Source: Micromonospora sp. CB01531 (GTDB lineage Bacteria > Actinomycetota > Actinomycetes > Mycobacteriales > Micromonosporaceae). Taken from it: 64,000 nucleotides of DNA. The notes under the pieces are model-generated. The model saw only the letters and a list, made by a program, of their open reading frames with translations. It searched no databases and was not told where the DNA came from. Positions 1 to 64,000 of this stretch are shown piece after piece (position 1 is the stretch's first letter; each line of letters starts with the position of its first letter). The position numbers and the translations under genes are program-made. The DNA lies in the NCBI RefSeq assembly GCF_001905095.1, contig NZ_LWLS01000056.1, forward strand, positions 1 to 64,000. Reading direction: 5' to 3'.

Positions 1-640
1 TGTTCAGATTCTCGAACCCAAGGATCTAGCCCGGTCGTGTCTCTTGGATCTCGTGTGAGGTCGCGTAGCGAGTCGACGGCGGCCTGGTACATGCACTCTC
101 TCTTGTCGTAGCGCGTCGCCACAGCCCGGAACCGCTTGGGCTTGTTGATCGCCCGCTCGACGACGTTGCGCTGTTTGTACAGGTCCCGGTCGAAGGCCGG
201 TGGCCGGCCGCCGCGGCTGCCCTTGGCCGCTCGTGCGGCCAACTGGTCCTTCTTCTCCGGGCGCCGTGATCCGGCGGCGTCGCAGCTCGGCGCGGATCTT
301 CTTGTTCGTGTACGCCTTATCGGCCAGCACCCGACCGGGCCGGGTCCGCGGTCGCCTGGACCGACGGCGAATGCGGATACCGTCCATGACCTCGGTGAAC
401 CCGACGCTGTCGTGGCACTGCTCGGCGGTCAGGGTCTGGCTGACCGGCCGGCACCGGCGGTCGGCGGCCAGGTGCAGCTTCGCGCTCAGCCCGCCCCCGG
501 GATCGACCGAGCGCTTCACGGTCACCCGATTCGTTCGGTGCCGGCCGCCCCCTTTGCAGCCTCCGGCATCTCCGGCCAGCTCTTTCGGCGGCTCATGGCG
601 GGCACCGGCGGCGTGCTGGTGCCGTGCCGTATCCCGTCAC
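1..640 (-). pseudogene. IS5-family transposase remnant (5'-truncated, frameshifted)
   Basis: Read on the minus strand, this is the C-terminal part of an IS5-type DDE transposase. Recognisable blocks are HQHAAGAR, SVDPGGGLSAKLHLAADRRC, LADKAYTNKKIRAELR and, after a frame change near 255-262, EKKDQLAARAAKGSRGGRPP followed by VVERAINKPKRFRAVATRYD with the catalytic Glu. The N-terminal third expected before HQHAAGAR is missing: an in-frame stop lies just upstream, and homology ends near 635-640, immediately before the next gene's control region. A TIR-like stretch (33-52) may mark the 3' end of the element. A single transposase cannot be read from it, so it is a dead insertion. Family assignment comes from remembered motif order, not a search. 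Confidence 0.8.
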
Positions 641-680
641 GGCACGGACCAGGAAGAAGTGTCATACGTTCTCTTGCGCA

Positions 681-700
681 GCAAAGTCTGTAATGCAAAG
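681..700 (+). promoter_or_regulatory. GCAAAG direct repeats upstream of membrane/wHTH pair
   Basis: Two GCAAAG copies (681-686 and 695-700) sit 14 bp apart, 9-28 bp before the start codon. This is an AT-rich island in otherwise GC-rich DNA. There is no good Shine-Dalgarno, so the short leader probably carries the promoter and an autoregulatory site for the winged-helix protein encoded second. This is inferred from position only. Confidence 0.3.
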
Positions 701-708
701 CTAACTTC

Positions 709-1440
709 ATGACAGACGAACCTGTTCCCCAGACGGACGGCCCTCACGAGCTGCTGTCCGCCGTGCGTGCCCTTACGCGCCGGGTCCGTGTCGCCCAGCG
801 CGGCACCTGGTTCCCGCTGCTGGTCTTCGCGACGATCACCCTGGTAGCGATACCCGTCTATCGGTACGCCCCCTACCTCGACGTCTTCGGCACCTGCCGA
901 TCCCGCCCGCAGCACACGGTCTGCATGGCACCCAACCCGGCGGAGCTCGGGTACTGGACAGTCGCGCTGCTGCTCGCCTACGCGGCGATCGCAGCCTTCT
1001 ATGTCAGGCAGTCCCGACGGCGCGGCGTGGGCACCCCCATCCGCCCCTACGTCGTCGTCGGCGTCGCGTTGGCCGTCCTGATGACGGCCGTGTCGATCTG
1101 GTTGACGTTCCACCCGCTCCTTCCCCAGCCCGCCGATCCCTTCTCCACCGACCCGGTGCAGATCGAGGTCGGGCCGGCCGGGTGGCTCGTTAACGGGCTG
1201 GCCAGTCCCCTGGCGGCGATCGGGCTGGCGCTGCTGGTGCTCGCCTGGGTCGAACGCCACTGGGCGCTGCTGGCGTACACCCTCGTCTACCTGGCGATCG
1301 GGATGGTGCAGGGCAACCAGGTCATTCACTCGTCGTCGCCTTGGTTCTTCCTGCCGCACCTGCTCGTCCCGGCGGCGGTGCTGCTACTGGGCGCCACCGC
1401 CTTCGCCCTGTTCCGGCCGACGGCCGAGGTTCGCGCGTGA
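709..1440 (+). CDS. six-TM integral membrane protein, partner of downstream wHTH
   Basis: A 243-residue protein of unknown function with about six hydrophobic helices, near residues 37-57, 82-101, 108-128, 160-182, 184-202 and 210-237. A short polar N-terminus precedes them, with an arginine-rich stretch (RALTRRVRVAQRG) consistent with a cytoplasmic N-terminus. The stop codon overlaps the start of the next gene (GTGATG), so the two are translationally coupled. Membrane protein plus small winged-helix regulator pairs of this kind are common in actinomycetes and usually uncharacterised. No catalytic motif is visible. The start has no clear ribosome-binding site, and leaderless translation is possible. 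Confidence 0.75.
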   Translation: MTDEPVPQTDGPHELLSAVRALTRRVRVAQRGTWFPLLVFATITLVAIPVYRYAPYLDVFGTCRSRPQHTVCMAPNPAELGYWTVALLLAYAAIAAFYVRQSRRRGVGTPIRPYVVVGVALAVLMTAVSIWLTFHPLLPQPADPFSTDPVQIEVGPAGWLVNGLASPLAAIGLALLVLAWVERHWALLAYTLVYLAIGMVQGNQVIHSSSPWFFLPHLLVPAAVLLLGATAFALFRPTAEVRA

Positions 1441-1772
1441 TGACCGATCACCCCGCCAACGGCCTCGACGACGTCGTCCACCAGCGCGTCCGGCTCGGCA
1501 TCATGGCCATCGCCCACCAGGCCCGCCAGGTCGAGTTCGGCTTCCTCCGTACCACCCTGCAGCTGACCGCCGGTAACCTCGGGCAGCACCTGACCGTCCT
1601 GGAGAAGGCCGAGCTAATCCAGATCGAGAAGGGCTACGAGGGCAAACGCCCACGCACCTGGGTCACCCTTACCGCCGCCGGTCAGGCCGCCCTGCGCGAC
1701 GAGATCGCCCACCTCAAGCAACTCATCCAGCAGGTCGAACAAGCGGAAACCCTCCCGACCGCCGACCGGTGA
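1440..1772 (+). CDS. winged-helix transcriptional regulator (MarR/PadR-like, HTH_34 type)
   Basis: A 110-residue DNA-binding protein. Residues about 10-80 form a winged helix: helix-turn-helix around LRTTLQLTAGNLGQHLTVLEKA, then a basic wing with KGYEGKRPRTWVTLT. The C-terminal helix (RDEIAHLKQLIQQVEQ) probably dimerises. It overlaps the stop of the upstream membrane protein by one base, so the two are co-translated. The architecture matches the small 'transcriptional regulator' family found beside membrane proteins in actinomycetes. Autoregulation through the GCAAAG repeats upstream of the pair is an inference. Confidence 0.85.
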   Translation: MTDHPANGLDDVVHQRVRLGIMAIAHQARQVEFGFLRTTLQLTAGNLGQHLTVLEKAELIQIEKGYEGKRPRTWVTLTAAGQAALRDEIAHLKQLIQQVEQAETLPTADR

Positions 1773-2000
1773 ACGGCGGGCAGCCAACGCGCGCGGACCC
1801 GACCCTGCGCCACACCGGATCCGGTCCGCCCACGGCTCAGTGAGGTTCATTCCCACGGGCCATACCTGTCGAGTGAACGAGCTTCATGATCCGCAAGACG
1901 GAGCCTGGCTGATCGTCCGACATTTACGTACGACCAGCCTCAGATTGCCACCGATACCACCGAATCAGTTGACGTTCGCCAGTCCATAGCATCGAGTGCC

Positions 2001-2084
2001 ATGAGGCTGAGAATCGCTCTTGCGTTGGCCGCACTCGCCACCCTGCTCTACACCGTCGGCGCACCATACAACCACGGCGGCTGA
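2001..2084 (+). CDS. possible 27-residue single-TM peptide
   Basis: A short reading frame starting MRLRIALALAAL and ending YNHGG encodes a basic N-terminus plus one hydrophobic helix. It precedes the DUF5317 remnant and shows no strong ribosome-binding site. It could be a genuine small membrane peptide, a remnant signal segment of the decayed neighbour, or chance. Codon positions look actinobacterial. The preceding stretch back to 1773 holds no other gene that I can support. Confidence 0.3.
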   Translation: MRLRIALALAALATLLYTVGAPYNHGG

Positions 2085-2183
2085 CCCGGCTCGAGAACGA
2101 GATCTCGTCAGCTGCTGCTCGGCGCCCTCACCACTGAGCCGCACACCCTCGGCGCGCACCTCTCGAAGAGGGCGGACAATCCG

Positions 2184-2392
2184 ATGTCCGTGCTTCTTGT
2201 CGGCCCGTCCTCATCGGCCTGGCCGCCGGTTACCTCACCGGCGGCCGGCTGTGCCGCCTCGCCGACCAGCCACTGCGGGGCATCTGGCGGCTGTACGCCG
2301 CCGCGGTCGGACAACTGCTCAGCCACGTACCACCCGGCTCCCGCTGCACTCCGCTGCCGCCCCGGGGTCGCGCAGATAGTGCGGCCTGTTAG
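2184..2392 (+). pseudogene. DUF5317-family membrane protein fragment, frameshifted
   Basis: An ATG with an upstream AAGAGG opens MSVLLVG. A frame change near 2205 then gives VLIGLAAGYLTGGRLCRLAD followed by QPLRGIWRLYAAAVGQLL. This is the typical N-terminus of DUF5317 proteins (hydrophobic helix, GGRL..LAD..LRG.W). The frame closes after about 60 codons, whereas family members carry several more TM helices. The locus therefore looks both frameshifted and truncated. The family call rests on remembered motif spacing. Confidence 0.5.
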
Positions 2393-2489
2393 AGCACCAC
2401 CGGGATCATCTCGAACCCGGCTCACCGCCGACTCCGGCCGGCGGCGTGACCGGCCATACCGGGTAGTGCGGACTGAAGACGCCGTCGAC

Positions 2490-3579
2490 TCAGTCTGGCC
2501 TGTCTTCTGCCTGGGCGGATTCCTCGCCGTCTCGCATCGCGCGCCGTACCTCCTGATTCGCCGACGTCGGGTTGCAGCCGATAGCTCTGAGCAGGTCGCT
2601 CGCGGCGGTGCGTAGCTGGGTCACCACCGCATCTCCGAAGTCGTTGACGCCGAGCGCCCGGGCTCGGCCCGCCTTCTGCACGGCGTCACGTATTTTCTGA
2701 TGGGTTCGTTCGGTCGGGCGCCCGGCGCGATGCTCATGGCGCAGGAGCTCGACCGCATCGGCGAGATGGCCAACGCCGACGGACAGGTCCGGGGGAATCG
2801 GCTCGTTGTACTGCAGCGCCATCGCTGACCGGCGGGCCAGCCCTCGGCTGTGTTCGATGACTCGTTCCAACTGCACGGTCGCATGGGCGAAGCGTTCCAC
2901 GTCCTGGCGGCGCGCCATCGGGCAGGCGCCAGGCTGACGACCTCCTCGGCGCCGCTGAGCGCTTGGTGCATCCGGTCGAGGGCGGGCCCCAGGTTGCGTA
3001 GCGTGTCCAGCGCTCGTACCGCGCGTTGCTGATCGCGTGTCGTCAGCGCTGCGGAGACCTCTCTCAACTGACCGGCGAGGCACTGGTAGATGGGAGCTGC
3101 GTCGCGGTCGAGGATCCGCATCGGGTTGATCGGTAGCAGCAGCGCCACTACCACGAGGCCGACGACACCGCCGACTGTCGCCTCAACGATCCGCGGCCAC
3201 TCAAGGTCCTTCTGGGCCGGAGCCAGGGTTGCGAGCAGCACCGCCGTGCCGCCGGCCTGTCCCACCGCTGCCCGCTGCGGCCAAACAGCACAAGCGTGGC
3301 CAGGATGGCAAACCCGACGATGAATCCGGTCTGCCAGAAGCCGGTGCCCAGGAACGTCAGCAGGAAGTCGGTGGTGGCGATACCCAGTCCGACTCCGAGG
3401 AGCAGTTCGGCGGTGCGGCGGGCACGCTGGCCGAGCGCGGCGACGATCGTGCCCACCGCCGCGGAGGGCGCGAAGACCGGCGAGGGGTTGCCCAGCACGT
3501 CGTGTCCGATCGACCAGGCCAGAGCTGCGGCAAGTCCAGCCTGCAGGGAAATCACGACAGCAACTTCAAGCTGATGCAT
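2490..3579 (-). pseudogene. FUSC-family membrane protein with two frameshifts
   Basis: Three overlapping reading frames together make one FUSC/aromatic-acid-exporter-like protein of about 360 residues. The first (from 3579) has a helix-rich N-terminus with NPSPVFAPSAAVGTI and RRTAELLLGVGLG. Frame then changes near 3265-3275 into AVGQAGGTAVLLATLAP and LVVVALLLPINPMRIL. It changes again near 2920 into RRQDVERFAHATVQLERVIE and the cytoplasmic C-terminal helices. Each break can be repaired by a single-base indel in a G/C run, so either true decay or sequencing error is possible. Related proteins often extend further upstream, so 3579 may be internal. Confidence 0.75.
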
Positions 3580-3913
3580 GCGTAGCCGACCCGCCCGGCC
3601 ACTGCGACCTCGAATCCTGGCGCAGTGGCCTTCACGTTCTCATCCACACGATCACGCCGTGACCGGTCGACGCCCGGCCGGCGGTCGTCAGCACTCACTG
3701 AGCACTCGTATCACGCCCACGTGGAGGAATCCGGCCAACCGTGAAGGCCGCCCGCGTGCGGGTCTCACCTCCTCGACATGATGCGGATCGGCGCCCGTGA
3801 CGGTCAGCCGAGTCCGGCAGCCAGAGCTTGACGCCCACATGCGCCGCGCCGACGGTCACCGCCCAAAGGTGCCGACCGACAACGTCGTCCGGGGAACGAT
3901 CAGCGGTCAGCGG
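3580..3913. other. gene-poor spacer
   Basis: This stretch separates the broken FUSC gene from the phospholipase-D-like gene. Short open frames exist on both strands but lack family motifs, ribosome-binding sites and plausible composition. Apart from the terminator hairpin at its right end I see nothing in it. Confidence 0.5.
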
Positions 3914-3948
3914 CGCCAGGGCCGACCGCGGACGGGTCGGCCCTGGCG
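3914..3948 (-). terminator. rho-independent-type hairpin after PLD-like gene
   Basis: A perfect 14-bp inverted repeat (arms 3914-3927 and 3935-3948, half-site CGCCAGGGCCGACC) encloses a 7-nt loop. It lies 50 bp past the stop of the PLD-like gene. There is no strong U-tract, as is usual for actinomycete terminators. Confidence 0.75.
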
Positions 3949-4000
3949 CGGCGGTGCCGGCGGAGTGGGCATCAGGGCTTCAGCCGCCGGCTCGTCGTGT

Positions 4001-5323
4001 TCAGGCGGTGGCTTCGTCGTCGGCGTCGCTCGACGTCGTGGCGACGCCCGCCGGCGGGTTGTAGACCCAGCAGGTGCGGTGGTGGGACTCGAACCGCTGC
4101 TGGAACGGCGTGGCGAGCGGGTGGTTACGCAGCGCCAGGATGTTCTCGTCGTTCTGCCGCAGCGCCCGGTACGTCAGGTTGTGGCTGCCCAGGTAGAGCG
4201 TCGACTGGGTACCCTGACGGATGATCATGAACTTCTCGTGCATCGGGATGCCCTGCTGTTCGCCGTTCGCGTTCTCCGTGTAGCCGCAGAGGTGGACGGG
4301 CATGGCCCTGGCGAGGTCCACCAGCGCGGGCATGGGTGTGCCCTTGTCGTGCGGGGCGCCGGATTTGGCTCCGGTGACGATCCGGACCTGGCACCCGCGC
4401 TTGCGTGCGGCGATGAGTTCGTTCACCACGGCCCGGCGCTGGATCCGGAAGTTCGCCAGGTCGACCTTGGTCGAACTTGAGCAGGTGAGGCCCTTGAGAA
4501 TGCGTACGACCGGGTCGTTGCTCCCGCTGCGCGGGGTGGTGCCGGCGGCCTCCCGGCGGGGGAAGGTGTAGAGGCGGTGTGCGTCGGCGGCGTAGGTCCG
4601 GCCCGCGTTGTCGTCGCTCGCCCCTGACCTGCCGTGCGCCATCAGGTCATTGAAGTACCGCAGGTAGTCCGCGTACAGGCCGGCGTGGCTGATGGTGATG
4701 GCATCCTCGTACGCCGCGTAGTAGTCGAGGTTGGCCGACGAGACGTAGAGGACGTTCCTCGCCGTTCCACCTCCCGCCAGCCGCACGCTGGAGATTGTCA
4801 TGAACTTGTCGTGCAGCAGCGGCGGGTTGTTCAACGGGGACCCCGTACGGTCGGTCATGCAGCCGCGGGTCGACTGCTTGTCGGGGCGCCTCGTGCCACA
4901 CTCCACGACCGTTATCGACGGGGTCGCCTTGAGGGCCTGGTAGAAGGCGTCTCCGGCCCAGACCTGGCTGCCGTTGATGGCGATGCGTACCCGCACCCCA
5001 CGCGCTGCGGCGGCCTTGAGCGCGTCGAGGACCTCCTGACGGTTGAAGAAGTAGAGGGTGAGTGAGAGGGTCGCCCCGGTCGGCGTCGCGTTGATGAGCC
5101 TGGCAACGTGGGCGCCGATCCCCTTGTGCATGTCGGGGAATTCCTGCTTGCTGTTGAACCAGGCGTAGTTGTGGACCTCGCCGACGGCGATGGGGACCAC
5201 CGCCGCGGCGGGAGCGGCCGCCTCGGCGGCGGTTCCCGCCGCGACCGGGGTCGCGGGCAGCGAGACCGCCGTCAGCACGGCGGCGGCCATGGCGAGGCCG
5301 CGCAGATACGGTTTTCTGGTCAT
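4001..5323 (-). CDS. secreted phospholipase D-like protein
   Basis: A 440-residue protein with a Sec-type signal peptide (MTRKPYLRGLAMAAAVL, cleavage likely near the APVAAG/AAEAAA region) and two PLD-like halves. The HKD-type motifs are LLHDKFMTIS near residue 170, followed by SSANLD, and MHEKFMIIRQ near residue 361, followed by LGSHNLT. In both, the Asp expected five positions after the Lys is Ser or Arg. Several actinobacterial secreted PLD-like proteins show this pattern, so phosphodiester or phosphatidyl transfer activity cannot be assumed. The chosen ATG has AGGGAG upstream; a longer in-frame extension exists but lacks a ribosome-binding site. It is followed by a strong hairpin and is probably monocistronic. 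Confidence 0.85.
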   Translation of the reverse strand: MTRKPYLRGLAMAAAVLTAVSLPATPVAAGTAAEAAAPAAAVVPIAVGEVHNYAWFNSKQEFPDMHKGIGAHVARLINATPTGATLSLTLYFFNRQEVLDALKAAAARGVRVRIAINGSQVWAGDAFYQALKATPSITVVECGTRRPDKQSTRGCMTDRTGSPLNNPPLLHDKFMTISSVRLAGGGTARNVLYVSSANLDYYAAYEDAITISHAGLYADYLRYFNDLMAHGRSGASDDNAGRTYAADAHRLYTFPRREAAGTTPRSGSNDPVVRILKGLTCSSSTKVDLANFRIQRRAVVNELIAARKRGCQVRIVTGAKSGAPHDKGTPMPALVDLARAMPVHLCGYTENANGEQQGIPMHEKFMIIRQGTQSTLYLGSHNLTYRALRQNDENILALRNHPLATPFQQRFESHHRTCWVYNPPAGVATTSSDADDEATA

Positions 5324-5622
5324 GCGGCGCTCAACTCCCTCGTCCGGGCCATGCACGATGTCGATTGCACGGTGATCAGTCCTTCCCCGTGATCCAGGGG
5401 TCGCGGCGGGCAGGACCTGCCACCGGGACCCGGTCACTTCGCCGCCGGCAACGGCCGTTGACATTGACTGACTTCGAATGTGCCGGCGGGTGGTGGAAGC
5501 ACTGTGGAAGGAGCGTGAAAAGGTGCGGGAGTCGCCGGCACGATCGGTGATCTGCGCGGCGGCACCGGAGGCCTCGGCGAGAGTGGCGAACCGTCACGCC
5601 GCCGGCAACTCCGGTCGATTCG

Positions 5623-7131
5623 TCAGCGTGTCTCCTCGATCACCTGCTCGGCAGCGCGGCGTACGTCGTCGAGCAGGATCTCCATGTCGCGGCGGGTGGT
5701 GCGGTAGTTGAGCACGCAGCCGCGCAGCGCGAAGCGGCCGTTGATAGTCGCGTTGGACAGGTACGAGCTGCCGGCCTGCTGCAGCGTCACCATGATCCGT
5801 TCGTTGAGGCGGTCGAGTTCCTCCTCGTCGGCCTCGGACCGTGGGCCGGCAGGTGCGGTGCGCGGCAGGTAGCGGAAGCAGAAGATGGAGAGCTCGACCG
5901 GGGCGAGCAGCTCGAAGTCGGCGCTGGCGTCGACAAGGTCGGACAGGTGGCGGACGCAGTCGAGGTTGCCCTCGATCGCGTCACCGACAGCTCGCGAACC
6001 GGCGTGCGCCAGCGCCATCCAGACCTTGAGCGCCCGGAATCGCCGGGACAGGTCGGGTCCGTAGTCCCAGAAGGCGAAGGCCTCGGCGGGCTCGGTCTGC
6101 ATGACGCGGGTGTAGTCGGCGTCCAGGCTGAAGGCGGGCCGCGCCCCCTCCGGGTCGCGGTAGATGAGGCAGCCGCAGTCGGCGGGGAGGTAGAGCCACT
6201 TGTGCGGGTCGAGGGCGATCGAGTCGGCCTCCGACATGCCGTCGAAGAGGGGGCGGGCCGAGGGAGCGAGCCGCGCGAATCCGCCGTAGCACGCGTCGAC
6301 GTGCATCCACAGCCGGTGCTGCCGGGCGACCGCCGCGATCTCGGCGAGCGGGTCGACCGCGCCGGTGACGACGGTGCCGGCGTTCGCCACCACGCAGAGT
6401 GGTTCCGCCCCGGCGGCCTGGTCCTCCTCGATGGCGCGGACCAGCGCGTCGACGTCCATCCGGAAGCGGGCGTCCACCGGGATCTCGCGGACGTTCGCGC
6501 GGCCGATGCCGAGCAGCGCGGCGGCCTTGTGGATCGAGTGGTGGGTCTCGGTGGAGGTGTAGATGCGCAGCGGCGCGGGGTGGGCGGCCGCGCCGTGGGT
6601 GGCGACCGCGTCGCCGCAGTGCCGGTGTCGTGCGGCGGCGAGCGCGGTGAAGTTGGCCATCGAGCCGCCGCTCATGAACAGGCCCCCGGCTCCGGGGTCG
6701 CAGCCCAGGGCCTCCTTGATCCAGTCGATGGCCACGTGCTCCAGCTCGACGGGAGCCGGTGCCGACCGCCACGCGGTGAGGTTCGGGTTCAGCGCCGACG
6801 CGAGGAGGTCGGCCACTGCGGCGACCGCGGTGCCCGGTGCCGAGACATACCCGAAGAAGCGGGGATGCCCGTTGTGTCGGCTGCCGGGGACGACCACCTC
6901 ACGGAAGACGGTGAGCAGGTCGGTGAAGTCCCGACCCTCGACGGGCAGCGGCTCGACGAGCAGCTCCTTCAGCGCGGCGGCGGAGGTGCGCGGGGCGATG
7001 GGCAGGTCCCGGATCGAGTCGTGGTGGGCGGCGATCCACTCGACGGCGCGCGCACCCATGTCCCGGATCTGCTCCGCCGAGGGGTCCAGGGCGGAGTCGA
7101 CGCCGCGCCTGTCCGGTGAGATCGAAGTCAT
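5623..7131 (-). CDS. PLP-dependent aromatic-L-amino-acid decarboxylase family enzyme
   Basis: A 502-residue group II pyridoxal-phosphate decarboxylase. Family landmarks are HPRFFGYVSAPGT, GLFMSGGSMANFTAL, the cofactor-stacking STETHHSIHKAA, the Asp in WMHVDACYGG and the Schiff-base Lys in LDPHKWLYLP (about residue 312). The C-terminal half ends with FALRGCVLNYRTT, typical of aromatic-L-amino-acid/tyrosine decarboxylase-like proteins. The substrate cannot be told from sequence; Trp, Phe, Tyr and Dopa are all possible. The cofactor-salvage kinase PdxY lies 101 bp upstream in the same direction, so supply of PLP to this enzyme is plausible. The ATG is chosen by family length; no strong ribosome-binding site is seen. 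Confidence 0.88.
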   Translation of the reverse strand: MTSISPDRRGVDSALDPSAEQIRDMGARAVEWIAAHHDSIRDLPIAPRTSAAALKELLVEPLPVEGRDFTDLLTVFREVVVPGSRHNGHPRFFGYVSAPGTAVAAVADLLASALNPNLTAWRSAPAPVELEHVAIDWIKEALGCDPGAGGLFMSGGSMANFTALAAARHRHCGDAVATHGAAAHPAPLRIYTSTETHHSIHKAAALLGIGRANVREIPVDARFRMDVDALVRAIEEDQAAGAEPLCVVANAGTVVTGAVDPLAEIAAVARQHRLWMHVDACYGGFARLAPSARPLFDGMSEADSIALDPHKWLYLPADCGCLIYRDPEGARPAFSLDADYTRVMQTEPAEAFAFWDYGPDLSRRFRALKVWMALAHAGSRAVGDAIEGNLDCVRHLSDLVDASADFELLAPVELSIFCFRYLPRTAPAGPRSEADEEELDRLNERIMVTLQQAGSSYLSNATINGRFALRGCVLNYRTTRRDMEILLDDVRRAAEQVIEETR

Positions 7132-7232
7132 GGGCTGGAGAATAGTTCGGATCAACCTCCTAGCGGTCGCCCGCTCCGGAGCGCGAGAGCCGTGACCGCG
7201 CCGCACGGCACCCGTGGCGCCGATGGACGTCG

Positions 7233-8084
7233 TCAGCGCAGCCGCCGGGCGGTGAACGTGGTTGGCGACTCGGCGATCGCGTCCTGGGCGGCGATCAGCT
7301 GGAGCTCCCGGGTGCCCGCCGCGAGGGTCGCCTCGAGTACGGCGAAGACGGAGGCGATGGTGCGTTCCAGTGCCGTCGCGGGCGAGCCCGTCGTCCACAG
7401 ATGCGCCAGGTACAGCGCCGCGGTGACGTCGCCGCCGCCGTTCGGGTTGATCGGCAGCAGCGGCGTGGTCACCGCCCAGGCGCCCTCGTCGGAGACGGCC
7501 ACCACCTCCAGCGACCCCGCCGGCACGTCGCCGTGGAGCACGCTGGTGACCAGGACGTGCCGTGGCCCCGTTTCGCGGACCACGTCGACCGCCGCCAGCA
7601 ACTCGGTGAGCGAGTTCGTCCTCCGGCTGGCGAGGAAGTCCAACTCGAACTGGTTCGGGGTGATGATGTCCGCGCGTGGGACGACCACGTCCCGCAGGTA
7701 CTCCGGGATGCCCGGCCGGACGAACAGGCCGCGGCCGACGTCGCCCATCACCGGGTCGCAGCAGTAGACCGCGTCCGGGTTGGCCGCCTTGACCTTGTCC
7801 ACCGCGTCGAGGATCACCGCGCCCATCGCCGGGTCGCCCTGGTAGCCCGACAGCACCGCGTCGGCGCTGCCGAGGACCCCGCGATCGGCGATGCCCGCGA
7901 TCACCTCGGCCACGTCGACCGGCGCGAGCAGCGGCCCGCGCCACGCGCCGTACCCGGTGTGGTTGGAGAAGTGGACGGTCAGTACCGGCCAGACCTCGTG
8001 CCCGAGCCGCTGAAGGGGGAAGACGGCCGCCGAGTTGCCGACGTGGCCGTAGGCGACCGACGACTGGATGGAGAGGATCTTCAC
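7233..8084 (-). CDS. pdxY: pyridoxal kinase PdxY
   Basis: A 283-residue ribokinase-fold kinase that phosphorylates pyridoxal with ATP in vitamin B6 salvage. It begins MKILSIQSSVAYGHVGNSAA, the classic PdxY/PdxK N-terminus. It carries HFSNHTGYG, the substrate-side CDPVMGD, ITPNQFELDFL and the anion-hole/catalytic-base segment NPNGGGDVTAALYLAHL, whose Asp is the expected base. Length is normal for the family. It is transcribed ahead of a PLP-dependent decarboxylase and probably forms a two-gene unit with it. Confidence 0.93.
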   Translation of the reverse strand: MKILSIQSSVAYGHVGNSAAVFPLQRLGHEVWPVLTVHFSNHTGYGAWRGPLLAPVDVAEVIAGIADRGVLGSADAVLSGYQGDPAMGAVILDAVDKVKAANPDAVYCCDPVMGDVGRGLFVRPGIPEYLRDVVVPRADIITPNQFELDFLASRRTNSLTELLAAVDVVRETGPRHVLVTSVLHGDVPAGSLEVVAVSDEGAWAVTTPLLPINPNGGGDVTAALYLAHLWTTGSPATALERTIASVFAVLEATLAAGTRELQLIAAQDAIAESPTTFTARRLR

Positions 8085-8386
8085 CTGCTCATCATGGCGG
8101 TTCCCGCCGGTCCGCTACGTGCTACCCGGGCTTTCTGTCGGCTGACCCACTCCGGGCCGCCGACCAGACCGCGCCGGTGCGTGACGTCTCCGAGGCCGAG
8201 CAGGTCGGCGCGGCGAGCCGTGGCGCCCGGACGACATGGCCCTCGCCACGATCGTGGCCCGGATCAGCGCCGACGCCGACGCGCGCACGGACGGGTGGCC
8301 AGCACGCGCATCGGCATCGACGAAGACCATCGGGGCGGGTCAGCGCAGCGGAGCCGTGCGCCGATCAACGCCTCGCTGGTGCCTGA
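8085..8386. other. spacer without a supported gene
   Basis: About 300 bp between the starts of pdxY and the end of the acylase gene. Small open frames on both strands have no recognisable motifs. No convincing hairpin or promoter was found, though the pdxY promoter must lie in its left part. Confidence 0.4.
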
Positions 8387-10633
8387 TTACTTGCCCGGCT
8401 TGTAGGTCCGCTCGACATGCCCCTTGAGCTCCTCGGGATAGAAGTAGACGGGCCGGAGGTCGCCACTCGCGTACCGTTCGGCCTGGTCGTTGAAGTGCGG
8501 CGAGTCGGGATGCCCGCTCGCGCCCCCCGCCGTCACCGCCCAGGCACGCAGCCGCGGCCCGAACTCCACGACCGCCATGAAGCTGTTGCCGCTGGTGCCG
8601 TAGTAGCGCTTCGTGCCCGGGTAGCGCCGAGCCCCGAACGAGGCGAGGGACCCCCACTGCGCGGAGGTGAAGGGCACCGGGCTGCTCGGCTTGGCGTCGT
8701 CGAACGTCTGGACGATCGCCCCGTCGTTGCGCTGGAACCGGTTGATCTCGCCCCAGGGCACCTGCCAGTTGCCGAAATCCTGGGTCAGCCGCTCCACCGC
8801 CGCATCAAGCGCTGCGAGCCGCTGCGCATCGGTGGCGCGCTCGGCGAGGTAGTCCCACATCGACATGCCGGCATCTCGCGCCGCCTGGGCCAGGGGCGCC
8901 CAGAGCGCCTCTGCCCAGAACACGGCCAACGACGTCGCGGTTGACTGCGCACCCCAGCGATAGTCCCAGCCGCGCAGCAGGCCGATCGGCCCGGCGAGTC
9001 TCGCCTTCTGCTGGTCGCCCTCGGGCAGCTTGTCCCACGCCGCGGCGAGCCCCGGCACCAGTCGGGCGAACGCGGTGAGGTACGTGTCGAAGGCGGCTGC
9101 GATCAGCGTCTGCGGGGTGAAGTCCCGCCGCGCACTCAGCACCCGGATGGCCTGCGGGCCACGCGGGTTCTCGCCGGCCTGGTCGAAGTAGCGCGGATAG
9201 TCGGCGGCCTTGGGGCTGTCCGCGCCGGCCGCGGTCCAGGGCCAGTTGTTCGTGTTGAACGCCCAGCCATTCTCCGGATTCACCGCCTGCGGCAGGCTGC
9301 CGAGGCTGTGCAGCCCGCGCCAGTCGGTTGCCGGATCGCTGCCGTCGACGGGCTTGCGGTAGTCGAAGCGATCGTCCCGGACCGGCATGAACTGCGGCAC
9401 CAGGAAGGCGATCTCGCCCGTCGAGTCCGCGAAGAGCGTGTTGTTCGAGCTGTTGGCCTTGAGGCCCGCCACCTGGATGAAGTCCTCGTAATCCCGCGTT
9501 TTGGTGCGCAGGAAGCTCTGTTGCAGCGCCTCGACGGGCTTGTTCATCAGCGCGAACGCGATCCACTTGCCGTCCGCCTCACGCACGATCGGGCCGTGGT
9601 GGGTGGCGAAGGTGGTGAAGCTGCGCTGGGCCCGCCCGCCCTCCGCGGTGCGGTACGACAGCGTGATCGTCTTCGTCGTCACCGGCCGCAGCTCGTTGCC
9701 GTAGCGGTAGGAGCGGCTGCCGTCCGCTCCGGTCACGATCGTCTCGGCGAACTCGTCGACGTTGTCGACGCCGCTCGACGTGTGCATCCAGCCCGTGTTC
9801 GCGTTGAAGCCCTGGTAGATGAAGAACTGCCCCCAGGTGGCGGCGCCGTAGACATTGAGCCCGGCGCCGCTCGTCACATGTTGCTCCGAGCGGAAGAAGA
9901 AGCTGGTGTGCGGGTTGATCAGCAGCAGCGCATGGCCGTCTCGGGTGTGGCTCGGCGCGATCGCCATGCCGTTCGAGCCGCTCGGTTCGCGGAACAGCAG
10001 CCCGCGCTCCTCATCGGTCATCGGCACCGCGCGCCTGCCGTAGAAGGCTTCGAGCTGGGTGAGTGGCACCCGCTCGATGTCGCCGCCGATGCTGCCTTCG
10101 GAGAAGCTCAGCGGCATCCACGGCTCGAACCGGCTGATCACCCGTGGCTGCACCTCGGGGTGGGTCGCGAGGTAGTAGTTCAGGCCGTCCGCCCAGGCCT
10201 GCATCAGCTCGCGTAACCAGGCCGGGCTCTTCGCGTAGTCCCCCTTCAACACCTCGGGGTCGATGAACAGCCGCTGGCGCAGGTCCTGCCAGATCGCGCT
10301 CTCGCCCTCGGCCTCGGCGAGGCGGCCGAGGCTCACCAGGTAGTTGCGTTCGATCCGGTTGAAGTCGTCCTCGGCCTGGGCGTACATCATCCCGAACACG
10401 GCATCGGCGTCGGTCTTGCCCACCACGTGCGGGACGCCCCAGTCGTCACGGGTGATCGTCACGTGCGCAGCCTGCCTACGCCAGCGGGCGAGGTCGGGCG
10501 CGTGCTGCGCGGGGGCGGCGGACGCGCTGCCGGATGGCAGCCCCGCCGCGACGGCCGCGGCTCCCGCGGCCAGCCCGGCAGCCCCGCCCAGGATGCGGCG
10601 CCGGCTCAGCCCTTCGTTCTGCGCGTGGTTCAT
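8387..10633 (-). CDS. secreted penicillin acylase-family Ntn hydrolase
   Basis: A 748-residue S45-family amidohydrolase that should self-cleave into alpha and beta chains. The N-terminus has a twin-arginine signal (SRRRILGGAAG, then an Ala-rich core). Maturation would expose the Ser of EPSGSNGMAIAPS (about residue 220) as the catalytic N-terminal nucleophile. Beta-chain landmarks are NPHTSFFF, the oxyanion and catalytic-Asn region KANSSNNTLFADSTGEI, and the C-terminal RNDGAIVQTFDD. Substrates in the family include beta-lactams, acyl-homoserine lactones and other N-acyl amides; sequence alone does not decide. The ATG is preceded by AAAGGTGG and overlaps the stop of a short leader frame. Confidence 0.88.
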   Translation of the reverse strand: MNHAQNEGLSRRRILGGAAGLAAGAAAVAAGLPSGSASAAPAQHAPDLARWRRQAAHVTITRDDWGVPHVVGKTDADAVFGMMYAQAEDDFNRIERNYLVSLGRLAEAEGESAIWQDLRQRLFIDPEVLKGDYAKSPAWLRELMQAWADGLNYYLATHPEVQPRVISRFEPWMPLSFSEGSIGGDIERVPLTQLEAFYGRRAVPMTDEERGLLFREPSGSNGMAIAPSHTRDGHALLLINPHTSFFFRSEQHVTSGAGLNVYGAATWGQFFIYQGFNANTGWMHTSSGVDNVDEFAETIVTGADGSRSYRYGNELRPVTTKTITLSYRTAEGGRAQRSFTTFATHHGPIVREADGKWIAFALMNKPVEALQQSFLRTKTRDYEDFIQVAGLKANSSNNTLFADSTGEIAFLVPQFMPVRDDRFDYRKPVDGSDPATDWRGLHSLGSLPQAVNPENGWAFNTNNWPWTAAGADSPKAADYPRYFDQAGENPRGPQAIRVLSARRDFTPQTLIAAAFDTYLTAFARLVPGLAAAWDKLPEGDQQKARLAGPIGLLRGWDYRWGAQSTATSLAVFWAEALWAPLAQAARDAGMSMWDYLAERATDAQRLAALDAAVERLTQDFGNWQVPWGEINRFQRNDGAIVQTFDDAKPSSPVPFTSAQWGSLASFGARRYPGTKRYYGTSGNSFMAVVEFGPRLRAWAVTAGGASGHPDSPHFNDQAERYASGDLRPVYFYPEELKGHVERTYKPGK

Positions 10634-10692
10634 GAATGGGTCCACCTTTCTGGGCAGCAGCCGCCCTTCGGCCAGGGAAGGACAACGGTCAT
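10630..10692 (-). CDS. 20-residue leader ORF coupled to the acylase gene
   Basis: A minus-strand frame MTVVLPWPKGGCCPERW... of 20 codons has a near-perfect AGGAGG five bases before its ATG. Its TGA overlaps the ATG of the acylase gene (ATGA). Its coding DNA contains a GGGC/GCCC hairpin candidate around the two Cys codons. Arrangement and ribosome-binding site argue for real translation, either as a leader controlling the acylase or as simple coupling. No homologue is recognised. Confidence 0.5.
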   Translation of the reverse strand: MTVVLPWPKGGCCPERWTHS

Positions 10693-10760
10693 CGCCGCCT
10701 CCTGACCGCTTGGGGATCAACCTGGCCCAAACTGCGTACCATTCGCTCGGGCGGCGTGGC

Positions 10761-10780
10761 AATAGAGATCAAGAGCTATT
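10761..10780. promoter_or_regulatory. AT-rich inverted repeat upstream of the leader ORF
   Basis: AATAG and CTATT arms flank ten bases in an AT-rich island about 70 bp upstream of the leader ORF. Position suggests a promoter or operator for the acylase transcript, but the arms are short. Confidence 0.25.
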
Positions 10781-10817
10781 TGACCTGCGAGACATGCTCG
10801 TGACAATCGAGGTCCGT

Positions 10818-10885
10818 CGCGAGTGGAGTCGCGGTCGATCGCGAGTGGAGTGGCGGCCGGTCCGCGAGTGGACTGGCGACGGGTA
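10818..10885. repeat. three tandem 22-23 bp repeats
   Basis: CGCGAGTGGA recurs at 10818, 10840 and 10863, each followed by a related ST-rich segment (GTCGCGG, GTGGCGG, CTGGCGAC). This gives three near-identical tandem units in the spacer between the ABC transporter's last gene and the acylase promoter region. They may be operator-like direct repeats or a decaying minisatellite. Confidence 0.7.
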
Positions 10886-10891
10886 CGGCCC

Positions 10892-11905
10892 TCAGGACAG
10901 CCGCTGCGCCCGGTGCAGGATCCGCTGCAGGACCACCACCAGAGCGAGGAACGCACCGCTGACGACCTGTTGGAACGACGAGGTGAGCACGCCGATCTGA
11001 TTGATCAGGCTCTGGATCACGCCGAGCAGCAGCACGCCGGCCATCGTCCCGGTGAGCCCGCCGGCGCCGCCGGTGAGCAGCGTGCCGCCGATCACCACGG
11101 CGGCGATGACGTCGAGTTCCATGCCCGCGCCGAGGATGGTGACGCCGGAGGACAGGCGGGCGGCGTTGAGGGCGCCCGCCAACCCGGACAGCAGTCCGGA
11201 GATGAGATAGACGAGGACCTTGACCCGGGCGACCGGCACGCCCATGAGCACGGCGGCCTCCTCGCTGCCGCCGATCGCATACACCTGTTGCCCGAAGCCG
11301 GTGCGCTGCAGCAGCACGCCGCCGAGCAGGACCAGACCCAGCGTGATCCAGACCGGCGCGGTGAGGCCGAGGACGGACGTCTGGCCCAGCGCGCTGAAGG
11401 CGTCGTTCTGCACCAGGTAGGTGTTCGCCCCCTCGTCGGAAACCGCGAGCATGAGGCCACGCATGCCGAGCAGGCCCGCCAGGGTCACGATGAACGGCGC
11501 CATGCCGGTGCGCGCCACGATCAGCCCTTGCACGAGCCCGATCGCGCCACACACCGCGAGCGGCAGCAGCAACGCGACGAGCAGCCCATACCGGGAGCCG
11601 TAGGCGGCCAGCACCCCGGCGAGCACGAAGGACGAGCCGACGGAGAGGTCGATGCCGCCGCTGATGATGACGAAGGTCATCCCGATCGCGACGATCGCCA
11701 GGAACGACGACGACACCACGATGTTCGCGGCGTTCTGTGGGGTGGCGAACGAGTCGAAGGCGACGGCCCCGACCACGACGGTGACCGCCAGAACCATGAG
11801 CGCGCCGTGATGCTGGAGGAGGTGACCGACCCGTTCCCGGCGCAGTGCGCCCGGTCGGCACCGCGCCTCGGCGCCGGCGTCCGCGTCGGCGATGGTGGTG
11901 GTCAT
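10892..11905 (-). CDS. sugar ABC transporter permease (YjfF/RbsC-like)
   Basis: A 337-residue inner-membrane permease of the BPD_transp_2 (ribose/galactofuranose) family with about ten hydrophobic segments. Diagnostic motifs are IVAIGMTFVIISGGIDLSVGS in the first third, NGLIVA-like LVQGLIVARTGMAPFIVTL in the middle, and GAGMELDVIAAVVIGGTLLTGG near the end. Its ATG overlaps the stop of the preceding permease by four bases, and both would assemble with the ATPase encoded upstream. It is the last gene of the operon. The first 25 residues are charged and cytoplasmic. Confidence 0.9.
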   Translation of the reverse strand: MTTTIADADAGAEARCRPGALRRERVGHLLQHHGALMVLAVTVVVGAVAFDSFATPQNAANIVVSSSFLAIVAIGMTFVIISGGIDLSVGSSFVLAGVLAAYGSRYGLLVALLLPLAVCGAIGLVQGLIVARTGMAPFIVTLAGLLGMRGLMLAVSDEGANTYLVQNDAFSALGQTSVLGLTAPVWITLGLVLLGGVLLQRTGFGQQVYAIGGSEEAAVLMGVPVARVKVLVYLISGLLSGLAGALNAARLSSGVTILGAGMELDVIAAVVIGGTLLTGGAGGLTGTMAGVLLLGVIQSLINQIGVLTSSFQQVVSGAFLALVVVLQRILHRAQRLS

Positions 11906-12864
11906 GCGCGCCTCCCTCGGGCGGCGTAGACAGCGGCCAGGATGATGACCGCCTGGACCATCTGGGTCCAGGACTGCGGCAGGTTGTGCTTGATGAGCGT
12001 GGCCTGGAGGAGCTGGATGAGCAGGGCGCCCAGCACGGTGCCGAGCACCCGGACCCGGCCGCCGGTGAGCGGGGTCCCGCCGACGACCACGGCGGTGATC
12101 GCGGACAGTTCCATGAGCAGGCCCAGCGAGGTGGGGTCGCTGGCCTGCAGCCGGGACGTGGCCAGCACTCCCGCCACCGCGGCGAGTAGGCCGGAGATGA
12201 GGTAGACGGTGACCAGGACGCGTCGTACCGGCAGGCCGGACAGCCGGCTCGCGGCCCGGTTGCCACCTACGGCGACCAGCTGGCGGCCGAAGGTGGTGCG
12301 CTTGACCAGGAACGCGACCAGCACGGTGAGCGCCGCCGCGATGATGACCACCAGCGGCAGGCCGAGCACGGACCGGCTGCCGAGGGTGATCAGCGTGGGG
12401 TTGCGGAACTCGGTGAGCTGCGGCACCAGCACGTTCGCCAGGCCGCGTACGCCCACCAGCAGTGCCAGCGTCGCCACGATGGGCTGCACCCCCACGTACG
12501 CCACCAGCGCGCCGCCGCCGGCGCCGACGGCGGCGCCGGCGATCAGGGCCGCGACGATCGCGACCGGAGCGCCGTACCCGAGGTAGAGCACCACCACCGC
12601 CGAGGCGAGCGCCATCACCGAACCTACGGACAGGTCGATACCCTCGGTGCCGATCACCAGCGCCATCCCGAGCGAGGTGATCACGACGGGCGCCACCTGG
12701 ATCAGCTGGGTCCGGAAGTTCGCCACCTCGAGGAAGTGCGGCGTGAACACCACGTTGAAGAGCAAGAGCGCGAGCACCGACACGTAGACGCCGTACTCCT
12801 GCAGCCACGCGAGCAGGCGTACCCGCCCGCCCCAGGCGCGCGGCGCGACCGCGAGGTCAGCCAT
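11902..12864 (-). CDS. sugar ABC transporter permease (YtfT-like)
   Basis: A 320-residue permease of the same family as the next gene, with the conserved SLGMALVIGTEGIDLSVGSV and ELSAITAVVVGGTPLTGG motifs and about nine hydrophobic helices. Having two permeases after one fused ATPase is the layout of the E. coli galactofuranose importer (YtfQRT-YjfF). The start MADLAV is favoured by AGGAGA six bases upstream and lies inside the end of the ATPase gene, overlapping it by eight bases. Confidence 0.9.
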   Translation of the reverse strand: MADLAVAPRAWGGRVRLLAWLQEYGVYVSVLALLLFNVVFTPHFLEVANFRTQLIQVAPVVITSLGMALVIGTEGIDLSVGSVMALASAVVVLYLGYGAPVAIVAALIAGAAVGAGGGALVAYVGVQPIVATLALLVGVRGLANVLVPQLTEFRNPTLITLGSRSVLGLPLVVIIAAALTVLVAFLVKRTTFGRQLVAVGGNRAASRLSGLPVRRVLVTVYLISGLLAAVAGVLATSRLQASDPTSLGLLMELSAITAVVVGGTPLTGGRVRVLGTVLGALLIQLLQATLIKHNLPQSWTQMVQAVIILAAVYAARGRRA

Positions 12865-14383
12865 CGGTCTCTCCTGTCGCGGCAATCGTTGCCATGATTG
12901 CTTCTTCCGTAACCTGGTCCCCGCTCAGCTCGCCCGCGACCGCGCCGTCGCGCAGGACCACGACCCGGTCCGCCCCCTCGACGAGTTCCTCCAGGTCGGA
13001 GGAGATCAGCAGCACTCCGAGCCCCTCGGCCGCCAACTCGTCGATGAGTGCCTGCACCTCGGCCTTGGCCCCGACGTCGATGCCCCGGGTCGGCTCGTCG
13101 AGCAGCAGCACCTTCGCGCCGGTCGCCAGCGAGCGGGCCAGCAGGACCTTCTGCTGGTTGCCGCCGGACAGCTCGGCGACCTTCTGGTCGGGGGAGGCGG
13201 CCTTGATGCGGAGCCGCCGCATGAAGCTGTCGACGATCCGGTCAACCCGGGCGTCGGACACCACTCCGGACCGGGACAGCTGGGGCAGGGCGGCCAGCGC
13301 GATGTTGTCCTTTACCGACAGGGTCGGCACGATGCCCTCGGCCTTGCGGTCCTCGGGGACGAGGCTGACGCCGGCGCGGATCGCGGCCGCCGGAGAACCA
13401 CGGCGCACCTCCTGCCCAGCCACCAGCACCGTGCCGCCGTCGAGCGGAAGGGCACCCGCGATCGCCTTGGCCGTCTCGCTGCGGCCGGCGCCCAGCAGCC
13501 CGCCCAGGCCCACCACCTCGCCGGGACGGACCTGCACGGACACGTCACGCAGGGCAGGCCGGCGGGACAGCGATCGGGCCTCCACCAGCGGCCCGCTGGC
13601 CGCGGCGGTGTGCTCGCCGGAGAACTTCGTCGCCCCCTCCCGCCGGATCTCAGCGGGGTCGCGGCCGAGCATCAGCGCGACGAGATCCACCCGCGGCAGC
13701 TCGTCGAGCGGTCCGCCGTGCGCCACCCTGCCGTCGCGCAGCACGGTGACCCGGTCGCAGATCCGGTACAGCTCGTCGAGGCGGTGGCTCACGTAGATCA
13801 GCGAGATGCCCTGCGCCCGCAGGTCGGCGATGACGCCGAAGAGGGTGTCCACCTCCCGCGGTTCCAGGGCCGAGGTTGGTTCGTCCATGATCACCACGCG
13901 GGCATCGATGGAGACCGCGCGGGCGAGCGCCACCATCTGCTGGGTGCCCATGCCGAGCGAGCGAAGCGGCCGGCGCACGTCGGTGCGGATGCCGTACCGG
14001 GTCATCACGCGCTCGGCCTCGGCGTACAGCTGCGTCATGTCGATGACCCCGAGCCGGCTGCGCGGTTCCCGCCCGAGCAGCAGGTTGTGCGCGAGGCTCA
14101 TCTGCGGGACAAGGTTGACCTCCTGGTAGATGGTCGAGATCCCGGCCCGTTGGGCGGCGAGGGGGTGGTCGAAGGTGACCGGCTCGCCGCGCAGCAGGAG
14201 CGTCCCCCGGTCCGGCCGGTACACGCCGGTTAGGACCTTGATGAGAGTCGACTTGCCGGCGCCGTTCTCGCCGACCAGGGCATGTACCTGCCCCGCATCG
14301 AGCCGGAAGGACACGTCGTCCAGGGCGAGGACCCCGGGGAATCCCTTCGAGATTCCCCGGGCCTCCAGAACCGCGGTCGCCAT
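12857..14383 (-). CDS. sugar ABC transporter ATP-binding protein (RbsA/YtfR type)
   Basis: A 508-residue fused double ATPase that powers the importer. The N-terminal domain has Walker A GENGAGKST (residues 38-46), Walker B VVIMDEPTSAL and the H-loop VSHR. In the C-terminal domain the P-loop is degenerate (GLLGAGRSE), followed by LVPEDRKAEGI, the signature LSGGNQQKVLLAR and LLLDEPTRGIDVG. This asymmetry is normal for the sugar ATPases. The start overlaps the stop of the binding-protein gene (ATGA). A close paralogue lies alone at 19209-20714. Confidence 0.93.
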   Translation of the reverse strand: MATAVLEARGISKGFPGVLALDDVSFRLDAGQVHALVGENGAGKSTLIKVLTGVYRPDRGTLLLRGEPVTFDHPLAAQRAGISTIYQEVNLVPQMSLAHNLLLGREPRSRLGVIDMTQLYAEAERVMTRYGIRTDVRRPLRSLGMGTQQMVALARAVSIDARVVIMDEPTSALEPREVDTLFGVIADLRAQGISLIYVSHRLDELYRICDRVTVLRDGRVAHGGPLDELPRVDLVALMLGRDPAEIRREGATKFSGEHTAAASGPLVEARSLSRRPALRDVSVQVRPGEVVGLGGLLGAGRSETAKAIAGALPLDGGTVLVAGQEVRRGSPAAAIRAGVSLVPEDRKAEGIVPTLSVKDNIALAALPQLSRSGVVSDARVDRIVDSFMRRLRIKAASPDQKVAELSGGNQQKVLLARSLATGAKVLLLDEPTRGIDVGAKAEVQALIDELAAEGLGVLLISSDLEELVEGADRVVVLRDGAVAGELSGDQVTEEAIMATIAATGETDG

Positions 14384-15447
14384 CAGTACGCGTTTCCCAG
14401 GCTCTCCTTGGCATTCGCCGTCGTGTACTCCTGGTCGCTGATGATCACCGTGGCCGGGATCCCCTCCCCGTCCAGGAACTTCTGGGTGGTGGAGAAGGCG
14501 AGCGGCCCGAAGCGCGGGTTCGACTCGACGACCGCGGACAGCCAGCCGTCGACGATGCCCTGCACGGCGGCGCGGGTGCCGTCCACCGACACGATCTTGA
14601 CCTGGCCGGGCGACTTCCCCGCGCCCTTGAGCGCCGTCACCGCCCCGAGCGCCATCTCGTCGTTCTCGGCGTAGATGCCCTCGGTGCCGGGCCGGGACTG
14701 GATCAGCTGCTCGGTGACCTGCTGGCCCTTCTCCCGGGTGAACTCGCCGGTCTGCTCGAAGGAGATGGTGATGCCCGGTGCCTTCTCCTGGATCCGGTCC
14801 TTGAAGCCCTTGGTCCGGTCGGTGGTGACGTTGTTGCCGGGCGCGCCGAGCAGGATGGCGACCTCACCCTGACCGCCGAGGGCCTGGATCATCTGGTCGG
14901 CCGCCCGCTCGCCCTGCTGATAGAAGTCCGACCCGATGAAGGTGAGGTAGTCGGTGCACGGCTGAGCGTTGATCTTGCGGTCGATGGTGATGATCGGGAC
15001 CTTCTTCTCCGCCGCCTGCCTCAGCACCGGCTCCCAGCCGTCGGAGTTCAACGGCGCGATGATCAGCAGCTTGGCGCCCTGGGCGATGAGCTGCTGCACG
15101 TCCGAGATCTGCTTGGAGAACTGCGACTGCGCGTTGGTGACCCGCAGGTTGGCGATGCCGAGCTTGGCGGCCTCGTCCTTGATGGACCTGGTCTCGGCGA
15201 TCCGGAACGGGTTGGCTTCCTTCTCCGACTGGGAGAAGCCGACCACGTCCTTCTTGAGGTCGAACTTCTGCCCGCCGAAGCTCTGCAGGGTGCAGGTCGG
15301 GCCGGCGGCACCCTGGCTCTGCACGACCTGCTGACCTGCGCTGCCGGCCGGTGCGGGCGTCTCGCCGCTGTCCTCGCCCTTGGCGCACGCCGCGGTGGCG
15401 AGCAGGGCGGCCAGCGCGACCGCCACCAATCCGGATGTCCTGGACAT
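14383..15447 (-). CDS. sugar-binding lipoprotein, YtfQ-like
   Basis: A 354-residue periplasmic-binding-protein type I lipoprotein. The signal peptide ends in a lipobox (LATAAC), then a Ser/Gly/Pro-rich linker. VGFSQSEKEANPFRIAETRS and SDGWEPVLRQAAEKKVPIIT then ITIDRKI closely resemble the galactofuranose-binding protein YtfQ. Two extra Cys (PTCTLQ and QPCTDY) could form a disulfide, as in YtfQ-type proteins. First gene of the four-gene importer operon. A strong hairpin separates it from the upstream glycosidase gene, so it may have its own promoter in that spacer. Galactofuranose or a related pentose/hexose is the inferred ligand. Confidence 0.88.
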   Translation of the reverse strand: MSRTSGLVAVALAALLATAACAKGEDSGETPAPAGSAGQQVVQSQGAAGPTCTLQSFGGQKFDLKKDVVGFSQSEKEANPFRIAETRSIKDEAAKLGIANLRVTNAQSQFSKQISDVQQLIAQGAKLLIIAPLNSDGWEPVLRQAAEKKVPIITIDRKINAQPCTDYLTFIGSDFYQQGERAADQMIQALGGQGEVAILLGAPGNNVTTDRTKGFKDRIQEKAPGITISFEQTGEFTREKGQQVTEQLIQSRPGTEGIYAENDEMALGAVTALKGAGKSPGQVKIVSVDGTRAAVQGIVDGWLSAVVESNPRFGPLAFSTTQKFLDGEGIPATVIISDQEYTTANAKESLGNAY

Positions 15448-15503
15448 GAGGGCTTCCTTTCCCGAGGCGGTTCTTACTCAGCGGGGATGGGGTCGGGGGC
15501 CGC

Positions 15504-15531
15504 CGCCGCCGCGGTGGGCACCGCGGCGGCG
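15504..15531 (-). terminator. strong hairpin between GH2 and importer genes
   Basis: A perfect 12-bp stem (arms 15504-15515 and 15520-15531, half-site CGCCGCCGCGGT) with a 4-nt loop sits 22 bp after the GH2 stop. It probably terminates or attenuates GH2 transcription before the binding-protein gene. Confidence 0.65.
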
Positions 15532-15553
15532 ACGGCGAGGAGGCGGATTCGCC

Positions 15554-18040
15554 TCACCGCAGGCCTCCGGAGACGTACAGCTGACCGACCTCGGTGGCGG
15601 ACAGCGCGCGGTCGTAGATCCGCACCTGGTCGATCGCGCCGCGCCAGTAGTCGACCGGGCCGCCGTTGAACCTGGCCCGCCCGATGACGGTCGGTCCGTT
15701 GGACGCCTCGCCCAGGCAGGAGCTGGCCGTGCCAGCCTGCTGACCGTCGACGTAGAGCGTCAACGTGCCGGCGGCGGCATCCCGCACCCCGACCAGGTGG
15801 TACCAGCGGCCGGTCTCGGGTGCGGCCGGAGCGAGCGCCCGGACCCCGGCGAAGCTGAACGCGAACCGGTTGTCCGCGCCTGAGTACTGCAGGAAGAAGG
15901 CGCTGTGGCTGCCGCCGTCCTGGCTGACCGCGGTGGCGAACCCGCCGCGGCTGTCCAGCTTGACCCACGCCGACGCGGAGTAGTTGCCGGTGGTGTCGAG
16001 AATCGCGGCGCCCGTGTCGACGTACTGGTTCACGCCGTTGAGCTGCACCGCGGCGCCGGAGTGGCCGGTGGTCCAGGTCGCGCCGTTCACCAACGTCCCG
16101 TCGTGGTTGCCGGCCTTGTCGTCGGTCACCGTGCCGGCGCCCTCGTCCAGCGGCCACCAGCCCACCCCGGTCAGCCCGGGCGTGCCCGGCGGCAACTGCG
16201 GGGCGTTCGCGCCGGTGCCGTCGGCCGAGCGGACGATGGCCCGGTTGACGTCCCGGACGCGGTCGAAGTCCATCTTCTGGACCTGGCGGTCATAGGTGTA
16301 GAAGCCGTTGACCTCGTGCTCCACGTCGGTGGTCTGGGTGTAGACGGCGCCGGAGAGCCCGCACCGGTTGGCCACGGTCAGCAGGTCACGTTGGTTCTCG
16401 ACGTAGCGTCGGGTGAGAGTGGCGCTGTCCGGTGTCATCTCATAGGCGTGGCCGTCGCCGAACCACATGTGGCCATCGACCTTCAGACCGAAGCCGCCGT
16501 GCTCGCCGTCCACGGCGACCCGGTCCCCGCCGGGCACTGGCGAGGCTGGTCCGACGTACTGGTGGAAGTCGATGATGTCGCCGCGCCCCGAATCACCCTT
16601 GGAGTCGCAGCAGTTCACGCCACTGTGCGCGTTGACCATCCGGCTCGGGTCCTGGGCCCGCAGCTCGTCGGCGATCCGCCCGGTCGCCGCGCGGTCCCAC
16701 TCGCCCCAGCCCTCGTTGAACGGTACCCAGACCGTGATCGAGGTCCAGCTCTGGTGCTCGACGACGATCTCCTTCAGCTGCCGCTCGAACTCCTGCTGCG
16801 CGTCAACCGGCGGGATCCCCCCGGTACGCATGGCCGGCATGTCCTGCCACACCATGAGGCCCAGCCGGTCGGCCCAGTAGTACCAGCGGTCCGGCTCCAC
16901 CTTGATGTGCTTGCGGATCGTGTTGAAGCCGAGCCGCTTGGTCTCGGCGATGTCGAAGCGCAGCGCCTCGTCCGTCGGCGCCGTGTAGATGCCGTCCGGC
17001 CAGAAGCCTTGGTCCAGGGTGGACATGTTGAACAGGATCTTGCCGTTGAGGGCCAGATGCAGCTTGCCGTCGGCGCCCTTGACCTTGCTCACCTCGCGCA
17101 TGCCGAAGTAGGACTCGACCCGATCGGCCTCCTTCCGGCCGTCCAGCACCCGCACCCGCAGGTCGTAGAGGTACGGCGAGTCGGGCGACCACAGCTGCGG
17201 GTTCGGCACCGGGACGCGCAGCTCGGCGCCGGCCGGCCCGGACGCGCGGCCGACGACCTTGTTGCCGGCGTAGGCGACGGCCTCGACCGTGCGCCCGCTG
17301 CCGCCGGCGACCTGCGCGGTGAGCCGGAGGCTGGCGTCGTCGACGTCCGGGGTCATCCGCAGCCGCTCGACGTGGCTCGCCGACACCGGCTCCATCCACA
17401 CGCTCTGCCAGATGCCGGACGACGAGGTGTAGAAGATGCCGCGGTCGGGCCGGTTGCGCTGCTTGCCGACCGGCTGCCAGGTCTGGTCGGTGCGGTCCTC
17501 GACGCCGACCACCAACTCCTGGGCTCCCCGGCCGTGCAGGGCGTCGGTGACATCGACGCTGAAGCCGTCGTAGCCGCCGCGATGGGTGGCGACCTTCACG
17601 CCGTTGACCCAGACCGTGGCGTCGTAGTCGACGGCGCCGAAGTTGAGCCGCAGCCGCTCGTCGCCGCCGATCCGCCAGTTCGCCGGCACGCCGAACGTGC
17701 GCCGGTACCACATCCGGTCCTCGTGCCGCTGGATGCCGGACAGCGCCGACTCGATCGGGTACGGCACGAGCACCCGCTCGCTGAGCTGCTCGCCGATCGG
17801 CGGAGCTTCGCCTTCCTGCGCCCCCGCGAACTGCCAGACCCCGTTGAGGCTCTCCCACCTCTTACGGACCAACTGCGGACGGGGGTAGTCGGGAAGCGCG
17901 TTGTCCGGCGACACCTGGCCGGTCCACGGCGTGGCGATCGGTGGTGTGCCCGGATGCCAGGTCGCCTCGGCGCGCGCGACCGCTGGCACGCCGCCGAGCA
18001 CGCAGGCCACGGCGATCAGCACGGTGGCTGCTCTTCTCAT
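15554..18040 (-). CDS. secreted GH2 glycosidase with C-terminal LamG-like domain
   Basis: An 828-residue exo-glycosidase, exported by an N-terminal signal (MRRAATVLIAVACVLGG... ending ARA|EA). The GH2 core runs to about residue 600: sugar-binding jelly roll (VWVNGVKVATHRGGYDGFSV), immunoglobulin-like domain, then a TIM barrel with GFNTIRKHIKVEPDRWYYWAD, acid/base Glu in PFNEGWGEWD, and the likely nucleophile Glu in VDGEHGGFG. Residues about 635-825 form a concanavalin/LamG_3-like module (WWPLDEGAG, YSASAWVKLD, RWYHLVGVRD, AIDQVRIYDRALS). Beta-galactosidase-like or related specificity is likely but not proven. It lies just upstream of the sugar importer operon and opposite the DeoR gene. GAAAGGGG precedes the ATG. 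Confidence 0.9.
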   Translation of the reverse strand: MRRAATVLIAVACVLGGVPAVARAEATWHPGTPPIATPWTGQVSPDNALPDYPRPQLVRKRWESLNGVWQFAGAQEGEAPPIGEQLSERVLVPYPIESALSGIQRHEDRMWYRRTFGVPANWRIGGDERLRLNFGAVDYDATVWVNGVKVATHRGGYDGFSVDVTDALHGRGAQELVVGVEDRTDQTWQPVGKQRNRPDRGIFYTSSSGIWQSVWMEPVSASHVERLRMTPDVDDASLRLTAQVAGGSGRTVEAVAYAGNKVVGRASGPAGAELRVPVPNPQLWSPDSPYLYDLRVRVLDGRKEADRVESYFGMREVSKVKGADGKLHLALNGKILFNMSTLDQGFWPDGIYTAPTDEALRFDIAETKRLGFNTIRKHIKVEPDRWYYWADRLGLMVWQDMPAMRTGGIPPVDAQQEFERQLKEIVVEHQSWTSITVWVPFNEGWGEWDRAATGRIADELRAQDPSRMVNAHSGVNCCDSKGDSGRGDIIDFHQYVGPASPVPGGDRVAVDGEHGGFGLKVDGHMWFGDGHAYEMTPDSATLTRRYVENQRDLLTVANRCGLSGAVYTQTTDVEHEVNGFYTYDRQVQKMDFDRVRDVNRAIVRSADGTGANAPQLPPGTPGLTGVGWWPLDEGAGTVTDDKAGNHDGTLVNGATWTTGHSGAAVQLNGVNQYVDTGAAILDTTGNYSASAWVKLDSRGGFATAVSQDGGSHSAFFLQYSGADNRFAFSFAGVRALAPAAPETGRWYHLVGVRDAAAGTLTLYVDGQQAGTASSCLGEASNGPTVIGRARFNGGPVDYWRGAIDQVRIYDRALSATEVGQLYVSGGLR

Positions 18041-18190
18041 CGTTCAGGGCCCCTTTCTCACGAGCGTGGCGTGCGAGGGCAGGCCGGAGCGCCCGGGCAG
18101 CGGGCCGGAGCTGAGCCGGCCGGGCCGGGTGTAGACCTGCCTGAAATCGTTGGGAAACAATCAATCATCGTCACGATCCCAAGTCAATAG

Positions 18191-18220
18191 GATTCGATCA
18201 GATCCGATCAGAAACGATCC
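18191..18220. promoter_or_regulatory. three 10-bp phased repeats, candidate DeoR operator
   Basis: GATTCGATCA, GATCCGATCA and GAAACGATCC follow each other at exactly 10-bp steps. A further TACGATCAGAACC lies near 18256-18268 and CACGATCC near 18172. They sit between the divergent GH2 and DeoR-family genes. DeoR-family proteins often bind tandem direct repeats, so this is a good candidate operator controlling both directions. Confidence 0.55.
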
Positions 18221-18298
18221 GGGAGCGCTCTCACCAGGGCCCCGGGGCTGCAGAGTACGATCAGAACCAGACCGACCCGTTCACGAAGAGAGGACAAC

Positions 18299-19135
18299 GT
18301 GGCACCTGGCGACGACTCCCGGACGGCGACCGAGGGCCGGCGGACCATGTTCGCCGCCGAGCGCCGGCAACGCATCCTCGAACTGATGCACGCCAACGGC
18401 GCGGTCTCGCTGCGGGACATCGCCCAGGCCGTGCAGTCCTCCGAGGTCACCGTCCGACGTGACCTGCGGATCCTGGAGGCCGACGGGCTGCTCAACCGCC
18501 ATCACGGCGGCGCCACCCTGCCCGGCGCGCTGGCCACCCTGCCCGGCGCGTTGTCCCGGGAACCCACGTACGCCCAGAAGGCGCAGGTCGCCGCCGCCGA
18601 GAAGGCCGCCATCGCCGAGCTCGCGGCATCGCTCGTCGAGGACGGCGACGCCATCGTCATCGGCGCCGGTACCACCACCCAACTCTTCGCCCAACAGCTC
18701 ACTCGGTATGCCGAACTCGCCGTCGTGACCAACTCGCTGCTGGTCGCCCAGGCGCTCGCCAACGCGCCGCGGGTCGAGGTCGTCCTCACCGGCGGTACGC
18801 TGCGCGGCGCCATCCTCGCGCTGGTCGGCAGCGCCGCCGAACGCTCGCTCGCGGGTCTGCGGGTCCGCCGGGCCTTCATCTCGGGCAACGGCCTCACCGC
18901 CGAACGCGGCGTCTCCACGCCGAACATGCAGGTCGCCAGCGTCGACCGGGCGCTCGCCGCGGCGGCCGAGGAGATCGTCGTACTCGCCGACCACACCAAG
19001 ATCGGAGTCGACACCATGGTGCAGACCATCCCCACTGACGAGATCGACCACCTCGTGACCGACGACGCCGCCCCCCGCGACGTGCTCGACGAACTGGCCA
19101 ACCGGGCCGTCCGGCTGCACGTCGCCCGGCCCTGA
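18299..19135 (+). CDS. DeoR/GlpR-family transcriptional regulator
   Basis: A 278-residue repressor. Residues about 17-72 form the DeoR helix-turn-helix (RRQRILELMHANGAVSLRDI, then SSEVTVRRDLRILEADGLL and HHGGA). The DeoR C-terminal sugar-phosphate sensor follows, with GAGTTTQLFA, TNSLLVAQALAN, LTGGTLR and the Asp/His patch VVLADHTKIG. GTG is preferred because GAGAGG lies six bases upstream; an internal ATG (MFAAERRQ) is a fallback. It is divergent from the GH2 gene and precedes an orphan sugar ATPase by about 70 bp. It probably regulates this sugar locus in response to a phosphorylated sugar intermediate. Confidence 0.9.
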   Translation: MAPGDDSRTATEGRRTMFAAERRQRILELMHANGAVSLRDIAQAVQSSEVTVRRDLRILEADGLLNRHHGGATLPGALATLPGALSREPTYAQKAQVAAAEKAAIAELAASLVEDGDAIVIGAGTTTQLFAQQLTRYAELAVVTNSLLVAQALANAPRVEVVLTGGTLRGAILALVGSAAERSLAGLRVRRAFISGNGLTAERGVSTPNMQVASVDRALAAAAEEIVVLADHTKIGVDTMVQTIPTDEIDHLVTDDAAPRDVLDELANRAVRLHVARP

Positions 19136-19208
19136 CGTCTTTACCTTTCCACCCGCCGTGCGCGATCATTCGCCTCAGCCGGCTCGCCGGCCGCTGCGAG
19201 GAGGCACC

Positions 19209-20714
19209 GTGGTAGGCAGCAGCACCGTGATCGAAGCCGCCGGCGTGGTCCGGAACTTCCCCGGCACCCGCGCGCTCGACCACGTCTCCTTCACCCTCGG
19301 ACACGGCGAGGTGCACGCCATCCTCGGCGAGAACGGCGCCGGCAAGTCGACGCTGGTCAAGGTGCTCTGCGGCATCGACCGGCCGGACGCGGGCGTGCTG
19401 CGGCTGCACGGCACGCCGGTGGGGTTCTCCTCGTCGCGCGACGCCGAGCGCGCCGGGATTGGCGCCGTCCACCAGGAGGCCAACCTCGTTCCCCAGATGA
19501 GCGTCGCCCGCAACCTGTTCCTGGGCCGCGAACCGCGCCACCGGCTCGGCCTCATCAACGTCGCGGCGATGAACACCCGGGCGAGCGACATGATGGCCGA
19601 CTTCGGCCTACGGATCGACGTACGCCAGCCCGTCGAGTCGTTCGACGCCGGGATCCAGCAGTTGGTCGCGGTGGCCCGCGCGGTCGCCATCGGCACCTCG
19701 GTGATCGTCCTCGACGAGCCTACGGCCGGCCTGGACGACGATCAGGTCGAACGACTGCTCGCCATGCTCGACGCGCTGCGGGCGCAGGGCCGGTCGATCG
19801 TCTACGTCAGTCACCGCCTCGCCGAGATCGAGCGGATCTGCGACCGGGCCACCGTGCTGCGCGACGGCCGGCTGGTGCACACGGGTCCGCTCGCCGGCCT
19901 CGACCGGATGCGGCTCGTGTCGCTGATGCTCGGCCGGCGGGTGGCGCTCGGGACGCGGGCCCTCGGAGGTGTGGCCGCAGAGCCCGCCGACCCACCGATC
20001 CTGCAGGCCACCGGACTCACCCGCCGCCACGTTCTCGGCGGCGTGTCGATCAACCTCCGGCCGGGCGAGGTCGTCGGCCTCAGCGGGCTGTTGGGTGCAG
20101 GCCGGAGCGAGACGGCGAAGGCGATCGCCGGCGCCATGCCGCTGGACGCCGGGCAGGTGATCGTCTCCGGTGCCCGCCTGCGCCGGCGCTCGATTGCCGG
20201 CGCCGTCCGGGCCGGCGTGGGACTGCTGCCACAGAACCGTACGACCGAGGGCATCATCGCCTCGCTGTCGGTGCGCGACAACATCGCGCTCGCCGCGCTC
20301 CCCCGGCTCTCCCGCGCCGGCATCGTCTCCGAGGCCCGCCTCGACCGGATCGTCGAGACCTTCGTGCGCCGGCTCCGGATCAAGGCAACCGGCCCGCACC
20401 AACCGGTCGGGGAACTCTCCGGCGGCAACCAGCAGAAGGTGCTGCTGGCCCGCTGGCTCGCCACTCACCCGCGGGTGCTGATGCTCGACGAGCCCACCCG
20501 CGGCATCGACATCGGCACCAAGTCCGAGGTGCAGGCCCTCATCGACGATCTCGCGGTGGACGGGCTGGCAGTCATGTTGATCTCCTCCGATCTGGAGGAA
20601 CTCGTCGGATCCTGCGACCGCGTCCTGGTGCTGCGCGACGGCGCCGTCGCGGGGCAGCTGACCGGCCCCAGCGTCACCGAGAAGAACATCATGGCGTTGC
20701 TCGCGGCGAGTTGA
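19209..20714 (+). CDS. orphan sugar ABC transporter ATP-binding protein
   Basis: A 501-residue double ATPase with Walker A GENGAGKST, Walker B VIVLDEPTAGLDD, a second degenerate P-loop GLLGAGRSE, LSGGNQQKVLLAR and LDEPTRGIDIG. It is strikingly similar to the ATPase at 12857-14383 along its whole length (for example IALAALPRLSRAG versus IALAALPQLSRSG). No permease or binding protein accompanies it. The motif LLPQNRTTEG replaces the usual LVPEDRK.EG. GTG 19209 is chosen for the GAGGAGG five bases upstream. It may energise permeases encoded elsewhere, or those of the 10.9-15.4 kb operon under different control. Confidence 0.9.
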   Translation: MVGSSTVIEAAGVVRNFPGTRALDHVSFTLGHGEVHAILGENGAGKSTLVKVLCGIDRPDAGVLRLHGTPVGFSSSRDAERAGIGAVHQEANLVPQMSVARNLFLGREPRHRLGLINVAAMNTRASDMMADFGLRIDVRQPVESFDAGIQQLVAVARAVAIGTSVIVLDEPTAGLDDDQVERLLAMLDALRAQGRSIVYVSHRLAEIERICDRATVLRDGRLVHTGPLAGLDRMRLVSLMLGRRVALGTRALGGVAAEPADPPILQATGLTRRHVLGGVSINLRPGEVVGLSGLLGAGRSETAKAIAGAMPLDAGQVIVSGARLRRRSIAGAVRAGVGLLPQNRTTEGIIASLSVRDNIALAALPRLSRAGIVSEARLDRIVETFVRRLRIKATGPHQPVGELSGGNQQKVLLARWLATHPRVLMLDEPTRGIDIGTKSEVQALIDDLAVDGLAVMLISSDLEELVGSCDRVLVLRDGAVAGQLTGPSVTEKNIMALLAAS

Positions 20715-20780
20715 CCACCGCGACGCCGCCGCACCTGGATCAGCCGGGCCGGCTCAGGCTCCCGCCGTGCGCCGCCGTAT

Positions 20781-20812
20781 TTGGTGCATTCAAGAATAAA
20801 ATGGAGCATACT
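20781..20812 (+). promoter_or_regulatory. furA-katG promoter/operator
   Basis: An AT-rich block with TGCATTCAAGAATAAAATGG just before the furA remnant matches the kind of sequence known upstream of actinobacterial furA-katG operons, where FurA represses its own promoter. TAAAAT (20797-20802) could be the -10. It looks intact although furA itself is not. Confidence 0.55.
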
Positions 20813-20819
20813 GCGCACT

Positions 20820-21069
20820 GTGGTCACGACCCTCGGACTTCGAGCGCAGGCTGCACGGTGCCGCGCTCCGCGTGACCCGTCCGCGGCGGGCGGTGCTGGC
20901 CGCGGCGCACGCGCATCCGCACGCCGACACCGTCTCGATCTTCGGTGCCGTGCGTAGCGAACTGCCCGAGGTGTCCCACCAGGCCGGGTATGACGTGCTG
21001 CGCGCGCTGACCGACGTCATCCACTGGGACGTTTGCCGCGAGCGTCTCGCGGCAATCGCCAACAGTTGA
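20820..21069 (+). pseudogene. furA: furA remnant: start frameshift and internal deletion
   Basis: Codons from 20833 give SDFERRLHGAALRVTRPRRA and VLAAAHAHPHADTVSIFGAV ending SHQAGYDVLRALT, the winged-helix N-terminus of FurA. Then, instead of the metal-binding dimerisation domain, the frame jumps directly to DVIHWDVCRERLAAIANS. This resembles only the last residues of FurA (normally ..W..C..C) and lacks the second Cys. About 70 residues with the His/Cys metal ligands are gone. No in-frame start precedes SDFERR; GTGGTCACGACC at 20820 would fit after removing one C. The gene stops 33 bp before katG. A leftover GTG at 20872 could still make a 65-residue helix-turn-helix fragment. Confidence 0.8.
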
Positions 21070-23298
<2,229 letters not shown>

Positions 23299-23300
23299 CC

Positions 23301-23342
23301 CGACGGGCCCCGGTCGCCGAGAACGGTGACCGGGGCCCGTCG
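23301..23342 (+). terminator. katG terminator hairpin
   Basis: A perfect 15-bp inverted repeat (23301-23315 and 23328-23342, half-site CGACGGGCCCCGGTC) starts two bases after the katG stop. It also lies downstream of the convergent phosphatase gene, so it may act in both directions. Confidence 0.85.
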
Positions 23343-23392
23343 CCGTCGAGGCAGCACGGCGCTCGCGCGGCCCGGGGCGGCGTCGGAGCTCG

Positions 23393-24940
23393 TCAGGCGA
23401 CGTCCACCTGGGCGCCCGGCCGGCCGCTCTCCACCACGAAGCTGGCCCTGGTGGACACCGGGGCTCCGGGCTCGGTGACGTACGGCAGGACGCGGTAGTC
23501 GGTGCGCCACTGCTGCTCGTCGAGCTGGCAGCGGACGTACCCTCGCCGGCCGTTGTAGAACCGCATGTGCGGGTTACTGGCCAGCCATTCGGTACCCCGG
23601 GCGTCCATCTCCGCGCCGTTGCCGCCGGAGGTGATCGAGGTGCCGAGGAACTCGACGCCGACTGTACGGGACGACTGGTCGTCGAAGTTCTGCTTCAGGT
23701 CGGCGACCATGCTGCAGTGCGCGTCGCCGGTGACCACCACCATGTTCTCCACGCCACGCTCGACCACCCCGTCGAAGATGCGCTGCCGGGCCGCCGCGTA
23801 GCCGTTCCAGTTGTCGTCCGACAGCCGCTTGCCGGGACCGGGGTCCCGGTCGGCCTGGGCGATCACAGTCTGGTTGCCCAGCACGTTCCACCGGGCGGTC
23901 GAGTCGGCCAGGCCGTCGAGCAGCCACTGCTCCTGGGCGCTGCCGAGCATTGTCCGCGACGGGTCGTCCATCCCGGCCGGCACCTGGTCCGAGCGGTACT
24001 GCCGGCCGTCGAGGATGTTGAACTCGGCGAGGTTGCCGTAACGGAGCCGCCGGTACAACCGCATGTCCGGTCCCTGCGGGATGCTGAGCCGGCGCAGCGG
24101 CATGTGCTCGTAGTACGCCTGGTAGGCAAGCGCCCGGCGCTGGCGGAAGCTCTCCTGCGACTGCTTCGGATCCTCGGAGGTCCCGTCGGCGTAGTTGTTC
24201 TCCACCTCGTGGTCATCCCACGTGACCGCCCACGGGAACCGGGCGTGCGCGAGCTGAAGGTCCGGGTCCGTCTTGTACTGGGCGTGCCGGATCCGGTAGT
24301 CGCTGAGCGAGAAGATCTCGGTGGCGGGCAGGTGCGGGCGACCGATCGAGCCGGCGCCCGGGCCCTCGTAGATGTAGTCGCCCAGGTGCAGGACCAGGTC
24401 CAGGTCCTCCTCCGCCAGGTGCCGATAGGCGGTGAAGTGCCCTGCGGGCAGGTTCTGGCAGGACACGAAGCCGAAGGCGAGACGCCGCCGGTCCGCGTCG
24501 TACGCGGGTGCCGTCCGGGTCCGCCCGACGGGGCTGAGGTGCGTGCCCACCCGGAACTGGTAGTAGTACTCGCGGTCGGGGCGCAGTCCGGTCACCTCGG
24601 CGTGTACCGAGTGACCAAGCTCCGGCGTGGCCCGCTCCGCGCCGGCGCGGACCACCTGCCGGAAGTGCTCGTCCTCGGCGATCTGCCAGGCCACCGGGAC
24701 GACCCGCGGCGGCATTCCGCCCATCCCGTCGACGGCGAGCGGGTCCGGTGCCAGGCGGGTCCACAGGACGACGCCGTCGGGATACGGGTCGCCAGAGGCG
24801 ACGCCCAGGGTGAACGGGTTGTCGGCGAAGGTGGGGTCGGCCCACGCCGGTGCTGCGGAGAAGCCGGCGATGGCGGCGGCGGCACCCGCTCCGGCCGCGC
24901 CGGCCAGCCCGAGGAATGCACGCCGGTGGAGTTGAGGCAT
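23393..24940 (-). CDS. secreted PhoD-type alkaline phosphatase/phosphodiesterase
   Basis: A 515-residue TAT-exported metallophosphatase. The twin-arginine signal (HRRAFLGLAGAAG) is followed by the PhoD N-terminal domain (NPFTLGVASGDPYPDGVVLW). The catalytic domain has FGFVSCQN, LVLHLGDYIYEG, AVTWDDHEVENNYADG and VVVTGDAHCSM. These give the Asp, Asn and His ligands of the Fe/Ca site. It is expected to release phosphate from phosphodiesters or monoesters outside the cell. GGAGGGACG precedes the ATG. It is convergent with katG and apparently monocistronic. Confidence 0.92.
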   Translation of the reverse strand: MPQLHRRAFLGLAGAAGAGAAAAIAGFSAAPAWADPTFADNPFTLGVASGDPYPDGVVLWTRLAPDPLAVDGMGGMPPRVVPVAWQIAEDEHFRQVVRAGAERATPELGHSVHAEVTGLRPDREYYYQFRVGTHLSPVGRTRTAPAYDADRRRLAFGFVSCQNLPAGHFTAYRHLAEEDLDLVLHLGDYIYEGPGAGSIGRPHLPATEIFSLSDYRIRHAQYKTDPDLQLAHARFPWAVTWDDHEVENNYADGTSEDPKQSQESFRQRRALAYQAYYEHMPLRRLSIPQGPDMRLYRRLRYGNLAEFNILDGRQYRSDQVPAGMDDPSRTMLGSAQEQWLLDGLADSTARWNVLGNQTVIAQADRDPGPGKRLSDDNWNGYAAARQRIFDGVVERGVENMVVVTGDAHCSMVADLKQNFDDQSSRTVGVEFLGTSITSGGNGAEMDARGTEWLASNPHMRFYNGRRGYVRCQLDEQQWRTDYRVLPYVTEPGAPVSTRASFVVESGRPGAQVDVA

Positions 24941-25120
24941 TCGACGTCCCTCCAGAGGTGGTAGATGATCACCACCGATTCTTGGGACCGACATTGCCGG
25001 CGAATGGCCTTACGAAGGCCGCGGCCGGACGCCTCCGTGGACATCAGACGCCTCGTATCGCAGGCCAGCGTCGAGCCGGGCAGGCCGTGGCGATCTGTGT
25101 ACCGGACTCCGCAGCGACCA

Positions 25121-26215
25121 CTACTGGCGGGTCATCAGGTACGCCACCACGATCGCCGCGACCAGCGCCAGCGCGGCCAGCACCGCGGCGGTGATCTTGG
25201 CGGCGCTGTACGGACGCTCGCCGATGACCTCGCCGGTCCGGGCGTTGACCAGGACCTGGTACGACCGGCCGGCGTGCAGGTACGCGGCGATCCACAACGG
25301 CAGTAGGAGCAGCTTGTACGTGACGGCCGAGTAGCTGGTGCGCACGGAGGTGACCCGCTGCTCGTCGCCGCCGATGTCCGACCGGCAGTCCCGCTCGATG
25401 ACCGGCGCCATCCGGGCCTTCGCCGCCGCCAGCCCCGCCTCGGGCTCGGTGTCGTACCGCAGCGCGTGATACCCGGCCAGGTAGTCCCCGTGGTAGGCGA
25501 CCGCCTCGGCCAGCGGCCACGGGGTCAGCTCGTCCAGCTGCTTCTCCGGCAGGTGGGTCGTGGCAGGCACCAGCACGTCGTCGAAGTCCCGGCGGACGAT
25601 GCCGCTCGCCGGATACCACCGGGTGTGCCGCACCTGCCGGGTGCGCGTCTCCTGCCTGCCGTCCACCGTCACCGTGTACGTCTCGGTGACGTAGTAGTAC
25701 TCGCCGCGCTGGCCCCGGTAGTCCGAGACGGTCCGCGCGTCGAACGTCCAGTGCGGCAGGTAGGTGCCCTTGAGCGTCTCCGCCTCGCTGACCTTCTTCA
25801 GGCTGTTCGGCGCGAACCACCGGCTGCGGCACCACTGGCCCAGGGCGGCGCGCACACCCGCCTGGTCCACCGCGAACGGCAGCACCGCCTCCGGCGCGAT
25901 CAGCTCGACCGCCGCGGCGTCCACCACCAGCGGCGTGACGCAGAACTGGCAGCGCTGGGCGAGCGCGTCGCTCTCGGTCCGGGCGCCGCAACCCGGGCAG
26001 ACGAACGTGTACGCGCCCACGCTGGCCGCCGGCTTGCGCGGCAGGGTTGCCAGCTCCGCGTACGCGTGCTCGCGAACCTCCCGGCCGGCACCGGCGATCT
26101 GCTGCCGGTGCCCGCAGTACGGGCAGCGCAGCACCGCCGTGCCCGGCGCGTACTCCACCCGGGCACCGCAGCCGCCGCACTGGTACGACGGCGGGGAGAC
26201 GGCCGTGTCGCTCAT
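25121..26215 (-). CDS. TFIIB-type zinc-ribbon membrane protein (YdjG-like)
   Basis: A 364-residue protein with two zinc ribbons at the N-terminus: YQCGGCGARV...LRCPYCGHRQ (residues about 11-35) and FVCPGCGARTE...QRCQFCVTP (about 66-90). A soluble middle region includes LPHWTFDARTVSDYRGQRGE. There are C-terminal hydrophobic segments (LLLLPLWIAAYL and AAVLAALALVAAIVVAYL). The layout resembles YdjG of the Bacillus PspA-linked ydjFGHI operon, and the neighbour is an SPFH protein like YdjI. It has no ribosome-binding site of its own; its ATG overlaps the stop of a nine-codon leader with GGAGG. Some databases call such proteins PriA-like because of the zinc ribbons, which is misleading. Confidence 0.75.
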   Translation of the reverse strand: MSDTAVSPPSYQCGGCGARVEYAPGTAVLRCPYCGHRQQIAGAGREVREHAYAELATLPRKPAASVGAYTFVCPGCGARTESDALAQRCQFCVTPLVVDAAAVELIAPEAVLPFAVDQAGVRAALGQWCRSRWFAPNSLKKVSEAETLKGTYLPHWTFDARTVSDYRGQRGEYYYVTETYTVTVDGRQETRTRQVRHTRWYPASGIVRRDFDDVLVPATTHLPEKQLDELTPWPLAEAVAYHGDYLAGYHALRYDTEPEAGLAAAKARMAPVIERDCRSDIGGDEQRVTSVRTSYSAVTYKLLLLPLWIAAYLHAGRSYQVLVNARTGEVIGERPYSAAKITAAVLAALALVAAIVVAYLMTRQ

Positions 26216-26241
26216 GCCGGCACTCGCTGACGCTCGCTCAT
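26212..26241 (-). CDS. nine-residue coupled leader ORF
   Basis: MSERQRVPA has GGAGGGGG seven bases before its ATG, and its stop overlaps the ATG of the zinc-ribbon gene (ATGA). The downstream gene has no Shine-Dalgarno of its own, so ribosomes finishing this mini-ORF probably re-initiate there. Confidence 0.4.
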   Translation of the reverse strand: MSERQRVPA

Positions 26242-26264
26242 CGCGACCCCCTCCGATACCGCGC

Positions 26265-27392
26265 TCACTGCGGCGGCAGCGGCGGTGGGACGCTGGCCAG
26301 CACCGACGCGAGCTCCGGCAGCTGCCCCGCCGGCTGCCACTGCGCCATGCCGGCCCGCCAGACCAGCGTGTCCGGGCCCAGCGTGCCCGCGCCCACCTGC
26401 TCGGCCAGCCCACCGAGGTCGAACGGGCCCTGTCGCTGCCCGGCGACGCCGATGTACCACTGCGTCTGGTTCGGCAGCGGCGGCGGCTCGGCGCCGCCCG
26501 GCGGCGCGGGCACCGGCGCCGGCTGCGTCCCCGCGCCGCCTGACATGGACCTGGCCACCTGCTGCCCCACCGCCATGCCCAGGCCCAGCCCGAGGCCGGC
26601 CCCGGCGCCACCGCCCGGGTTCTTCGCCGCGTCCTCCAGCGCGGTGGCCGCCTGGTAGCGGGTGAACCGGTCCAGGTCCCCGACCGCGCCCATGCCGGTC
26701 CGCTTGTCCAGCGCCCGCTCGACCTCCGGCGGCACGGAGACGTTCTCGATGACGAACTTGGGGATGGCGATGCCGACCTCGGCCAGTTCCTCGGTCAGCA
26801 CGGCGGCCAGCCGCCGGCCGATCGCGTCCTGGTGCGCCGCCAGGTCCAGCAGCGGCACCCCCGCCGTGGCCAGCGCGCCGCCGAGCCGCCCCACGATGAG
26901 CTGGCGCAGGTACTCCTGCACCTCCTCGGTGCGGAACTGCGGATCCGTGCCGACCAGCTCCCGCAGGAGCTGCTGTGCGTCCACCACCCGCGCCGCGTAC
27001 GCGCCGAACGCCCGCAGCCGGACCACACCGAACTCGGCGTCCCGCAGGATCACCGGGTTCTGGGTGCCCCACTTCATGTCGGTGAACTGCCGGGTGTTGA
27101 CGAAGTACACCTCGGCCTTGAACGGCGAGTTGAAGCCGTACTTCCAGCCCTTGAGGGTGGACAGGATGGGCAGGTTCCGGGTCTCCAGCGTGTACCCGCC
27201 GGGTGGGAACGCGTCGGCGATCTGCCCCTCGTTGACGAACACCGCCGTCTGGGACTCCCGGACGACCAGCTGGGCGCCCATCTTGATCTCGTTCTGGTAA
27301 CGGGGAAAGCGCCAGACGATCGTGTCCCGGCTGTCGTCCAGCCATTCCACGATGTCGACGAACTCGCCCCGGAGCTTGTCCATCAGGCCCAC
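26265..27392 (-). CDS. SPFH-domain protein with C-terminal GYF_2-like domain (YdjI-like)
   Basis: A 375-residue protein. Residues about 20-260 are an SPFH/virion-core-like domain (IVWRFPRYQNEIKMGAQLVV, FVNEGQIADAFPPGGYTLET, RAFGAYAARV, AEVGIAIPKFVIENVSVPPE). A Gly-rich linker (GAGAGLGLGLGMAVGQQ) and a Pro-rich spacer lead to a GYF_2-like module with QWYIGVAGQRQGPFDLGGLAEQ and TLVWRAGMAQWQPAG. Related Bacillus YdjI acts with PspA and the YdjGH membrane proteins. Here only the zinc-ribbon partner follows, 49 bp downstream. A membrane-envelope stress role is inferred. The GTG start has AGGGGGAGGGGG just upstream. Confidence 0.82.
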   Translation of the reverse strand: MGLMDKLRGEFVDIVEWLDDSRDTIVWRFPRYQNEIKMGAQLVVRESQTAVFVNEGQIADAFPPGGYTLETRNLPILSTLKGWKYGFNSPFKAEVYFVNTRQFTDMKWGTQNPVILRDAEFGVVRLRAFGAYAARVVDAQQLLRELVGTDPQFRTEEVQEYLRQLIVGRLGGALATAGVPLLDLAAHQDAIGRRLAAVLTEELAEVGIAIPKFVIENVSVPPEVERALDKRTGMGAVGDLDRFTRYQAATALEDAAKNPGGGAGAGLGLGLGMAVGQQVARSMSGGAGTQPAPVPAPPGGAEPPPLPNQTQWYIGVAGQRQGPFDLGGLAEQVGAGTLGPDTLVWRAGMAQWQPAGQLPELASVLASVPPPLPPQ

Positions 27393-27493
27393 CGCGGCCC
27401 CCTCCCCCTGTCGCTGCCGAGGTCATCGGCGTCGCGGCGACGATAACAAGTGCCCGCCACCCGCGGCCGCCGCGCCGGTCCCCCTCCCCCCGA

Positions 27494-28114
27494 TCACCGA
27501 GAGAACCGTGCCGCGGGCTCACCGTCGAGATGCCCCGGGGGTAGGCGGCGACCGCAGATCACGAGCAGCAGGTCCTGAGCGAGTCCACGCAGGGGTGCTC
27601 CTGATCCGTACGCCCAGTCGAGGTCGGTCGCCTGCAGGCTGACCCCGGTGAGGTCGGTACCGAAGTACGTGACGTTCCGTGGCCGCATGCCGGCCAGCAC
27701 CAGCGCCACCCGGTCCGGCGGGATGCTGCGAGGCAGCCCGAGGCCCACGGTGATGTCGAGGCCGTGGATGACGTCGTGCGACAGCGCTCCGGCGACCCCG
27801 CCGCCGGGCGGCGTCCAGGGGTGGTCGATGTTGTCCCGCAGCGCCGCGATCAGCCGCTCGGTCGGCATGCCTGCCGCGTCGCGGCGGGCGGCGCGGTCGG
27901 CCATCCGATCAAAGCTGCCGCGCGCCTTCATCAGGTCGATGAGGATCCGCCGGAGGGAGGTCCGGAACGGCATCGTAATGTGCGCGACGACCTCCCGCAC
28001 CCGCCAGCCGTCACACAGGGTGAGCGAATCCCATCGCTCCGCCGGCAGGGCGGCGAGCAGGTCCGCCAACTCGCGCCGTTCCGCCGCCACCGCGGCTCGG
28101 AGCCGATCTTCCAT
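27494..28114 (-). CDS. mycothiol-dependent maleylpyruvate isomerase/DinB-like protein
   Basis: A 206-residue DinB/MDMPI-fold protein. The metal-site pattern is present: LCDGWRVREVVAHI with the first His, and LSHDVIHGLDI with the second and third His. The C-terminal half carries DLTGVSLQATDLDWAYGSG, typical of the mycothiol-dependent family in actinomycetes. The actual substrate is unknown; members include maleylpyruvate isomerase and many uncharacterised thiol-dependent enzymes. The ATG is favoured by GGGAG nine bases upstream. It is divergent from the sigma-factor gene and could share its promoter region. Confidence 0.8.
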   Translation of the reverse strand: MEDRLRAAVAAERRELADLLAALPAERWDSLTLCDGWRVREVVAHITMPFRTSLRRILIDLMKARGSFDRMADRAARRDAAGMPTERLIAALRDNIDHPWTPPGGGVAGALSHDVIHGLDITVGLGLPRSIPPDRVALVLAGMRPRNVTYFGTDLTGVSLQATDLDWAYGSGAPLRGLAQDLLLVICGRRLPPGHLDGEPAARFSR

Positions 28115-28219
28115 CGTCCGTCTCCCGTCCATTGCGCGGACCCGTCCGGATCCGCACCAGGGGATACGACGGAGGCGTTCCGAACTCATCGCTGCCGCCG
28201 TACGTCGGCCGGTTTCCGT

Positions 28220-29266
28220 ATGGTCGGGGGCGTGGTGGACACGACGGTGGACCGGCTGGAGCCGTACCGGGTGGAGCTGACCGGCTACTGCTACCGGATG
28301 CTCGGGTCCGGGTTCGAAGCCGAGGACGCGGTGCAGGAAACCCTGCTGCGCGGCTGGCGGTCGCTCGACCGGTACGACGAACGGCGGGCCTCGCTGCGGA
28401 CCTGGCTGTACCGCATCGCGACGAACGTCTGTGTCGACATGCTGCGCGGCGCGCGGCGCCGTGCCCTCGCGATGGATCTCAGCGGCCCGTCGAGGGCTGG
28501 TGCGGAGATCGGCGCGCCGGCCACCGAACGAGCCTGGGTGCAGCCCGTGCCGGATGATCTGGTGCTGCCGGCGGACGGCGGCCCGGAGGAACAGGCCGTG
28601 CGCCGGGAAACGATCCGGCTGGCGTTCGTCGCCGTCCTCCAGCATCTGCCGCCCCGCCAGCGGGCCGTGCTGATCCTGCGCGACGTGCTGTGCTGGCGGG
28701 CCGAGGAGGTCGCGGATCTGCTGGACACCACGGTGGCGGCGGTGACCAGCGCCCTGCAACGAGCCAGAACGACGCTCAAGGCCGCCGGGGTGACGCCGGG
28801 CGAGCCACTGCGGCCGGACGACCGGGCCCAACGCGACCTGCTCGCCCGATACTGCGACGCGTTCGAGCGACACGACGTGACCGCGCTGGTGGCGCTGCTG
28901 CACGAGGACGCCACCATGTCGATGCCACCGTTCCGCTGGTGGATCCGCGGCCGGACGGAGATCCGACAGGCTCTGCTGGCACCGGGAACGTGCGAAGGAG
29001 CCCGGCTGGTGCCGGTGGCGGCGAACGGATCGCCGGCGTACTGGCAGACCCGGCCGGATCAGGACGGCGTGCACGTGCCGTTCGGGCTGGTCGTCCTCGA
29101 CGTGTGGCAGGGTCTGGTCACCGGCAGCACCACCTACCTCGACCCCGGCCGGCTGGTCCAACTGTTCGGCCCGCCGGCCGAGCCTTGGCAGCCGGTCGGG
29201 GCCTTGCCGGCCGGCCCGCCACGGGTCGCCGGGCCGTTCGCGAGCCGCCGCGCGGCGCACCGATGA
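28220..29266 (+). CDS. ECF sigma factor with SnoaL-like C-terminal domain (SigG/ECF56-like)
   Basis: A 348-residue extracytoplasmic-function sigma factor. Region 2 (residues about 15-80) has YCYRMLGSGFEAEDAVQETL and LRTWLYRIATNVCVDML. Region 4 (about 135-185) has LPPRQRAVLILRDVLCWRAE then VAAVTSALQRARTTL. Residues about 205-330 form a SnoaL/NTF2-like domain (ALVALLHEDATMSMPPFRWW), which in this class replaces a separate anti-sigma factor as the likely regulator. No anti-sigma gene is adjacent, as expected. ATG 28220 lacks a ribosome-binding site; GTG 28232 or 28235 are alternatives. A VOC protein follows 63 bp downstream and may be a target. Confidence 0.85.
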   Translation: MVGGVVDTTVDRLEPYRVELTGYCYRMLGSGFEAEDAVQETLLRGWRSLDRYDERRASLRTWLYRIATNVCVDMLRGARRRALAMDLSGPSRAGAEIGAPATERAWVQPVPDDLVLPADGGPEEQAVRRETIRLAFVAVLQHLPPRQRAVLILRDVLCWRAEEVADLLDTTVAAVTSALQRARTTLKAAGVTPGEPLRPDDRAQRDLLARYCDAFERHDVTALVALLHEDATMSMPPFRWWIRGRTEIRQALLAPGTCEGARLVPVAANGSPAYWQTRPDQDGVHVPFGLVVLDVWQGLVTGSTTYLDPGRLVQLFGPPAEPWQPVGALPAGPPRVAGPFASRRAAHR

Positions 29267-29329
29267 GTCCGACGGCTCCGGTACGTATTCCCCGGTGGGT
29301 GACAGCCACGCCGATCGGAGGCGCAATCA

Positions 29330-29689
29330 ATGACAACGGTCCAGCCCGTCATCAGCACGCCCGACCTGGGCCGCCTGCAGGCGTTCTACGCACGCTTGTT
29401 CAACGCCGTGCAGGTGCGACGGTTCCCAGCTGACGGCCCGCCGTTCTTCGTCGGCCTCATGCTGGGCGACTCGGAGGTCGGCCTGGTCAGCCAACCCGAC
29501 ACCGACCTGTCCACGCCGCCGCGGATCCTGCTCAGCGTGGACGTCGAGGACGTGGACGCGCTGCTGGACGAGGTGGTGGCAGCCGGCGGGCGGGTGCTCG
29601 GCCCACCCAACGACATGCCGTGGGGCCAGCGGGTGGCGCATGTGCACGACCCTGACGGCAACCTGATCAACCTGACCCAGGTGATCTGA
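29330..29689 (+). CDS. VOC-superfamily (glyoxalase-like) protein
   Basis: A 119-residue vicinal-oxygen-chelate protein made of two beta-alpha-beta-beta-beta modules. It opens with VISTPDLGRLQAFYARLF and closes with HVHDPDGNLINLTQ. Metal ligand candidates are His in VAHVHDPDGN and the Glu in GDSEVGL. A ribosome-binding site GGAGG lies nine bases upstream. It follows the sigma factor in the same direction and ends at a strong hairpin. Functions in this family range from glyoxalase to antibiotic binding; none can be assigned here. Confidence 0.85.
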   Translation: MTTVQPVISTPDLGRLQAFYARLFNAVQVRRFPADGPPFFVGLMLGDSEVGLVSQPDTDLSTPPRILLSVDVEDVDALLDEVVAAGGRVLGPPNDMPWGQRVAHVHDPDGNLINLTQVI

Positions 29690-29697
29690 GAAGACCA

Positions 29698-29730
29698 GGT
29701 GCCGGAGCACGCGTGGCGTGCTCCGGCACC
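29698..29730. terminator. bidirectional terminator between VOC and ThuA/GSDH genes
   Basis: A perfect 14-bp inverted repeat (29698-29711 and 29717-29730, half-site GGTGCCGGAGCACG) with a 5-nt loop. It lies 9 bp after the VOC stop and 40 bp past the end of the convergent giant gene, so it probably serves both. Confidence 0.85.
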
Positions 29731-29769
29731 GGTCGGGGAGCCGGCCGGCACCGGCTCGCCGTCATCTCC

Positions 29770-32700
29770 TCACAGACGGGCCTTCAGGTAGGCGCCGGCC
29801 GCGAGCAGTTGCGTGCGGGCCGACTCGTCGGTGGCGGTCCTGGCCGCCGCCGCGAACCGGTCCAGCGCGGCCTTGGCCGGGTCCTTCTGGCCCGCCGCCG
29901 CCGTGCTCTTGGCCGCCTGGAGCTGGCCGAACAGGTGGTCGGCCAGATCCTCGCTGATCAGGCCGTCCGCCTGGTATCGCCGCACCAGCGCCTGGGCGTT
30001 GTCGTAGGTGGCGACGATCTCGAACGAGACGGTCACCTCCGTGGTGTTGCCGGCCAGGTCGGTCGCCACGACGGTCAGTTCGTGGCCGCCGGCCGTGGGC
30101 TGGACACCCGCGCCGCTCTCGATCGCCACCCCGTCCAGGCGGAGGGCCACCGAGTCGACGCCCGACGCGGCGTCGCGGGCCGTGGCGGCGATCGGCAGTG
30201 ACCTGCCGAGGTCGTACTTGCCGCCGTTCGCCACGCCGTCGACGGTCACGACCGGGTCCGTGGTGTCCACGGCCAGGGACACCGCCTTCAGCGCGGAGAT
30301 GTTGCCGGCCTCGTCGATCGCCCGGAGCCGCAGCTCCCACCGGCCGTCCTCGGTCACCTTGATCGGCTCGCGGTACTCGGTCCAGGCGCCGTCGCCCTCG
30401 ACGAACTCGATGCGTACCGGCCCGCCGCGGTCATCGCTCGCCGAGGCGGTGACCGTCACCGGCGAGGTGTACCAACCGCGCTTGCCGTTCGGCTGCGCCG
30501 GGTCGACCGCCACGGTCAGGCTCGGCGCCGTCGTGTCGAGAATCCGGAAGTAGTCGAAGCCGACCGTGACCGGCTGCGCCTGCTCCGGACCGAGCGCCAT
30601 CAGACCGAACGAGGTCATCACGGCGTCGTTGGTGACCGGCTGGCCGAGGGAGGTCCAGTTGACCCCGCCGTCGCTGATCTGGGCCGAGTAGGTGTTCCCA
30701 CTCCGGCTCAGCCGCAGGTAGTACCAGCCGCTCTCGGACGAGTCGGCGATGTCGATCGACCGGTTGCCGCCGTTGCCGAACTGCGCGTTGCGTTCCGAGA
30801 CGAGCTCGGCGCGCAGGTTCGTCGGCGTTCCGGCGTTGTTGTTCGCCACCACGTCGAACTTCACGTAGTTGTCGTCGTTGTTGTAGACCAGGAAGCCGGC
30901 CAGCTGCCACTTGTGCAGCATCGTCGGCGTCAGCCTGGTCTCGATCGTCCAGTTACCGGCGGCGACGTCCGCGGGGATCTTCTGCAGGATGAAGTTCCGC
31001 GGCGAGTCGTTGTTGGTGCCGTTGATGTCGCCCGGCTGGGTCTCGATGCGCAGCGCACCGCCGCTCACCGCGGCCTTGGTCGAGTCGTACCGCACCACCG
31101 AGTTCCACCGGCAGCCGTCGAGCGTGCTGCCGTCGAACTCGTCGCTGGGCGCGCGGACCCCGTCGTCCGTGCCGTCCGGCGTGATGGTGAAGTGGTCGAA
31201 CACCGCGTTGACCCGTGCCGCCCCGGTGTCCCCGGCGGCCATGGGGCCGACGGTCGCGTTCGGGATGACGGTCGCGGAGCCGGCGAGCGCCGTCCAGCTC
31301 TGACCGTCGGCGGAGTACGCCGCGGTCAGCTTCTGACCGTCGCTGACCAGTCGCAGGTGCGCGGTGGCCGGGAAGTCCGCCGGCAGACCCACGTTGGCGT
31401 GCCAGGTCCGCGTCCCGCCGGCCTCGGTCTGGAACTCCATGATCCGACCGCCGGACGAGGAGCGGGTGAACGCCAGTTTGACATAGTCGTTGTCGGTGCC
31501 GTGCATGAGCAGGCCGGCGTGCTGCCACTCGCGGTCGTGCGGGATGGTCACCTTCGTGGTGATCGTCCACGGTCCGACCTTGGCGCGCTGGCCGGCGTAG
31601 CTGATCGGTCCGGTGTTCGCCTCGTTGATGTCGCCGTTGGTGACCGGCAGCACCAGCCCGCCGTTGGTGACCCGCACCGGCAGGTTCGGGGCGTTGCGCA
31701 CGGTGGTCCACCGGTTGGTGTTCAGCGTGTCACCGTCGAAGGTGTCCGAGCCGCGGATCGCGCAGCCCGGAGTGGTCTCCGGCGGTGCCGGGTGGATGGC
31801 CTTGTCGACCAGGGTGAAGCCCGTGAACTTCACTTCGCTGGTGGCCGACGTGTTGTGCGCGGTGACCGCGAGGCCGATGTCCTGCGGGCTGGCCGCGCCG
31901 GGCAGCGTCACCGGGTCGCCGACCAGGGTGAACGACTTCCCGTCCTTGCTCCAGTACCCGTAGTACTTCCCGCCGTCGCGCACGATCCGCACCCAGGACG
32001 GGTAGCTGGTGTTGCTGGCGCCGGTACTGGCGTCGAGCTGGCCGTTGCCGTCGGTGTCGCGCAGCCACTCGAACCCGAGGCCCGCCCGCATCGTCATCGC
32101 CGCGTACCCGGGCGACCTGCCGGGCTGGGTGACGTCGTTCCGGACGATCAGGCCGGCCTTGGCGGAGTTATTCGTGTTCGTCTGGCTCTCGATCTTCACC
32201 GTGGCGGTCCAGGTGTTGCCGGCCGCCGCCGGCAGATACACCGAGCCGTACTGGTCGGTGCCCTGCCACATGTTCTCGCCGCCGGCGTTGATGATCCAGG
32301 TGTCCTGGTCCGGCCGGTCGAACGCGGCGGTGGTGTTGCTGTAGGTCTGCCAGGCTCCGTAGAGGTCACCGACCTCGACCTGCACGACGCGGGACTTGGC
32401 GTGGTAGCCCTTGTTGTTGGTCGCGACCGCGGTCAGCTGGTAGCGCTTCTGGGTGGACGCGTTCCACTTCATCGAGTACGGCGCCGTGGTGTCGACGCCG
32501 ATCGACGTGCCGTCGACGAAGAACTCGACCTTGGTGATCGTGTTCTCCGCGTCGCTCGCGGCTGCGGTCACCTGGATCTCGCCCGGCTCCAGCTCGTCGG
32601 TCGGCGTCGGGGAGGTCACCGCGACCTTCGGCTTGCTCGTCGGCGAGACGCCCTTGCCGTCGGCCTCGATGAAGTTCAGGCGCCGCTCACCGGCACCCGG

Positions 32701-35700
32701 GAACACCGCGTACAGGGTGAACGTCTCGCCGGGGTCGGGCACCTCGACCGGGACGTCCACGTAGCCGCCGCCGCTGGTCGCCGGCACCTGCGCGGTGCCC
32801 AGCAGCGCGCCGTCCGGCGCGCCCCGCCGGAGCTCGATCCTGCCCGCACTGGCGGCCGACGCCCGCAGGATCAACCGGTCGACGTTGTGCAGGTTGACCG
32901 GGTCGTACGACGCCCAGGCGCCGTTCTGGCCGGCGATGGAGTTCCCGTGGCCCTCGACGTCCCGCGACGAGCCGACCGTCACGTTCGACGAGTTGTCGAA
33001 GAACTCCGCCTCCCGCTGCTTCGGGAACATCAGGGTGGTGTCCGAACCGGTCAGGCTCGGGATGCCACCCGCGCCACCGGAGTCGGCGTAGCGGCCGTCG
33101 ATCGCGTAGAAGACGTTCATGTCCTCGCCGTGTCCGCCGCCGAGGTCGGCGACCACCTTGCCGGTACGCCCGTGCAACGGTTCGGCCGGGTGCGCGTGCT
33201 CGTCGTGGCCCATCGCCGGCTGGATCACCACGTCGGCGTCGTCGATCTGGGTGTCCTCGGCGTCGCTGACCGACAGGTCCCAGCTCACCTCGTCGCCGAA
33301 GTCGAAGAACGCGCCGTTGGGCGGCTGGTTGAACTTCACCTTCGGCCGGGTGTTGCCGACCGTGATCGGCACCGTCGTCGTCCCGGTCTTGCCGGCCGGG
33401 TCGGTCACCGTGAGGCGGGCGTTGTAGACGCCGTTCGCGGTGTAGGTGAAGGTCGGCTTCGGCTCGGTGGAGTCGGCGGAGCCGTCACCGGTGAAGTCCC
33501 ACTCGTAGCGCAGCTGCTCGTTCTCCGGGTCGGTGCTGCCCGAGCCGTCGAAGCGGACCTGCAGCGGCGCCTGGCCGGAGTCGGGCGAGGCGCTGATCTT
33601 CGCCGTCGGCGAGCGCGAGCCGGAGATGTAGTCGACCCGGTACAGCCCCGAGTTCGGGTTGTCGCGGCCGAAGCCGCCGCCCCAGTCCAGCACGTACATC
33701 GAGCCATCGGGACCGAACTTGGAGTCGATCGGGGCGAGGAACTGCTGCTGCGGCAGGAACGGGTTGACCTTCTCGACCCCGCCTTGCCCGTTCGGGATGA
33801 TCGAGTACATCTTGTTCCGCGACCACTCGTAGAAGAACGGCTTGCCGTCGTAGGACGCCGGGAACTTGGTGTCGGACTGCAGGTTCGGGTCGTACTTGTA
33901 GAACGGGCCGCCCATCGGAGCCAGGCCGCCACCCTGCGGGATGACCGACGGCACCGAGGAACGCTTGTAGCCGTACCACATCTTGGCCGGCTTGGCGGGC
34001 GGCAGCTCGGTCAGGCCGGTGTTGCGCACCGAGTCGTTGATCGGGCGGGCGCAGTCGAAGTACGCCCCGACCGTCACCGGGTTCGTCCGGTAGTCCACGT
34101 CCCGGAACGGCTCGTTGTTGCCCATGCACAGCGGCCAGCCGTAGAAGCCGGGCTCGGTGATGAGGTTCCACTCGGCGATGCCGGCGGGTCCGCGGTCCGG
34201 GTTGTCGTTGCTGTTGTCCGGCGAGTAGTCCGCCAGCCCGATGGCCCCGGTCTGCGGGTCGATCGAGAACCGGAACGGGTTGCGGAAGCCCATCGCGTAG
34301 ATCTCCGGCCGGGTCTTCGCCGTGCCCGGCGGGAACATGTTGCCTGCGGGAATGGAGTAGCTGCCGTCCGCCTCGGGGCGGATCCGCAGCAGCTTGCCGC
34401 GCAGGTCGTTGGTGTTGGCCGAGGTCGCCCGCGCGTCGTGGAACGTGCCGTCCCGCTCGGACAGCGGCGCGTAGCCGCCGGACGGCTCGGAGTGCGGGTT
34501 CACGTCGTCGCCGACGCTCAGGTAGAGGTTTCCGTCCGGGCCGAACGCGAGGCCGCCGCCGGTGTGCCCGGGCTCGTCCGGGAGCCGGCGCGCCGGCACC
34601 TCGAGCAGGACCTTCTCCGTGGCCCGGTCGATCTGCGAGCCCGGCCCGACGGTGAGCCGGGACAGGCGGCTGACGAAGTTCGCCGGGTCGCTGTCGTTCG
34701 TGCTCGCCGGCGCGTAGTAGATGTAGAGGTAGCCGTTCTGGGCGAACTTCGGATCGAGCGCGATGCCGAGCAGGCCGTCCTCACCGCCGGAGTACACGGG
34801 GATCGTGATCGCGGTGGAGGTGGTCTTCGTCCGCGGGTCGTACACCCGGATCTGGCCGCGTACCAGCTCGGTGAAGAACACCCGGCCGTCCGGTGCGACG
34901 TCCATGGCGAACGGGGCGCTGGTGTTCTGGTCCAGCGGGACCCGTTCGAACTGGTCCCACACCGTGCCGCCGCAGTCGCCCTCGACCATGCCGGCCGCCC
35001 ACTTCACGCCGCCGACGATGTGCTGCACCAGCCCCGGCTCGCCGGTGTAGTGCGCGCCGAAGTGGCCCATGCCGGTCATCCAGGCACGGCCGCCGTCGTA
35101 CGGCTTGCACCACGAGATCGGGTGGTCGTAGCCCATGGCGTTGTTGCCCGGGTTGTACGTCGTCTCGTCCATCGTGGCGAGTACGTGCGCGTTGCCGCGG
35201 ACGTTGAGCGCGTAGTTGTACCACTCGTCGGCGCGCTCCCACCGCTGCGGCAGGTGCGCGGTCGACGGGTGGCTGTGGTCCTCGACGCGGACAGTGCCGG
35301 GCAGGCCGGGGCTGGTGCCGGTGGCGGCGTGGCCGGGCATCAGCGAGCCGATCATGTTGTCCCACCACGCGTAGTTCCCGCGCATGTCGGTGGCGTTGTG
35401 GATGGCGACGATGCCGTGCCCGGCCTTCATGTAGCGCTCCATCGCCGCCTTCTGGTCGGCGGTCCACGGGTCGCCGGAAGCCTGGAACATCACCAGGGCG
35501 TCGAAGTGCGCGAGGTCCTCGTCGTTGAAAATCGACGAGTCCTCGGTGTGCTGCGAGGTGATCCCGGCGTTGGCGAAGGCGGCCTGCAGCACGGGAACGC
35601 CCTGCTCGATCGCCTCGGTGTGCCGGAACTGAGTGGTCTTGGTGAAGATCAGCACGTGCGCTTGGCCATGGTCGCCCGGGTGGGCGACCGCCGGCGCTGG

Positions 35701-35781
35701 GCTGATCATGGACAGCGCGAGCGCGCCGACGACGGGTATCGCTAACAGTCGTCCCCACCGGGGACGCCAGGTCACGTTCAT
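29770..35781 (-). CDS. giant secreted ThuA + PQQ-type sugar dehydrogenase multidomain protein with FIMAH tail
   Basis: A 2003-residue secreted protein. Order by residue: signal peptide (1-33); ThuA-like glutamine-amidotransferase fold (about 40-270, VLIFTKTTQFRHTEAIEQG, GIVAIHNATD); soluble-glucose-dehydrogenase-like beta-propeller (about 275-720, LLGIALDPKFAQNGYLYIYY, HTGGGLAFGPDGNLYLSVGD, YAMGFRNPFRFSIDPQTG); PKD domain (about 724-810); CBM-like module (about 925-1040); Ig-like domain (about 1048-1137); three concanavalin-like modules (about 1141-1328, 1343-1534 and 1546-1748; TFDGDTL.TNRW and EFDGSTLDGCRW starts); two Ig-like repeats (about 1750-1920); and a helical FIMAH domain (about 1928-2003). 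It probably oxidises or rearranges sugars at the cell surface while bound to a polysaccharide. It is next to a sugar-uptake operon, with 100 bp between them. Confidence 0.85.
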   Translation of the reverse strand: MNVTWRPRWGRLLAIPVVGALALSMISPAPAVAHPGDHGQAHVLIFTKTTQFRHTEAIEQGVPVLQAAFANAGITSQHTEDSSIFNDEDLAHFDALVMFQASGDPWTADQKAAMERYMKAGHGIVAIHNATDMRGNYAWWDNMIGSLMPGHAATGTSPGLPGTVRVEDHSHPSTAHLPQRWERADEWYNYALNVRGNAHVLATMDETTYNPGNNAMGYDHPISWCKPYDGGRAWMTGMGHFGAHYTGEPGLVQHIVGGVKWAAGMVEGDCGGTVWDQFERVPLDQNTSAPFAMDVAPDGRVFFTELVRGQIRVYDPRTKTTSTAITIPVYSGGEDGLLGIALDPKFAQNGYLYIYYAPASTNDSDPANFVSRLSRLTVGPGSQIDRATEKVLLEVPARRLPDEPGHTGGGLAFGPDGNLYLSVGDDVNPHSEPSGGYAPLSERDGTFHDARATSANTNDLRGKLLRIRPEADGSYSIPAGNMFPPGTAKTRPEIYAMGFRNPFRFSIDPQTGAIGLADYSPDNSNDNPDRGPAGIAEWNLITEPGFYGWPLCMGNNEPFRDVDYRTNPVTVGAYFDCARPINDSVRNTGLTELPPAKPAKMWYGYKRSSVPSVIPQGGGLAPMGGPFYKYDPNLQSDTKFPASYDGKPFFYEWSRNKMYSIIPNGQGGVEKVNPFLPQQQFLAPIDSKFGPDGSMYVLDWGGGFGRDNPNSGLYRVDYISGSRSPTAKISASPDSGQAPLQVRFDGSGSTDPENEQLRYEWDFTGDGSADSTEPKPTFTYTANGVYNARLTVTDPAGKTGTTTVPITVGNTRPKVKFNQPPNGAFFDFGDEVSWDLSVSDAEDTQIDDADVVIQPAMGHDEHAHPAEPLHGRTGKVVADLGGGHGEDMNVFYAIDGRYADSGGAGGIPSLTGSDTTLMFPKQREAEFFDNSSNVTVGSSRDVEGHGNSIAGQNGAWASYDPVNLHNVDRLILRASAASAGRIELRRGAPDGALLGTAQVPATSGGGYVDVPVEVPDPGETFTLYAVFPGAGERRLNFIEADGKGVSPTSKPKVAVTSPTPTDELEPGEIQVTAAASDAENTITKVEFFVDGTSIGVDTTAPYSMKWNASTQKRYQLTAVATNNKGYHAKSRVVQVEVGDLYGAWQTYSNTTAAFDRPDQDTWIINAGGENMWQGTDQYGSVYLPAAAGNTWTATVKIESQTNTNNSAKAGLIVRNDVTQPGRSPGYAAMTMRAGLGFEWLRDTDGNGQLDASTGASNTSYPSWVRIVRDGGKYYGYWSKDGKSFTLVGDPVTLPGAASPQDIGLAVTAHNTSATSEVKFTGFTLVDKAIHPAPPETTPGCAIRGSDTFDGDTLNTNRWTTVRNAPNLPVRVTNGGLVLPVTNGDINEANTGPISYAGQRAKVGPWTITTKVTIPHDREWQHAGLLMHGTDNDYVKLAFTRSSSGGRIMEFQTEAGGTRTWHANVGLPADFPATAHLRLVSDGQKLTAAYSADGQSWTALAGSATVIPNATVGPMAAGDTGAARVNAVFDHFTITPDGTDDGVRAPSDEFDGSTLDGCRWNSVVRYDSTKAAVSGGALRIETQPGDINGTNNDSPRNFILQKIPADVAAGNWTIETRLTPTMLHKWQLAGFLVYNNDDNYVKFDVVANNNAGTPTNLRAELVSERNAQFGNGGNRSIDIADSSESGWYYLRLSRSGNTYSAQISDGGVNWTSLGQPVTNDAVMTSFGLMALGPEQAQPVTVGFDYFRILDTTAPSLTVAVDPAQPNGKRGWYTSPVTVTASASDDRGGPVRIEFVEGDGAWTEYREPIKVTEDGRWELRLRAIDEAGNISALKAVSLAVDTTDPVVTVDGVANGGKYDLGRSLPIAATARDAASGVDSVALRLDGVAIESGAGVQPTAGGHELTVVATDLAGNTTEVTVSFEIVATYDNAQALVRRYQADGLISEDLADHLFGQLQAAKSTAAAGQKDPAKAALDRFAAAARTATDESARTQLLAAGAYLKARL

Positions 35782-35881
35782 GAGATGCGGTACCTCTCTG
35801 GGACGCGAGGAACTACTGGTGTGGTCATGACCGTGCGGCGTGCCGGCGCCGTCGGAGTGGGGGTGGAGCTGGCCGTCGGTG

Positions 35882-36733
35882 CTAGGGCATCACCGCCCGC
35901 AGGAACTTCAGGCCGTCGATGGCGATCGCGTCCTGGCTCGCGGCGAGCGGGCGCCAGATGGAGGCGGCGGTCGCGATCGTCGCGTTCTCCGCAGTGAACG
36001 ACTCGATGCACAGGGGGCCGCCGTAGCCCGCCGCGTCGATCGAGGCGAGGATCGCCGGCCAGTCCAGGTGATCGGCGCCGGGCGTGCCGCGGTCGTTGCC
36101 GCACACCTGGACGTGTGCCACCCGGCCGGCGGCCGAGCGGATGGCCGCCGGGATGTTCGTCTCCTCGATGTTCTGGTGGTAGAGGTCGAGCGCGACGCCG
36201 CAGTGCGGCAGGTCGCCGATCGCCTCGAGGGTCTGGCCGACGGTGTTGAGCAGGCTCGTCTCGTAGCGGTTGAGCGGCTCGACGGCCACCGTGACGCCGG
36301 CCGCGCCCGCGTACTCGACGACGGGGGCGAGGCTCTCCCGAAGTTGCGCGTACGCCGCGGCCCGCTCGGCCGGTGACAGCCGCCAGGTCCGGCCGACCGA
36401 GGCGTATGCCGGTCCGGCGATCACCGGCGAGCCGACGGTCGCGGCGGCGTCGACCACGCGGAACAGGTAATCCTGTGTGGACCGGATGGTGGCCGGGTCC
36501 GCCGCGACCAGCTCACGACCAGGGGGCATCACGAGGCACACGGTGGCGCCCAGGCCGTGGTCGGCGAGCACCTGGGCAGCCCGCCCCGGCTCCCAGTCGT
36601 CCGGGTTCTCCACCGGAAGCTCGAGCACGTCGAAGCCCCACCCCGCGACCCTGGCCGCGAGGGCGGCCAAGGTCGCGTCGGTCAGCGGCGAGGCCCACAC
36701 CCAGGTGTTGACCCCGAGCGGATGACCGATCAC
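35882..36733 (-). CDS. sugar isomerase/epimerase, D-tagatose/D-psicose 3-epimerase-like
   Basis: A 283-residue TIM-barrel protein of the AP-endonuclease-2/xylose-isomerase-like family. Metal-ligand and catalytic positions of the ketose 3-epimerases are visible: Glu in VAVEPLNRYETSLLN, Asp in GVALDLYHQNIEE, His in VAHVQVCGNDRG and Glu in LCIESFT. GTG is chosen because it overlaps the stop of the binding-protein gene (GTGA), the usual coupling here. As last gene of the importer operon it would act on the imported sugar or its oxidised product. Confidence 0.85.
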   Translation of the reverse strand: MIGHPLGVNTWVWASPLTDATLAALAARVAGWGFDVLELPVENPDDWEPGRAAQVLADHGLGATVCLVMPPGRELVAADPATIRSTQDYLFRVVDAAATVGSPVIAGPAYASVGRTWRLSPAERAAAYAQLRESLAPVVEYAGAAGVTVAVEPLNRYETSLLNTVGQTLEAIGDLPHCGVALDLYHQNIEETNIPAAIRSAAGRVAHVQVCGNDRGTPGADHLDWPAILASIDAAGYGGPLCIESFTAENATIATAASIWRPLAASQDAIAIDGLKFLRAVMP

Positions 36734-37905
36734 CGCCACGGCCCCGGGTAGCCCGGCATGCCCTCGCAGCCGCACATTGCGTAGTGCAGTGGCGGCATGT
36801 CCTGCTTCACGTAGTCCTTGACGTTGTCGCCGGTGATCCGCGGCTGCGGCAGCACCCACTCCTTCGGCACCTGCTCGCCCTTGAGGATCTTCAGCGCGGC
36901 GATGATCGGCGTGCGCCACTGGTAGGTCGGATAGGTCGGCGCGACCGCAGTGAGGCCCTCGTCGACCCACAGCCGCAGGAAGTCCTGCTGGTCCTCGCCG
37001 ACGATGGCCGGGACGTCGACCCCGGCGTCCTGGAAGGCCTCGGCCGCGGCGACGGCGGTCGCGCCGGCATCCATCCACACGCCGTCGATCCGGCCCTCGC
37101 GCTGGATGTAGTCGGCCACGATGCTCTTGGTCTTCGCCGCGTCGCCGTCGGTGAACTCCACACCGACCACCTTCAGCTCGCTGCCGCCGAAGATCTCGTT
37201 GGCGGCCGCCCAGCGCTGCTCGAGCACGTCCACACCGGGCAGGATGCGCAGAGCGAGAACCTTGCCGCCCGGCTTGACCTTCTCCTTCAGGAACTCCGCG
37301 CCGTCCGCACCGAAGGCGAAGCCGCCGATGGGGTGGATGAAGGTGACCGGGCAGCTGGTGTTGACGCCCCGGTCGAACACGATCACCGGCACGCCGGTCT
37401 GGCACGCCTGCTCCACCGCCGGCGTCAGTGTGGCGGTGGTGTTCGGCGAGATGATGATCGCGGAGCAGTTCTTGCCGGACAGCGACTGGATGTCGCTGAT
37501 CTGCTTGTCGTCCTTGGCCTCCGCATCCAGCACGGTGAACGTGGTGATCTCCGGGTGCTGCTTCACCTCCTGCTGCATGGTCTTGAAGCCCACCTGTCGC
37601 CAGGGGTTGTTCACCGCGGCGTTGGAGAAGCAGAGGGTGTATTTCCCGCCGGGCTTGGCGAACTTTGCGGTGTCCACCATTTCCGGCTCGAGCATCTGCT
37701 CCCACGGCTTGCCGTCCGGGCCCTGCGGCGTGGCGCCGCGGAACGCCAACTGGCGGTCGTACTCCGCCTGGTCGAAGAACTTCGACTTGTTCGCGTCGGA
37801 ACTGGGTGATCCGCCGGCAGTGGCCGTGTCGTCGGGCAGGTCGCTCGAGCATCCGGCGAGCGCCAGTGCGCCCGCCACGACCACCGTGGCCCATTTCTTG
37901 GTCAT
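36730..37905 (-). CDS. sugar-binding lipoprotein of ABC importer
   Basis: A 391-residue type I periplasmic-binding-protein lipoprotein with lipobox LALAGC near residue 19 and a Ser/Asp-rich linker. The family core includes YTLCFSNAAVNNPWRQVGFK, IIISPNTTATLTPAV, VPVIVFDRGV and WMDAGATAVAAAEAFQDAGV. It ends in a Cys-rich tail (MCGCEGMPGYPG). The tail is unusual and may be stabilised by the extra Cys seen at SCPVTF. AGGAGA precedes the ATG. The ligand is not identifiable; the two neighbouring enzymes suggest a cyclitol, ketose or glycoside. Confidence 0.85.
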   Translation of the reverse strand: MTKKWATVVVAGALALAGCSSDLPDDTATAGGSPSSDANKSKFFDQAEYDRQLAFRGATPQGPDGKPWEQMLEPEMVDTAKFAKPGGKYTLCFSNAAVNNPWRQVGFKTMQQEVKQHPEITTFTVLDAEAKDDKQISDIQSLSGKNCSAIIISPNTTATLTPAVEQACQTGVPVIVFDRGVNTSCPVTFIHPIGGFAFGADGAEFLKEKVKPGGKVLALRILPGVDVLEQRWAAANEIFGGSELKVVGVEFTDGDAAKTKSIVADYIQREGRIDGVWMDAGATAVAAAEAFQDAGVDVPAIVGEDQQDFLRLWVDEGLTAVAPTYPTYQWRTPIIAALKILKGEQVPKEWVLPQPRITGDNVKDYVKQDMPPLHYAMCGCEGMPGYPGPWR

Positions 37906-37937
37906 TATCGTCGATCTCCTTACTAACCTTGGGGACT

Positions 37938-38951
37938 TCAGGAGGAGGCAGGTTGCGCGGGTGCCGCGCTGCTCCGCTGTTTCGGCCACCACCGCAGCCG
38001 CTGCCGCACGCCGCTGCCGAGGGAGGCGTAGGCGACGGCGGCGATGATGATCACGCCCTGCACGGCCGACTCGAGGGCGCCGCTCACGCCGAGCAGGTTC
38101 AGCAGCGTGAACAGGGACTCCAGCGAGAGCGCGCCGGCGGCGGCCGCGACCACCGACCCGCGTCCGCCGCCGAGCAGCACGCCGCCCAGCACGACGGCGG
38201 TGATCGCCCGGAACTCCAGGCCGTCGCCGACCTGCGCCGAGACGCCGGCGAACCCGCCCAGCAGGATCGCGGCGACCGCCGCGAGCAGCCCGGACAGGAC
38301 GAACGCGAGCAACCGGAGCCGGTCGACCTGGCCGCCGGACAGCCGCACGGCGGCCTCGTTGTCGCCGACCGCGACCAGCGCCCGGCCGGTGCCGCCGCGC
38401 ATGAACAGCGCCGCGGCCACCAGGATCGCCAGCAGGATGAGCACCGACCAGGGAACCTCGCCGAGCACGGGGACCTCCACGGCACCGCGCCCGAACATCC
38501 GGAACCCGGCCGACAGCGCGCCGCGTGGGGCACCCCCGGTCCACAGGAAGATCGCGCCGTCGAGCACCAGCAGCATGCCGAGCGTGACGATGAACGACGG
38601 CACCAGGAGCTTTGTCGTGACCAGCCCGTTGACCAGGCCGACCAGCAGGCCGAACCCGAGCACGAGCAGGATCACCCGCGCCGTCGCGGACTCGCTGCCG
38701 TTGATCAGCCGGGCCGCGATGACCACCCCGGCGGTCACCAGCGCGCCAACCGACAGGTCGAACCCGCCGGAGACGATGACGAAGTACTGCCCGATCGCGA
38801 GGATCATCAGCGGCGCGGCCCGCTTGAGCAGCGCCAGGTAGCCGGACGGCTCGGCGTAGGCCGGTCCGGCGATCGCGAGCCCGAGCAGCAGCACGAACAG
38901 GACGACGAGCACCGGCGCGGTGCCCTCGGCAAGGCGGGGACGCCAGGTCAT
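37938..38951 (-). CDS. sugar ABC transporter permease
   Basis: A 337-residue BPD_transp_2 permease with about nine helices, the motif MILAIGQYFVIVSGGFDLSVGA, the NGLVTTKLLVPSFIVTLG segment and EFRAITAVVLGGVLLGGG near the C-terminus. Its ATG overlaps the stop of the preceding permease by four bases. The C-terminus is basic then Ala/Pro-rich (QRLRWWPKQ). Confidence 0.9.
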   Translation of the reverse strand: MTWRPRLAEGTAPVLVVLFVLLLGLAIAGPAYAEPSGYLALLKRAAPLMILAIGQYFVIVSGGFDLSVGALVTAGVVIAARLINGSESATARVILLVLGFGLLVGLVNGLVTTKLLVPSFIVTLGMLLVLDGAIFLWTGGAPRGALSAGFRMFGRGAVEVPVLGEVPWSVLILLAILVAAALFMRGGTGRALVAVGDNEAAVRLSGGQVDRLRLLAFVLSGLLAAVAAILLGGFAGVSAQVGDGLEFRAITAVVLGGVLLGGGRGSVVAAAAGALSLESLFTLLNLLGVSGALESAVQGVIIIAAVAYASLGSGVRQRLRWWPKQRSSAAPAQPASS

Positions 38952-39973
38952 GCCAACCTCCCACGGCCGCGGCTGGCGATCATGCGGCGGGCGTAGAGCG
39001 CGACCGCGGTCACGAGTACGACGCCGCGCACCACGTCCTTGAAGAACGGATCGACCTCGAGGTCGTCGAAGATGGTGTCCAGGGTGGCGAGGATGAGAAC
39101 GCCGCCGATCGTGCCGACGACGCCGCCCCGGCCACCGGCGAGCAGCGTCCCGCCGAGCACGACGGCGGCGATGGACTCCAGGTCGTACCCGGCGTCGGTG
39201 CCGACGTACGGTGCCCCCGACCCGAGCCGGCTGGCGAGGTAGATCCCGGTGAGACCGGCGGCGAGCGAGCACAGCACGTGCGCGGTGACGATGACCCGGC
39301 GGGTGGGCACCCCGGACAGCCGGGCCACCTCGATGTCGCCGCCGACGGCGTACATGTGGTAGCCGGGGCGGGTCCGCGACAGGTACCACCAGGCCAGTGC
39401 GGCGGCGGCCAGCATGAGCAGCGCCGCGACCGGTATCGGGCCGATCCGGTCGTAGCCGAGGTGCTGGAAGCCGCGCGGTACGTCGCCGGCCGGGCCGGTG
39501 TAGTTGTCCTCGAGATAGCCGCGCAGGATCAGCGCCACACCGAGCGTGGCGATGAACGCGTTGGCCTTGAGGACGGTGATGACCAGCCCGTTGACCAGGC
39601 CGACGCCGGCGGCGACCGCGAGCGCCAGCAGCACGCCGGGCACGAGCATGCCGTCCCGCCCGGCCATCGTCTCCGCGGCGATCAGTGAGGTGAGGCCGAC
39701 CAGGTAGGCGACGGACAGGTCGAGGGATCCGGTGAGGATCACCATCGTCTGTCCTATCGCCACCAGACCGAGTGCGGTGGCCCGGGTGAGGATGTTGAGG
39801 ATGCCGCCCTGGTCGAGCAGGACCTCGCCGCGCAGCCCGACGAGCACGCTGCCGACGACCAGCAGCGCGACGAGAGCGAGGTAGACGATGACGGTCGGGG
39901 TGAGCCGCCGACGCACCACCGGCCCCATGGCCTTCTGCTCGACCGGAACCGTGTTCTCCCGAAGAATGCTCAC
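38948..39973 (-). CDS. sugar ABC transporter permease
   Basis: A 341-residue permease of the same family, with LVAIGQTMVILTGSLDLSVA, NGLVITVLKANAFIATLG and YDLESIAAVVLGGTLLAGG. It overlaps the ATPase gene at its start and the second permease at its end, four bases each, so stoichiometric translation is likely. The two permeases should form a heterodimer. Confidence 0.9.
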   Translation of the reverse strand: MSILRENTVPVEQKAMGPVVRRRLTPTVIVYLALVALLVVGSVLVGLRGEVLLDQGGILNILTRATALGLVAIGQTMVILTGSLDLSVAYLVGLTSLIAAETMAGRDGMLVPGVLLALAVAAGVGLVNGLVITVLKANAFIATLGVALILRGYLEDNYTGPAGDVPRGFQHLGYDRIGPIPVAALLMLAAAALAWWYLSRTRPGYHMYAVGGDIEVARLSGVPTRRVIVTAHVLCSLAAGLTGIYLASRLGSGAPYVGTDAGYDLESIAAVVLGGTLLAGGRGGVVGTIGGVLILATLDTIFDDLEVDPFFKDVVRGVVLVTAVALYARRMIASRGRGRLA

Positions 39974-41472
39974 GCCACCTCACCGATCCCGTGTCCGGTG
40001 GCCAGCGCCATCACAGCCCCCTCACTCGCGCCGGCAGGCAGCTCACCGGCCAGCGCGCCGTCGTGCATGACGAGGATCCGGTCACTCATCCCGATCAGCT
40101 CGGGAAGCTCCGAGGAGATCATCAGCACCGCCACCCCGCGCCGCGCGAGGTCGCGCAGCAACTCGTGCACGGCCCGCTTCGCGCCGACGTCGATGCCGCG
40201 CGTCGGCTCGTCGACCACCAGCACCCTCGGCGCGACCGCCAGCCACTTGGCGAGCACGACCTTCTGCTGGTTGCCGCCGGACAGGAAGCGCACCTCCTGG
40301 TGCTCCCCGCGGGCCACCACGGTCACCAGGTCGAGCAGCTCCGCCACATCCGACTTCTCGCGGGAGCGCCCGCCGCGCAGCGCGGCGCGGCGCACCAGCA
40401 GCGTGTTGTCCCGCACGGACTGCCCAAGCGCCAGCCCGTCCCCCTTGCGGTCCTCGGTGACCAGCGCGATCCCGAGGCGCACGGCGGTGCGGGGCCGGGT
40501 CACCCGCCGGGTCGCTCCGTCGACCTCCAACGAGCCGCGGGTGAACGGCTCGACGCCGAACACGGCGCGCGCGACCGCCGAGCGGCCAGACCCTTGCAGC
40601 CCGGCCAGCCCGACGATCTCCCCGGCACGTACCTCGAGGTTCAGGCCGCGGAGGCGGTCGTTGCCGGCGCCGCGCAGCGCGAGGCGGACCGCCCCGAGGT
40701 CGTCGGGGACCGCCCGGTCCGGGTAGTACTCGCCCAGGTCACGGCCCACCATGTGGCGGACCAGGTCCTCCGAGGTCAGCTCGCTGGTCGGGGCGCAGGT
40801 CACGAACTGGCCGTCCTTGAGCACGGTGATCCGGTCGGAGAGGTCGAACACCTCGCGCATCCGGTGCGAGACGTAGAGGATCGCGATGCCCCGCTCGCGC
40901 AGCCGCCGCACCAGGTCGTAGAGCAGCTCGACCTCGTGATCGGCGAGCGCGGCGGTCGGCTCGTCCATGCCCAGCACCCGCGCGTCGGTCGACAGCGCCT
41001 TGACGATCTCCACGACCTGTCGTTGGGCCACCGACAGTGACGACACGGTGTCGGCCGGATCGATCCCGTCCTCGCCGAGCCAGTCCAGCAGCTCGCGGGT
41101 GTCGGCCATCATGCGCCGGCGGTCGACCTGCATCCGCCGCACCGGCTCGCGGCCGAGGTAGACGTTCTCGGCAACGCTGCGGTGCGGCAGCAGGGTGAAT
41201 TCCTGGTGGATGATGGCGATGCCGGCCCGCTGCGCGTCGGTGGGACCGGCGAACGACATTTCGGCGCCGTCGACCTCGATGGTGCCGCCGTCCGGCCGGT
41301 GCACCCCGGCCAGCACCTTGAGCAGCGTGGACTTGCCCGCACCGTTCTCGCCCATCACGGCGTGCACCTCGCCGCCCCGCAGCTCCAGGTCCACCCCGCG
41401 CAGCACCGGCACGCCGAGGAAGGACTTGGTGATCCCGGTCAGCCGCGCGCTCGTCGTTGGGCCGGGCGTCAT
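39970..41472 (-). CDS. sugar ABC transporter ATP-binding protein
   Basis: A 500-residue RbsA-type double ATPase: Walker A GENGAGKST, Walker B RVLGMDEPTAALAD and VSHR in the first half. The second half has degenerate GLQGSGRSA, LVTEDRKGDGL, FLSGGNQQKVVLAKW and VVDEPTRGIDVG. It is clearly distinct from the two YtfR-like ATPases in the other sugar locus. The start MTPGPTT overlaps the oxidoreductase stop (ATGA). Confidence 0.92.
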   Translation of the reverse strand: MTPGPTTSARLTGITKSFLGVPVLRGVDLELRGGEVHAVMGENGAGKSTLLKVLAGVHRPDGGTIEVDGAEMSFAGPTDAQRAGIAIIHQEFTLLPHRSVAENVYLGREPVRRMQVDRRRMMADTRELLDWLGEDGIDPADTVSSLSVAQRQVVEIVKALSTDARVLGMDEPTAALADHEVELLYDLVRRLRERGIAILYVSHRMREVFDLSDRITVLKDGQFVTCAPTSELTSEDLVRHMVGRDLGEYYPDRAVPDDLGAVRLALRGAGNDRLRGLNLEVRAGEIVGLAGLQGSGRSAVARAVFGVEPFTRGSLEVDGATRRVTRPRTAVRLGIALVTEDRKGDGLALGQSVRDNTLLVRRAALRGGRSREKSDVAELLDLVTVVARGEHQEVRFLSGGNQQKVVLAKWLAVAPRVLVVDEPTRGIDVGAKRAVHELLRDLARRGVAVLMISSELPELIGMSDRILVMHDGALAGELPAGASEGAVMALATGHGIGEVA

Positions 41473-42599
41473 GCCGGCACCTCTGTCCACGCGCCGTCCG
41501 CCGCCGCGGAGGCCAGCACCGCGTCGGTGATCCGGACGGCGCGCAGGCCGTCCGCGAACGTGGGCAGCCCGTCCGGGACGTCCGCGCCACGCACCGCCCG
41601 GTAGGTGTCGGCGACGAACGCGTCGAAGCAGTCCTGGTAGCCCTGCGCATGCCCGGCGGGCAGCCGGACGTAGCGCGCGGCGGAGGGGTGCAGCGTGCCA
41701 GGGTCACGCAGCAGCGTCTGGCCGCCCTCGCGCCGGCCGACCCACAGCCGCTCCGGGTCCTCCTGGTCGAAGCCGAAGCTCGCCTCGGTGCCGGAAAGCT
41801 CCAGGTGCAGCCGGTTCTTGCGGCCTGCGGCGACCTGCGACACCACCAGCGTGCCAACCATGCCGGCGGCCGTGGTGAAGTGCACGGTGGCCAGGTCCTC
41901 GGTGGGCTCCCCGGCTCTGCGGGCGCGCTCGTGCACGACCGCGGTGCGCGCGGACAGCCGGGCGATCCGGTCGCCCGTGACGAACTCGAACAGGTCGCAC
42001 CAGTGCGAGCCGATGTCGGCGAACGCTCGCGACGGCCCGCCGACCGCGGCATCGACCCGCCAGTCGTCGTCGGACGGGCGGGACAGCCAGTCCTGGAGGT
42101 AGCCGCCGGTCACGCTGGCGACGACGCCCGCCTCTCCGGCGGCCAGCCGGGCGCGCAACTCGCGCACCATGGGGTGGAAGCGGTAGACGAACGGCACCGT
42201 GGCTACCCGATCGCCGGCCGCCGCCATCAGCGCCGTGGCCTCGACGCTGCCCGTGGCGAGGGGCTTTTCGCAGATGACGTGCACGCCGGCGGCGAGCGCG
42301 GCGGCGGCCACGGGGGCGTGCGACGCGTTGGGCGTGCACACGTGCAGCACGTCGATCTCGGCATTGTCGAGCAGGGCCGCCAGGTTCGGGTAGCCCTCGT
42401 CCGCGCCGACGGCGCGAGCCGCAGCGGCGGCGCCCTCGGGGCGCGACGCCACCGCCGCCACGACGGTCGCTCCGGCGCGCCGGGCCGCCTCCGCGTGCAC
42501 CTGGCCCATGAACCCCGCGCCGACCACCGCCACGCGTAGCGTCTGCTGGTCGGATTCGAGGCCACCACCAGACGCCGTAATGACATCGGTCACAGACAT
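41469..42599 (-). CDS. Gfo/Idh/MocA-family NAD(P)-dependent oxidoreductase
   Basis: A 376-residue sugar or cyclitol dehydrogenase. The Rossmann fold is at the N-terminus (LRVAVVGAGFMGQVHAEAA), with HVCTPNASHAPVAAAALAAG and the catalytic-Lys motif VICEKPLA at about residues 90-115. The C-terminal alpha/beta domain has GGYLQDWL and DIGSHWCDLFEFVTG, whose His is the usual catalytic partner. First gene of a six-gene operon with the importer and epimerase. The start MSVTDV has no ribosome-binding site and sits beside palindromes, so leaderless translation is possible. Confidence 0.88.
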   Translation of the reverse strand: MSVTDVITASGGGLESDQQTLRVAVVGAGFMGQVHAEAARRAGATVVAAVASRPEGAAAAARAVGADEGYPNLAALLDNAEIDVLHVCTPNASHAPVAAAALAAGVHVICEKPLATGSVEATALMAAAGDRVATVPFVYRFHPMVRELRARLAAGEAGVVASVTGGYLQDWLSRPSDDDWRVDAAVGGPSRAFADIGSHWCDLFEFVTGDRIARLSARTAVVHERARRAGEPTEDLATVHFTTAAGMVGTLVVSQVAAGRKNRLHLELSGTEASFGFDQEDPERLWVGRREGGQTLLRDPGTLHPSAARYVRLPAGHAQGYQDCFDAFVADTYRAVRGADVPDGLPTFADGLRAVRITDAVLASAAADGAWTEVPA

Positions 42600-42622
42600 G
42601 TGACGACGGTAACGTCCACTTA

Positions 42623-42680
42623 TGACGATCGTCAATCAAAAGATGTATCTACATCGACCATACTTAGATGATCAACATCT
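42623..42680. promoter_or_regulatory. cluster of three inverted repeats in the oxidoreductase-ROK spacer
   Basis: Within about 60 AT-rich bases lie three elements. One is a perfect 12-bp palindrome TGACGATCGTCA (42623-42634). One is GATGTA-TC-TACATC (42642-42655). One is AGATG-ATCAA-CATCT (42666-42680). The last two share the half-site GATGT/ACATC and are probable operators of the adjacent ROK repressor. They control both the operon and the repressor's own promoter. Confidence 0.6.
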
Positions 42681-42731
42681 CGAACCCTCGCGCCAGCCGA
42701 CGTAACGCGGCCACTTCGGTTTAATTAGGGG

Positions 42732-43904
42732 ATGAACAATGGGCACAGCGCCGCCCCGACATCGCCCGGCGACTTGCTTCAGCTGCTGCGCGACGGGCAG
42801 GCACGCACCCGAGCCGAGCTGGCAACCGAGACCGGACTGGCCCGGTCGACCGTGCGCCTGCGCCTCGACGCGCTCACGGATGCCGGACTGGTGACCGACT
42901 GGGGCAGCGACGCCGTCACCGGCGGCCGGCCCGCCAGCAGGTTCGTGTTCAACGCCCGCGGCCGGGCGGTGCTGGCAGCCGACGTCGGGGCCACCCACGC
43001 CACCGTCGCCATCGCCGACCTGACCGGTGAGCCGCTGGCCGTCGAGAGGCTCACCCTGGACATCGCCGACGGGCCCGACGCGGTGCTCAGCCTGCTCATC
43101 GACACCTGGCGACGGCTGTGCGCCAACCACGACCCCGCCGCCCCCATCGCCGGCGTCGGCATCGGACTGCCCGGCCCGGTCGAGCACTCGACCGGCAAGC
43201 CGACCCACCCGCCGATCATGCCCGGATGGAACGGATACGACGTGCCCGCGCGGATCGCGGTTGACTTCGCCGTGCCGGTCCTGGTGGACAACGAGGTCAA
43301 CCTGATGGCGCTCGGGGAGCACGTCCGCTGCTTCCCGGACGAGGCGCACATGATCTTCGTCAAGGTCGCGACCGGCATCGGCTCCGGTCTCATCAGCAAC
43401 GGCCAACTGCACCGCGGCGACGTCGGCGCGGCCGGCGACCTCGGACATATCCTGGCCCCACACGCGGACGACGTGCAATGCCGCTGCGGCAACAGCGGGT
43501 GCCTGGAGGCCGTGGCCAGCGGCCCCGCCATCGCCGCGAAGCTCCGCGCCGCCGGGCTCGACGCGACGAACAACGCCGACGTCGTGGCCCTCGTGCAGGC
43601 CGGCAGCCCGATCGCCGGCCAAGCTGTACGGCAGGCCGGCCGGGACATCGGCGAGGTGCTGGCCGCCGGAGTCAGCCTGTTCAACCCGTCGCTGATCGTG
43701 ATCGGCGGGGCGGTCGCGCAGGCCGGCGAGATGCTGCTGGCGGGAGTCCGGGAGTCGATCTACCGCCGTTCGCTGCCGCTGGCCACCGAGCGCCTGCGCA
43801 TCGTCACCTCACAGGCCGGCGCGAACGCGGGCGTGGTCGGCGCCGCGGCGATGGTCGTCCAGCATGTCCTCTCCCCCACCGTGCTCGACCGCGAGCTGGC
43901 CTGA
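42732..43904 (+). CDS. ROK-family transcriptional repressor
   Basis: A 390-residue regulator. An N-terminal winged helix (residues about 12-65, RAELATETGLARSTVRLRLD) precedes an actin-fold ROK domain. Motifs are the ATP/phosphate loop VLAADVGATHATVAIAD, IGLPGPVEHSTG, the sugar-site VLVDNEVNLMALGEH, and the zinc-binding consensus GHILAPHADDVQCRCGNSGCLE. It is divergent from the Gfo/Idh-importer operon, and the palindromes between them are likely its operator. The effector is probably the transported sugar. Confidence 0.92.
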   Translation: MNNGHSAAPTSPGDLLQLLRDGQARTRAELATETGLARSTVRLRLDALTDAGLVTDWGSDAVTGGRPASRFVFNARGRAVLAADVGATHATVAIADLTGEPLAVERLTLDIADGPDAVLSLLIDTWRRLCANHDPAAPIAGVGIGLPGPVEHSTGKPTHPPIMPGWNGYDVPARIAVDFAVPVLVDNEVNLMALGEHVRCFPDEAHMIFVKVATGIGSGLISNGQLHRGDVGAAGDLGHILAPHADDVQCRCGNSGCLEAVASGPAIAAKLRAAGLDATNNADVVALVQAGSPIAGQAVRQAGRDIGEVLAAGVSLFNPSLIVIGGAVAQAGEMLLAGVRESIYRRSLPLATERLRIVTSQAGANAGVVGAAAMVVQHVLSPTVLDRELA

Positions 43905-43957
43905 TCCACGCCGGGCGAACCCCTACCGGTCGGTGCGGCTGCACGGGCCGGGCCGGG

Positions 43958-44977
43958 TCAGCCGCCGTTGGTCGGCCGGTAGGTACGCGGTCGGCGGGCG
44001 GGTGCGGCCGGATTGGTCACCCCACTGACCGCCGCCAGGAACTTCGGGCCCATCGCTGCCCGGGCCTGCACCGCGGGATGGGTGGCGCCGAAGTTGTCGG
44101 AATCCGCCTGCCCGTCGGCGAACAGCACGTAGGTCAGCACTGGGGCGCCGGCCGCGTCGAAGACGATCCCCGCCTCGTGGCGGGCGTCGGCGAACCAGCC
44201 CGCCTTCGTGGCCACCCGGGCCCGCTCCGCCGAGGACATGGTGCGCCGGATCCCGTCGGTGAAGGCGATCGGGGAACGCAGCAGATTGATCAGGAAGGTG
44301 GTCGAGGCGGGCGAGAGCAGCGTGCCGGCGACCAGCGCCTGCAGCAGATCGTGCGTCTCACGAGCGGTGCTGGTGCCGAGAAAGAACCGGTTCGGATTGG
44401 CGACCGGTTGAACCTGCGTGTGGGGGAACCCCTTGGCGATCAGGATCTGGTTGAGCTCGGCGGCCGGGCAGACCAGCCCACAGAGCCGCACAGCGGTGTC
44501 GTCCGAGACCGTCAGCAGCGCGGCGAGCGCATGACCCAGGGTCACCGAGCTGGGGTATCCCGTGTCGAGGCCGAAGATGCCGTCACCGCCCGGCACCACG
44601 ATCGCCGCCGTGACCTCCACCCGCTGGTCCAGGGTGAGCAGGCCCCGGTCGACCTTGTCCAGCACCGCCACGGCCACCGCGACCTTGTTGACGCTGTAGG
44701 CCTCGACCACCGTGTCGGCGTTCTCCTGCACCGCGACCCGGGGCGCGCCGCCGGCACCGGCGACGCTGAGGTACGAGTACCAGTTTCCGCCAGCCCGGGT
44801 CCGCTCCCGCTGGTAGGCCGCCGCCACGTGGTTCACCGGGGATCCGCCTTCTCCGCCGTGCGAAGTGGACGCACCGCGCGACGCCCCCGCGGCCGGGCTC
44901 GCCAGCCCGAGTACCGCACCGGCGGTGGCCATGGTGCCGACGCCCAGCGCGGTCCTACGATTCACTCTGCTCGCCAC
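43958..44977 (-). CDS. secreted class A beta-lactamase-fold serine hydrolase
   Basis: A 339-residue penicillin-recognising-enzyme fold protein with a twin-arginine-like signal (VNRRTALGVGTMATAG). The nucleophile motif is SVNK (about residue 95), the second motif is SDD in TVSDDTAVRL, and the third is KAG instead of KTG (ATKAGW). The omega-loop Glu of true class A beta-lactamases is not obvious (LGTSTARETHDLLQAL may supply it). It could be a beta-lactamase, a peptidase or an esterase. GTG with GGGAG upstream is chosen; a TTG further upstream is possible. Confidence 0.75.
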   Translation of the reverse strand: MASRVNRRTALGVGTMATAGAVLGLASPAAGASRGASTSHGGEGGSPVNHVAAAYQRERTRAGGNWYSYLSVAGAGGAPRVAVQENADTVVEAYSVNKVAVAVAVLDKVDRGLLTLDQRVEVTAAIVVPGGDGIFGLDTGYPSSVTLGHALAALLTVSDDTAVRLCGLVCPAAELNQILIAKGFPHTQVQPVANPNRFFLGTSTARETHDLLQALVAGTLLSPASTTFLINLLRSPIAFTDGIRRTMSSAERARVATKAGWFADARHEAGIVFDAAGAPVLTYVLFADGQADSDNFGATHPAVQARAAMGPKFLAAVSGVTNPAAPARRPRTYRPTNGG

Positions 44978-45135
44978 GCCTCTACTCCCGTCCAACGTGA
45001 ACCGTCGGCGGCCACCGGCAGATGGCCGGCGCGGGACCGAAAGTGATCACCGATCCCGCCCGACCACCCTAGGCGAACCCGAGGCGCCGCGCTGCCCTTG
45101 GCACCGCCTGCACCGGCCGGCACCGCCGACGGTGA

Positions 45136-45981
45136 CTACGCCTTGCCGGCGGCCGCCGTCGTGGTGCCGGCCATGGCGCTCTTTACCAGCGGCGCGTATC
45201 CGCCCGACTGGCCGGTGCGGTTCGGGTGGTACGACTCGGAGGTCGGGTTCGACAGGCCGTTGATCCACTCGACGGCGTCGCAGACGGCGTGCCCGGTGAA
45301 GGCGGCGCGGGGGTCCACGAACGGGAACGAGTGCGCGACCGCCCGGGCCTTGATCGTCTCGTTCAGCAGATCGGCGGTGTCGTTCAGCGCCGCCTGCTCC
45401 CCCGGGCTGATCCGGGACAGCGACTGGCAGTCGCTCTCGTTGGACAGGCGCGGATACCCGACGATCACCACCCGGGCGGACGGTGCCTTTGAGCGGATCT
45501 TGTTGTAGAGCGCGTCCAGGGTGCCGGACAGGGTGTTCCGGATGTAGGTGTTGGCCTTGTCGATGTCACCCCAGCAGGTGTACGGCCACGGCTTGGCGCA
45601 CTGCGTGATGACGGAGGAGAATCCGGCGTCGTTGCCGCCGACGGTCAGCGTGACGTAGCTGGTCGACGAGCTGAGGCTGCCGAGTTGGTTGTTGGACACG
45701 TCGGCGACCTTCGCGCCGGAGCAGGCGGCGAACGTGAGGCTGGCGCCGATCTGGTTCGCGTCGAGGACGGGGTACGCGTACGGCGAGCGGGAGCAACTGG
45801 TGCCGTCGGAGTAGTACGAGCGGGTGCCGACGCCGGAGGCGTACGAGTCGCCGAGGGCGGTGTAGAGCGGCGCGGCCGCCTGCGCGGGCAGCGCCCACAG
45901 CACGGCCGGCGCCAGGCCGGCGAGGACGGCGACCGCGAGTGTGACGAGGCGGCTTCTGTGGCGGGGGGCGACGGGTGCCAT
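45136..45981 (-). CDS. secreted SGNH/GDSL esterase-lipase
   Basis: A 281-residue SGNH hydrolase with a Sec signal ending AQAAA. Blocks I, III and V are clear: nucleophile Ser in YTALGDSYASGVG, oxyanion Asn in TVGGNDAGF, and catalytic His in SYHPNRTG. Several Cys pairs (GTSCSRS, FAACSGA, TQCAKPWPYTCW, ESDCQS, HAVCDA) are like Streptomyces secreted lipases with three disulfides. GAGGAGG is spaced four bases from the ATG. It is divergent from the metallophosphoesterase gene. Confidence 0.92.
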   Translation of the reverse strand: MAPVAPRHRSRLVTLAVAVLAGLAPAVLWALPAQAAAPLYTALGDSYASGVGTRSYYSDGTSCSRSPYAYPVLDANQIGASLTFAACSGAKVADVSNNQLGSLSSSTSYVTLTVGGNDAGFSSVITQCAKPWPYTCWGDIDKANTYIRNTLSGTLDALYNKIRSKAPSARVVIVGYPRLSNESDCQSLSRISPGEQAALNDTADLLNETIKARAVAHSFPFVDPRAAFTGHAVCDAVEWINGLSNPTSESYHPNRTGQSGGYAPLVKSAMAGTTTAAAGKA

Positions 45982-46321
45982 GCTTCCTCCTCAGCTGCCC
46001 ACCGGGAGAGCGCATCGACGGAAGTCGACGGCTGGTGGTGATCCAGACTGTCGGCGGCAAGCACTGACACGCGCAAGAGATCGAGCGGAAGTTTCCTTCA
46101 ATCGAACAAGTGGGCAGTGGCCACTTGGCACGAAGCCGGAGGCGACCCTCGGACCGGAAGGCACCCGGCGACGAAGCCGGCGGCATGTCCGGCGCCCGGA
46201 CGAAAGAGCTAACCCTCGGCATGCTCACCGTTCACCCAGCCGTGCCCCTGCCGTTTCGGCGGATCCTTACATTCGTCGATCAATGACCCCGGGACAGCCG
46301 CCCCGGGGAGAAGGGATCACC
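45982..46321. other. divergent promoter region with one inverted repeat
   Basis: A spacer of 340 bp between the SGNH esterase and the metallophosphoesterase genes, holding both promoters. The only clear element is an inverted repeat CAAGTGG-(7)-CCACTTG at 46107-46127, next to GGAAGTTTCC (46087-46096). No gene is supported inside. Confidence 0.45.
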
Positions 46322-47692
46322 ATGGGTATCCGCCGAATCCGGCTTGCCACGGCCGTCGCAACGATGGCCGCGCTGACCACAGTCACCACCGGGGCGGTGG
46401 TGACCGTGGCCGGCCCGGCAATGGCCGCCACTGCCACCTTCACCTCCGTCGCCGACACCTATGTGGACAACAGCGCCACCTCGACCAACTACGGCACGAG
46501 GACGCAGCTCGGCATCGACAACTCGCCGATCAAGCGGATGTTCCTGCGCTTCTCGGTCAACGGCCTGACCGCGCCGGTGAGCAGCGCCCGGCTCCGCATC
46601 CACACCGACGACGTGGCAGGTGCCGAGAGCCCCAGCGGCGGCACCTTCAAGGCCATGACCAACACCACCTGGTCGGAGACCGGGGTCACCTGGAACAACC
46701 AGCCCGCCATCGACGGGGTGACCCTCGGTTCCCTCGGCAGCGTCGCCCGGAACACGTGGTACGAGGTGGACGTGACCCGGCTGGTCACCGGCAACGGCAC
46801 CGTCAGCATCGGGGTGACCTCGTCGAACAGCGACGGTGCCGACTACGACTCCCGCGAGTCCGGTGCCACGGCACCCCAGTTGGTCGTGACCACCGGCACG
46901 TCGAGCAGCGATCCGGTGCTGGTGGGCGCGGGCGACATCGCGGATTCCGGCTCGGGAGACACCGCCACCGCCGCCCTGCTGGACAACATCTCCGGAACCG
47001 TCTTCACCACCGGCGACAACGTCTACACAAATGGCACGGCGGCCGAGTTCAACACGTACTACGAGCCGACCTGGGGCCGGCACAAGGCCCGCACCCGTCC
47101 CACGCCGGGCAACCACGACTACAACACCGGCGGCGCCACCGGCTACTACGGCTACTTCGGCACCAACGCCGGCCCGTCCGGGCGGGGCTACTACTCCTAC
47201 GACGTGGGCAACTGGCACGTGGTGTCGCTGAACTCCAACGTCAGCATGTCCGCCGGCTCCGCACAGGAGCAATGGCTGCGGACGGACCTGGCGGCCAGCA
47301 CGAAGCCGTGCACCCTCGCGTACTGGCACCACCCGCTGTTCACCTCGGGCGCCAACCACGGCCCGTCCACCTCGACCCGGCCGCTCTACCAGGCCCTGTA
47401 CGACCACAACGCCGACGTCGTGGTGTGGGGGCACAACCACCAGTACGAGCGGTTCGCCCCGCAGAACCCGAGCGGCGGACTGGACAATGCCCGCGGCATC
47501 CGGGCGTTCGTCGCCGGCATGGGCGGCGCCGGCCACTACGGCTTCGGCACCATCCAGCCGAACAGCGAGACTCGCAACAGCGACACGTACGGGGTGCTGA
47601 AGTTCACCCTGCACACCAACAGCTACGATTGGGAGTTCGTGCCGGAGGCCGGTAAGAGCTACGCCGACCGGGGCACCAACAACTGCCACTGA
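46322..47692 (+). CDS. secreted metallophosphoesterase with N-terminal DNRLRE/CBM96-like domain
   Basis: A 456-residue secreted phosphatase. The signal peptide ends GPAMAA. Residues about 38-190 are a DNRLRE/CBM96-type beta domain (ADTYVDNSATSTNYGTRTQL, TWSETGVTWNNQP, YEVDVTRLV). Residues about 200-450 are a calcineurin-like phosphoesterase: GAGDIADSG, TTGDNVYTNG, TPGNHDYN, YWHHPLFTSG and VWGHNHQYERF give the two-metal ligands. The order resembles actinobacterial purple-acid-phosphatase-like enzymes. GAAGGGATCACC precedes the ATG. It ends at a strong shared terminator. Confidence 0.92.
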   Translation: MGIRRIRLATAVATMAALTTVTTGAVVTVAGPAMAATATFTSVADTYVDNSATSTNYGTRTQLGIDNSPIKRMFLRFSVNGLTAPVSSARLRIHTDDVAGAESPSGGTFKAMTNTTWSETGVTWNNQPAIDGVTLGSLGSVARNTWYEVDVTRLVTGNGTVSIGVTSSNSDGADYDSRESGATAPQLVVTTGTSSSDPVLVGAGDIADSGSGDTATAALLDNISGTVFTTGDNVYTNGTAAEFNTYYEPTWGRHKARTRPTPGNHDYNTGGATGYYGYFGTNAGPSGRGYYSYDVGNWHVVSLNSNVSMSAGSAQEQWLRTDLAASTKPCTLAYWHHPLFTSGANHGPSTSTRPLYQALYDHNADVVVWGHNHQYERFAPQNPSGGLDNARGIRAFVAGMGGAGHYGFGTIQPNSETRNSDTYGVLKFTLHTNSYDWEFVPEAGKSYADRGTNNCH

Positions 47693-47705
47693 CAACATCC
47701 CGATC

Positions 47706-47748
47706 GATCCCGCGAGGGCGGTCCGTCACCGGCGGCCCTCGCGGGATC
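47706..47748. terminator. bidirectional terminator
   Basis: A perfect 14-bp inverted repeat (47706-47719 and 47735-47748, half-site GATCCCGCGAGGGC) with a 15-nt loop. It lies between the convergent metallophosphoesterase and aldehyde dehydrogenase genes. Confidence 0.85.
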
Positions 47749-47767
47749 ACGGGACCCGCAGGAATCG

Positions 47768-49297
47768 CTACGAGGTCATAGGGACACCGTCGACCAGGCG
47801 GGGAAGGCCGAGCGGGTTGGCCTCGCGCAGCTCCGGTGGGAGCAGCGGGTCCGGGGTGTTCTGGTAGCAGACCGGGCGCAGCCAACGCTCGATCGCTGTG
47901 CTTCCCACCGAGGTCGAGCCGCTGGTGGACGCGGGGTACGGACCGCCGTGCTGCATGGCGGGGGCGACCGTCACCCCGGTGGGCCAGCCGTCCACGACGA
48001 CCCGGCCCGCGATCCCGCTCAGCCCGGCGACCAGTTCCGCCGCCTCGGCGTCCCGCTCGTCGGCGGCCAGGTGCACGGTCGCGGTGAGGTTGCCCGGTAG
48101 GGCGCCGAGCACCGCGTCCCGCTCGACCGTCGAGCCGTAGCGGACCAGCACGGTCACCGGCCCGAAGCACTCCTCCAGCAGTTCCCGGTACGGCCCGCCC
48201 TCGGCGAGCCGCGACGCCGCGACGGTCAGCAACCCCGGCCGGACCGACAGAGGGGTCTCGTCGTCGCCGGCCTCACCCGCCCCGAGCGGTTCCGCGACGC
48301 CTGGGAGCGCCGCCCGGGAGCGGACTCCGGCGAGGAACGCCGCGCGCATGCGCGGGTCGAGCAGCGGCCCGGACGGGACCGTCGCCGTGACGACCGCCCG
48401 GATGACGGCGTCGCCCGCCGGTCCCGCCGGGAGCAGGACGAGGCCCGGCTTGACGCAGAACTGGCCCAGACCCTGGGTGTACGAGGCGGCAAGCCCCGCT
48501 CCGATCTCGTCCGCTCTGGTCTCGGCCGCCCGTGCGGTCACCACGACCGGGTTGAGGCTGCCCAACTCGCCGTGGAACGGGATCGGCCGCGGCCGGGAGG
48601 ACGCGATGTCGAACAACGCGCGGCCGCCGCGCACCGAGCCGGTGAACCCGACGGCCGCGGTCAGCGGGTGGCGGACGAGTTCCGGGCCCGCGTCGAAACC
48701 GTGGACCAGGCGGACAACGTCCTCGGGCAAACCGACCTCGGCCGCCGCGGAGCGAAGGATCCGGGCACACAGGACGGAGGTGGCCGGATGGTCCGGGTGC
48801 GCCTTGACCACGACCGGACATCCCGCGGCCAGCGCACTCGCGGTGTCGCCGCCCGGCACGCTGAAGGCCAGCGGGAAGTTGCTCGCCGCGAAGACCGCGA
48901 CCACGCCCAGTGGCACCTTGTAGCGCCGCAGGTCGGGGCGGGGCGCCGGCGCCGCCTGCGGGTCGGCGTGGTCGATGATCACGTCCAGGTAGCCGCCCGC
49001 CTCGACCACGTCCCCGAACGCGCGGAGTTGGTAGCAGGTGCGGGCGAGTTCGCCGGTGAGCCGTACCCGGCCGAGCGCCGACTCCGCATCGGCGGCCGCG
49101 ATGATCTCCTCACCGTTCTTCTCCAGGAGCGCGGCTGCCGTGCGTAGCAGGTCAGCCCGCGCGGCGGGGTCCCTGAGTGCCGGGGCGGCCGCGGCGGCGG
49201 CCCGCACCGCCTCGTCCACGTCCTCCGCCGTCGACTCGGTCGCCACGCGTCCCCGCGGGGCTCCGGTACGCGGGTCGATGCTCAGCACGTCACTCAC
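47768..49297 (-). CDS. alpha-ketoglutarate semialdehyde dehydrogenase
   Basis: A 509-residue NAD(P)-dependent aldehyde dehydrogenase, last step of hydroxyproline degradation (2,5-dioxopentanoate to alpha-ketoglutarate). It has the cofactor segment VFAASNFPLAFSVPGGDTAS then CPVVVKAHPDHPATS, typical of this subfamily. It also has the Glu of FHGELGSLNP (about 242) and the nucleophile Cys of GLGQFCVKPG (about 281). The GTG start overlaps the previous stop by eight bases. Neighbouring epimerase, dehydrogenase and deaminase genes fix the pathway. It is the last gene of the operon. Confidence 0.9.
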   Translation of the reverse strand: MSDVLSIDPRTGAPRGRVATESTAEDVDEAVRAAAAAAPALRDPAARADLLRTAAALLEKNGEEIIAAADAESALGRVRLTGELARTCYQLRAFGDVVEAGGYLDVIIDHADPQAAPAPRPDLRRYKVPLGVVAVFAASNFPLAFSVPGGDTASALAAGCPVVVKAHPDHPATSVLCARILRSAAAEVGLPEDVVRLVHGFDAGPELVRHPLTAAVGFTGSVRGGRALFDIASSRPRPIPFHGELGSLNPVVVTARAAETRADEIGAGLAASYTQGLGQFCVKPGLVLLPAGPAGDAVIRAVVTATVPSGPLLDPRMRAAFLAGVRSRAALPGVAEPLGAGEAGDDETPLSVRPGLLTVAASRLAEGGPYRELLEECFGPVTVLVRYGSTVERDAVLGALPGNLTATVHLAADERDAEAAELVAGLSGIAGRVVVDGWPTGVTVAPAMQHGGPYPASTSGSTSVGSTAIERWLRPVCYQNTPDPLLPPELREANPLGLPRLVDGVPMTS

Positions 49298-50783
49298 CGT
49301 CTCGTCCTCTCTGTTCCGTCGGTTCTCCGGCCGCCGCGACGGGCGTCGTGTCTTCGGTCAGGGCAGCGAGCTCGCCCAGGGGCACCGGTACGGCGAGGCT
49401 GCGCGTGGCCAGGCTGCGCAGGTCCCCGGGCGTGGTCTCGCGCCTGCTCAGGCAGGCCGCGATCCCGGCGGTGGCGAAGCCGCACACCCGCCCCTGGCAC
49501 CAGCCCATCCCCGGCCGGGCGAGCATCTTCAAGGTGCGCGCATCCTCCGCGCCGAGGTCGTCGTGCGCCCGCCGCAGGTCACCGTACGAGACCTCCTCAC
49601 AGCGGCAGACCGGGGTCGTCTCCGACAGCCACTGCGGCCACGCGCGCGGCACCGGATAGGTCCGGTGCATGGCAACGGCGAAGCGGCGCCCGCGCCGGAC
49701 GGCGCGGCCGAGTCGCCTCATCGCGGCCGGATCGGCCGGACGGCCCAGTGCGTCGGCGAGAGCCAACGCACCCAACCGTCCTTCCTGGACAGCCAGGGCC
49801 GCGCCGCCCACGCCGGTCGCCTCGCCGGCGACGTACAGCCCTTCGACGCTGCTACGCTGGCGGTCGTCAACGGCCACGACGAGAGATCCGTCGACATCCT
49901 TCGCCGTCTGCGCGCCGAGCATGAGCGGCAGCTCGAGCGACGGGGTGAAGCCCCAGCCGAGGGCCACGAGGTCGGCGGGCAGCTCCTCGTCCGGCCCGGT
50001 CGGGCGGCCGTCACAGTCCACCCTGGCGAGCCGGACCGCCTCGACCCGGTCGGTACCGAGGATCTCGCGGATCACCGTTCTGGTCTTGTACGGGATGCGG
50101 TGTCGGGCCATGAGTGCCACGTACTGCAGTGCCTCGACGCCCTTGCCCGGCGCGGAGATCGCGCCGACCGGGTCGCGCAGCCAACCGAGCGTGGCGTTGG
50201 CCTCGACGACGGCCGCGACGGTCACCCCGGCCCGCGCGAGGCCGGTGGCCACGGGAAGTAGGAACGGGCCGGTGCCGGCGACGACGGCTCGCCGTCCCGC
50301 CGTGGTGCGGTGCCCCTTGAGCAGGGCCTGCACCCCGCCCGCGGTCATCACGCCGGGCAGGTCCCAGCCGGGGATGGGCAGCTGCCGGTCGTATCCCCCG
50401 GGGCACAGGATCAGCGCCCCCGTGACGAGTGTGCGGTCCGTCCCGCCGGCCGTGGCGGTGGTGGCCGTCATCCGGAGGGTGAACGCGCCGCTGGCGTCGC
50501 GGGTGACGAGCCAGACCTGGTGGCCGGGGAGGTAACGGATCCGGCCGGCGGCCCGGAGGGCGTACATGCGGTCCCGCAGCCGGGTGAAGACCGGCCAGCC
50601 GTGATGACCGGCAGAATCGTCGGGGCGGGCATGCTTCTCGTCGTAGTGTCGCCAGTACTGTCCGCCGGGCTGCCCGGCGGTGTCGATCAGGGCGACGCCG
50701 AGCCCGGCCTCCGCGGCCTCGACGGCGGCGGCGAGGCCGGCCGGGCCCGCGCCGACCACGGCGACGTCAGGCACCTGCGGCAT
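49290..50783 (-). CDS. hydroxyproline dehydrogenase FAD/[2Fe-2S] subunit (HcnB-like)
   Basis: A 497-residue FAD/NAD-fold oxidoreductase. VAVVGAGPAGLAAAVEAAEA begins the dinucleotide fold, followed by GGQYWRHYD, and the second nucleotide site is RRAVVAGTGPFLLPVA. A C-terminal BFD-like cysteine cluster CRCEEVSYGDL...WCQGRVCG should hold a [2Fe-2S] centre. This is the architecture of HcnB and the matching subunit of trimeric D-hydroxyproline/octopine/nopaline dehydrogenases. Its partners are the small ferredoxin-like subunit and the DAO-type subunit encoded just upstream, with overlapping reading frames. Confidence 0.88.
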   Translation of the reverse strand: MPQVPDVAVVGAGPAGLAAAVEAAEAGLGVALIDTAGQPGGQYWRHYDEKHARPDDSAGHHGWPVFTRLRDRMYALRAAGRIRYLPGHQVWLVTRDASGAFTLRMTATTATAGGTDRTLVTGALILCPGGYDRQLPIPGWDLPGVMTAGGVQALLKGHRTTAGRRAVVAGTGPFLLPVATGLARAGVTVAAVVEANATLGWLRDPVGAISAPGKGVEALQYVALMARHRIPYKTRTVIREILGTDRVEAVRLARVDCDGRPTGPDEELPADLVALGWGFTPSLELPLMLGAQTAKDVDGSLVVAVDDRQRSSVEGLYVAGEATGVGGAALAVQEGRLGALALADALGRPADPAAMRRLGRAVRRGRRFAVAMHRTYPVPRAWPQWLSETTPVCRCEEVSYGDLRRAHDDLGAEDARTLKMLARPGMGWCQGRVCGFATAGIAACLSRRETTPGDLRSLATRSLAVPVPLGELAALTEDTTPVAAAGEPTEQRGRDGE

Positions 50784-51072
50784 CGGCGTTCCTCCGGTCT
50801 CCGGCGTCCTCGCGGTCCGCGCCGGCCTCGGCTTCGTCGCCGAGGGTCATGCCCTCGGCGGCGGCGACCAGGCAGGCGCGCTGGTCGGGGACGCCGTCGA
50901 CGGTGATCAGGCAGTCGAAGCAGACGCCGATGCCGCAGAACAGTCCTCGGGGCCGGCCGCCCTTACGGGTGGTGCGCCAGTCGTGGATTCCGGCGGCGAC
51001 CAGCGCGGCGGCGACGCTCTGGCCGGGCTCCGCCGCAACGGTGACGCCGCGAAAGGTCATCTGGTGGGTCAT
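50767..51072 (-). CDS. small (2Fe-2S) subunit of hydroxyproline dehydrogenase (HcnA-like)
   Basis: A 101-residue ferredoxin-like protein with VAAEPGQSVAAALVAAGI and the cluster ligands FCGIGVCFDCLITVDGVPDQ then RACL, that is C-x4-C-x2-C and a distal Cys. This is typical of HcnA-type subunits. It overlaps the preceding DAO-type gene by four bases and the following FAD subunit by 17 bases, so strict co-translation is expected. The acidic/Ala-rich tail (EAEAGADREDAGD) is extra. Confidence 0.9.
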   Translation of the reverse strand: MTHQMTFRGVTVAAEPGQSVAAALVAAGIHDWRTTRKGGRPRGLFCGIGVCFDCLITVDGVPDQRACLVAAAEGMTLGDEAEAGADREDAGDRRNADAAGA

Positions 51073-52229
51073 CGGGGTTCCTCCTCGGCGTCCGCGAATC
51101 GGTCCGGGGCGAACGGCGTGAGGTCCAGGTCCGGCCGCTCCCCCACGAGCGCCTGGGCGATCAGCCTGCCGGTGCCGGCGGACAGGCCGATGCCGGCGCC
51201 CTCGTGGCCACAGGCGTGCCAGAGGCCGGGCGCGCGGGGGTCGGGACCGATGACGGGCAGGTGATCTGGGCAGTAAGGGCGGAAGCCGAGGTAGGTGCGC
51301 ATCGCGTGGACCTCGCGAAGCATCGGAAACAGCGCGATCGCCTTGGCCGCGAGCGTGCTGATCGCGGTGACGGAGACGGTCCGGTCGAACCCGACGCGCT
51401 CGCGCGACGCGCCGACGAGGATGGTGCCGCTGGCGGTCCCCTCGACGACGGGCGAGGTCTGCAGGGCCGCGTCGGAGCTGGCCACGTCGCCGACGTACTC
51501 GGCGGCGTACACCTTGTGGCGGATCGTCCGGGGCGGCATCGGCTGGGTGACCAGGACGAAGCCACGGCGGGGCAGCACCGGGACGCGCACCCCGGCGAGC
51601 CCGGCGACCCCGCCGGCCCACGTGCCGGCGGCGTTGAGCACCGCCCCGGCGGAGATGTCGCCCCCGGTGGTCCGCACGCCCGTCACCCGGGTGCCGTCGC
51701 GCAGGAAGCCCGTCACCTCGGTGCGGGTACGCACCTGTGCCCCTCGCTCGCGGGCCAGCCGCAGCAGCTGCGCCGCGACCAGCATGGGCTGAACCTGGGC
51801 GTCCTGCGGATAGAAGGCGCCGCCGGCGAGCTCCGTGGAGAGGTGCGGCTCGTAGTCGCGCAACTCGGTCCGCGCGACGTCGCGGACCTCGACACCGCAC
51901 CGGCGCTGACGGACGGCGAGGTCGCGCAGCGATGCGACGCTCTGCTCCGACGCCGCGATGATCAGGCCGCCCTTGGCCTCGAACTCCCACAGGTCGGCGT
52001 GTTCCGCGAGCTCCTCGCGCCAGACCCGCTGCGAGTACAACGCCAGGTCGAGCTCGGGGCCGGCCTCCTTGTCGGACACCAGCACGTTGCCCTCGCCGGC
52101 GCTGGAGGTGCCCCCGGCGATCGCGCCGCGATCGACGACGACCACCCGCACCCCGGCCAGCGACGCGAAGTAGGCGCTGGCAGCGCCGACGACCCCCGCC
52201 CCGACCACCACAAGATCCGCGCTGGTCAT
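51069..52229 (-). CDS. D-hydroxyproline dehydrogenase catalytic FAD subunit (DAO family, HcnC-like)
   Basis: A 386-residue FAD-dependent D-amino-acid oxidoreductase. It has DLVVVGAGVVGAASAYFAS at the N-terminus, VVVDRGAIAGGTSSAGEGN as the second FAD contact, AVLNAAGTWAG in the middle and the C-terminal GHEGAGIGLSAGTGRLIAQ flavin loop. In this operon it should oxidise cis-4-hydroxy-D-proline to 1-pyrroline-4-hydroxy-2-carboxylate, passing electrons to the 2Fe-2S and FAD/Fe-S partners. The ATG overlaps the GntR stop by four bases. Confidence 0.9.
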   Translation of the reverse strand: MTSADLVVVGAGVVGAASAYFASLAGVRVVVVDRGAIAGGTSSAGEGNVLVSDKEAGPELDLALYSQRVWREELAEHADLWEFEAKGGLIIAASEQSVASLRDLAVRQRRCGVEVRDVARTELRDYEPHLSTELAGGAFYPQDAQVQPMLVAAQLLRLARERGAQVRTRTEVTGFLRDGTRVTGVRTTGGDISAGAVLNAAGTWAGGVAGLAGVRVPVLPRRGFVLVTQPMPPRTIRHKVYAAEYVGDVASSDAALQTSPVVEGTASGTILVGASRERVGFDRTVSVTAISTLAAKAIALFPMLREVHAMRTYLGFRPYCPDHLPVIGPDPRAPGLWHACGHEGAGIGLSAGTGRLIAQALVGERPDLDLTPFAPDRFADAEEEPR

Positions 52230-52909
52230 GTGGCGTCCCTGGCGCCACCTGCCCACAGACCTCGCACGTGGCCGATGTGCCGGTGCATCAGCAACTCGGC
52301 CCCGGACGGGTCGCGGGCTTCGATGAAGTCGAGGATCTCGTGGTGCTCGGCGGCTGAGCGGCCCAGGCTGCCGCTCTCCAGCAGCGGGGTCAGGCCGAGC
52401 AGCCGGGTCTGCGAGCGCAGGTCGGCGACGACGTCCACCAGGAACCGGTTGCGGCTGTAGCCCAGCAGGGTCAGATGGAAGACGTGGTCGGCCTCGATGT
52501 AGCCGACCAGGTCGCCCCGCTCCGCCGCGTCGACGATGGCCTGCGCGAGCGTCCGGAGTTCGGGGATGTCCTCCTTCGGGATCACCGCCACCACGTCCCG
52601 CACGGTCGGCGGCTCGATGAGCAGCCGCACGGCGGCCAGGTTGTCGAGGTCCTCCTCGGACACCTCGGTGATCCGGAAGCCTTTGTTCGGGTGGGGGACG
52701 ACCAGACCTCCCTTCACCAGGTCGAGCATCGCCTCCCGTACCGGGGTGGGCGAGACGCCGAGCTGCGCGCCCAGCGCTGGCGCCGAGTAGACCACGCCGG
52801 GCTCGAGCTTGCCGGAGATGATCGCGGCGCGCAGGGCCTCCCTGATCCGGTCGCGGAGATTCTCCCTGCGGCCGACGCCGGGCAGATCCGGGACGGGCGC
52901 GGGGCTCAC
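52226..52909 (-). CDS. GntR-family (FadR/FCD) regulator of hydroxyproline operon
   Basis: A 227-residue regulator. Residues about 12-75 are a GntR winged helix (LRDRIREALRAAIISGKLEP, LGVSPTPVREAMLDLVKGGL). The FCD effector domain has the metal-binding His/Asp pattern (EADHVFHLTLLGYSRN, AEHHEILDFIEAR, LMHRHIGHVRG). GTG is chosen because it overlaps the epimerase stop by a few bases. Unusually it is embedded in the middle of the operon it probably controls, ensuring autoregulation. The effector may be hydroxyproline or a pathway intermediate. Confidence 0.88.
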   Translation of the reverse strand: MSPAPVPDLPGVGRRENLRDRIREALRAAIISGKLEPGVVYSAPALGAQLGVSPTPVREAMLDLVKGGLVVPHPNKGFRITEVSEEDLDNLAAVRLLIEPPTVRDVVAVIPKEDIPELRTLAQAIVDAAERGDLVGYIEADHVFHLTLLGYSRNRFLVDVVADLRSQTRLLGLTPLLESGSLGRSAAEHHEILDFIEARDPSGAELLMHRHIGHVRGLWAGGARDAT

Positions 52910-53907
52910 AGCAGGAACCCCGCAGGGAACGGGTCGGTGGGGTCGAGGTGGAACTGCGCGGTCGCGGTGATCCACGCCCGCCCGGTGATCGAGGGCAGCA
53001 CGGCGGGCAGCGACCCGACCGTGGTCTCGCCGAGCAGCCGGCCGGTGAAGCGGGTGCCGATGAACGACTCGTTGACGAAGTCCTCACCGAGGCCCAGTTC
53101 GCCGCGCGCATGCAGCTGGGCCATCCGGGCACTCGTGCCCGTGCCGCAGGGGGAACGGTCGAACCAGCCGGGATGGATGGCCATGGCGTGCCGGGACAAC
53201 GAGGCGGTGGAGCCCGGGGCCTTCAGATAGACGTGGTGGCAACCTCTGATGTCGTCGCGTTCGGGGTGGGTCGGCGGGTCCTGCTCGTTCACCGCCTCCA
53301 TGATCGCCAAGCCGGCGGCCAGCAGGTCACCGGCGCGGGACCGGTCGAAGGGCAACCCCAGCTCCGCCAGCTCGACGATCGCGTAGAAGTTCCCGCCGAA
53401 GGCCATGTCGTATCCGACGTTCCCGAAGCCCGGCACCTGCACCTTCCGGTCCAGCGCGTACGAAAACGACGGGACGTTCTGGACGGTGACCGACTCGGCC
53501 GCGCCGTTGCGCACCGCCACGGACGCGACGACCAGCCCGGCGGGGGTGTCGAGCCGGATCGTGGTCACCGGTTCTACGACGGGCACCATCCCGGTCTCGA
53601 CGAGGACCGTCGCCACCCCGATGGTGCCGTGGCCGCACATCGGCAACAGCCCGGAGACCTCGATGAAGAGCACACCGTAGTCGGCGTCGGGACGGGTCGG
53701 CGGCTGCAGGATCGCCCCGCTCATCGCGCTGTGGCCGCGCGGCTCGTACATCAGCAGGGTGCGGATGTCGTCGCTGTGCTCCATGAACCACAGCCTGCGC
53801 TCGGCCATGGTCGCCCCGGGGATCGTGCCCATGCCGCCGACGACGACTCGGGTGGGCATGCCCTCCGTGTGCGAGTCGACGGCATGGAACGTGCGGCGGG
53901 ACCTCAT
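52906..53907 (-). CDS. 4-hydroxyproline 2-epimerase (proline racemase family)
   Basis: A 333-residue cofactor-free epimerase. Both catalytic cysteines are present: PMCGHGTIG (about residue 90) and SPCGTGTSARMA (about 253). It begins FHAVDSHTEGMPTRVV as usual for the family. The Ser of LDSHTEG-type proline racemases and the pocket segments here are compatible with 4-hydroxyproline epimerase. The identity is fixed mainly by the neighbouring deaminase and dehydrogenases. It converts trans-4-hydroxy-L-proline to cis-4-hydroxy-D-proline. Four-base overlap with the deaminase gene. Confidence 0.92.
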   Translation of the reverse strand: MRSRRTFHAVDSHTEGMPTRVVVGGMGTIPGATMAERRLWFMEHSDDIRTLLMYEPRGHSAMSGAILQPPTRPDADYGVLFIEVSGLLPMCGHGTIGVATVLVETGMVPVVEPVTTIRLDTPAGLVVASVAVRNGAAESVTVQNVPSFSYALDRKVQVPGFGNVGYDMAFGGNFYAIVELAELGLPFDRSRAGDLLAAGLAIMEAVNEQDPPTHPERDDIRGCHHVYLKAPGSTASLSRHAMAIHPGWFDRSPCGTGTSARMAQLHARGELGLGEDFVNESFIGTRFTGRLLGETTVGSLPAVLPSITGRAWITATAQFHLDPTDPFPAGFLL

Positions 53908-54809
53908 CGGTAGCCCTTGCTCAGGACGGCTTCGGTGTCGGCGGTGATCCGGGCCGTCAGCTCGGACGGAAGCGGCAGTCGCGGCGGACGGCAGACCCCG
54001 CCCTTGCGGCCGGCGATGTCCATCGACAGCTTGATCGACTGGACGAACTCGGTCTTGGAGTCCCAGCGCAGCAGCGGATGCAGGTCGCGGTAGATCGGCA
54101 CCGCCTTGGCGATGTCGGCGGGGTCGCCCGAGGTGGCCAGCCGGTAGAGCTCCACGGTGCTCTCCGGGATCGCGTTCGGATAGCCGGCGATCCAGCCGAC
54201 GGCTCCGGCGAGGCCCAACTCGAGCAGCACGTCGTCGGCACCGACCAGGAGGTCCAGGCCAGGTGCCAGCTCGGCGATCTGGTACGCCCTGCGGACGTCG
54301 CCGGTGAACTCCTTCACGCCGACGATCAGGCCCTCGTGGAACAGTTCGGCGAGCAGCGAGGGAGTGAGGTCGACCTTGGTGTCGATGGGGTTGTTGTAGG
54401 CGACGACCGGCAGCCCGGCCCGGGCGACCTCGCGGTAGTGCTCGACGACGGCCGCCCGGTCGGCGCGGTAGGCGTTCGGCGGCAGCAGCAGGACGGAGGT
54501 GGCCCCGGCCGCGGCGGCCTGCTCGGTCCAGCGGCGGGCCTCGAGCGCGCCGTAGGCGGCGACGCCCGGCATCACACCGAACCCGGCGGGGGCGGCCTGG
54601 ACGGCCACCTCGACGACGCGGGCCCGTTCCTCCGGGGTCAGCGTCTGGTATTCGCCGAGCGAGCCGTTGGGCGTCACCCCGTCGCAGCCGCCGGCGGCGA
54701 GGAACCGCACGTGCTCGGCGAACGAGTCGTAGTCGACGGAGAGGTCGTCATGGAAGGGCAGTGCCGTCGCGACGTTGACGCCGCGCCACGGCTTGGCAGG
54801 GGTGGTCAT
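53904..54809 (-). CDS. 1-pyrroline-4-hydroxy-2-carboxylate deaminase (DapA superfamily)
   Basis: A 301-residue TIM-barrel aldolase-family enzyme. The Schiff-base Lys is in IVGVKEFTGD (about 164), with the Tyr of VVAYNNPIDTK and the substrate loop GVTPNGSLGEYQTLTPEE. In hydroxyproline operons this DapA paralogue deaminates and dehydrates pyrroline-4-hydroxy-2-carboxylate to alpha-ketoglutarate semialdehyde. AAGGAG precedes the ATG. It lies 47 bp after the M24 peptidase gene, the only real gap in the operon. Confidence 0.9.
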   Translation of the reverse strand: MTTPAKPWRGVNVATALPFHDDLSVDYDSFAEHVRFLAAGGCDGVTPNGSLGEYQTLTPEERARVVEVAVQAAPAGFGVMPGVAAYGALEARRWTEQAAAAGATSVLLLPPNAYRADRAAVVEHYREVARAGLPVVAYNNPIDTKVDLTPSLLAELFHEGLIVGVKEFTGDVRRAYQIAELAPGLDLLVGADDVLLELGLAGAVGWIAGYPNAIPESTVELYRLATSGDPADIAKAVPIYRDLHPLLRWDSKTEFVQSIKLSMDIAGRKGGVCRPPRLPLPSELTARITADTEAVLSKGYR

Positions 54810-54856
54810 TGGGGTCTCCTTGGTGGTCGGATCGAGAAGTCTGACAGCGCGCTACC

Positions 54857-56254
54857 TCACATGATCTGAGCCGCCATCCACTTCTCCAGACCGTCGGCCT
54901 CCAGCGGCAACGCGCGGGACAGCACCTCCATGCCGTCCGGCGTGACGAGGAGGTCGTCCTCGATGCGCACGCCGATCCCGCGCAGCTCCGGAGGCACGGT
55001 CAGGTCGTGCGCGTGGAAGTACAGCCCGGGCTCGACGGTGAGCACCATGCCGGGGGCCATGACGGCGCCCTGATAGGCCTCCGCCGCGGCTCGGCCGCAG
55101 TCGTGCACGTCCAGCCCCAGGTGATGGCCGATGCCGCACACCAGATAGCGCCGGTGGTGCTGGCCGGTGTCGGAGAGCGCCTCGTCCACGGAGACCGGCA
55201 GCAGCCCCCAGTCCGCCAGTCCCCGCGCGATCACCTCCATCGCCGCATGGTGGAAGTCGGTGAACCGGCGACCGGGGCCGACCGCCGCCAGCCCGGCCCG
55301 GTGGGACTGTTCCACCAGGTCGTGCACCTGCCGCTGCGCCGGAGAGAACTGGCCGGAGGCGGGGAACGTGCGGGTGACGTCGGCGGTGTAGAAGCTCCTG
55401 ACCTCGACGCCCATGTCGAGCAGGAGCACCTCGTCGGGCAGGACCGGGCCGTCGCAGCGCACCCAGTGCAACGTGGGCGCGTGGCGGCCACTGCCGACGA
55501 TCGTGGCGTAGCCGGGGGCGTTGCCGTACGCCCTGGCGTACCGGTCGAAGGTGCCCTGCAGCCAGCGCTCCCCGGGCCCGGCGATCGCGGTGGGGATCTC
55601 GCGGACGACCGCGGCGAAGCCCTCGACCGTGCGGTCCACGGCCTCGCGGAGCTGCCCGATCTCCCACTCGTCCTTGTACATGCGCAGTTCGGCGAGGGTC
55701 CGGGCCACCTCCTCGTCCCGGGTCACGTCCTCGGTGAGCTCCGCCAGCGGCCGAACCTCGACGCCCAGCGCCCGCGCCCAGTCGGCCGGTCCCGGAGCGG
55801 CCCCGACCCACAGCTCGCCGTAACGGGCGTCGGTCCAGAACCCGGAGTCGCCGGGGACAGCGGGCGGTGGCAGGTAGAGCGTGGCGTCGCCGTCGCGCAG
55901 CACCACCACGGCGTGCTCGATCCCGCAGCCGGTCACCCAGGCGAAGTCGCTGTCCGGGCGGAAGTCGTACGTCGTGTCGTTGCTGCGCACGGGCGCCTCT
56001 CCCGCCGCCAGCACGATGGTCCGGCCCGGGAGCGCCTCGGCCAGCCGGGCCCGGTGGGCGGCGGCTGCGTCGGCGGCGCCGGGGACAACCGACGGGGTGC
56101 GGTCCGGCACGCCCCATCCGGTGTTCATGTATTCCGCGAACGCCGCGTTCTCGGACAGCTTCGGCGGCTTACCTTCACGCAACTGCGACTCCTCCTGTCT
56201 GGCCAACCGGCCGGCCCGGTCCTCCATCGGCTCGGGTCGCGGGTCCGTGCGCAT
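54857..56254 (-). CDS. Xaa-Pro aminopeptidase (M24B)
   Basis: A 465-residue cytoplasmic metallopeptidase that removes residues N-terminal to proline. The pita-bread domain has both Asp ligands (LLLDMGVEV, TADVTRTF), the His in GIGHHLGLDVHD and two Glu ligands (LTVEPGLYFH, GVRIEDDLLVT). The PepP-type N-terminal domain (ENAAFAEYMNTGWGVPDRTP, FRPDSDFAWVTG) is present. GGAGGAG is spaced six bases from the ATG, although this start lies about 80 bp inside the preceding gene. It fits trimming of proline or hydroxyproline peptides feeding the pathway downstream. Confidence 0.93.
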   Translation of the reverse strand: MRTDPRPEPMEDRAGRLARQEESQLREGKPPKLSENAAFAEYMNTGWGVPDRTPSVVPGAADAAAAHRARLAEALPGRTIVLAAGEAPVRSNDTTYDFRPDSDFAWVTGCGIEHAVVVLRDGDATLYLPPPAVPGDSGFWTDARYGELWVGAAPGPADWARALGVEVRPLAELTEDVTRDEEVARTLAELRMYKDEWEIGQLREAVDRTVEGFAAVVREIPTAIAGPGERWLQGTFDRYARAYGNAPGYATIVGSGRHAPTLHWVRCDGPVLPDEVLLLDMGVEVRSFYTADVTRTFPASGQFSPAQRQVHDLVEQSHRAGLAAVGPGRRFTDFHHAAMEVIARGLADWGLLPVSVDEALSDTGQHHRRYLVCGIGHHLGLDVHDCGRAAAEAYQGAVMAPGMVLTVEPGLYFHAHDLTVPPELRGIGVRIEDDLLVTPDGMEVLSRALPLEADGLEKWMAAQIM

Positions 56255-57539
56255 CGGCGACTCCTCCGCCCAGTTCCCGGACCAGCTCGGTCAGCCGGGT
56301 GAAGACCCGGTCGTCGCCGATGCCGTCGTGCTCGTACTCGTTGGTGACCCAGGTCTGGACGTTGCCGACCCGGGCCGCGGTGTCCAGCTGCAGGCCGGCG
56401 TCCACGTACATGTCGTCGTAGTAGACGGCGGCGGCCACCGGGATCTCGTTGCCGGCCAGCCGGTCGAGGTCGTAGAGCTGCGGCCACTCCGCTCGGGCGG
56501 CCAGCAGCTCGACGGCGCCGCGGAACGGGCGCAGTTCGGCGATCTCCTCGAACATCCAGGGATAGATCATCTCGCCGGTGAACAGCAGAGGCCTGGCGTC
56601 CTCGGCGAACTGCGGGTGCCGCACCCGTTCGGCCTGCGCCGCCCAGGCGGTGGCGGCGGCGCCGTGGCCGTAGATGCTCTCCTGCAGGGCCGCGAACAGG
56701 GGGTTGTCGCTGTACGAGGTCCTGGCCAGCACCTGGTGCAGAAAGGTCGTCGACAGCTCGCTCCCCGTGAACGCCTCGTCGAGCAGCCAGTGCATGCGTT
56801 CGTATCCGGGTTTCATGCCGAAGTCGATGCCGAGCGACTGCAACCGCCGGACCGTGAGCACGTCGCCGTCGGGCAGCAGCACATCGCCCTCGGCCAGCCG
56901 GTCGGCGATCCGGCTCACCTGTGCCACCTGGTGGGGGTAGCGCCGGTAGAACGCCCGGTTCTTCGCCTCGACCCGGGGATAGGTGCGCCGGTAGACCTCG
57001 GCCGCCGACGGGTCGAGCCCGGGCAGTCCGCCGGTGACGTAGCAGGCACTCAGGCCTTCCGGGGCCCTCGACAGGTAGGTCAGCGTGAGGAAGCCGCCGT
57101 ACGACTGCCCGAGGGTGGACCAGCGCCGGCCGCCGAAGACGGTCTTCCGCAGGTGCTCGTGGTCGGCGACGATCGAGTCGGCCTGGAAGCACGCGAGAAA
57201 GTCGGCGGCCTCCTCGGCCGACGCGAACCCGCTCATCCGGCGACCGTCGACGCGGGTGCTGCGGCCGGTGCCGCGCTGATCCGCCAGGACGACGCGGTAG
57301 TCGCGCAGTGCCTGGCCGAGCCAGCCGGACCGGTCGAGCGGGCGCGGGCCCTTCCCGCCCGGTCCGCCCTGGAGGTAGACCAGGCACGGCAGATCCTCAC
57401 CGGCCCGTACCGGATCGACGATCTCACGGGCGAAGAGCTGGATGGTGCCGCGCGCCGGGTCAGACCAGTCCAGCGGCACGTCGGTCACGTGATCGCGGAC
57501 CCGCATGCCGGGGATGGTGTAACTCGCGGTAACGGTCAT
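56175..57539 (-). CDS. proline iminopeptidase (S33 alpha/beta hydrolase)
   Basis: A 454-residue S33 peptidase releasing N-terminal proline or hydroxyproline. Motifs: oxyanion-loop YLQGGPGGKGPRP, DQRGTGRST, nucleophile elbow LGQSYGGF (Ser near residue 145), and a catalytic-His region in the C-terminal EYEHDGIGDD. The 450-residue length and the large cap domain match the actinobacterial proline iminopeptidase branch. First gene of the nine-gene operon, overlapping the next gene by about 80 bp. Confidence 0.9.
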   Translation of the reverse strand: MTVTASYTIPGMRVRDHVTDVPLDWSDPARGTIQLFAREIVDPVRAGEDLPCLVYLQGGPGGKGPRPLDRSGWLGQALRDYRVVLADQRGTGRSTRVDGRRMSGFASAEEAADFLACFQADSIVADHEHLRKTVFGGRRWSTLGQSYGGFLTLTYLSRAPEGLSACYVTGGLPGLDPSAAEVYRRTYPRVEAKNRAFYRRYPHQVAQVSRIADRLAEGDVLLPDGDVLTVRRLQSLGIDFGMKPGYERMHWLLDEAFTGSELSTTFLHQVLARTSYSDNPLFAALQESIYGHGAAATAWAAQAERVRHPQFAEDARPLLFTGEMIYPWMFEEIAELRPFRGAVELLAARAEWPQLYDLDRLAGNEIPVAAAVYYDDMYVDAGLQLDTAARVGNVQTWVTNEYEHDGIGDDRVFTRLTELVRELGGGVADAHGPATRADGGPGRPVGQTGGVAVA

Positions 57540-57878
57540 CGGGCCCACTTCTCCTGCCGGACGCGCTCGGGACTGTGCCACCCAGCTGCCATCAACGCCC
57601 CCCAGTAAGGTGTGCCATTGCACTGATCCTAGACGCAGCCAAGAGCACTGCATAGAGGGGGCAACGGGGAACCGATCGCGGCCCGCCAAGCGGGGGCGGG
57701 CAGCCGTGACCCGACGACAATCGCCGTCGGCGAGTTGGCATGAGGCCCAGGCTGGCCCCGCTCGCCGGAGTGCCGCGGCCCCCAAAGCGGATAGATAGCC
57801 ACAAGAGGCACGGAAGAGCCTCCCCAGTAACATTGCACTCGGCTGATCGATCCAGCGCAGGGCAACAACGGTAAGAGA
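57540..57878. repeat. promoter spacer with a direct repeat pair
   Basis: A stretch of 340 bp upstream of the peptidase/hydroxyproline operon. CCCAGTAA followed shortly by CATTGCACT and then GATC occurs at 57601-57628 and, about 220 bp away, at 57823-57847. Promoter or operator function for the GntR protein is possible. No gene in it can be supported; short minus-strand frames lack ribosome-binding sites and motifs. Confidence 0.4.
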
Positions 57879-57908
57879 CTGGTGGGCCGGCGACTGCCGG
57901 CCCACCAG
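57879..57908 (-). terminator. terminator of the M64 peptidase gene
   Basis: A perfect 13-bp inverted repeat (57879-57891 and 57896-57908, half-site CTGGTGGGCCGGC) closed by a GACT loop, 26 bp past the M64 stop. It separates the secreted-peptidase transcript from the operon below. Confidence 0.85.
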
Positions 57909-57933
57909 ATGTTCCTGTTGCAGCAACGGCGCG

Positions 57934-60531
57934 CTACAGAGCCGCGCAGTCACCGCCCTTGGCACCGGTCACCGTGTTCGGCGCGCCGAAGTCCTTCACC
58001 GCCGCGCTGTTGCCGGTGCAGCTCAGCGGCCCGTTGACCCGGCTGCCGACCAGGATCGGCCCGTAGGCGCCGGCCAGCCGGCTGAACCGGTCGTTGGCCG
58101 TCACCTGGACGTTGCCCGACAGGGTGAGCGAGCCGTTGAAGGTGCTGCCCGCGATGGTCACGTCCCGGGTGGCTCCGGTGATCCGGGCGAGGCCGTTCAC
58201 CGTGCTGCCGAACAGCTGCACCGCCTGAGCGCCGGTCGCCGTCAACCCGCCGTCGATCGAGCTGTCACTGACCACCAGCGAAGCGCCCGGACGCACCGAC
58301 ACCCCACCGTTCACCTGAGCACCCTTGAGGCAGGTCACCCCCTCGCTGACCACGACCCGCGGCTGCTGGCCGGTCAGGGTTTTCGTGCAGTCGGGCGACG
58401 AGCCCGGCAGCACCGTGGCCCGGTAGGCGCTCGGCTCGCCGACGTTGCCGGCCGCGTCGATGGCCCGGTGCTCGACCAGGTGCGTGCCGAACCCCGGCAC
58501 GAACCCGCCGCCCGGGTGGTCGTCGGGCAGGGTCTGCTCGAACGCTGCCTTCGACAGGCCGCCGGTACCGAGGTTGCCGTACGTCAGGGCCTTGATGTTC
58601 GTGCCCGAGTGACGGAACTGGAACGGCGACTCGGGCATCGGCTGCTCGGGGAACCCGAAGTAGTTGAACCAGCCGTCCTTGTTCAGCCGGAGCTGACCAA
58701 CGACATAACGGTCCTCGGCATAGCCGGTGTGGTCGTCCTGCGGGTCCAGCCACATGTCCCACCCGTTGAAGTACACCGGGTGCTCCATGCTGTCCCCGAG
58801 CCGGGTCAGCGGCTCGGACAGGGTACGTGGCGCGGTCGGCATCGCGTTGTCGGCCGTCCAGTCGATCCGGTCGGAGACGCCACCCGGATCGGCCGGGTCG
58901 GTCACCGTGGCGGCCAGCTGGTGGGTGCCGGGCGCCAGTTTCAGCGCGCCGAGGTCGAGGTTGCGGCTGTTGTGCGGGTTCGGCAGCGTCTTGCCGTCCA
59001 GCGACCAGGCCACATCGAGGATCCGGTCGGCCGGGTGGTTGGTCCGCACGTAGACCACCTCGTCGCCGGCGACCGGCTGGGTGTTCGGCGTGGAGCCGGT
59101 GATGGTCGCGGCCGGCGACGACGGGGTCACCTTGGTGTCACCCACCGTCCACTGCCGGGTCTGCACGAACCGCGCTCCGTTGTAGCCCGAGTTCGTGGCC
59201 GTGTTGGCGGTCGACGGGTTGCGAACCCAGTCGATGCCGTCTGGCCCTACCGGGTCCCGCACCTCGACGTGCACCACGGTCCCGGCGGGCAGGTCCAACT
59301 CGCCGAGGTCGAGGCTGGTGCTGTTGTGCGTGTCGAGCACGGTGCCGTTCGGACCACCGACTCGCCAGGTCACCTGCAGCTCGTGGTAGCGCGGCTGCCC
59401 GGGCTCGACCCACAGCACGCCGTCGGACGCCACCGTGCCCAACGGGCTGTGCCGGACGTTCATCTGCCCGGAGTTACGCATCCCGGTCACCCGGGCAACC
59501 ATGTGCTCGAGGCCGATCTGGTCAAAGTCGAACCCGATCCAGCGCATCATCGAGTGCTCGCTAGGCCGGCGCTGGCCGCACGGGTACGTGCCGCCGCCCT
59601 CGTGCACCCCGATCGTGCCGCCGGACAGGCTCTCCTCGCCGATCCAGCGCCACCACTTCTGCTGGTCCTCGACCATCTTCTGCGGGTCGCGGTAGATGGT
59701 GTGGTGGAAGCTGCTGGGCTCACCGCCGGTGTAGCAGGGCCGCACCACGTCGCGGGACGAGTACGGGTACTCGTCGGCCAACGTACCGAGCGAGTGGCCG
59801 ATTTCGTGCAACGAGATTAGCGGGCCCTGCGGGGAGCCGCCCGAGGTCGTCGCCTGGGTGCCGCCGATCCCGCCGTAGGTGAACGTGTTGAAGATCGCCA
59901 GGGTCTGCAGGTTCTGCGCCGTGCGCGGGATACCCAGGAACGGTGCGACGTAGTTGTCGATGATCCGGTTGTGCGCCTGGTTCCCGGTCTCGCACGGGTT
60001 CACACCCGCTGGGTAGTAGGCGGCGTAGTTCTGACAGTTCACCGGAGCCCCACCGTAGACGGTGCCGCGCGACAGCGGGTCATTACAGCCGTTCTGGTAG
60101 ATCATTCGCAGCGCAGTGTTCTTGGCGTCGATCGGACCCTCACGCTGGCCGGTGTCCCGGATCGTGCCGTCCGGGTGGCGTACCCGGCCGTCCGGGTCGC
60201 ACCGGACGCCGTAGTCGATCGAGGCGATCTCCACCGCGTACACGTTGATGTAGTCGCGGTAGGTCCGGAACGGCTCCGTGGCCCACATGATGGCCAGGTT
60301 GCGGTCCACGTCCTTCAGGAAGATCCCCTGCTGGTCCCACTGGTAGCCGTCACCGAGGATGATCAGATTCAGCCGCTCGGCCGCCGGGCCGGTGACTTGA
60401 ATCGGATGGACCTTCGGGCTGGGCAATGGCATCGGCGGGCCGTCCGCCGGAGCGCCGCTCGCCGGGCCGGCGCCGGTCAGCAAGCCGGCCACCAACGCTA
60501 GCGCCGCGAGGGCCGCGACCTTGAATCTCAC
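57934..60531 (-). CDS. secreted M64 metallopeptidase with C-terminal beta-helix domain
   Basis: An 865-residue secreted zinc endopeptidase of the IgA-peptidase M64 family. The catalytic motif SLHEIGHSLGTLADEYPY lies near residue 240. The N-terminal propeptide/fold segment has LNLIILGDGYQWDQQGIFLK and NVYAVEIASIDYGV. About residues 400-610 form Ig-like domains with repeated LDLGEL/LDLGAL strands. The last 150 residues (KGAQVNGGVSVRPGASLVV, SCTGNSAAVKDFGAPNTVTG) look like a right- or left-handed beta-helix with short repeats. The first ATG-equivalent is GTG 60531, with GAGGTGG eight bases upstream; GTG 60543 is an alternative. It probably feeds peptides to the operon below. Confidence 0.88.
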   Translation of the reverse strand: MRFKVAALAALALVAGLLTGAGPASGAPADGPPMPLPSPKVHPIQVTGPAAERLNLIILGDGYQWDQQGIFLKDVDRNLAIMWATEPFRTYRDYINVYAVEIASIDYGVRCDPDGRVRHPDGTIRDTGQREGPIDAKNTALRMIYQNGCNDPLSRGTVYGGAPVNCQNYAAYYPAGVNPCETGNQAHNRIIDNYVAPFLGIPRTAQNLQTLAIFNTFTYGGIGGTQATTSGGSPQGPLISLHEIGHSLGTLADEYPYSSRDVVRPCYTGGEPSSFHHTIYRDPQKMVEDQQKWWRWIGEESLSGGTIGVHEGGGTYPCGQRRPSEHSMMRWIGFDFDQIGLEHMVARVTGMRNSGQMNVRHSPLGTVASDGVLWVEPGQPRYHELQVTWRVGGPNGTVLDTHNSTSLDLGELDLPAGTVVHVEVRDPVGPDGIDWVRNPSTANTATNSGYNGARFVQTRQWTVGDTKVTPSSPAATITGSTPNTQPVAGDEVVYVRTNHPADRILDVAWSLDGKTLPNPHNSRNLDLGALKLAPGTHQLAATVTDPADPGGVSDRIDWTADNAMPTAPRTLSEPLTRLGDSMEHPVYFNGWDMWLDPQDDHTGYAEDRYVVGQLRLNKDGWFNYFGFPEQPMPESPFQFRHSGTNIKALTYGNLGTGGLSKAAFEQTLPDDHPGGGFVPGFGTHLVEHRAIDAAGNVGEPSAYRATVLPGSSPDCTKTLTGQQPRVVVSEGVTCLKGAQVNGGVSVRPGASLVVSDSSIDGGLTATGAQAVQLFGSTVNGLARITGATRDVTIAGSTFNGSLTLSGNVQVTANDRFSRLAGAYGPILVGSRVNGPLSCTGNSAAVKDFGAPNTVTGAKGGDCAAL

Positions 60532-60605
60532 TGGCTGTTCCACCTCACCTTCATCCGCCGGCGTTCCCGCCGGCCACCGGAAGCTGCCTCCGGCACCGAG
60601 CGGGA

Positions 60606-60654
60606 ATCACCGGACACCTGACAGAACTTCCGTGGGCGCCGGCCGTCCAACGTC
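60606..60654. repeat. copy A of a duplicated 50-bp element upstream of the M64 gene
   Basis: Hand alignment with 63119-63168 gives 40 identical bases of 50, including ATCACC, CTGAC, AACTTC and TCCAACGTC. Similarity continues weakly towards the gene (GCCGGCCAC, ATGAAGG). It lies about 75 bp upstream of the M64 start and overlaps the left arm of the hairpin that follows pepX. Confidence 0.6.
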
Positions 60655-60675
60655 TACGTGCGGCGCCCACGGAAG
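60627..60675 (-). terminator. terminator of the X-Pro dipeptidyl peptidase gene
   Basis: A perfect 15-bp inverted repeat (60627-60641 and 60661-60675, half-site CTTCCGTGGGCGCCG) with a 19-nt loop, 17 bp past the pepX stop. Part of its left arm belongs to the duplicated upstream element. Confidence 0.8.
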
Positions 60676-60691
60676 CCTCCGTGCTACTTCG

Positions 60692-62818
60692 TCACTTGCC
60701 GACTCGCGACCGGGCGGCCGCCGACACGATGGACCCGCGCTGCTCCGAGGTGACCACCCCAGCCGCGACCAGCTGGTCCACCACCTGGTTGACGTGGGTC
60801 ACGAACTGGCCGTGGTTCGACCACTGCTCCCCGTCGAGGAGGTGGTCGTTGATCGTGCAGTTGCCGGCCAGCGGGTGGTTGGGCACACCGCTGTCGACGC
60901 CGCCGACCACCACCGTCGTCCGGGCGTCGGTGCTCGCGCAGACCGGCATCGCCAGCGGGCCGCCGACCACGGGCAGCCGGAGGGCCGTTGCGGCCAGGTC
61001 GACGTTGAGCACGGTGCCCGGGGCCGGGTGCAGCGTGAACTCGTGGTCGGTGGAGAAGACCATCAGGCCGATCCGGTAGCCGGCCGGGATGACCTGGTCA
61101 TCCGGCTGCAGCGGCACGGTCACGTCGACGAACTCGCCGGGCACGAGCGGCTCGCTGCGGGTGAGCGAGTGGCGGTTCTGCGGGTCCGCCCAGCCCCGGG
61201 TGATGATGCTCGTCGTGGTGCCCCGGGTGCTTGACTCGCAACCCGATCCGCCGGTCCACGGCAGCCGCACCAGCGCCACCGACAGGTTGGCCGCCGGCTT
61301 GCTCGCGCTCATCCGGAGCGTCACCTCCGCCGTACCGGAGATGTGCACCGGCGCGGTGAGTTCCGGCGTCACGTAGAGCAGCCGATGGTCGGACACCGTG
61401 GTGGCCAGTGCGCCGGCATTGCACGCGGTGTTGCCGGCATCGACCAGCGACTCCACACCCTTGCCGGGCCGAGCCAACGAGGTCAGTTCGCCGGAGGTGT
61501 CACCGCCCGGCTTCAGCACCATGGTGACCGGCGCCGCGGCTGGGTTGGGGTAGTCCGCGTACGGGGTGAGCTGGCTGGCACCGGTCTCGTTCCGCACCAC
61601 CCAGGCCCGGGCGTCGTTCTCGACACCGTTCTGGACGCCGTACAGGTAGCGGGTGAACCACCGGTTGCGCATGTCCAGCGGCGGGGCGCCGCCGTGCCCG
61701 CCCTGGTGGTAGTACGCCTGCACCGGCGTCCCCTGTGTCTTCAGCGCCTCGAGGATCCGCACGCTGTGCTCGGGCACCACGTTCCAGTCGTTGAACCCGT
61801 GTGCCATTAGGGTGGCGGCCTTGACGGTCCCGACGGCGTGGAGGTAGTCCCGACCGGCCCAGAAGTCGTTGTAGTCGCCGTTCGCCCGGTCCTGGTTGCG
61901 GTTCATCTCGCCGACCCGGATCGTGTCGATGCAGTACGCCCGGCGCTCCGGATAGCCGCTGTTGATGTAGTCGAACAGGTAGTCGATGTCCTCGCCGACC
62001 CAGCCGCCGGGATTCCGGACCAGCCCGTTGGAGCGGTAGTAGTGGTAGTACGAGGTGTTCGGCGCGATCGGGATGATCGCCTCGAGACCGTCGACTCCGG
62101 TGGTCGCGGCGGCGAGCGGCAGAGTGCCGTTGTACGACGTACCGGTCATGCCGACCTTGCCGGTCGCCCAACTGGTCGCCGAGACCTCCTGATCCCCGGT
62201 GACGCTGGTGTAGCCCTTCGCGCGGCCGTTCAACCAGTCGATCACCGCCTTCGGCGCCAGCGACTCGTTGGGTCCGCCGACCGTCGGGCAGCCCTGCGAC
62301 AGCCCGGTACCCGGAGAATCGGAGTGGACCACGGCGAACCCGCGCGGCACCCAGGTGCTGACCTCGCTGGTGGACACCGAGGTCCGACCCGGCTGGTGGG
62401 CGATCGGTGGCGGTGAGAGCCGGGCCGGCGGTTGCTCACCGAGCTCGTGTCGCACGTTCCAGAAGTACTGCGACTGGCTGGACGCCGTACCGGCGTAGTA
62501 AGGGCTGCTCTCGTAGACGACCGGCACCTTCAACCCCTGCTCGGTCTGCGCCGGCCTGGTGACGTCCACGTGCATGCGGTCGAGCTTGCCGTCGCCGTCG
62601 GAGTCGAACTCGGTTTCCACCCACAACCGCTGCCGGATCCAGCTGCTGGAGTTCGCAAACTCCGGGACGATCTGAGCCTGCCCGTCGACGAAGACCGGCC
62701 CGACCTCATCCGGGCTGGCCGCGGCCGGTACCGCAACCCCTAGCGATAGAGCCAGCGCCACCGCGGCGGACACGGCGGTGAGGCCGGCCGCCCGCGGGCG
62801 CAGCTTTCGTCGCGCCAT
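60692..62818 (-). CDS. secreted Xaa-Pro dipeptidyl-peptidase (S15)
   Basis: A 708-residue secreted serine peptidase that removes X-Pro dipeptides. The signal peptide ends PAAAS. The S15 hydrolase core has GTGLSQGCPTVGG, nucleophile Ser in GMTGTSYNGTLPLAAA (about 229), catalytic Asp in HGFNDWNV (about 343) and His in YHQGGHGG (about 376). A C-terminal jelly-roll follows (VTLRMSASKPAANLSVALV). A short actinobacterial helical tail (FVTHVNQVVDQLVAAGVV) comes last. ATG 62818 is preceded by AAGGGAC. It pairs functionally with the M64 peptidase just downstream. Confidence 0.92.
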   Translation of the reverse strand: MARRKLRPRAAGLTAVSAAVALALSLGVAVPAAASPDEVGPVFVDGQAQIVPEFANSSSWIRQRLWVETEFDSDGDGKLDRMHVDVTRPAQTEQGLKVPVVYESSPYYAGTASSQSQYFWNVRHELGEQPPARLSPPPIAHQPGRTSVSTSEVSTWVPRGFAVVHSDSPGTGLSQGCPTVGGPNESLAPKAVIDWLNGRAKGYTSVTGDQEVSATSWATGKVGMTGTSYNGTLPLAAATTGVDGLEAIIPIAPNTSYYHYYRSNGLVRNPGGWVGEDIDYLFDYINSGYPERRAYCIDTIRVGEMNRNQDRANGDYNDFWAGRDYLHAVGTVKAATLMAHGFNDWNVVPEHSVRILEALKTQGTPVQAYYHQGGHGGAPPLDMRNRWFTRYLYGVQNGVENDARAWVVRNETGASQLTPYADYPNPAAAPVTMVLKPGGDTSGELTSLARPGKGVESLVDAGNTACNAGALATTVSDHRLLYVTPELTAPVHISGTAEVTLRMSASKPAANLSVALVRLPWTGGSGCESSTRGTTTSIITRGWADPQNRHSLTRSEPLVPGEFVDVTVPLQPDDQVIPAGYRIGLMVFSTDHEFTLHPAPGTVLNVDLAATALRLPVVGGPLAMPVCASTDARTTVVVGGVDSGVPNHPLAGNCTINDHLLDGEQWSNHGQFVTHVNQVVDQLVAAGVVTSEQRGSIVSAAARSRVGK

Positions 62819-63204
62819 CAAGAGTCCCTTCTATCGTCAGCCGGCGATCCCGAAGGGCCCGGGCCGCCCGCCACAGTCGGTAGTTCGACCCGGCTCGTGT
62901 CGACGTGAGCAGTGAGGCGTGCTCGGTCTGATCCGGTTTCGTGCCATGGCTGAGGTAGCCAGCCGTCCGACCAACGCCGTCCTCCTTGCCCCGGGCAGAC
63001 CGCTCCCCAGGCCTCGCCGGAACCCGTCGGTCGCCTGCCGGCAGGCGACCGCCTCCGCCGCCTTCATTCACCGATCTCTCTGCCGGCCACAAGACCGTAG
63101 CTGGCAGCTCGGAGTGGGATCACCAGACAGCTGACGAAACTTCTGTGGGGTTCCAGCCATCCAACGTCGCAACGGGGTGGGGCAGCCCCGTCGCCGGATC
63201 GGGC
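62819..63204. promoter_or_regulatory. long upstream region of pepX with 24-bp palindrome
   Basis: This gene-free region holds a perfect 24-bp palindrome at 63028-63051 (half-site CGGTCGCCTGCC, no loop) and copy B of the duplicated element at 63119-63168. Small minus-strand frames start near the palindrome but have no recognisable product. It probably carries the pepX promoter and an operator. Confidence 0.5.
63119..63168. repeat. copy B of the duplicated 50-bp element
   Basis: Counterpart of 60606-60654, in the same orientation, about 300 bp upstream of the X-Pro dipeptidyl-peptidase start. It is separated from that gene by the 24-bp palindrome and roughly 200 bp of other sequence. Confidence 0.6.
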
Positions 63205-63375
63205 TCAGCGATGCGGCCGGTACGCCGAGAGAGGCCGGGTTTCGATCGGGATTCCGGCCTGTCGACCGGCACGGATCCGCCACAGCCCGCAGTGGCAGGA
63301 CTGGTAGTAGAGGATCCCTTCGCTCGTCCGGTGCCGGGACCGGGTCCGCCAGACATGCCCATCGCTGTCGCTCAT
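63205..63375 (-). CDS. small conserved actinobacterial protein with CHC-type pair
   Basis: A 56-residue basic protein: WRTRSRHRTSEGILYYQSCH then CGLWRI. The RHRTSEG..YY.SC.CG.WR pattern is one I have seen recur in short uncharacterised actinobacterial proteins, and it suggests a half zinc ribbon. It is divergent from the CGNR gene with only 25 bp between the start codons, so promoters must overlap. No strong ribosome-binding site is visible. Confidence 0.55.
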   Translation of the reverse strand: MSDSDGHVWRTRSRHRTSEGILYYQSCHCGLWRIRAGRQAGIPIETRPLSAYRPHR

Positions 63376-63400
63376 GGTCACAGCCTGCTGTAATGGCATT

Positions 63401-63928
63401 ATGCATCTCAACCCTTACGGCGCCGACCCGGTACGGCTGGCCGTCGAGCTGGCCAACGACCCGCCCCGATCGGTGCCGGAACTGGCCCGCCGATGCCGGA
63501 CGGCCGGGGTGGTGATGGACATGCCGGTGCGGGACGCCGACCTCTCGGTCACCCTCCGGTTGGTCGAGGAGTGGTCTGAGATCGTCGACGCCGCCTCGGC
63601 GAACGAGCGGGCGGAGCTGCTCAACCGGATGCTGGCCAGCGCGTCGACGTACCCCCGGCTCACCAACCACGCCGACGGCCCCTGGCACCTGCACTACCGG
63701 GACGACGGCGTGCCGTTGTCGGCGGTGCTCCGCGCCCTGATCAGTGTCGGCACCGCACTGCACCTGACCGTTCGCGGCATGGACCGGCTGGGCCGATGCG
63801 CCCGGGACGGGTGCCGGACGATCTACGCCGACCTGTCCCGGACCGGCAAGCAGCGTTACTGCTCACCGCGGTGCGCCAACCGTGACGCGGTACGCCGCCA
63901 CCGGGCCCGGAGCGGTCCGGCGCGTTGA
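63401..63928 (+). CDS. CGNR zinc-finger regulator (ABATE domain)
   Basis: A 175-residue putative transcriptional regulator. The N-terminal ABATE/DUF1470 domain (LNPYGADPVRLAVELANDPP) is followed by a C-terminal CGNR-type zinc finger: RLGRCARDGCRTIYADLSRT then KQRYCSPRCANRDAVRRHR, giving Cys pairs spaced as usual but with CAN in place of the CGN consensus. The ATG sits right after TGTAATGGCATT, consistent with a leaderless transcript. A longer start at 63374 is possible. Confidence 0.85.
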   Translation: MHLNPYGADPVRLAVELANDPPRSVPELARRCRTAGVVMDMPVRDADLSVTLRLVEEWSEIVDAASANERAELLNRMLASASTYPRLTNHADGPWHLHYRDDGVPLSAVLRALISVGTALHLTVRGMDRLGRCARDGCRTIYADLSRTGKQRYCSPRCANRDAVRRHRARSGPAR

Positions 63929-63953
63929 GCCGGGGCGTCCCGCTCACTCGACC

Positions 63954-64000
63954 TCAACGGGCGTGGCCTGGCGGCAGGAACGCGGCGATCCGTTCCCACA
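63954..64000 (-). CDS. C-terminal end of a gene cut by the window edge
   Basis: Read from the right edge, the minus strand gives WERIAAFLPPGHAR then a stop. This looks like the last residues of a protein starting beyond 64000. It is too short for identification; the frame is chosen only for its plausible composition. Confidence 0.3.
   Translation of the reverse strand, partial: WERIAAFLPPGHAR

Follow-up and report, generated by a model that had tools for sequence, protein, structure and literature searches.

What does a single protein do that joins a ThuA domain to a GSDH-type propeller, and what has it to do with the sugar-uptake operon encoded beside it? This question is raised by a locus of the soil actinomycete Micromonospora sp. 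CB01531 within a 64,000-nucleotide stretch of DNA that was analysed as a whole (the window). Databases contain many ThuA and GSDH-propeller proteins under the names 'trehalose utilisation' and 'PQQ-dependent sugar dehydrogenase', and to our knowledge activity has been measured for none of the ThuA-propeller family. Searches of the open-licence literature, including one that paired the ThuA domain and sugar dehydrogenase, found no paper on the fusion. The window locus joins ThuA, propeller, importer and isomerase into one conserved unit, and one activity measurement would give function to the ThuA and GSDH-propeller families at once; through the binding protein of this unit the substrate can be approached directly, and the PQQ label of this propeller subfamily requires testing.

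A 2003-residue multi-module fusion had been proposed from the bare sequence, and translation of the window indeed revealed one intact open reading frame on the minus strand (29770–35781) with an ATG start, 2003 codons and 0 internal stops, for which full-length or near-full-length relatives exist. Inspected by eye, the N-terminus is signal-like (residues ~1–33; 35683–35781), with a basic n-region, a hydrophobic stretch and A-V-A, and the protein is accordingly predicted to be secreted. The proposed modules were recovered by Pfam, with the FIMAH-like tail as a borderline case. A ThuA domain (residues 43–262; 34996–35655; PF06283, E 1.2e-55) is followed by a GSDH-type beta-propeller (residues 271–720; 33622–34971; PF07995 match at residues 289–553, E 4.4e-31), a PKD domain (residues 724–808; 33358–33612), a segment at residues 811–920 (33022–33351) to which Pfam gave no match, and a CBM6 module (residues 924–1032; 32686–33012; CBM_6, E 4.5e-13). 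The order ThuA, propeller, PKD, segment, CBM6 is invariant in 64/64 fusions found beside related operons. These module counts cover 64 of 65 fusion loci, L088 being left out because its fusion consists of two ORFs.

Behind this core the modules vary from locus to locus. In the window they comprise a Big_7 Ig-type domain (residues 1051–1118; 32428–32631; present in 36/64 operon fusions), three ConA-like modules of the GH43_C2/DUF1349 kind (residues ~1140–1755; 30517–32364; 36 to 42 of 64), Ig-type repeats of the OmpL47/Big_13/BiPBP_C type (residues 1771–1917; 30031–30471; 40/64), for which the Big_13/BiPBP_C match itself spans residues 1794–1917, and the FIMAH-like tail (residues 1927–2000; 29782–30003; 14/64), which scored 24.1 bits, just under the 24.8 cut-off. 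Counted as Pfam stretches, these are two Big_7, two GH43_C2 and three DUF1349. The unmatched segment is His-rich and carries a GHDxHAH … GH motif (residues 858–864 and 883–884), in which H859, H862 and H864 are kept in 70/70 distinct rows and H884 in 69/70. A cytochrome c in the fusions was considered and rejected: CxxCH occurs in 2/79 ORF rows, both of them one gene fetched twice, and the motif, at position 63, falls in a stop-to-stop ORF whose reading frame was entered ahead of the gene.

Structure models support both enzyme-like domains. The ThuA model (pLDDT 94.8) superposes on 4jqs with Z 24.8 and rmsd 2.3 over 217 aligned residues, so that the window protein has the GAT-like fold of the ThuA family as well as its PF06283 domain. 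The propeller model (pLDDT 84.8) has the six-bladed GSDH fold, with Z 40.8 to 3a9g and 33.1 to 1c9u and a range of Z 33–41 across the sGDH/Asd enzymes. Residue conservation was counted in 75 distinct rows, namely the window fusion, four sister fusions of its own genome, 64 operon fusions and six second fusions from the same loci. In the ThuA domain many His, Asp and Glu residues are invariant, among them H128, H171, H199 and H220 in 75/75. The residues that we take to be catalytic in sGDH (His144, Arg228-Asn229 and Gly247-Pro248) have their kept counterparts in H406 (75/75), R500 (75/75), N501 (74/75), G531 (74/75) and P532 (75/75).

This pattern bears on the view that the propeller is not catalytic and that ThuA, as a hydrolase or lyase, is the sole enzyme, with propeller, CBM6 and tail only binding the substrate. 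Hedgehog-interacting protein (HHIP), which is not known as a PQQ enzyme, has the same fold and is among the closest matches (Z up to 32.0), its entries including the glycan-bound 7pgm (heparin), and the invariant ThuA residues would suit a domain that does all the chemistry. The propeller's catalytic-site residues are nearly invariant as well, a degree of conservation hardly expected of a domain that only binds, and we therefore consider this alternative unlikely, though deserving of attention. ThuA and propeller may rather act together.

A further alternative keeps the database label, as the sequence-only reading did when it proposed a PQQ-type sugar dehydrogenase oxidising a bound glycan outside the cell, with the product then imported; PQQ would come from the surroundings or from other, PQQ-producing organisms, and its binding would be of a modified kind. 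Fold and kept His, Arg-Asn and Gly-Pro residues are shared with the sGDH/Asd enzymes (PF07995; 1c9u, 2g8s, 3das, 2ism, 3a9g). Unlike these, the window protein has a fused ThuA domain, many extra modules, no pqqC found in its genome and no Arg-x-Arg. This pair, Arg406-x-Arg408 in sGDH, which we assume to contact PQQ, occurs in 0/75 distinct fusions (by sequence-profile alignment rather than a superposed active site), yet it is kept in four solved relatives (1c9u, 2ism, 3a9g and 3das) and in C1, a canonical paralog of the same genome. The lost charges could be replaced by R530, which is invariant (75/75), or by the nearly invariant R655 (74/75) and K639 (73/75). K377 of sGDH aligns to S654, a position that is never Lys in the 75 rows; it was not counted as lost because a one-residue shift could pair it with R655. 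Of the PQQ-site residues whose absence had been named as evidence against the earlier proposal, the Arg pair is missing, and His, Arg-Asn and Gly-Pro are kept.

The search for PQQ synthesis, which covered pqqC as the sole pqq gene, is similarly divided. No pqqC was found in the own genome (a single-genome search that was also without a control match, and was repeated in wider genome sets), and within the genus 0/37 genomes had a match over the cut-off, with one weak match. Among 61 relatives, one was over the cut-off, and 296 genomes of the phylum gave 32 matches, eight of them over it. In other carriers of the fusion, pqqC was over the cut-off in 5/16 and not found in 11/16. A motif scan of the window fusion gave no CxxCH cytochrome motif, which also speaks against this alternative. 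With Arg-x-Arg absent and pqqC not found in the genome, PQQ-type glycan oxidation is not established, and we regard it as rather unlikely; the chemistry of the fusion may differ from the PQQ label, since its propeller is without the Arg pair of known PQQ enzymes.

The genes beside the fusion point to where its product may go. The operon postulated from the sequence, with Gfo/Idh, importer and isomerase genes, was confirmed, as was the 100-bp gap that separates the fusion from the isomerase gene upstream. Operon and fusion all lie on the minus strand and are probably co-transcribed. Nearest to the fusion is a TIM-barrel isomerase/epimerase (AP_endonuc_2; 283 aa; 35882–36733) in which no signal peptide was seen, followed by a sugar-binding lipoprotein of the ribose-binding-protein type (36730–37905), two permeases (BPD_transp_2 by Pfam; 37938–38951 and 38948–39973), an ABC ATPase of the AraG/RbsA type (39970–41490) and a Gfo/Idh oxidoreductase (Pfam; 41469–42599, start ~42599). 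A ROK-family regulator is encoded divergently on the plus strand (42732–43904). The BPD_transp_2 permeases, two-domain ATPase and ribose-type binding protein together make a CUT2-type importer. A 670-aa ORF at 35882–37894 was rejected as one gene: the isomerase is its last 283 codons only, and a different frame encodes the binding protein.

The isomerase scored 114.7 bits against the NCBIfam D-psicose 3-epimerase model (cut-off 300), and the E-D-H-E set, which we take to be the metal set of D-tagatose/ketose 3-epimerases, is incomplete: the position aligned with its His is Gln209 in 81/81 isomerases. The best named equivalog of the Gfo/Idh protein is levoglucosan dehydrogenase (LGDH; NF052479) at 149.3 bits, far under the cut-off of 650; among its solved relatives, LGDH 6a3f ranks third.

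Whether fusion and operon belong together was assessed in 80 loci fetched by the isomerase alone, so that the fusion was not used in ascertainment. The ThuA-propeller fusion was present in 65/80, 55 downstream and 10 divergent, across 19 named actinobacterial genera, which answers the call for a co-occurrence check and establishes a conserved neighbourhood. The fusion-operon arrangement is more than chance because it recurs in other genera. That the two are mere neighbours with no shared function is very improbable: the 100-bp gap and the 15/80 loci without a fusion would allow it, but the fusion recurs in two arrangements across those genera, and a random 21-kb stretch of this Micromonospora genome would hold a ThuA-propeller locus in only ~2% of cases (a rough estimate from 8 loci in 9.24 Mb).

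Gfo/Idh is not constant in this neighbourhood. It was found in 38/51 downstream loci with room for it (absent in 13) and in 0/10 divergent loci, and a more distant Gfo/Idh occurs in nine of the 15 fusion-less loci; being missing in many loci, it was rejected as a core partner. At six loci without it, 10 neighbouring ORFs were scanned: four had Pfam matches that pointed to no constant partner, five had none, and one was a distant Gfo/Idh at a fusion-less locus. The link to 3-keto metabolism that had been drawn from ThuA and Gfo/Idh stands as plausible but indirect: its Gfo/Idh half is weakened, whereas the isomerase, less weighted in that earlier reading, also accompanies further fusions of this genome.

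Our leading, still tentative, reading is thus a secreted, glycan-anchored enzyme that feeds a CUT2 importer and a cytoplasmic isomerase, plausibly through 3-keto chemistry. Outside the cell, the two-domain enzyme of ThuA and GSDH-fold propeller would be held on a glycan by CBM6 and the variable modules and would work on a glycan or glycoside; the small product would be imported by the CUT2-type ABC importer and converted inside by the TIM-barrel isomerase/epimerase-family enzyme and, where present, also by Gfo/Idh. The chemistry would most likely be of the 3-keto-sugar kind, with oxidation or elimination at C3 and with epimerisation or hydration of the product. For the window locus this is plausible because two sister fusions of the same genome, C59 and C24, carry a 3-keto-disaccharide hydrolase domain (PF06439) in the same chain; none was reported in the window fusion by Pfam at E up to 0.01. 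This last result speaks against the reading, as do Gln209 of the isomerase, the inconstant Gfo/Idh and the 15/80 loci without a fusion.

Related systems share parts of this scheme. The E. coli ycj cluster (YcjQ, YcjR, YcjS) has a related AP_endonuc_2 isomerase, Gfo/Idh and ABC genes as in the window; YcjR, by annotation a 3-dehydro-D-guloside 4-epimerase encoded next to a D-glucoside 3-dehydrogenase and ABC genes, is 33% identical to the window isomerase over 159 aa, and the Gfo/Idh proteins are 32% identical over 197 aa. Unlike the window, the cluster has no secreted enzyme of the fusion's kind among 20 listed features. The Bacteroides 3-keto glycan pathway of Nasseri et al. (2024, Nature) reportedly combines oxidoreductases with PF06439-type and isomerase-type enzymes, much as the window operon has an oxidoreductase and an isomerase, and is not known to have a ThuA-propeller fusion. 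The thuEFGKAB operon of rhizobia/Agrobacterium shares a ThuA domain, Gfo/Idh and an ABC importer with the window, where, in contrast, ThuA forms one module of a 2003-aa, apparently secreted fusion and the importer is of the BPD_transp_2 (CUT2) type, ThuE-K being presumably CUT1-type. For thuEFGKAB, assimilation via 3-keto derivatives has been reported (Ampomah 2013, as cited in the consulted part of PMC6683767). Levoglucosan is described in the consulted parts of PMC7676230 and PMC10066097 as being broken down via 3-keto intermediates by Gfo/Idh and isomerase-family enzymes, and its LgdA-B1-B2-C pathway shares an ABC importer, Gfo/Idh and PF01261 isomerase-family enzymes with the window. It differs in its dehydrogenase, the window Gfo scoring far under the LGDH cut-off, and in that no ThuA or propeller fusion is mentioned in the text consulted (0 occurrences of ThuA in that of PMC10066097).

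Beyond this locus, the fusions may represent an unrecognised, widespread attack on glycans without classical glycoside hydrolases, in actinobacteria and haloarchaea, with a propeller not using PQQ in the known way, the His-rich segment as a further metal site, and a TIM-barrel isomerase that would act in the cytoplasm, behind an importer, here and outside the cell in sister loci; as a whole this wider proposal is doubtful. The leading reading is also supported by the own genome, which has nine ThuA genes, six fused to a propeller and two neighbouring a propeller gene. An AP_endonuc_2 gene lies ≤2 kb from four of these six fusions (19 such genes genome-wide), so that a TIM-barrel isomerase family gene stands beside three ThuA-propeller fusions further to that of the window. 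In sister loci the TIM-barrel isomerase is predicted to be secreted, and one of these loci also has a multicopper oxidase and 3-keto-disaccharide hydrolase domains. A haloarchaeal fusion likewise has an AP_endonuc_2 gene within its fetched stretch.

Translation of 29770-35781 on the minus strand revealed an uninterrupted open reading frame of 2003 residues, and a Pfam search recovered in its product the domains named in the earlier sequence-only reading. The upstream operon was likewise found as described there, comprising six same-strand genes (gfo, an ATPase, two permeases, a lipoprotein binding protein and an isomerase) with short gaps or overlaps between them. It is separated from the fusion by 100 bp, and a ROK regulator is encoded divergently. 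Judged by eye, the fusion starts with what resembles a secretion signal, and the binding protein resembles a lipoprotein, while no secretion-type signal was seen in the N-termini of the isomerase (35882-36733, minus strand) or of the Gfo/Idh protein. Elsewhere in the window, a second CUT2-type importer set with a binding protein (11902-18040, minus strand) adjoins a GH2-like protein that carries a LamG module, and 43958-44995 (minus strand) encodes a beta-lactamase-like protein (PF13354), which is likely another serine hydrolase because its NCBIfam class A score of 59 bits lies under the cut-off of 200.

The proposed co-occurrence of fusion and operon was borne out. In each of the five counterparts retrieved from the genus, importer, binding protein and isomerase lie directly upstream of the fusion; gfo is absent from one of them, in M. 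endophytica. When the genome collection was searched with the isomerase as sole query, the best 80 of 155 relatives were taken, a sample that is thus biased to close relatives. ThuA and propeller stood side by side in 65/80 of these loci (60/71 where both sides had room), and all four ABC genes were present in 71/80. The 65 fusion loci span 19 named genera by hand count of titles, with the fusion downstream in 55 and divergent in 10. Gfo/Idh proteins of >50% identity were present in 38 of the 51 downstream loci that had room, in none of the 10 divergent loci and in one of the 15 lacking the fusion, nine of which, mostly from Serinicoccus and other actinobacteria, carry Gfo/Idh at ≤50% identity. 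The gene link between fusion and operon is strong. In two Microbispora loci, operon proteins are 87-93% identical to those of the window, as close as in other Micromonospora species, which suggests a recent transfer between orders. In Cellulosimicrobium sp. CUA-896 (L088:10836-16549) the fusion is split into two overlapping ORFs, either an assembly error or a broken gene.

The own genome (9.24 Mb, 148 contigs) holds nine ThuA genes (ten matches, two being parts of one gene): six GSDH-propeller fusions, two adjoining a separate propeller gene and one alone. Since six such fusions occur here and 54/61 relatives have a match to the protein, the ThuA-propeller type is common; a close counterpart (79-88% identity, first alignments ≥1340 aa, self excepted) was found in only 6/61, own genome counted.

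The AlphaFold model of the propeller (pLDDT 84.8, pTM 0.90) matched the PQQ enzymes 3a9g (Z 40.8, rmsd 2.4, 334 aligned), 2ism (40.3), 3das (37.0) and 1c9u (33.1), compared with up to 32.0 for human HHIP and 29.5 for fungal AA12, and Foldseek agreed. Residues of sGDH with roles in PQQ binding were mapped by a sequence-based profile alignment rather than structural superposition (almost all of sGDH covered, E 1.1e-26). His144, Arg228-Asn229 and Gly247-Pro248 correspond to H406, R500-N501 and G531-P532, each conserved in at least 74 of the 75 distinct rows. However, Arg406 and Arg408 fall on positions 683 (A 48, K 12, R 7) and 685 (I 39, M 34). In this alignment both arginines occur together in 0/75, while 3das, 2ism, 3a9g, 1c9u and the canonical paralog C1 of the own genome carry G/N-R-x-R at the corresponding stretch. 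The PQQ-type assignment therefore held for the His, Arg-Asn and Gly-Pro positions but not for Arg-x-Arg. For pqqC, no match was obtained in the own genome and none over cut-off in the 37 genomes of the genus (one weak match), against 8/296 phylum genomes and 5/16 other fusion carriers. PQQ could be supplied from outside; its use by the fusion is doubtful.

The ThuA model (pLDDT 94.8) was nearest to 4jqs (Z 24.8), 4e5v (22.0) and 1t0b (21.2), ThuA-like structures whose titles name no function, and H128, H171, H199, H220 and C225 are conserved in 75/75 distinct rows. Module counts over 64 operon fusions (the split L088 excluded) showed PKD, the 811-920 segment and CBM6 in 64/64. The large tail noted by the sequence-only reading is the variable part, as its modules occur in 14-42 of 64 (Big_7 36, first ConA 36, other ConA 42, Ig 40, FIMAH 14). 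Without a match in the Pfam search, the 811-920 segment keeps G858, H859, H862 and H864 in 70/70 distinct rows and H884 in 69/70, and its conserved histidines possibly form a metal site. The GHDxHAH motif lies at 33190-33207 (minus strand), in the unnamed stretch between PKD and CBM6.

Among solved structures, L-ribulose and ketose 3-epimerases are closest to the isomerase (3vyl, E 4.8e-36), and there is a further match to the 3-keto-D-glucoside 4-epimerase YcjR (6wn6); a direct comparison with YcjR gave 33% identity over 159 aa. The epimerase label of the isomerase is only putative, since the His aligned at one metal position is replaced by Gln in 81/81 isomerases. The Gfo/Idh protein scored under every NCBIfam cut-off shown; its nearest solved relatives are the uncharacterised 4h3v and 3v5n, followed by levoglucosan dehydrogenase 6a3f. 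Precedents for 3-keto chemistry are the levoglucosan pathway (PMC7676230; PMC10066097) and E. coli ycj (PMC11543891), and for the thu operon assimilation through 3-keto derivatives is reported (PMC6683767). In two sister fusions, on C59 (1886 aa) and on C24 at 163 kb (1374 aa), a single chain combines ThuA and propeller with a 3-keto-disaccharide hydrolase domain (PF06439). Of the six fusions of the own genome, four have AP_endonuc_2 genes no more than 2 kb away (C56, C67, C24 twice), and C56 alone has a Gfo/Idh gene within 10 kb. The C67 and C24 isomerases have signal-like N-termini, with twin arginines in 3/4 by eye. At the C24-163 kb locus the isomerase and fusion genes flank one for a multicopper oxidase, a possible electron acceptor. 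The earlier model, in which a bound glycan is oxidised outside and the product imported, remains plausible in outline, with its PQQ part weakened and the enzyme reaction only putative.

Within C24:155001-174900 (L059), a gene run at 980-11878 starts with a secreted-looking Ig-repeat protein with a C-terminal 3keto-disac_hyd domain and, by eye, a cupredoxin-like stretch (no cupredoxin Pfam match at 1e-5), and continues with a twin-arginine AP_endonuc_2 protein, a multicopper oxidase and a ThuA-F5/8C-GSDH-PKD-3keto-disac_hyd fusion; it looks like a putative, entirely extracellular 3-keto pathway. Within C24:195001-214900 (L058), 4844-13413 holds, in order, a GSDH-PKD gene, a twin-arginine AP_endonuc_2 gene, a ThuA-GSDH-PKD-CBM6 fusion and another AP_endonuc_2 gene whose product bears a signal. 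One stretch fetched from a Haladaptatus plasmid combines a ThuA-propeller protein with genes for a PQQ-dependent sugar dehydrogenase and a sugar phosphate isomerase.
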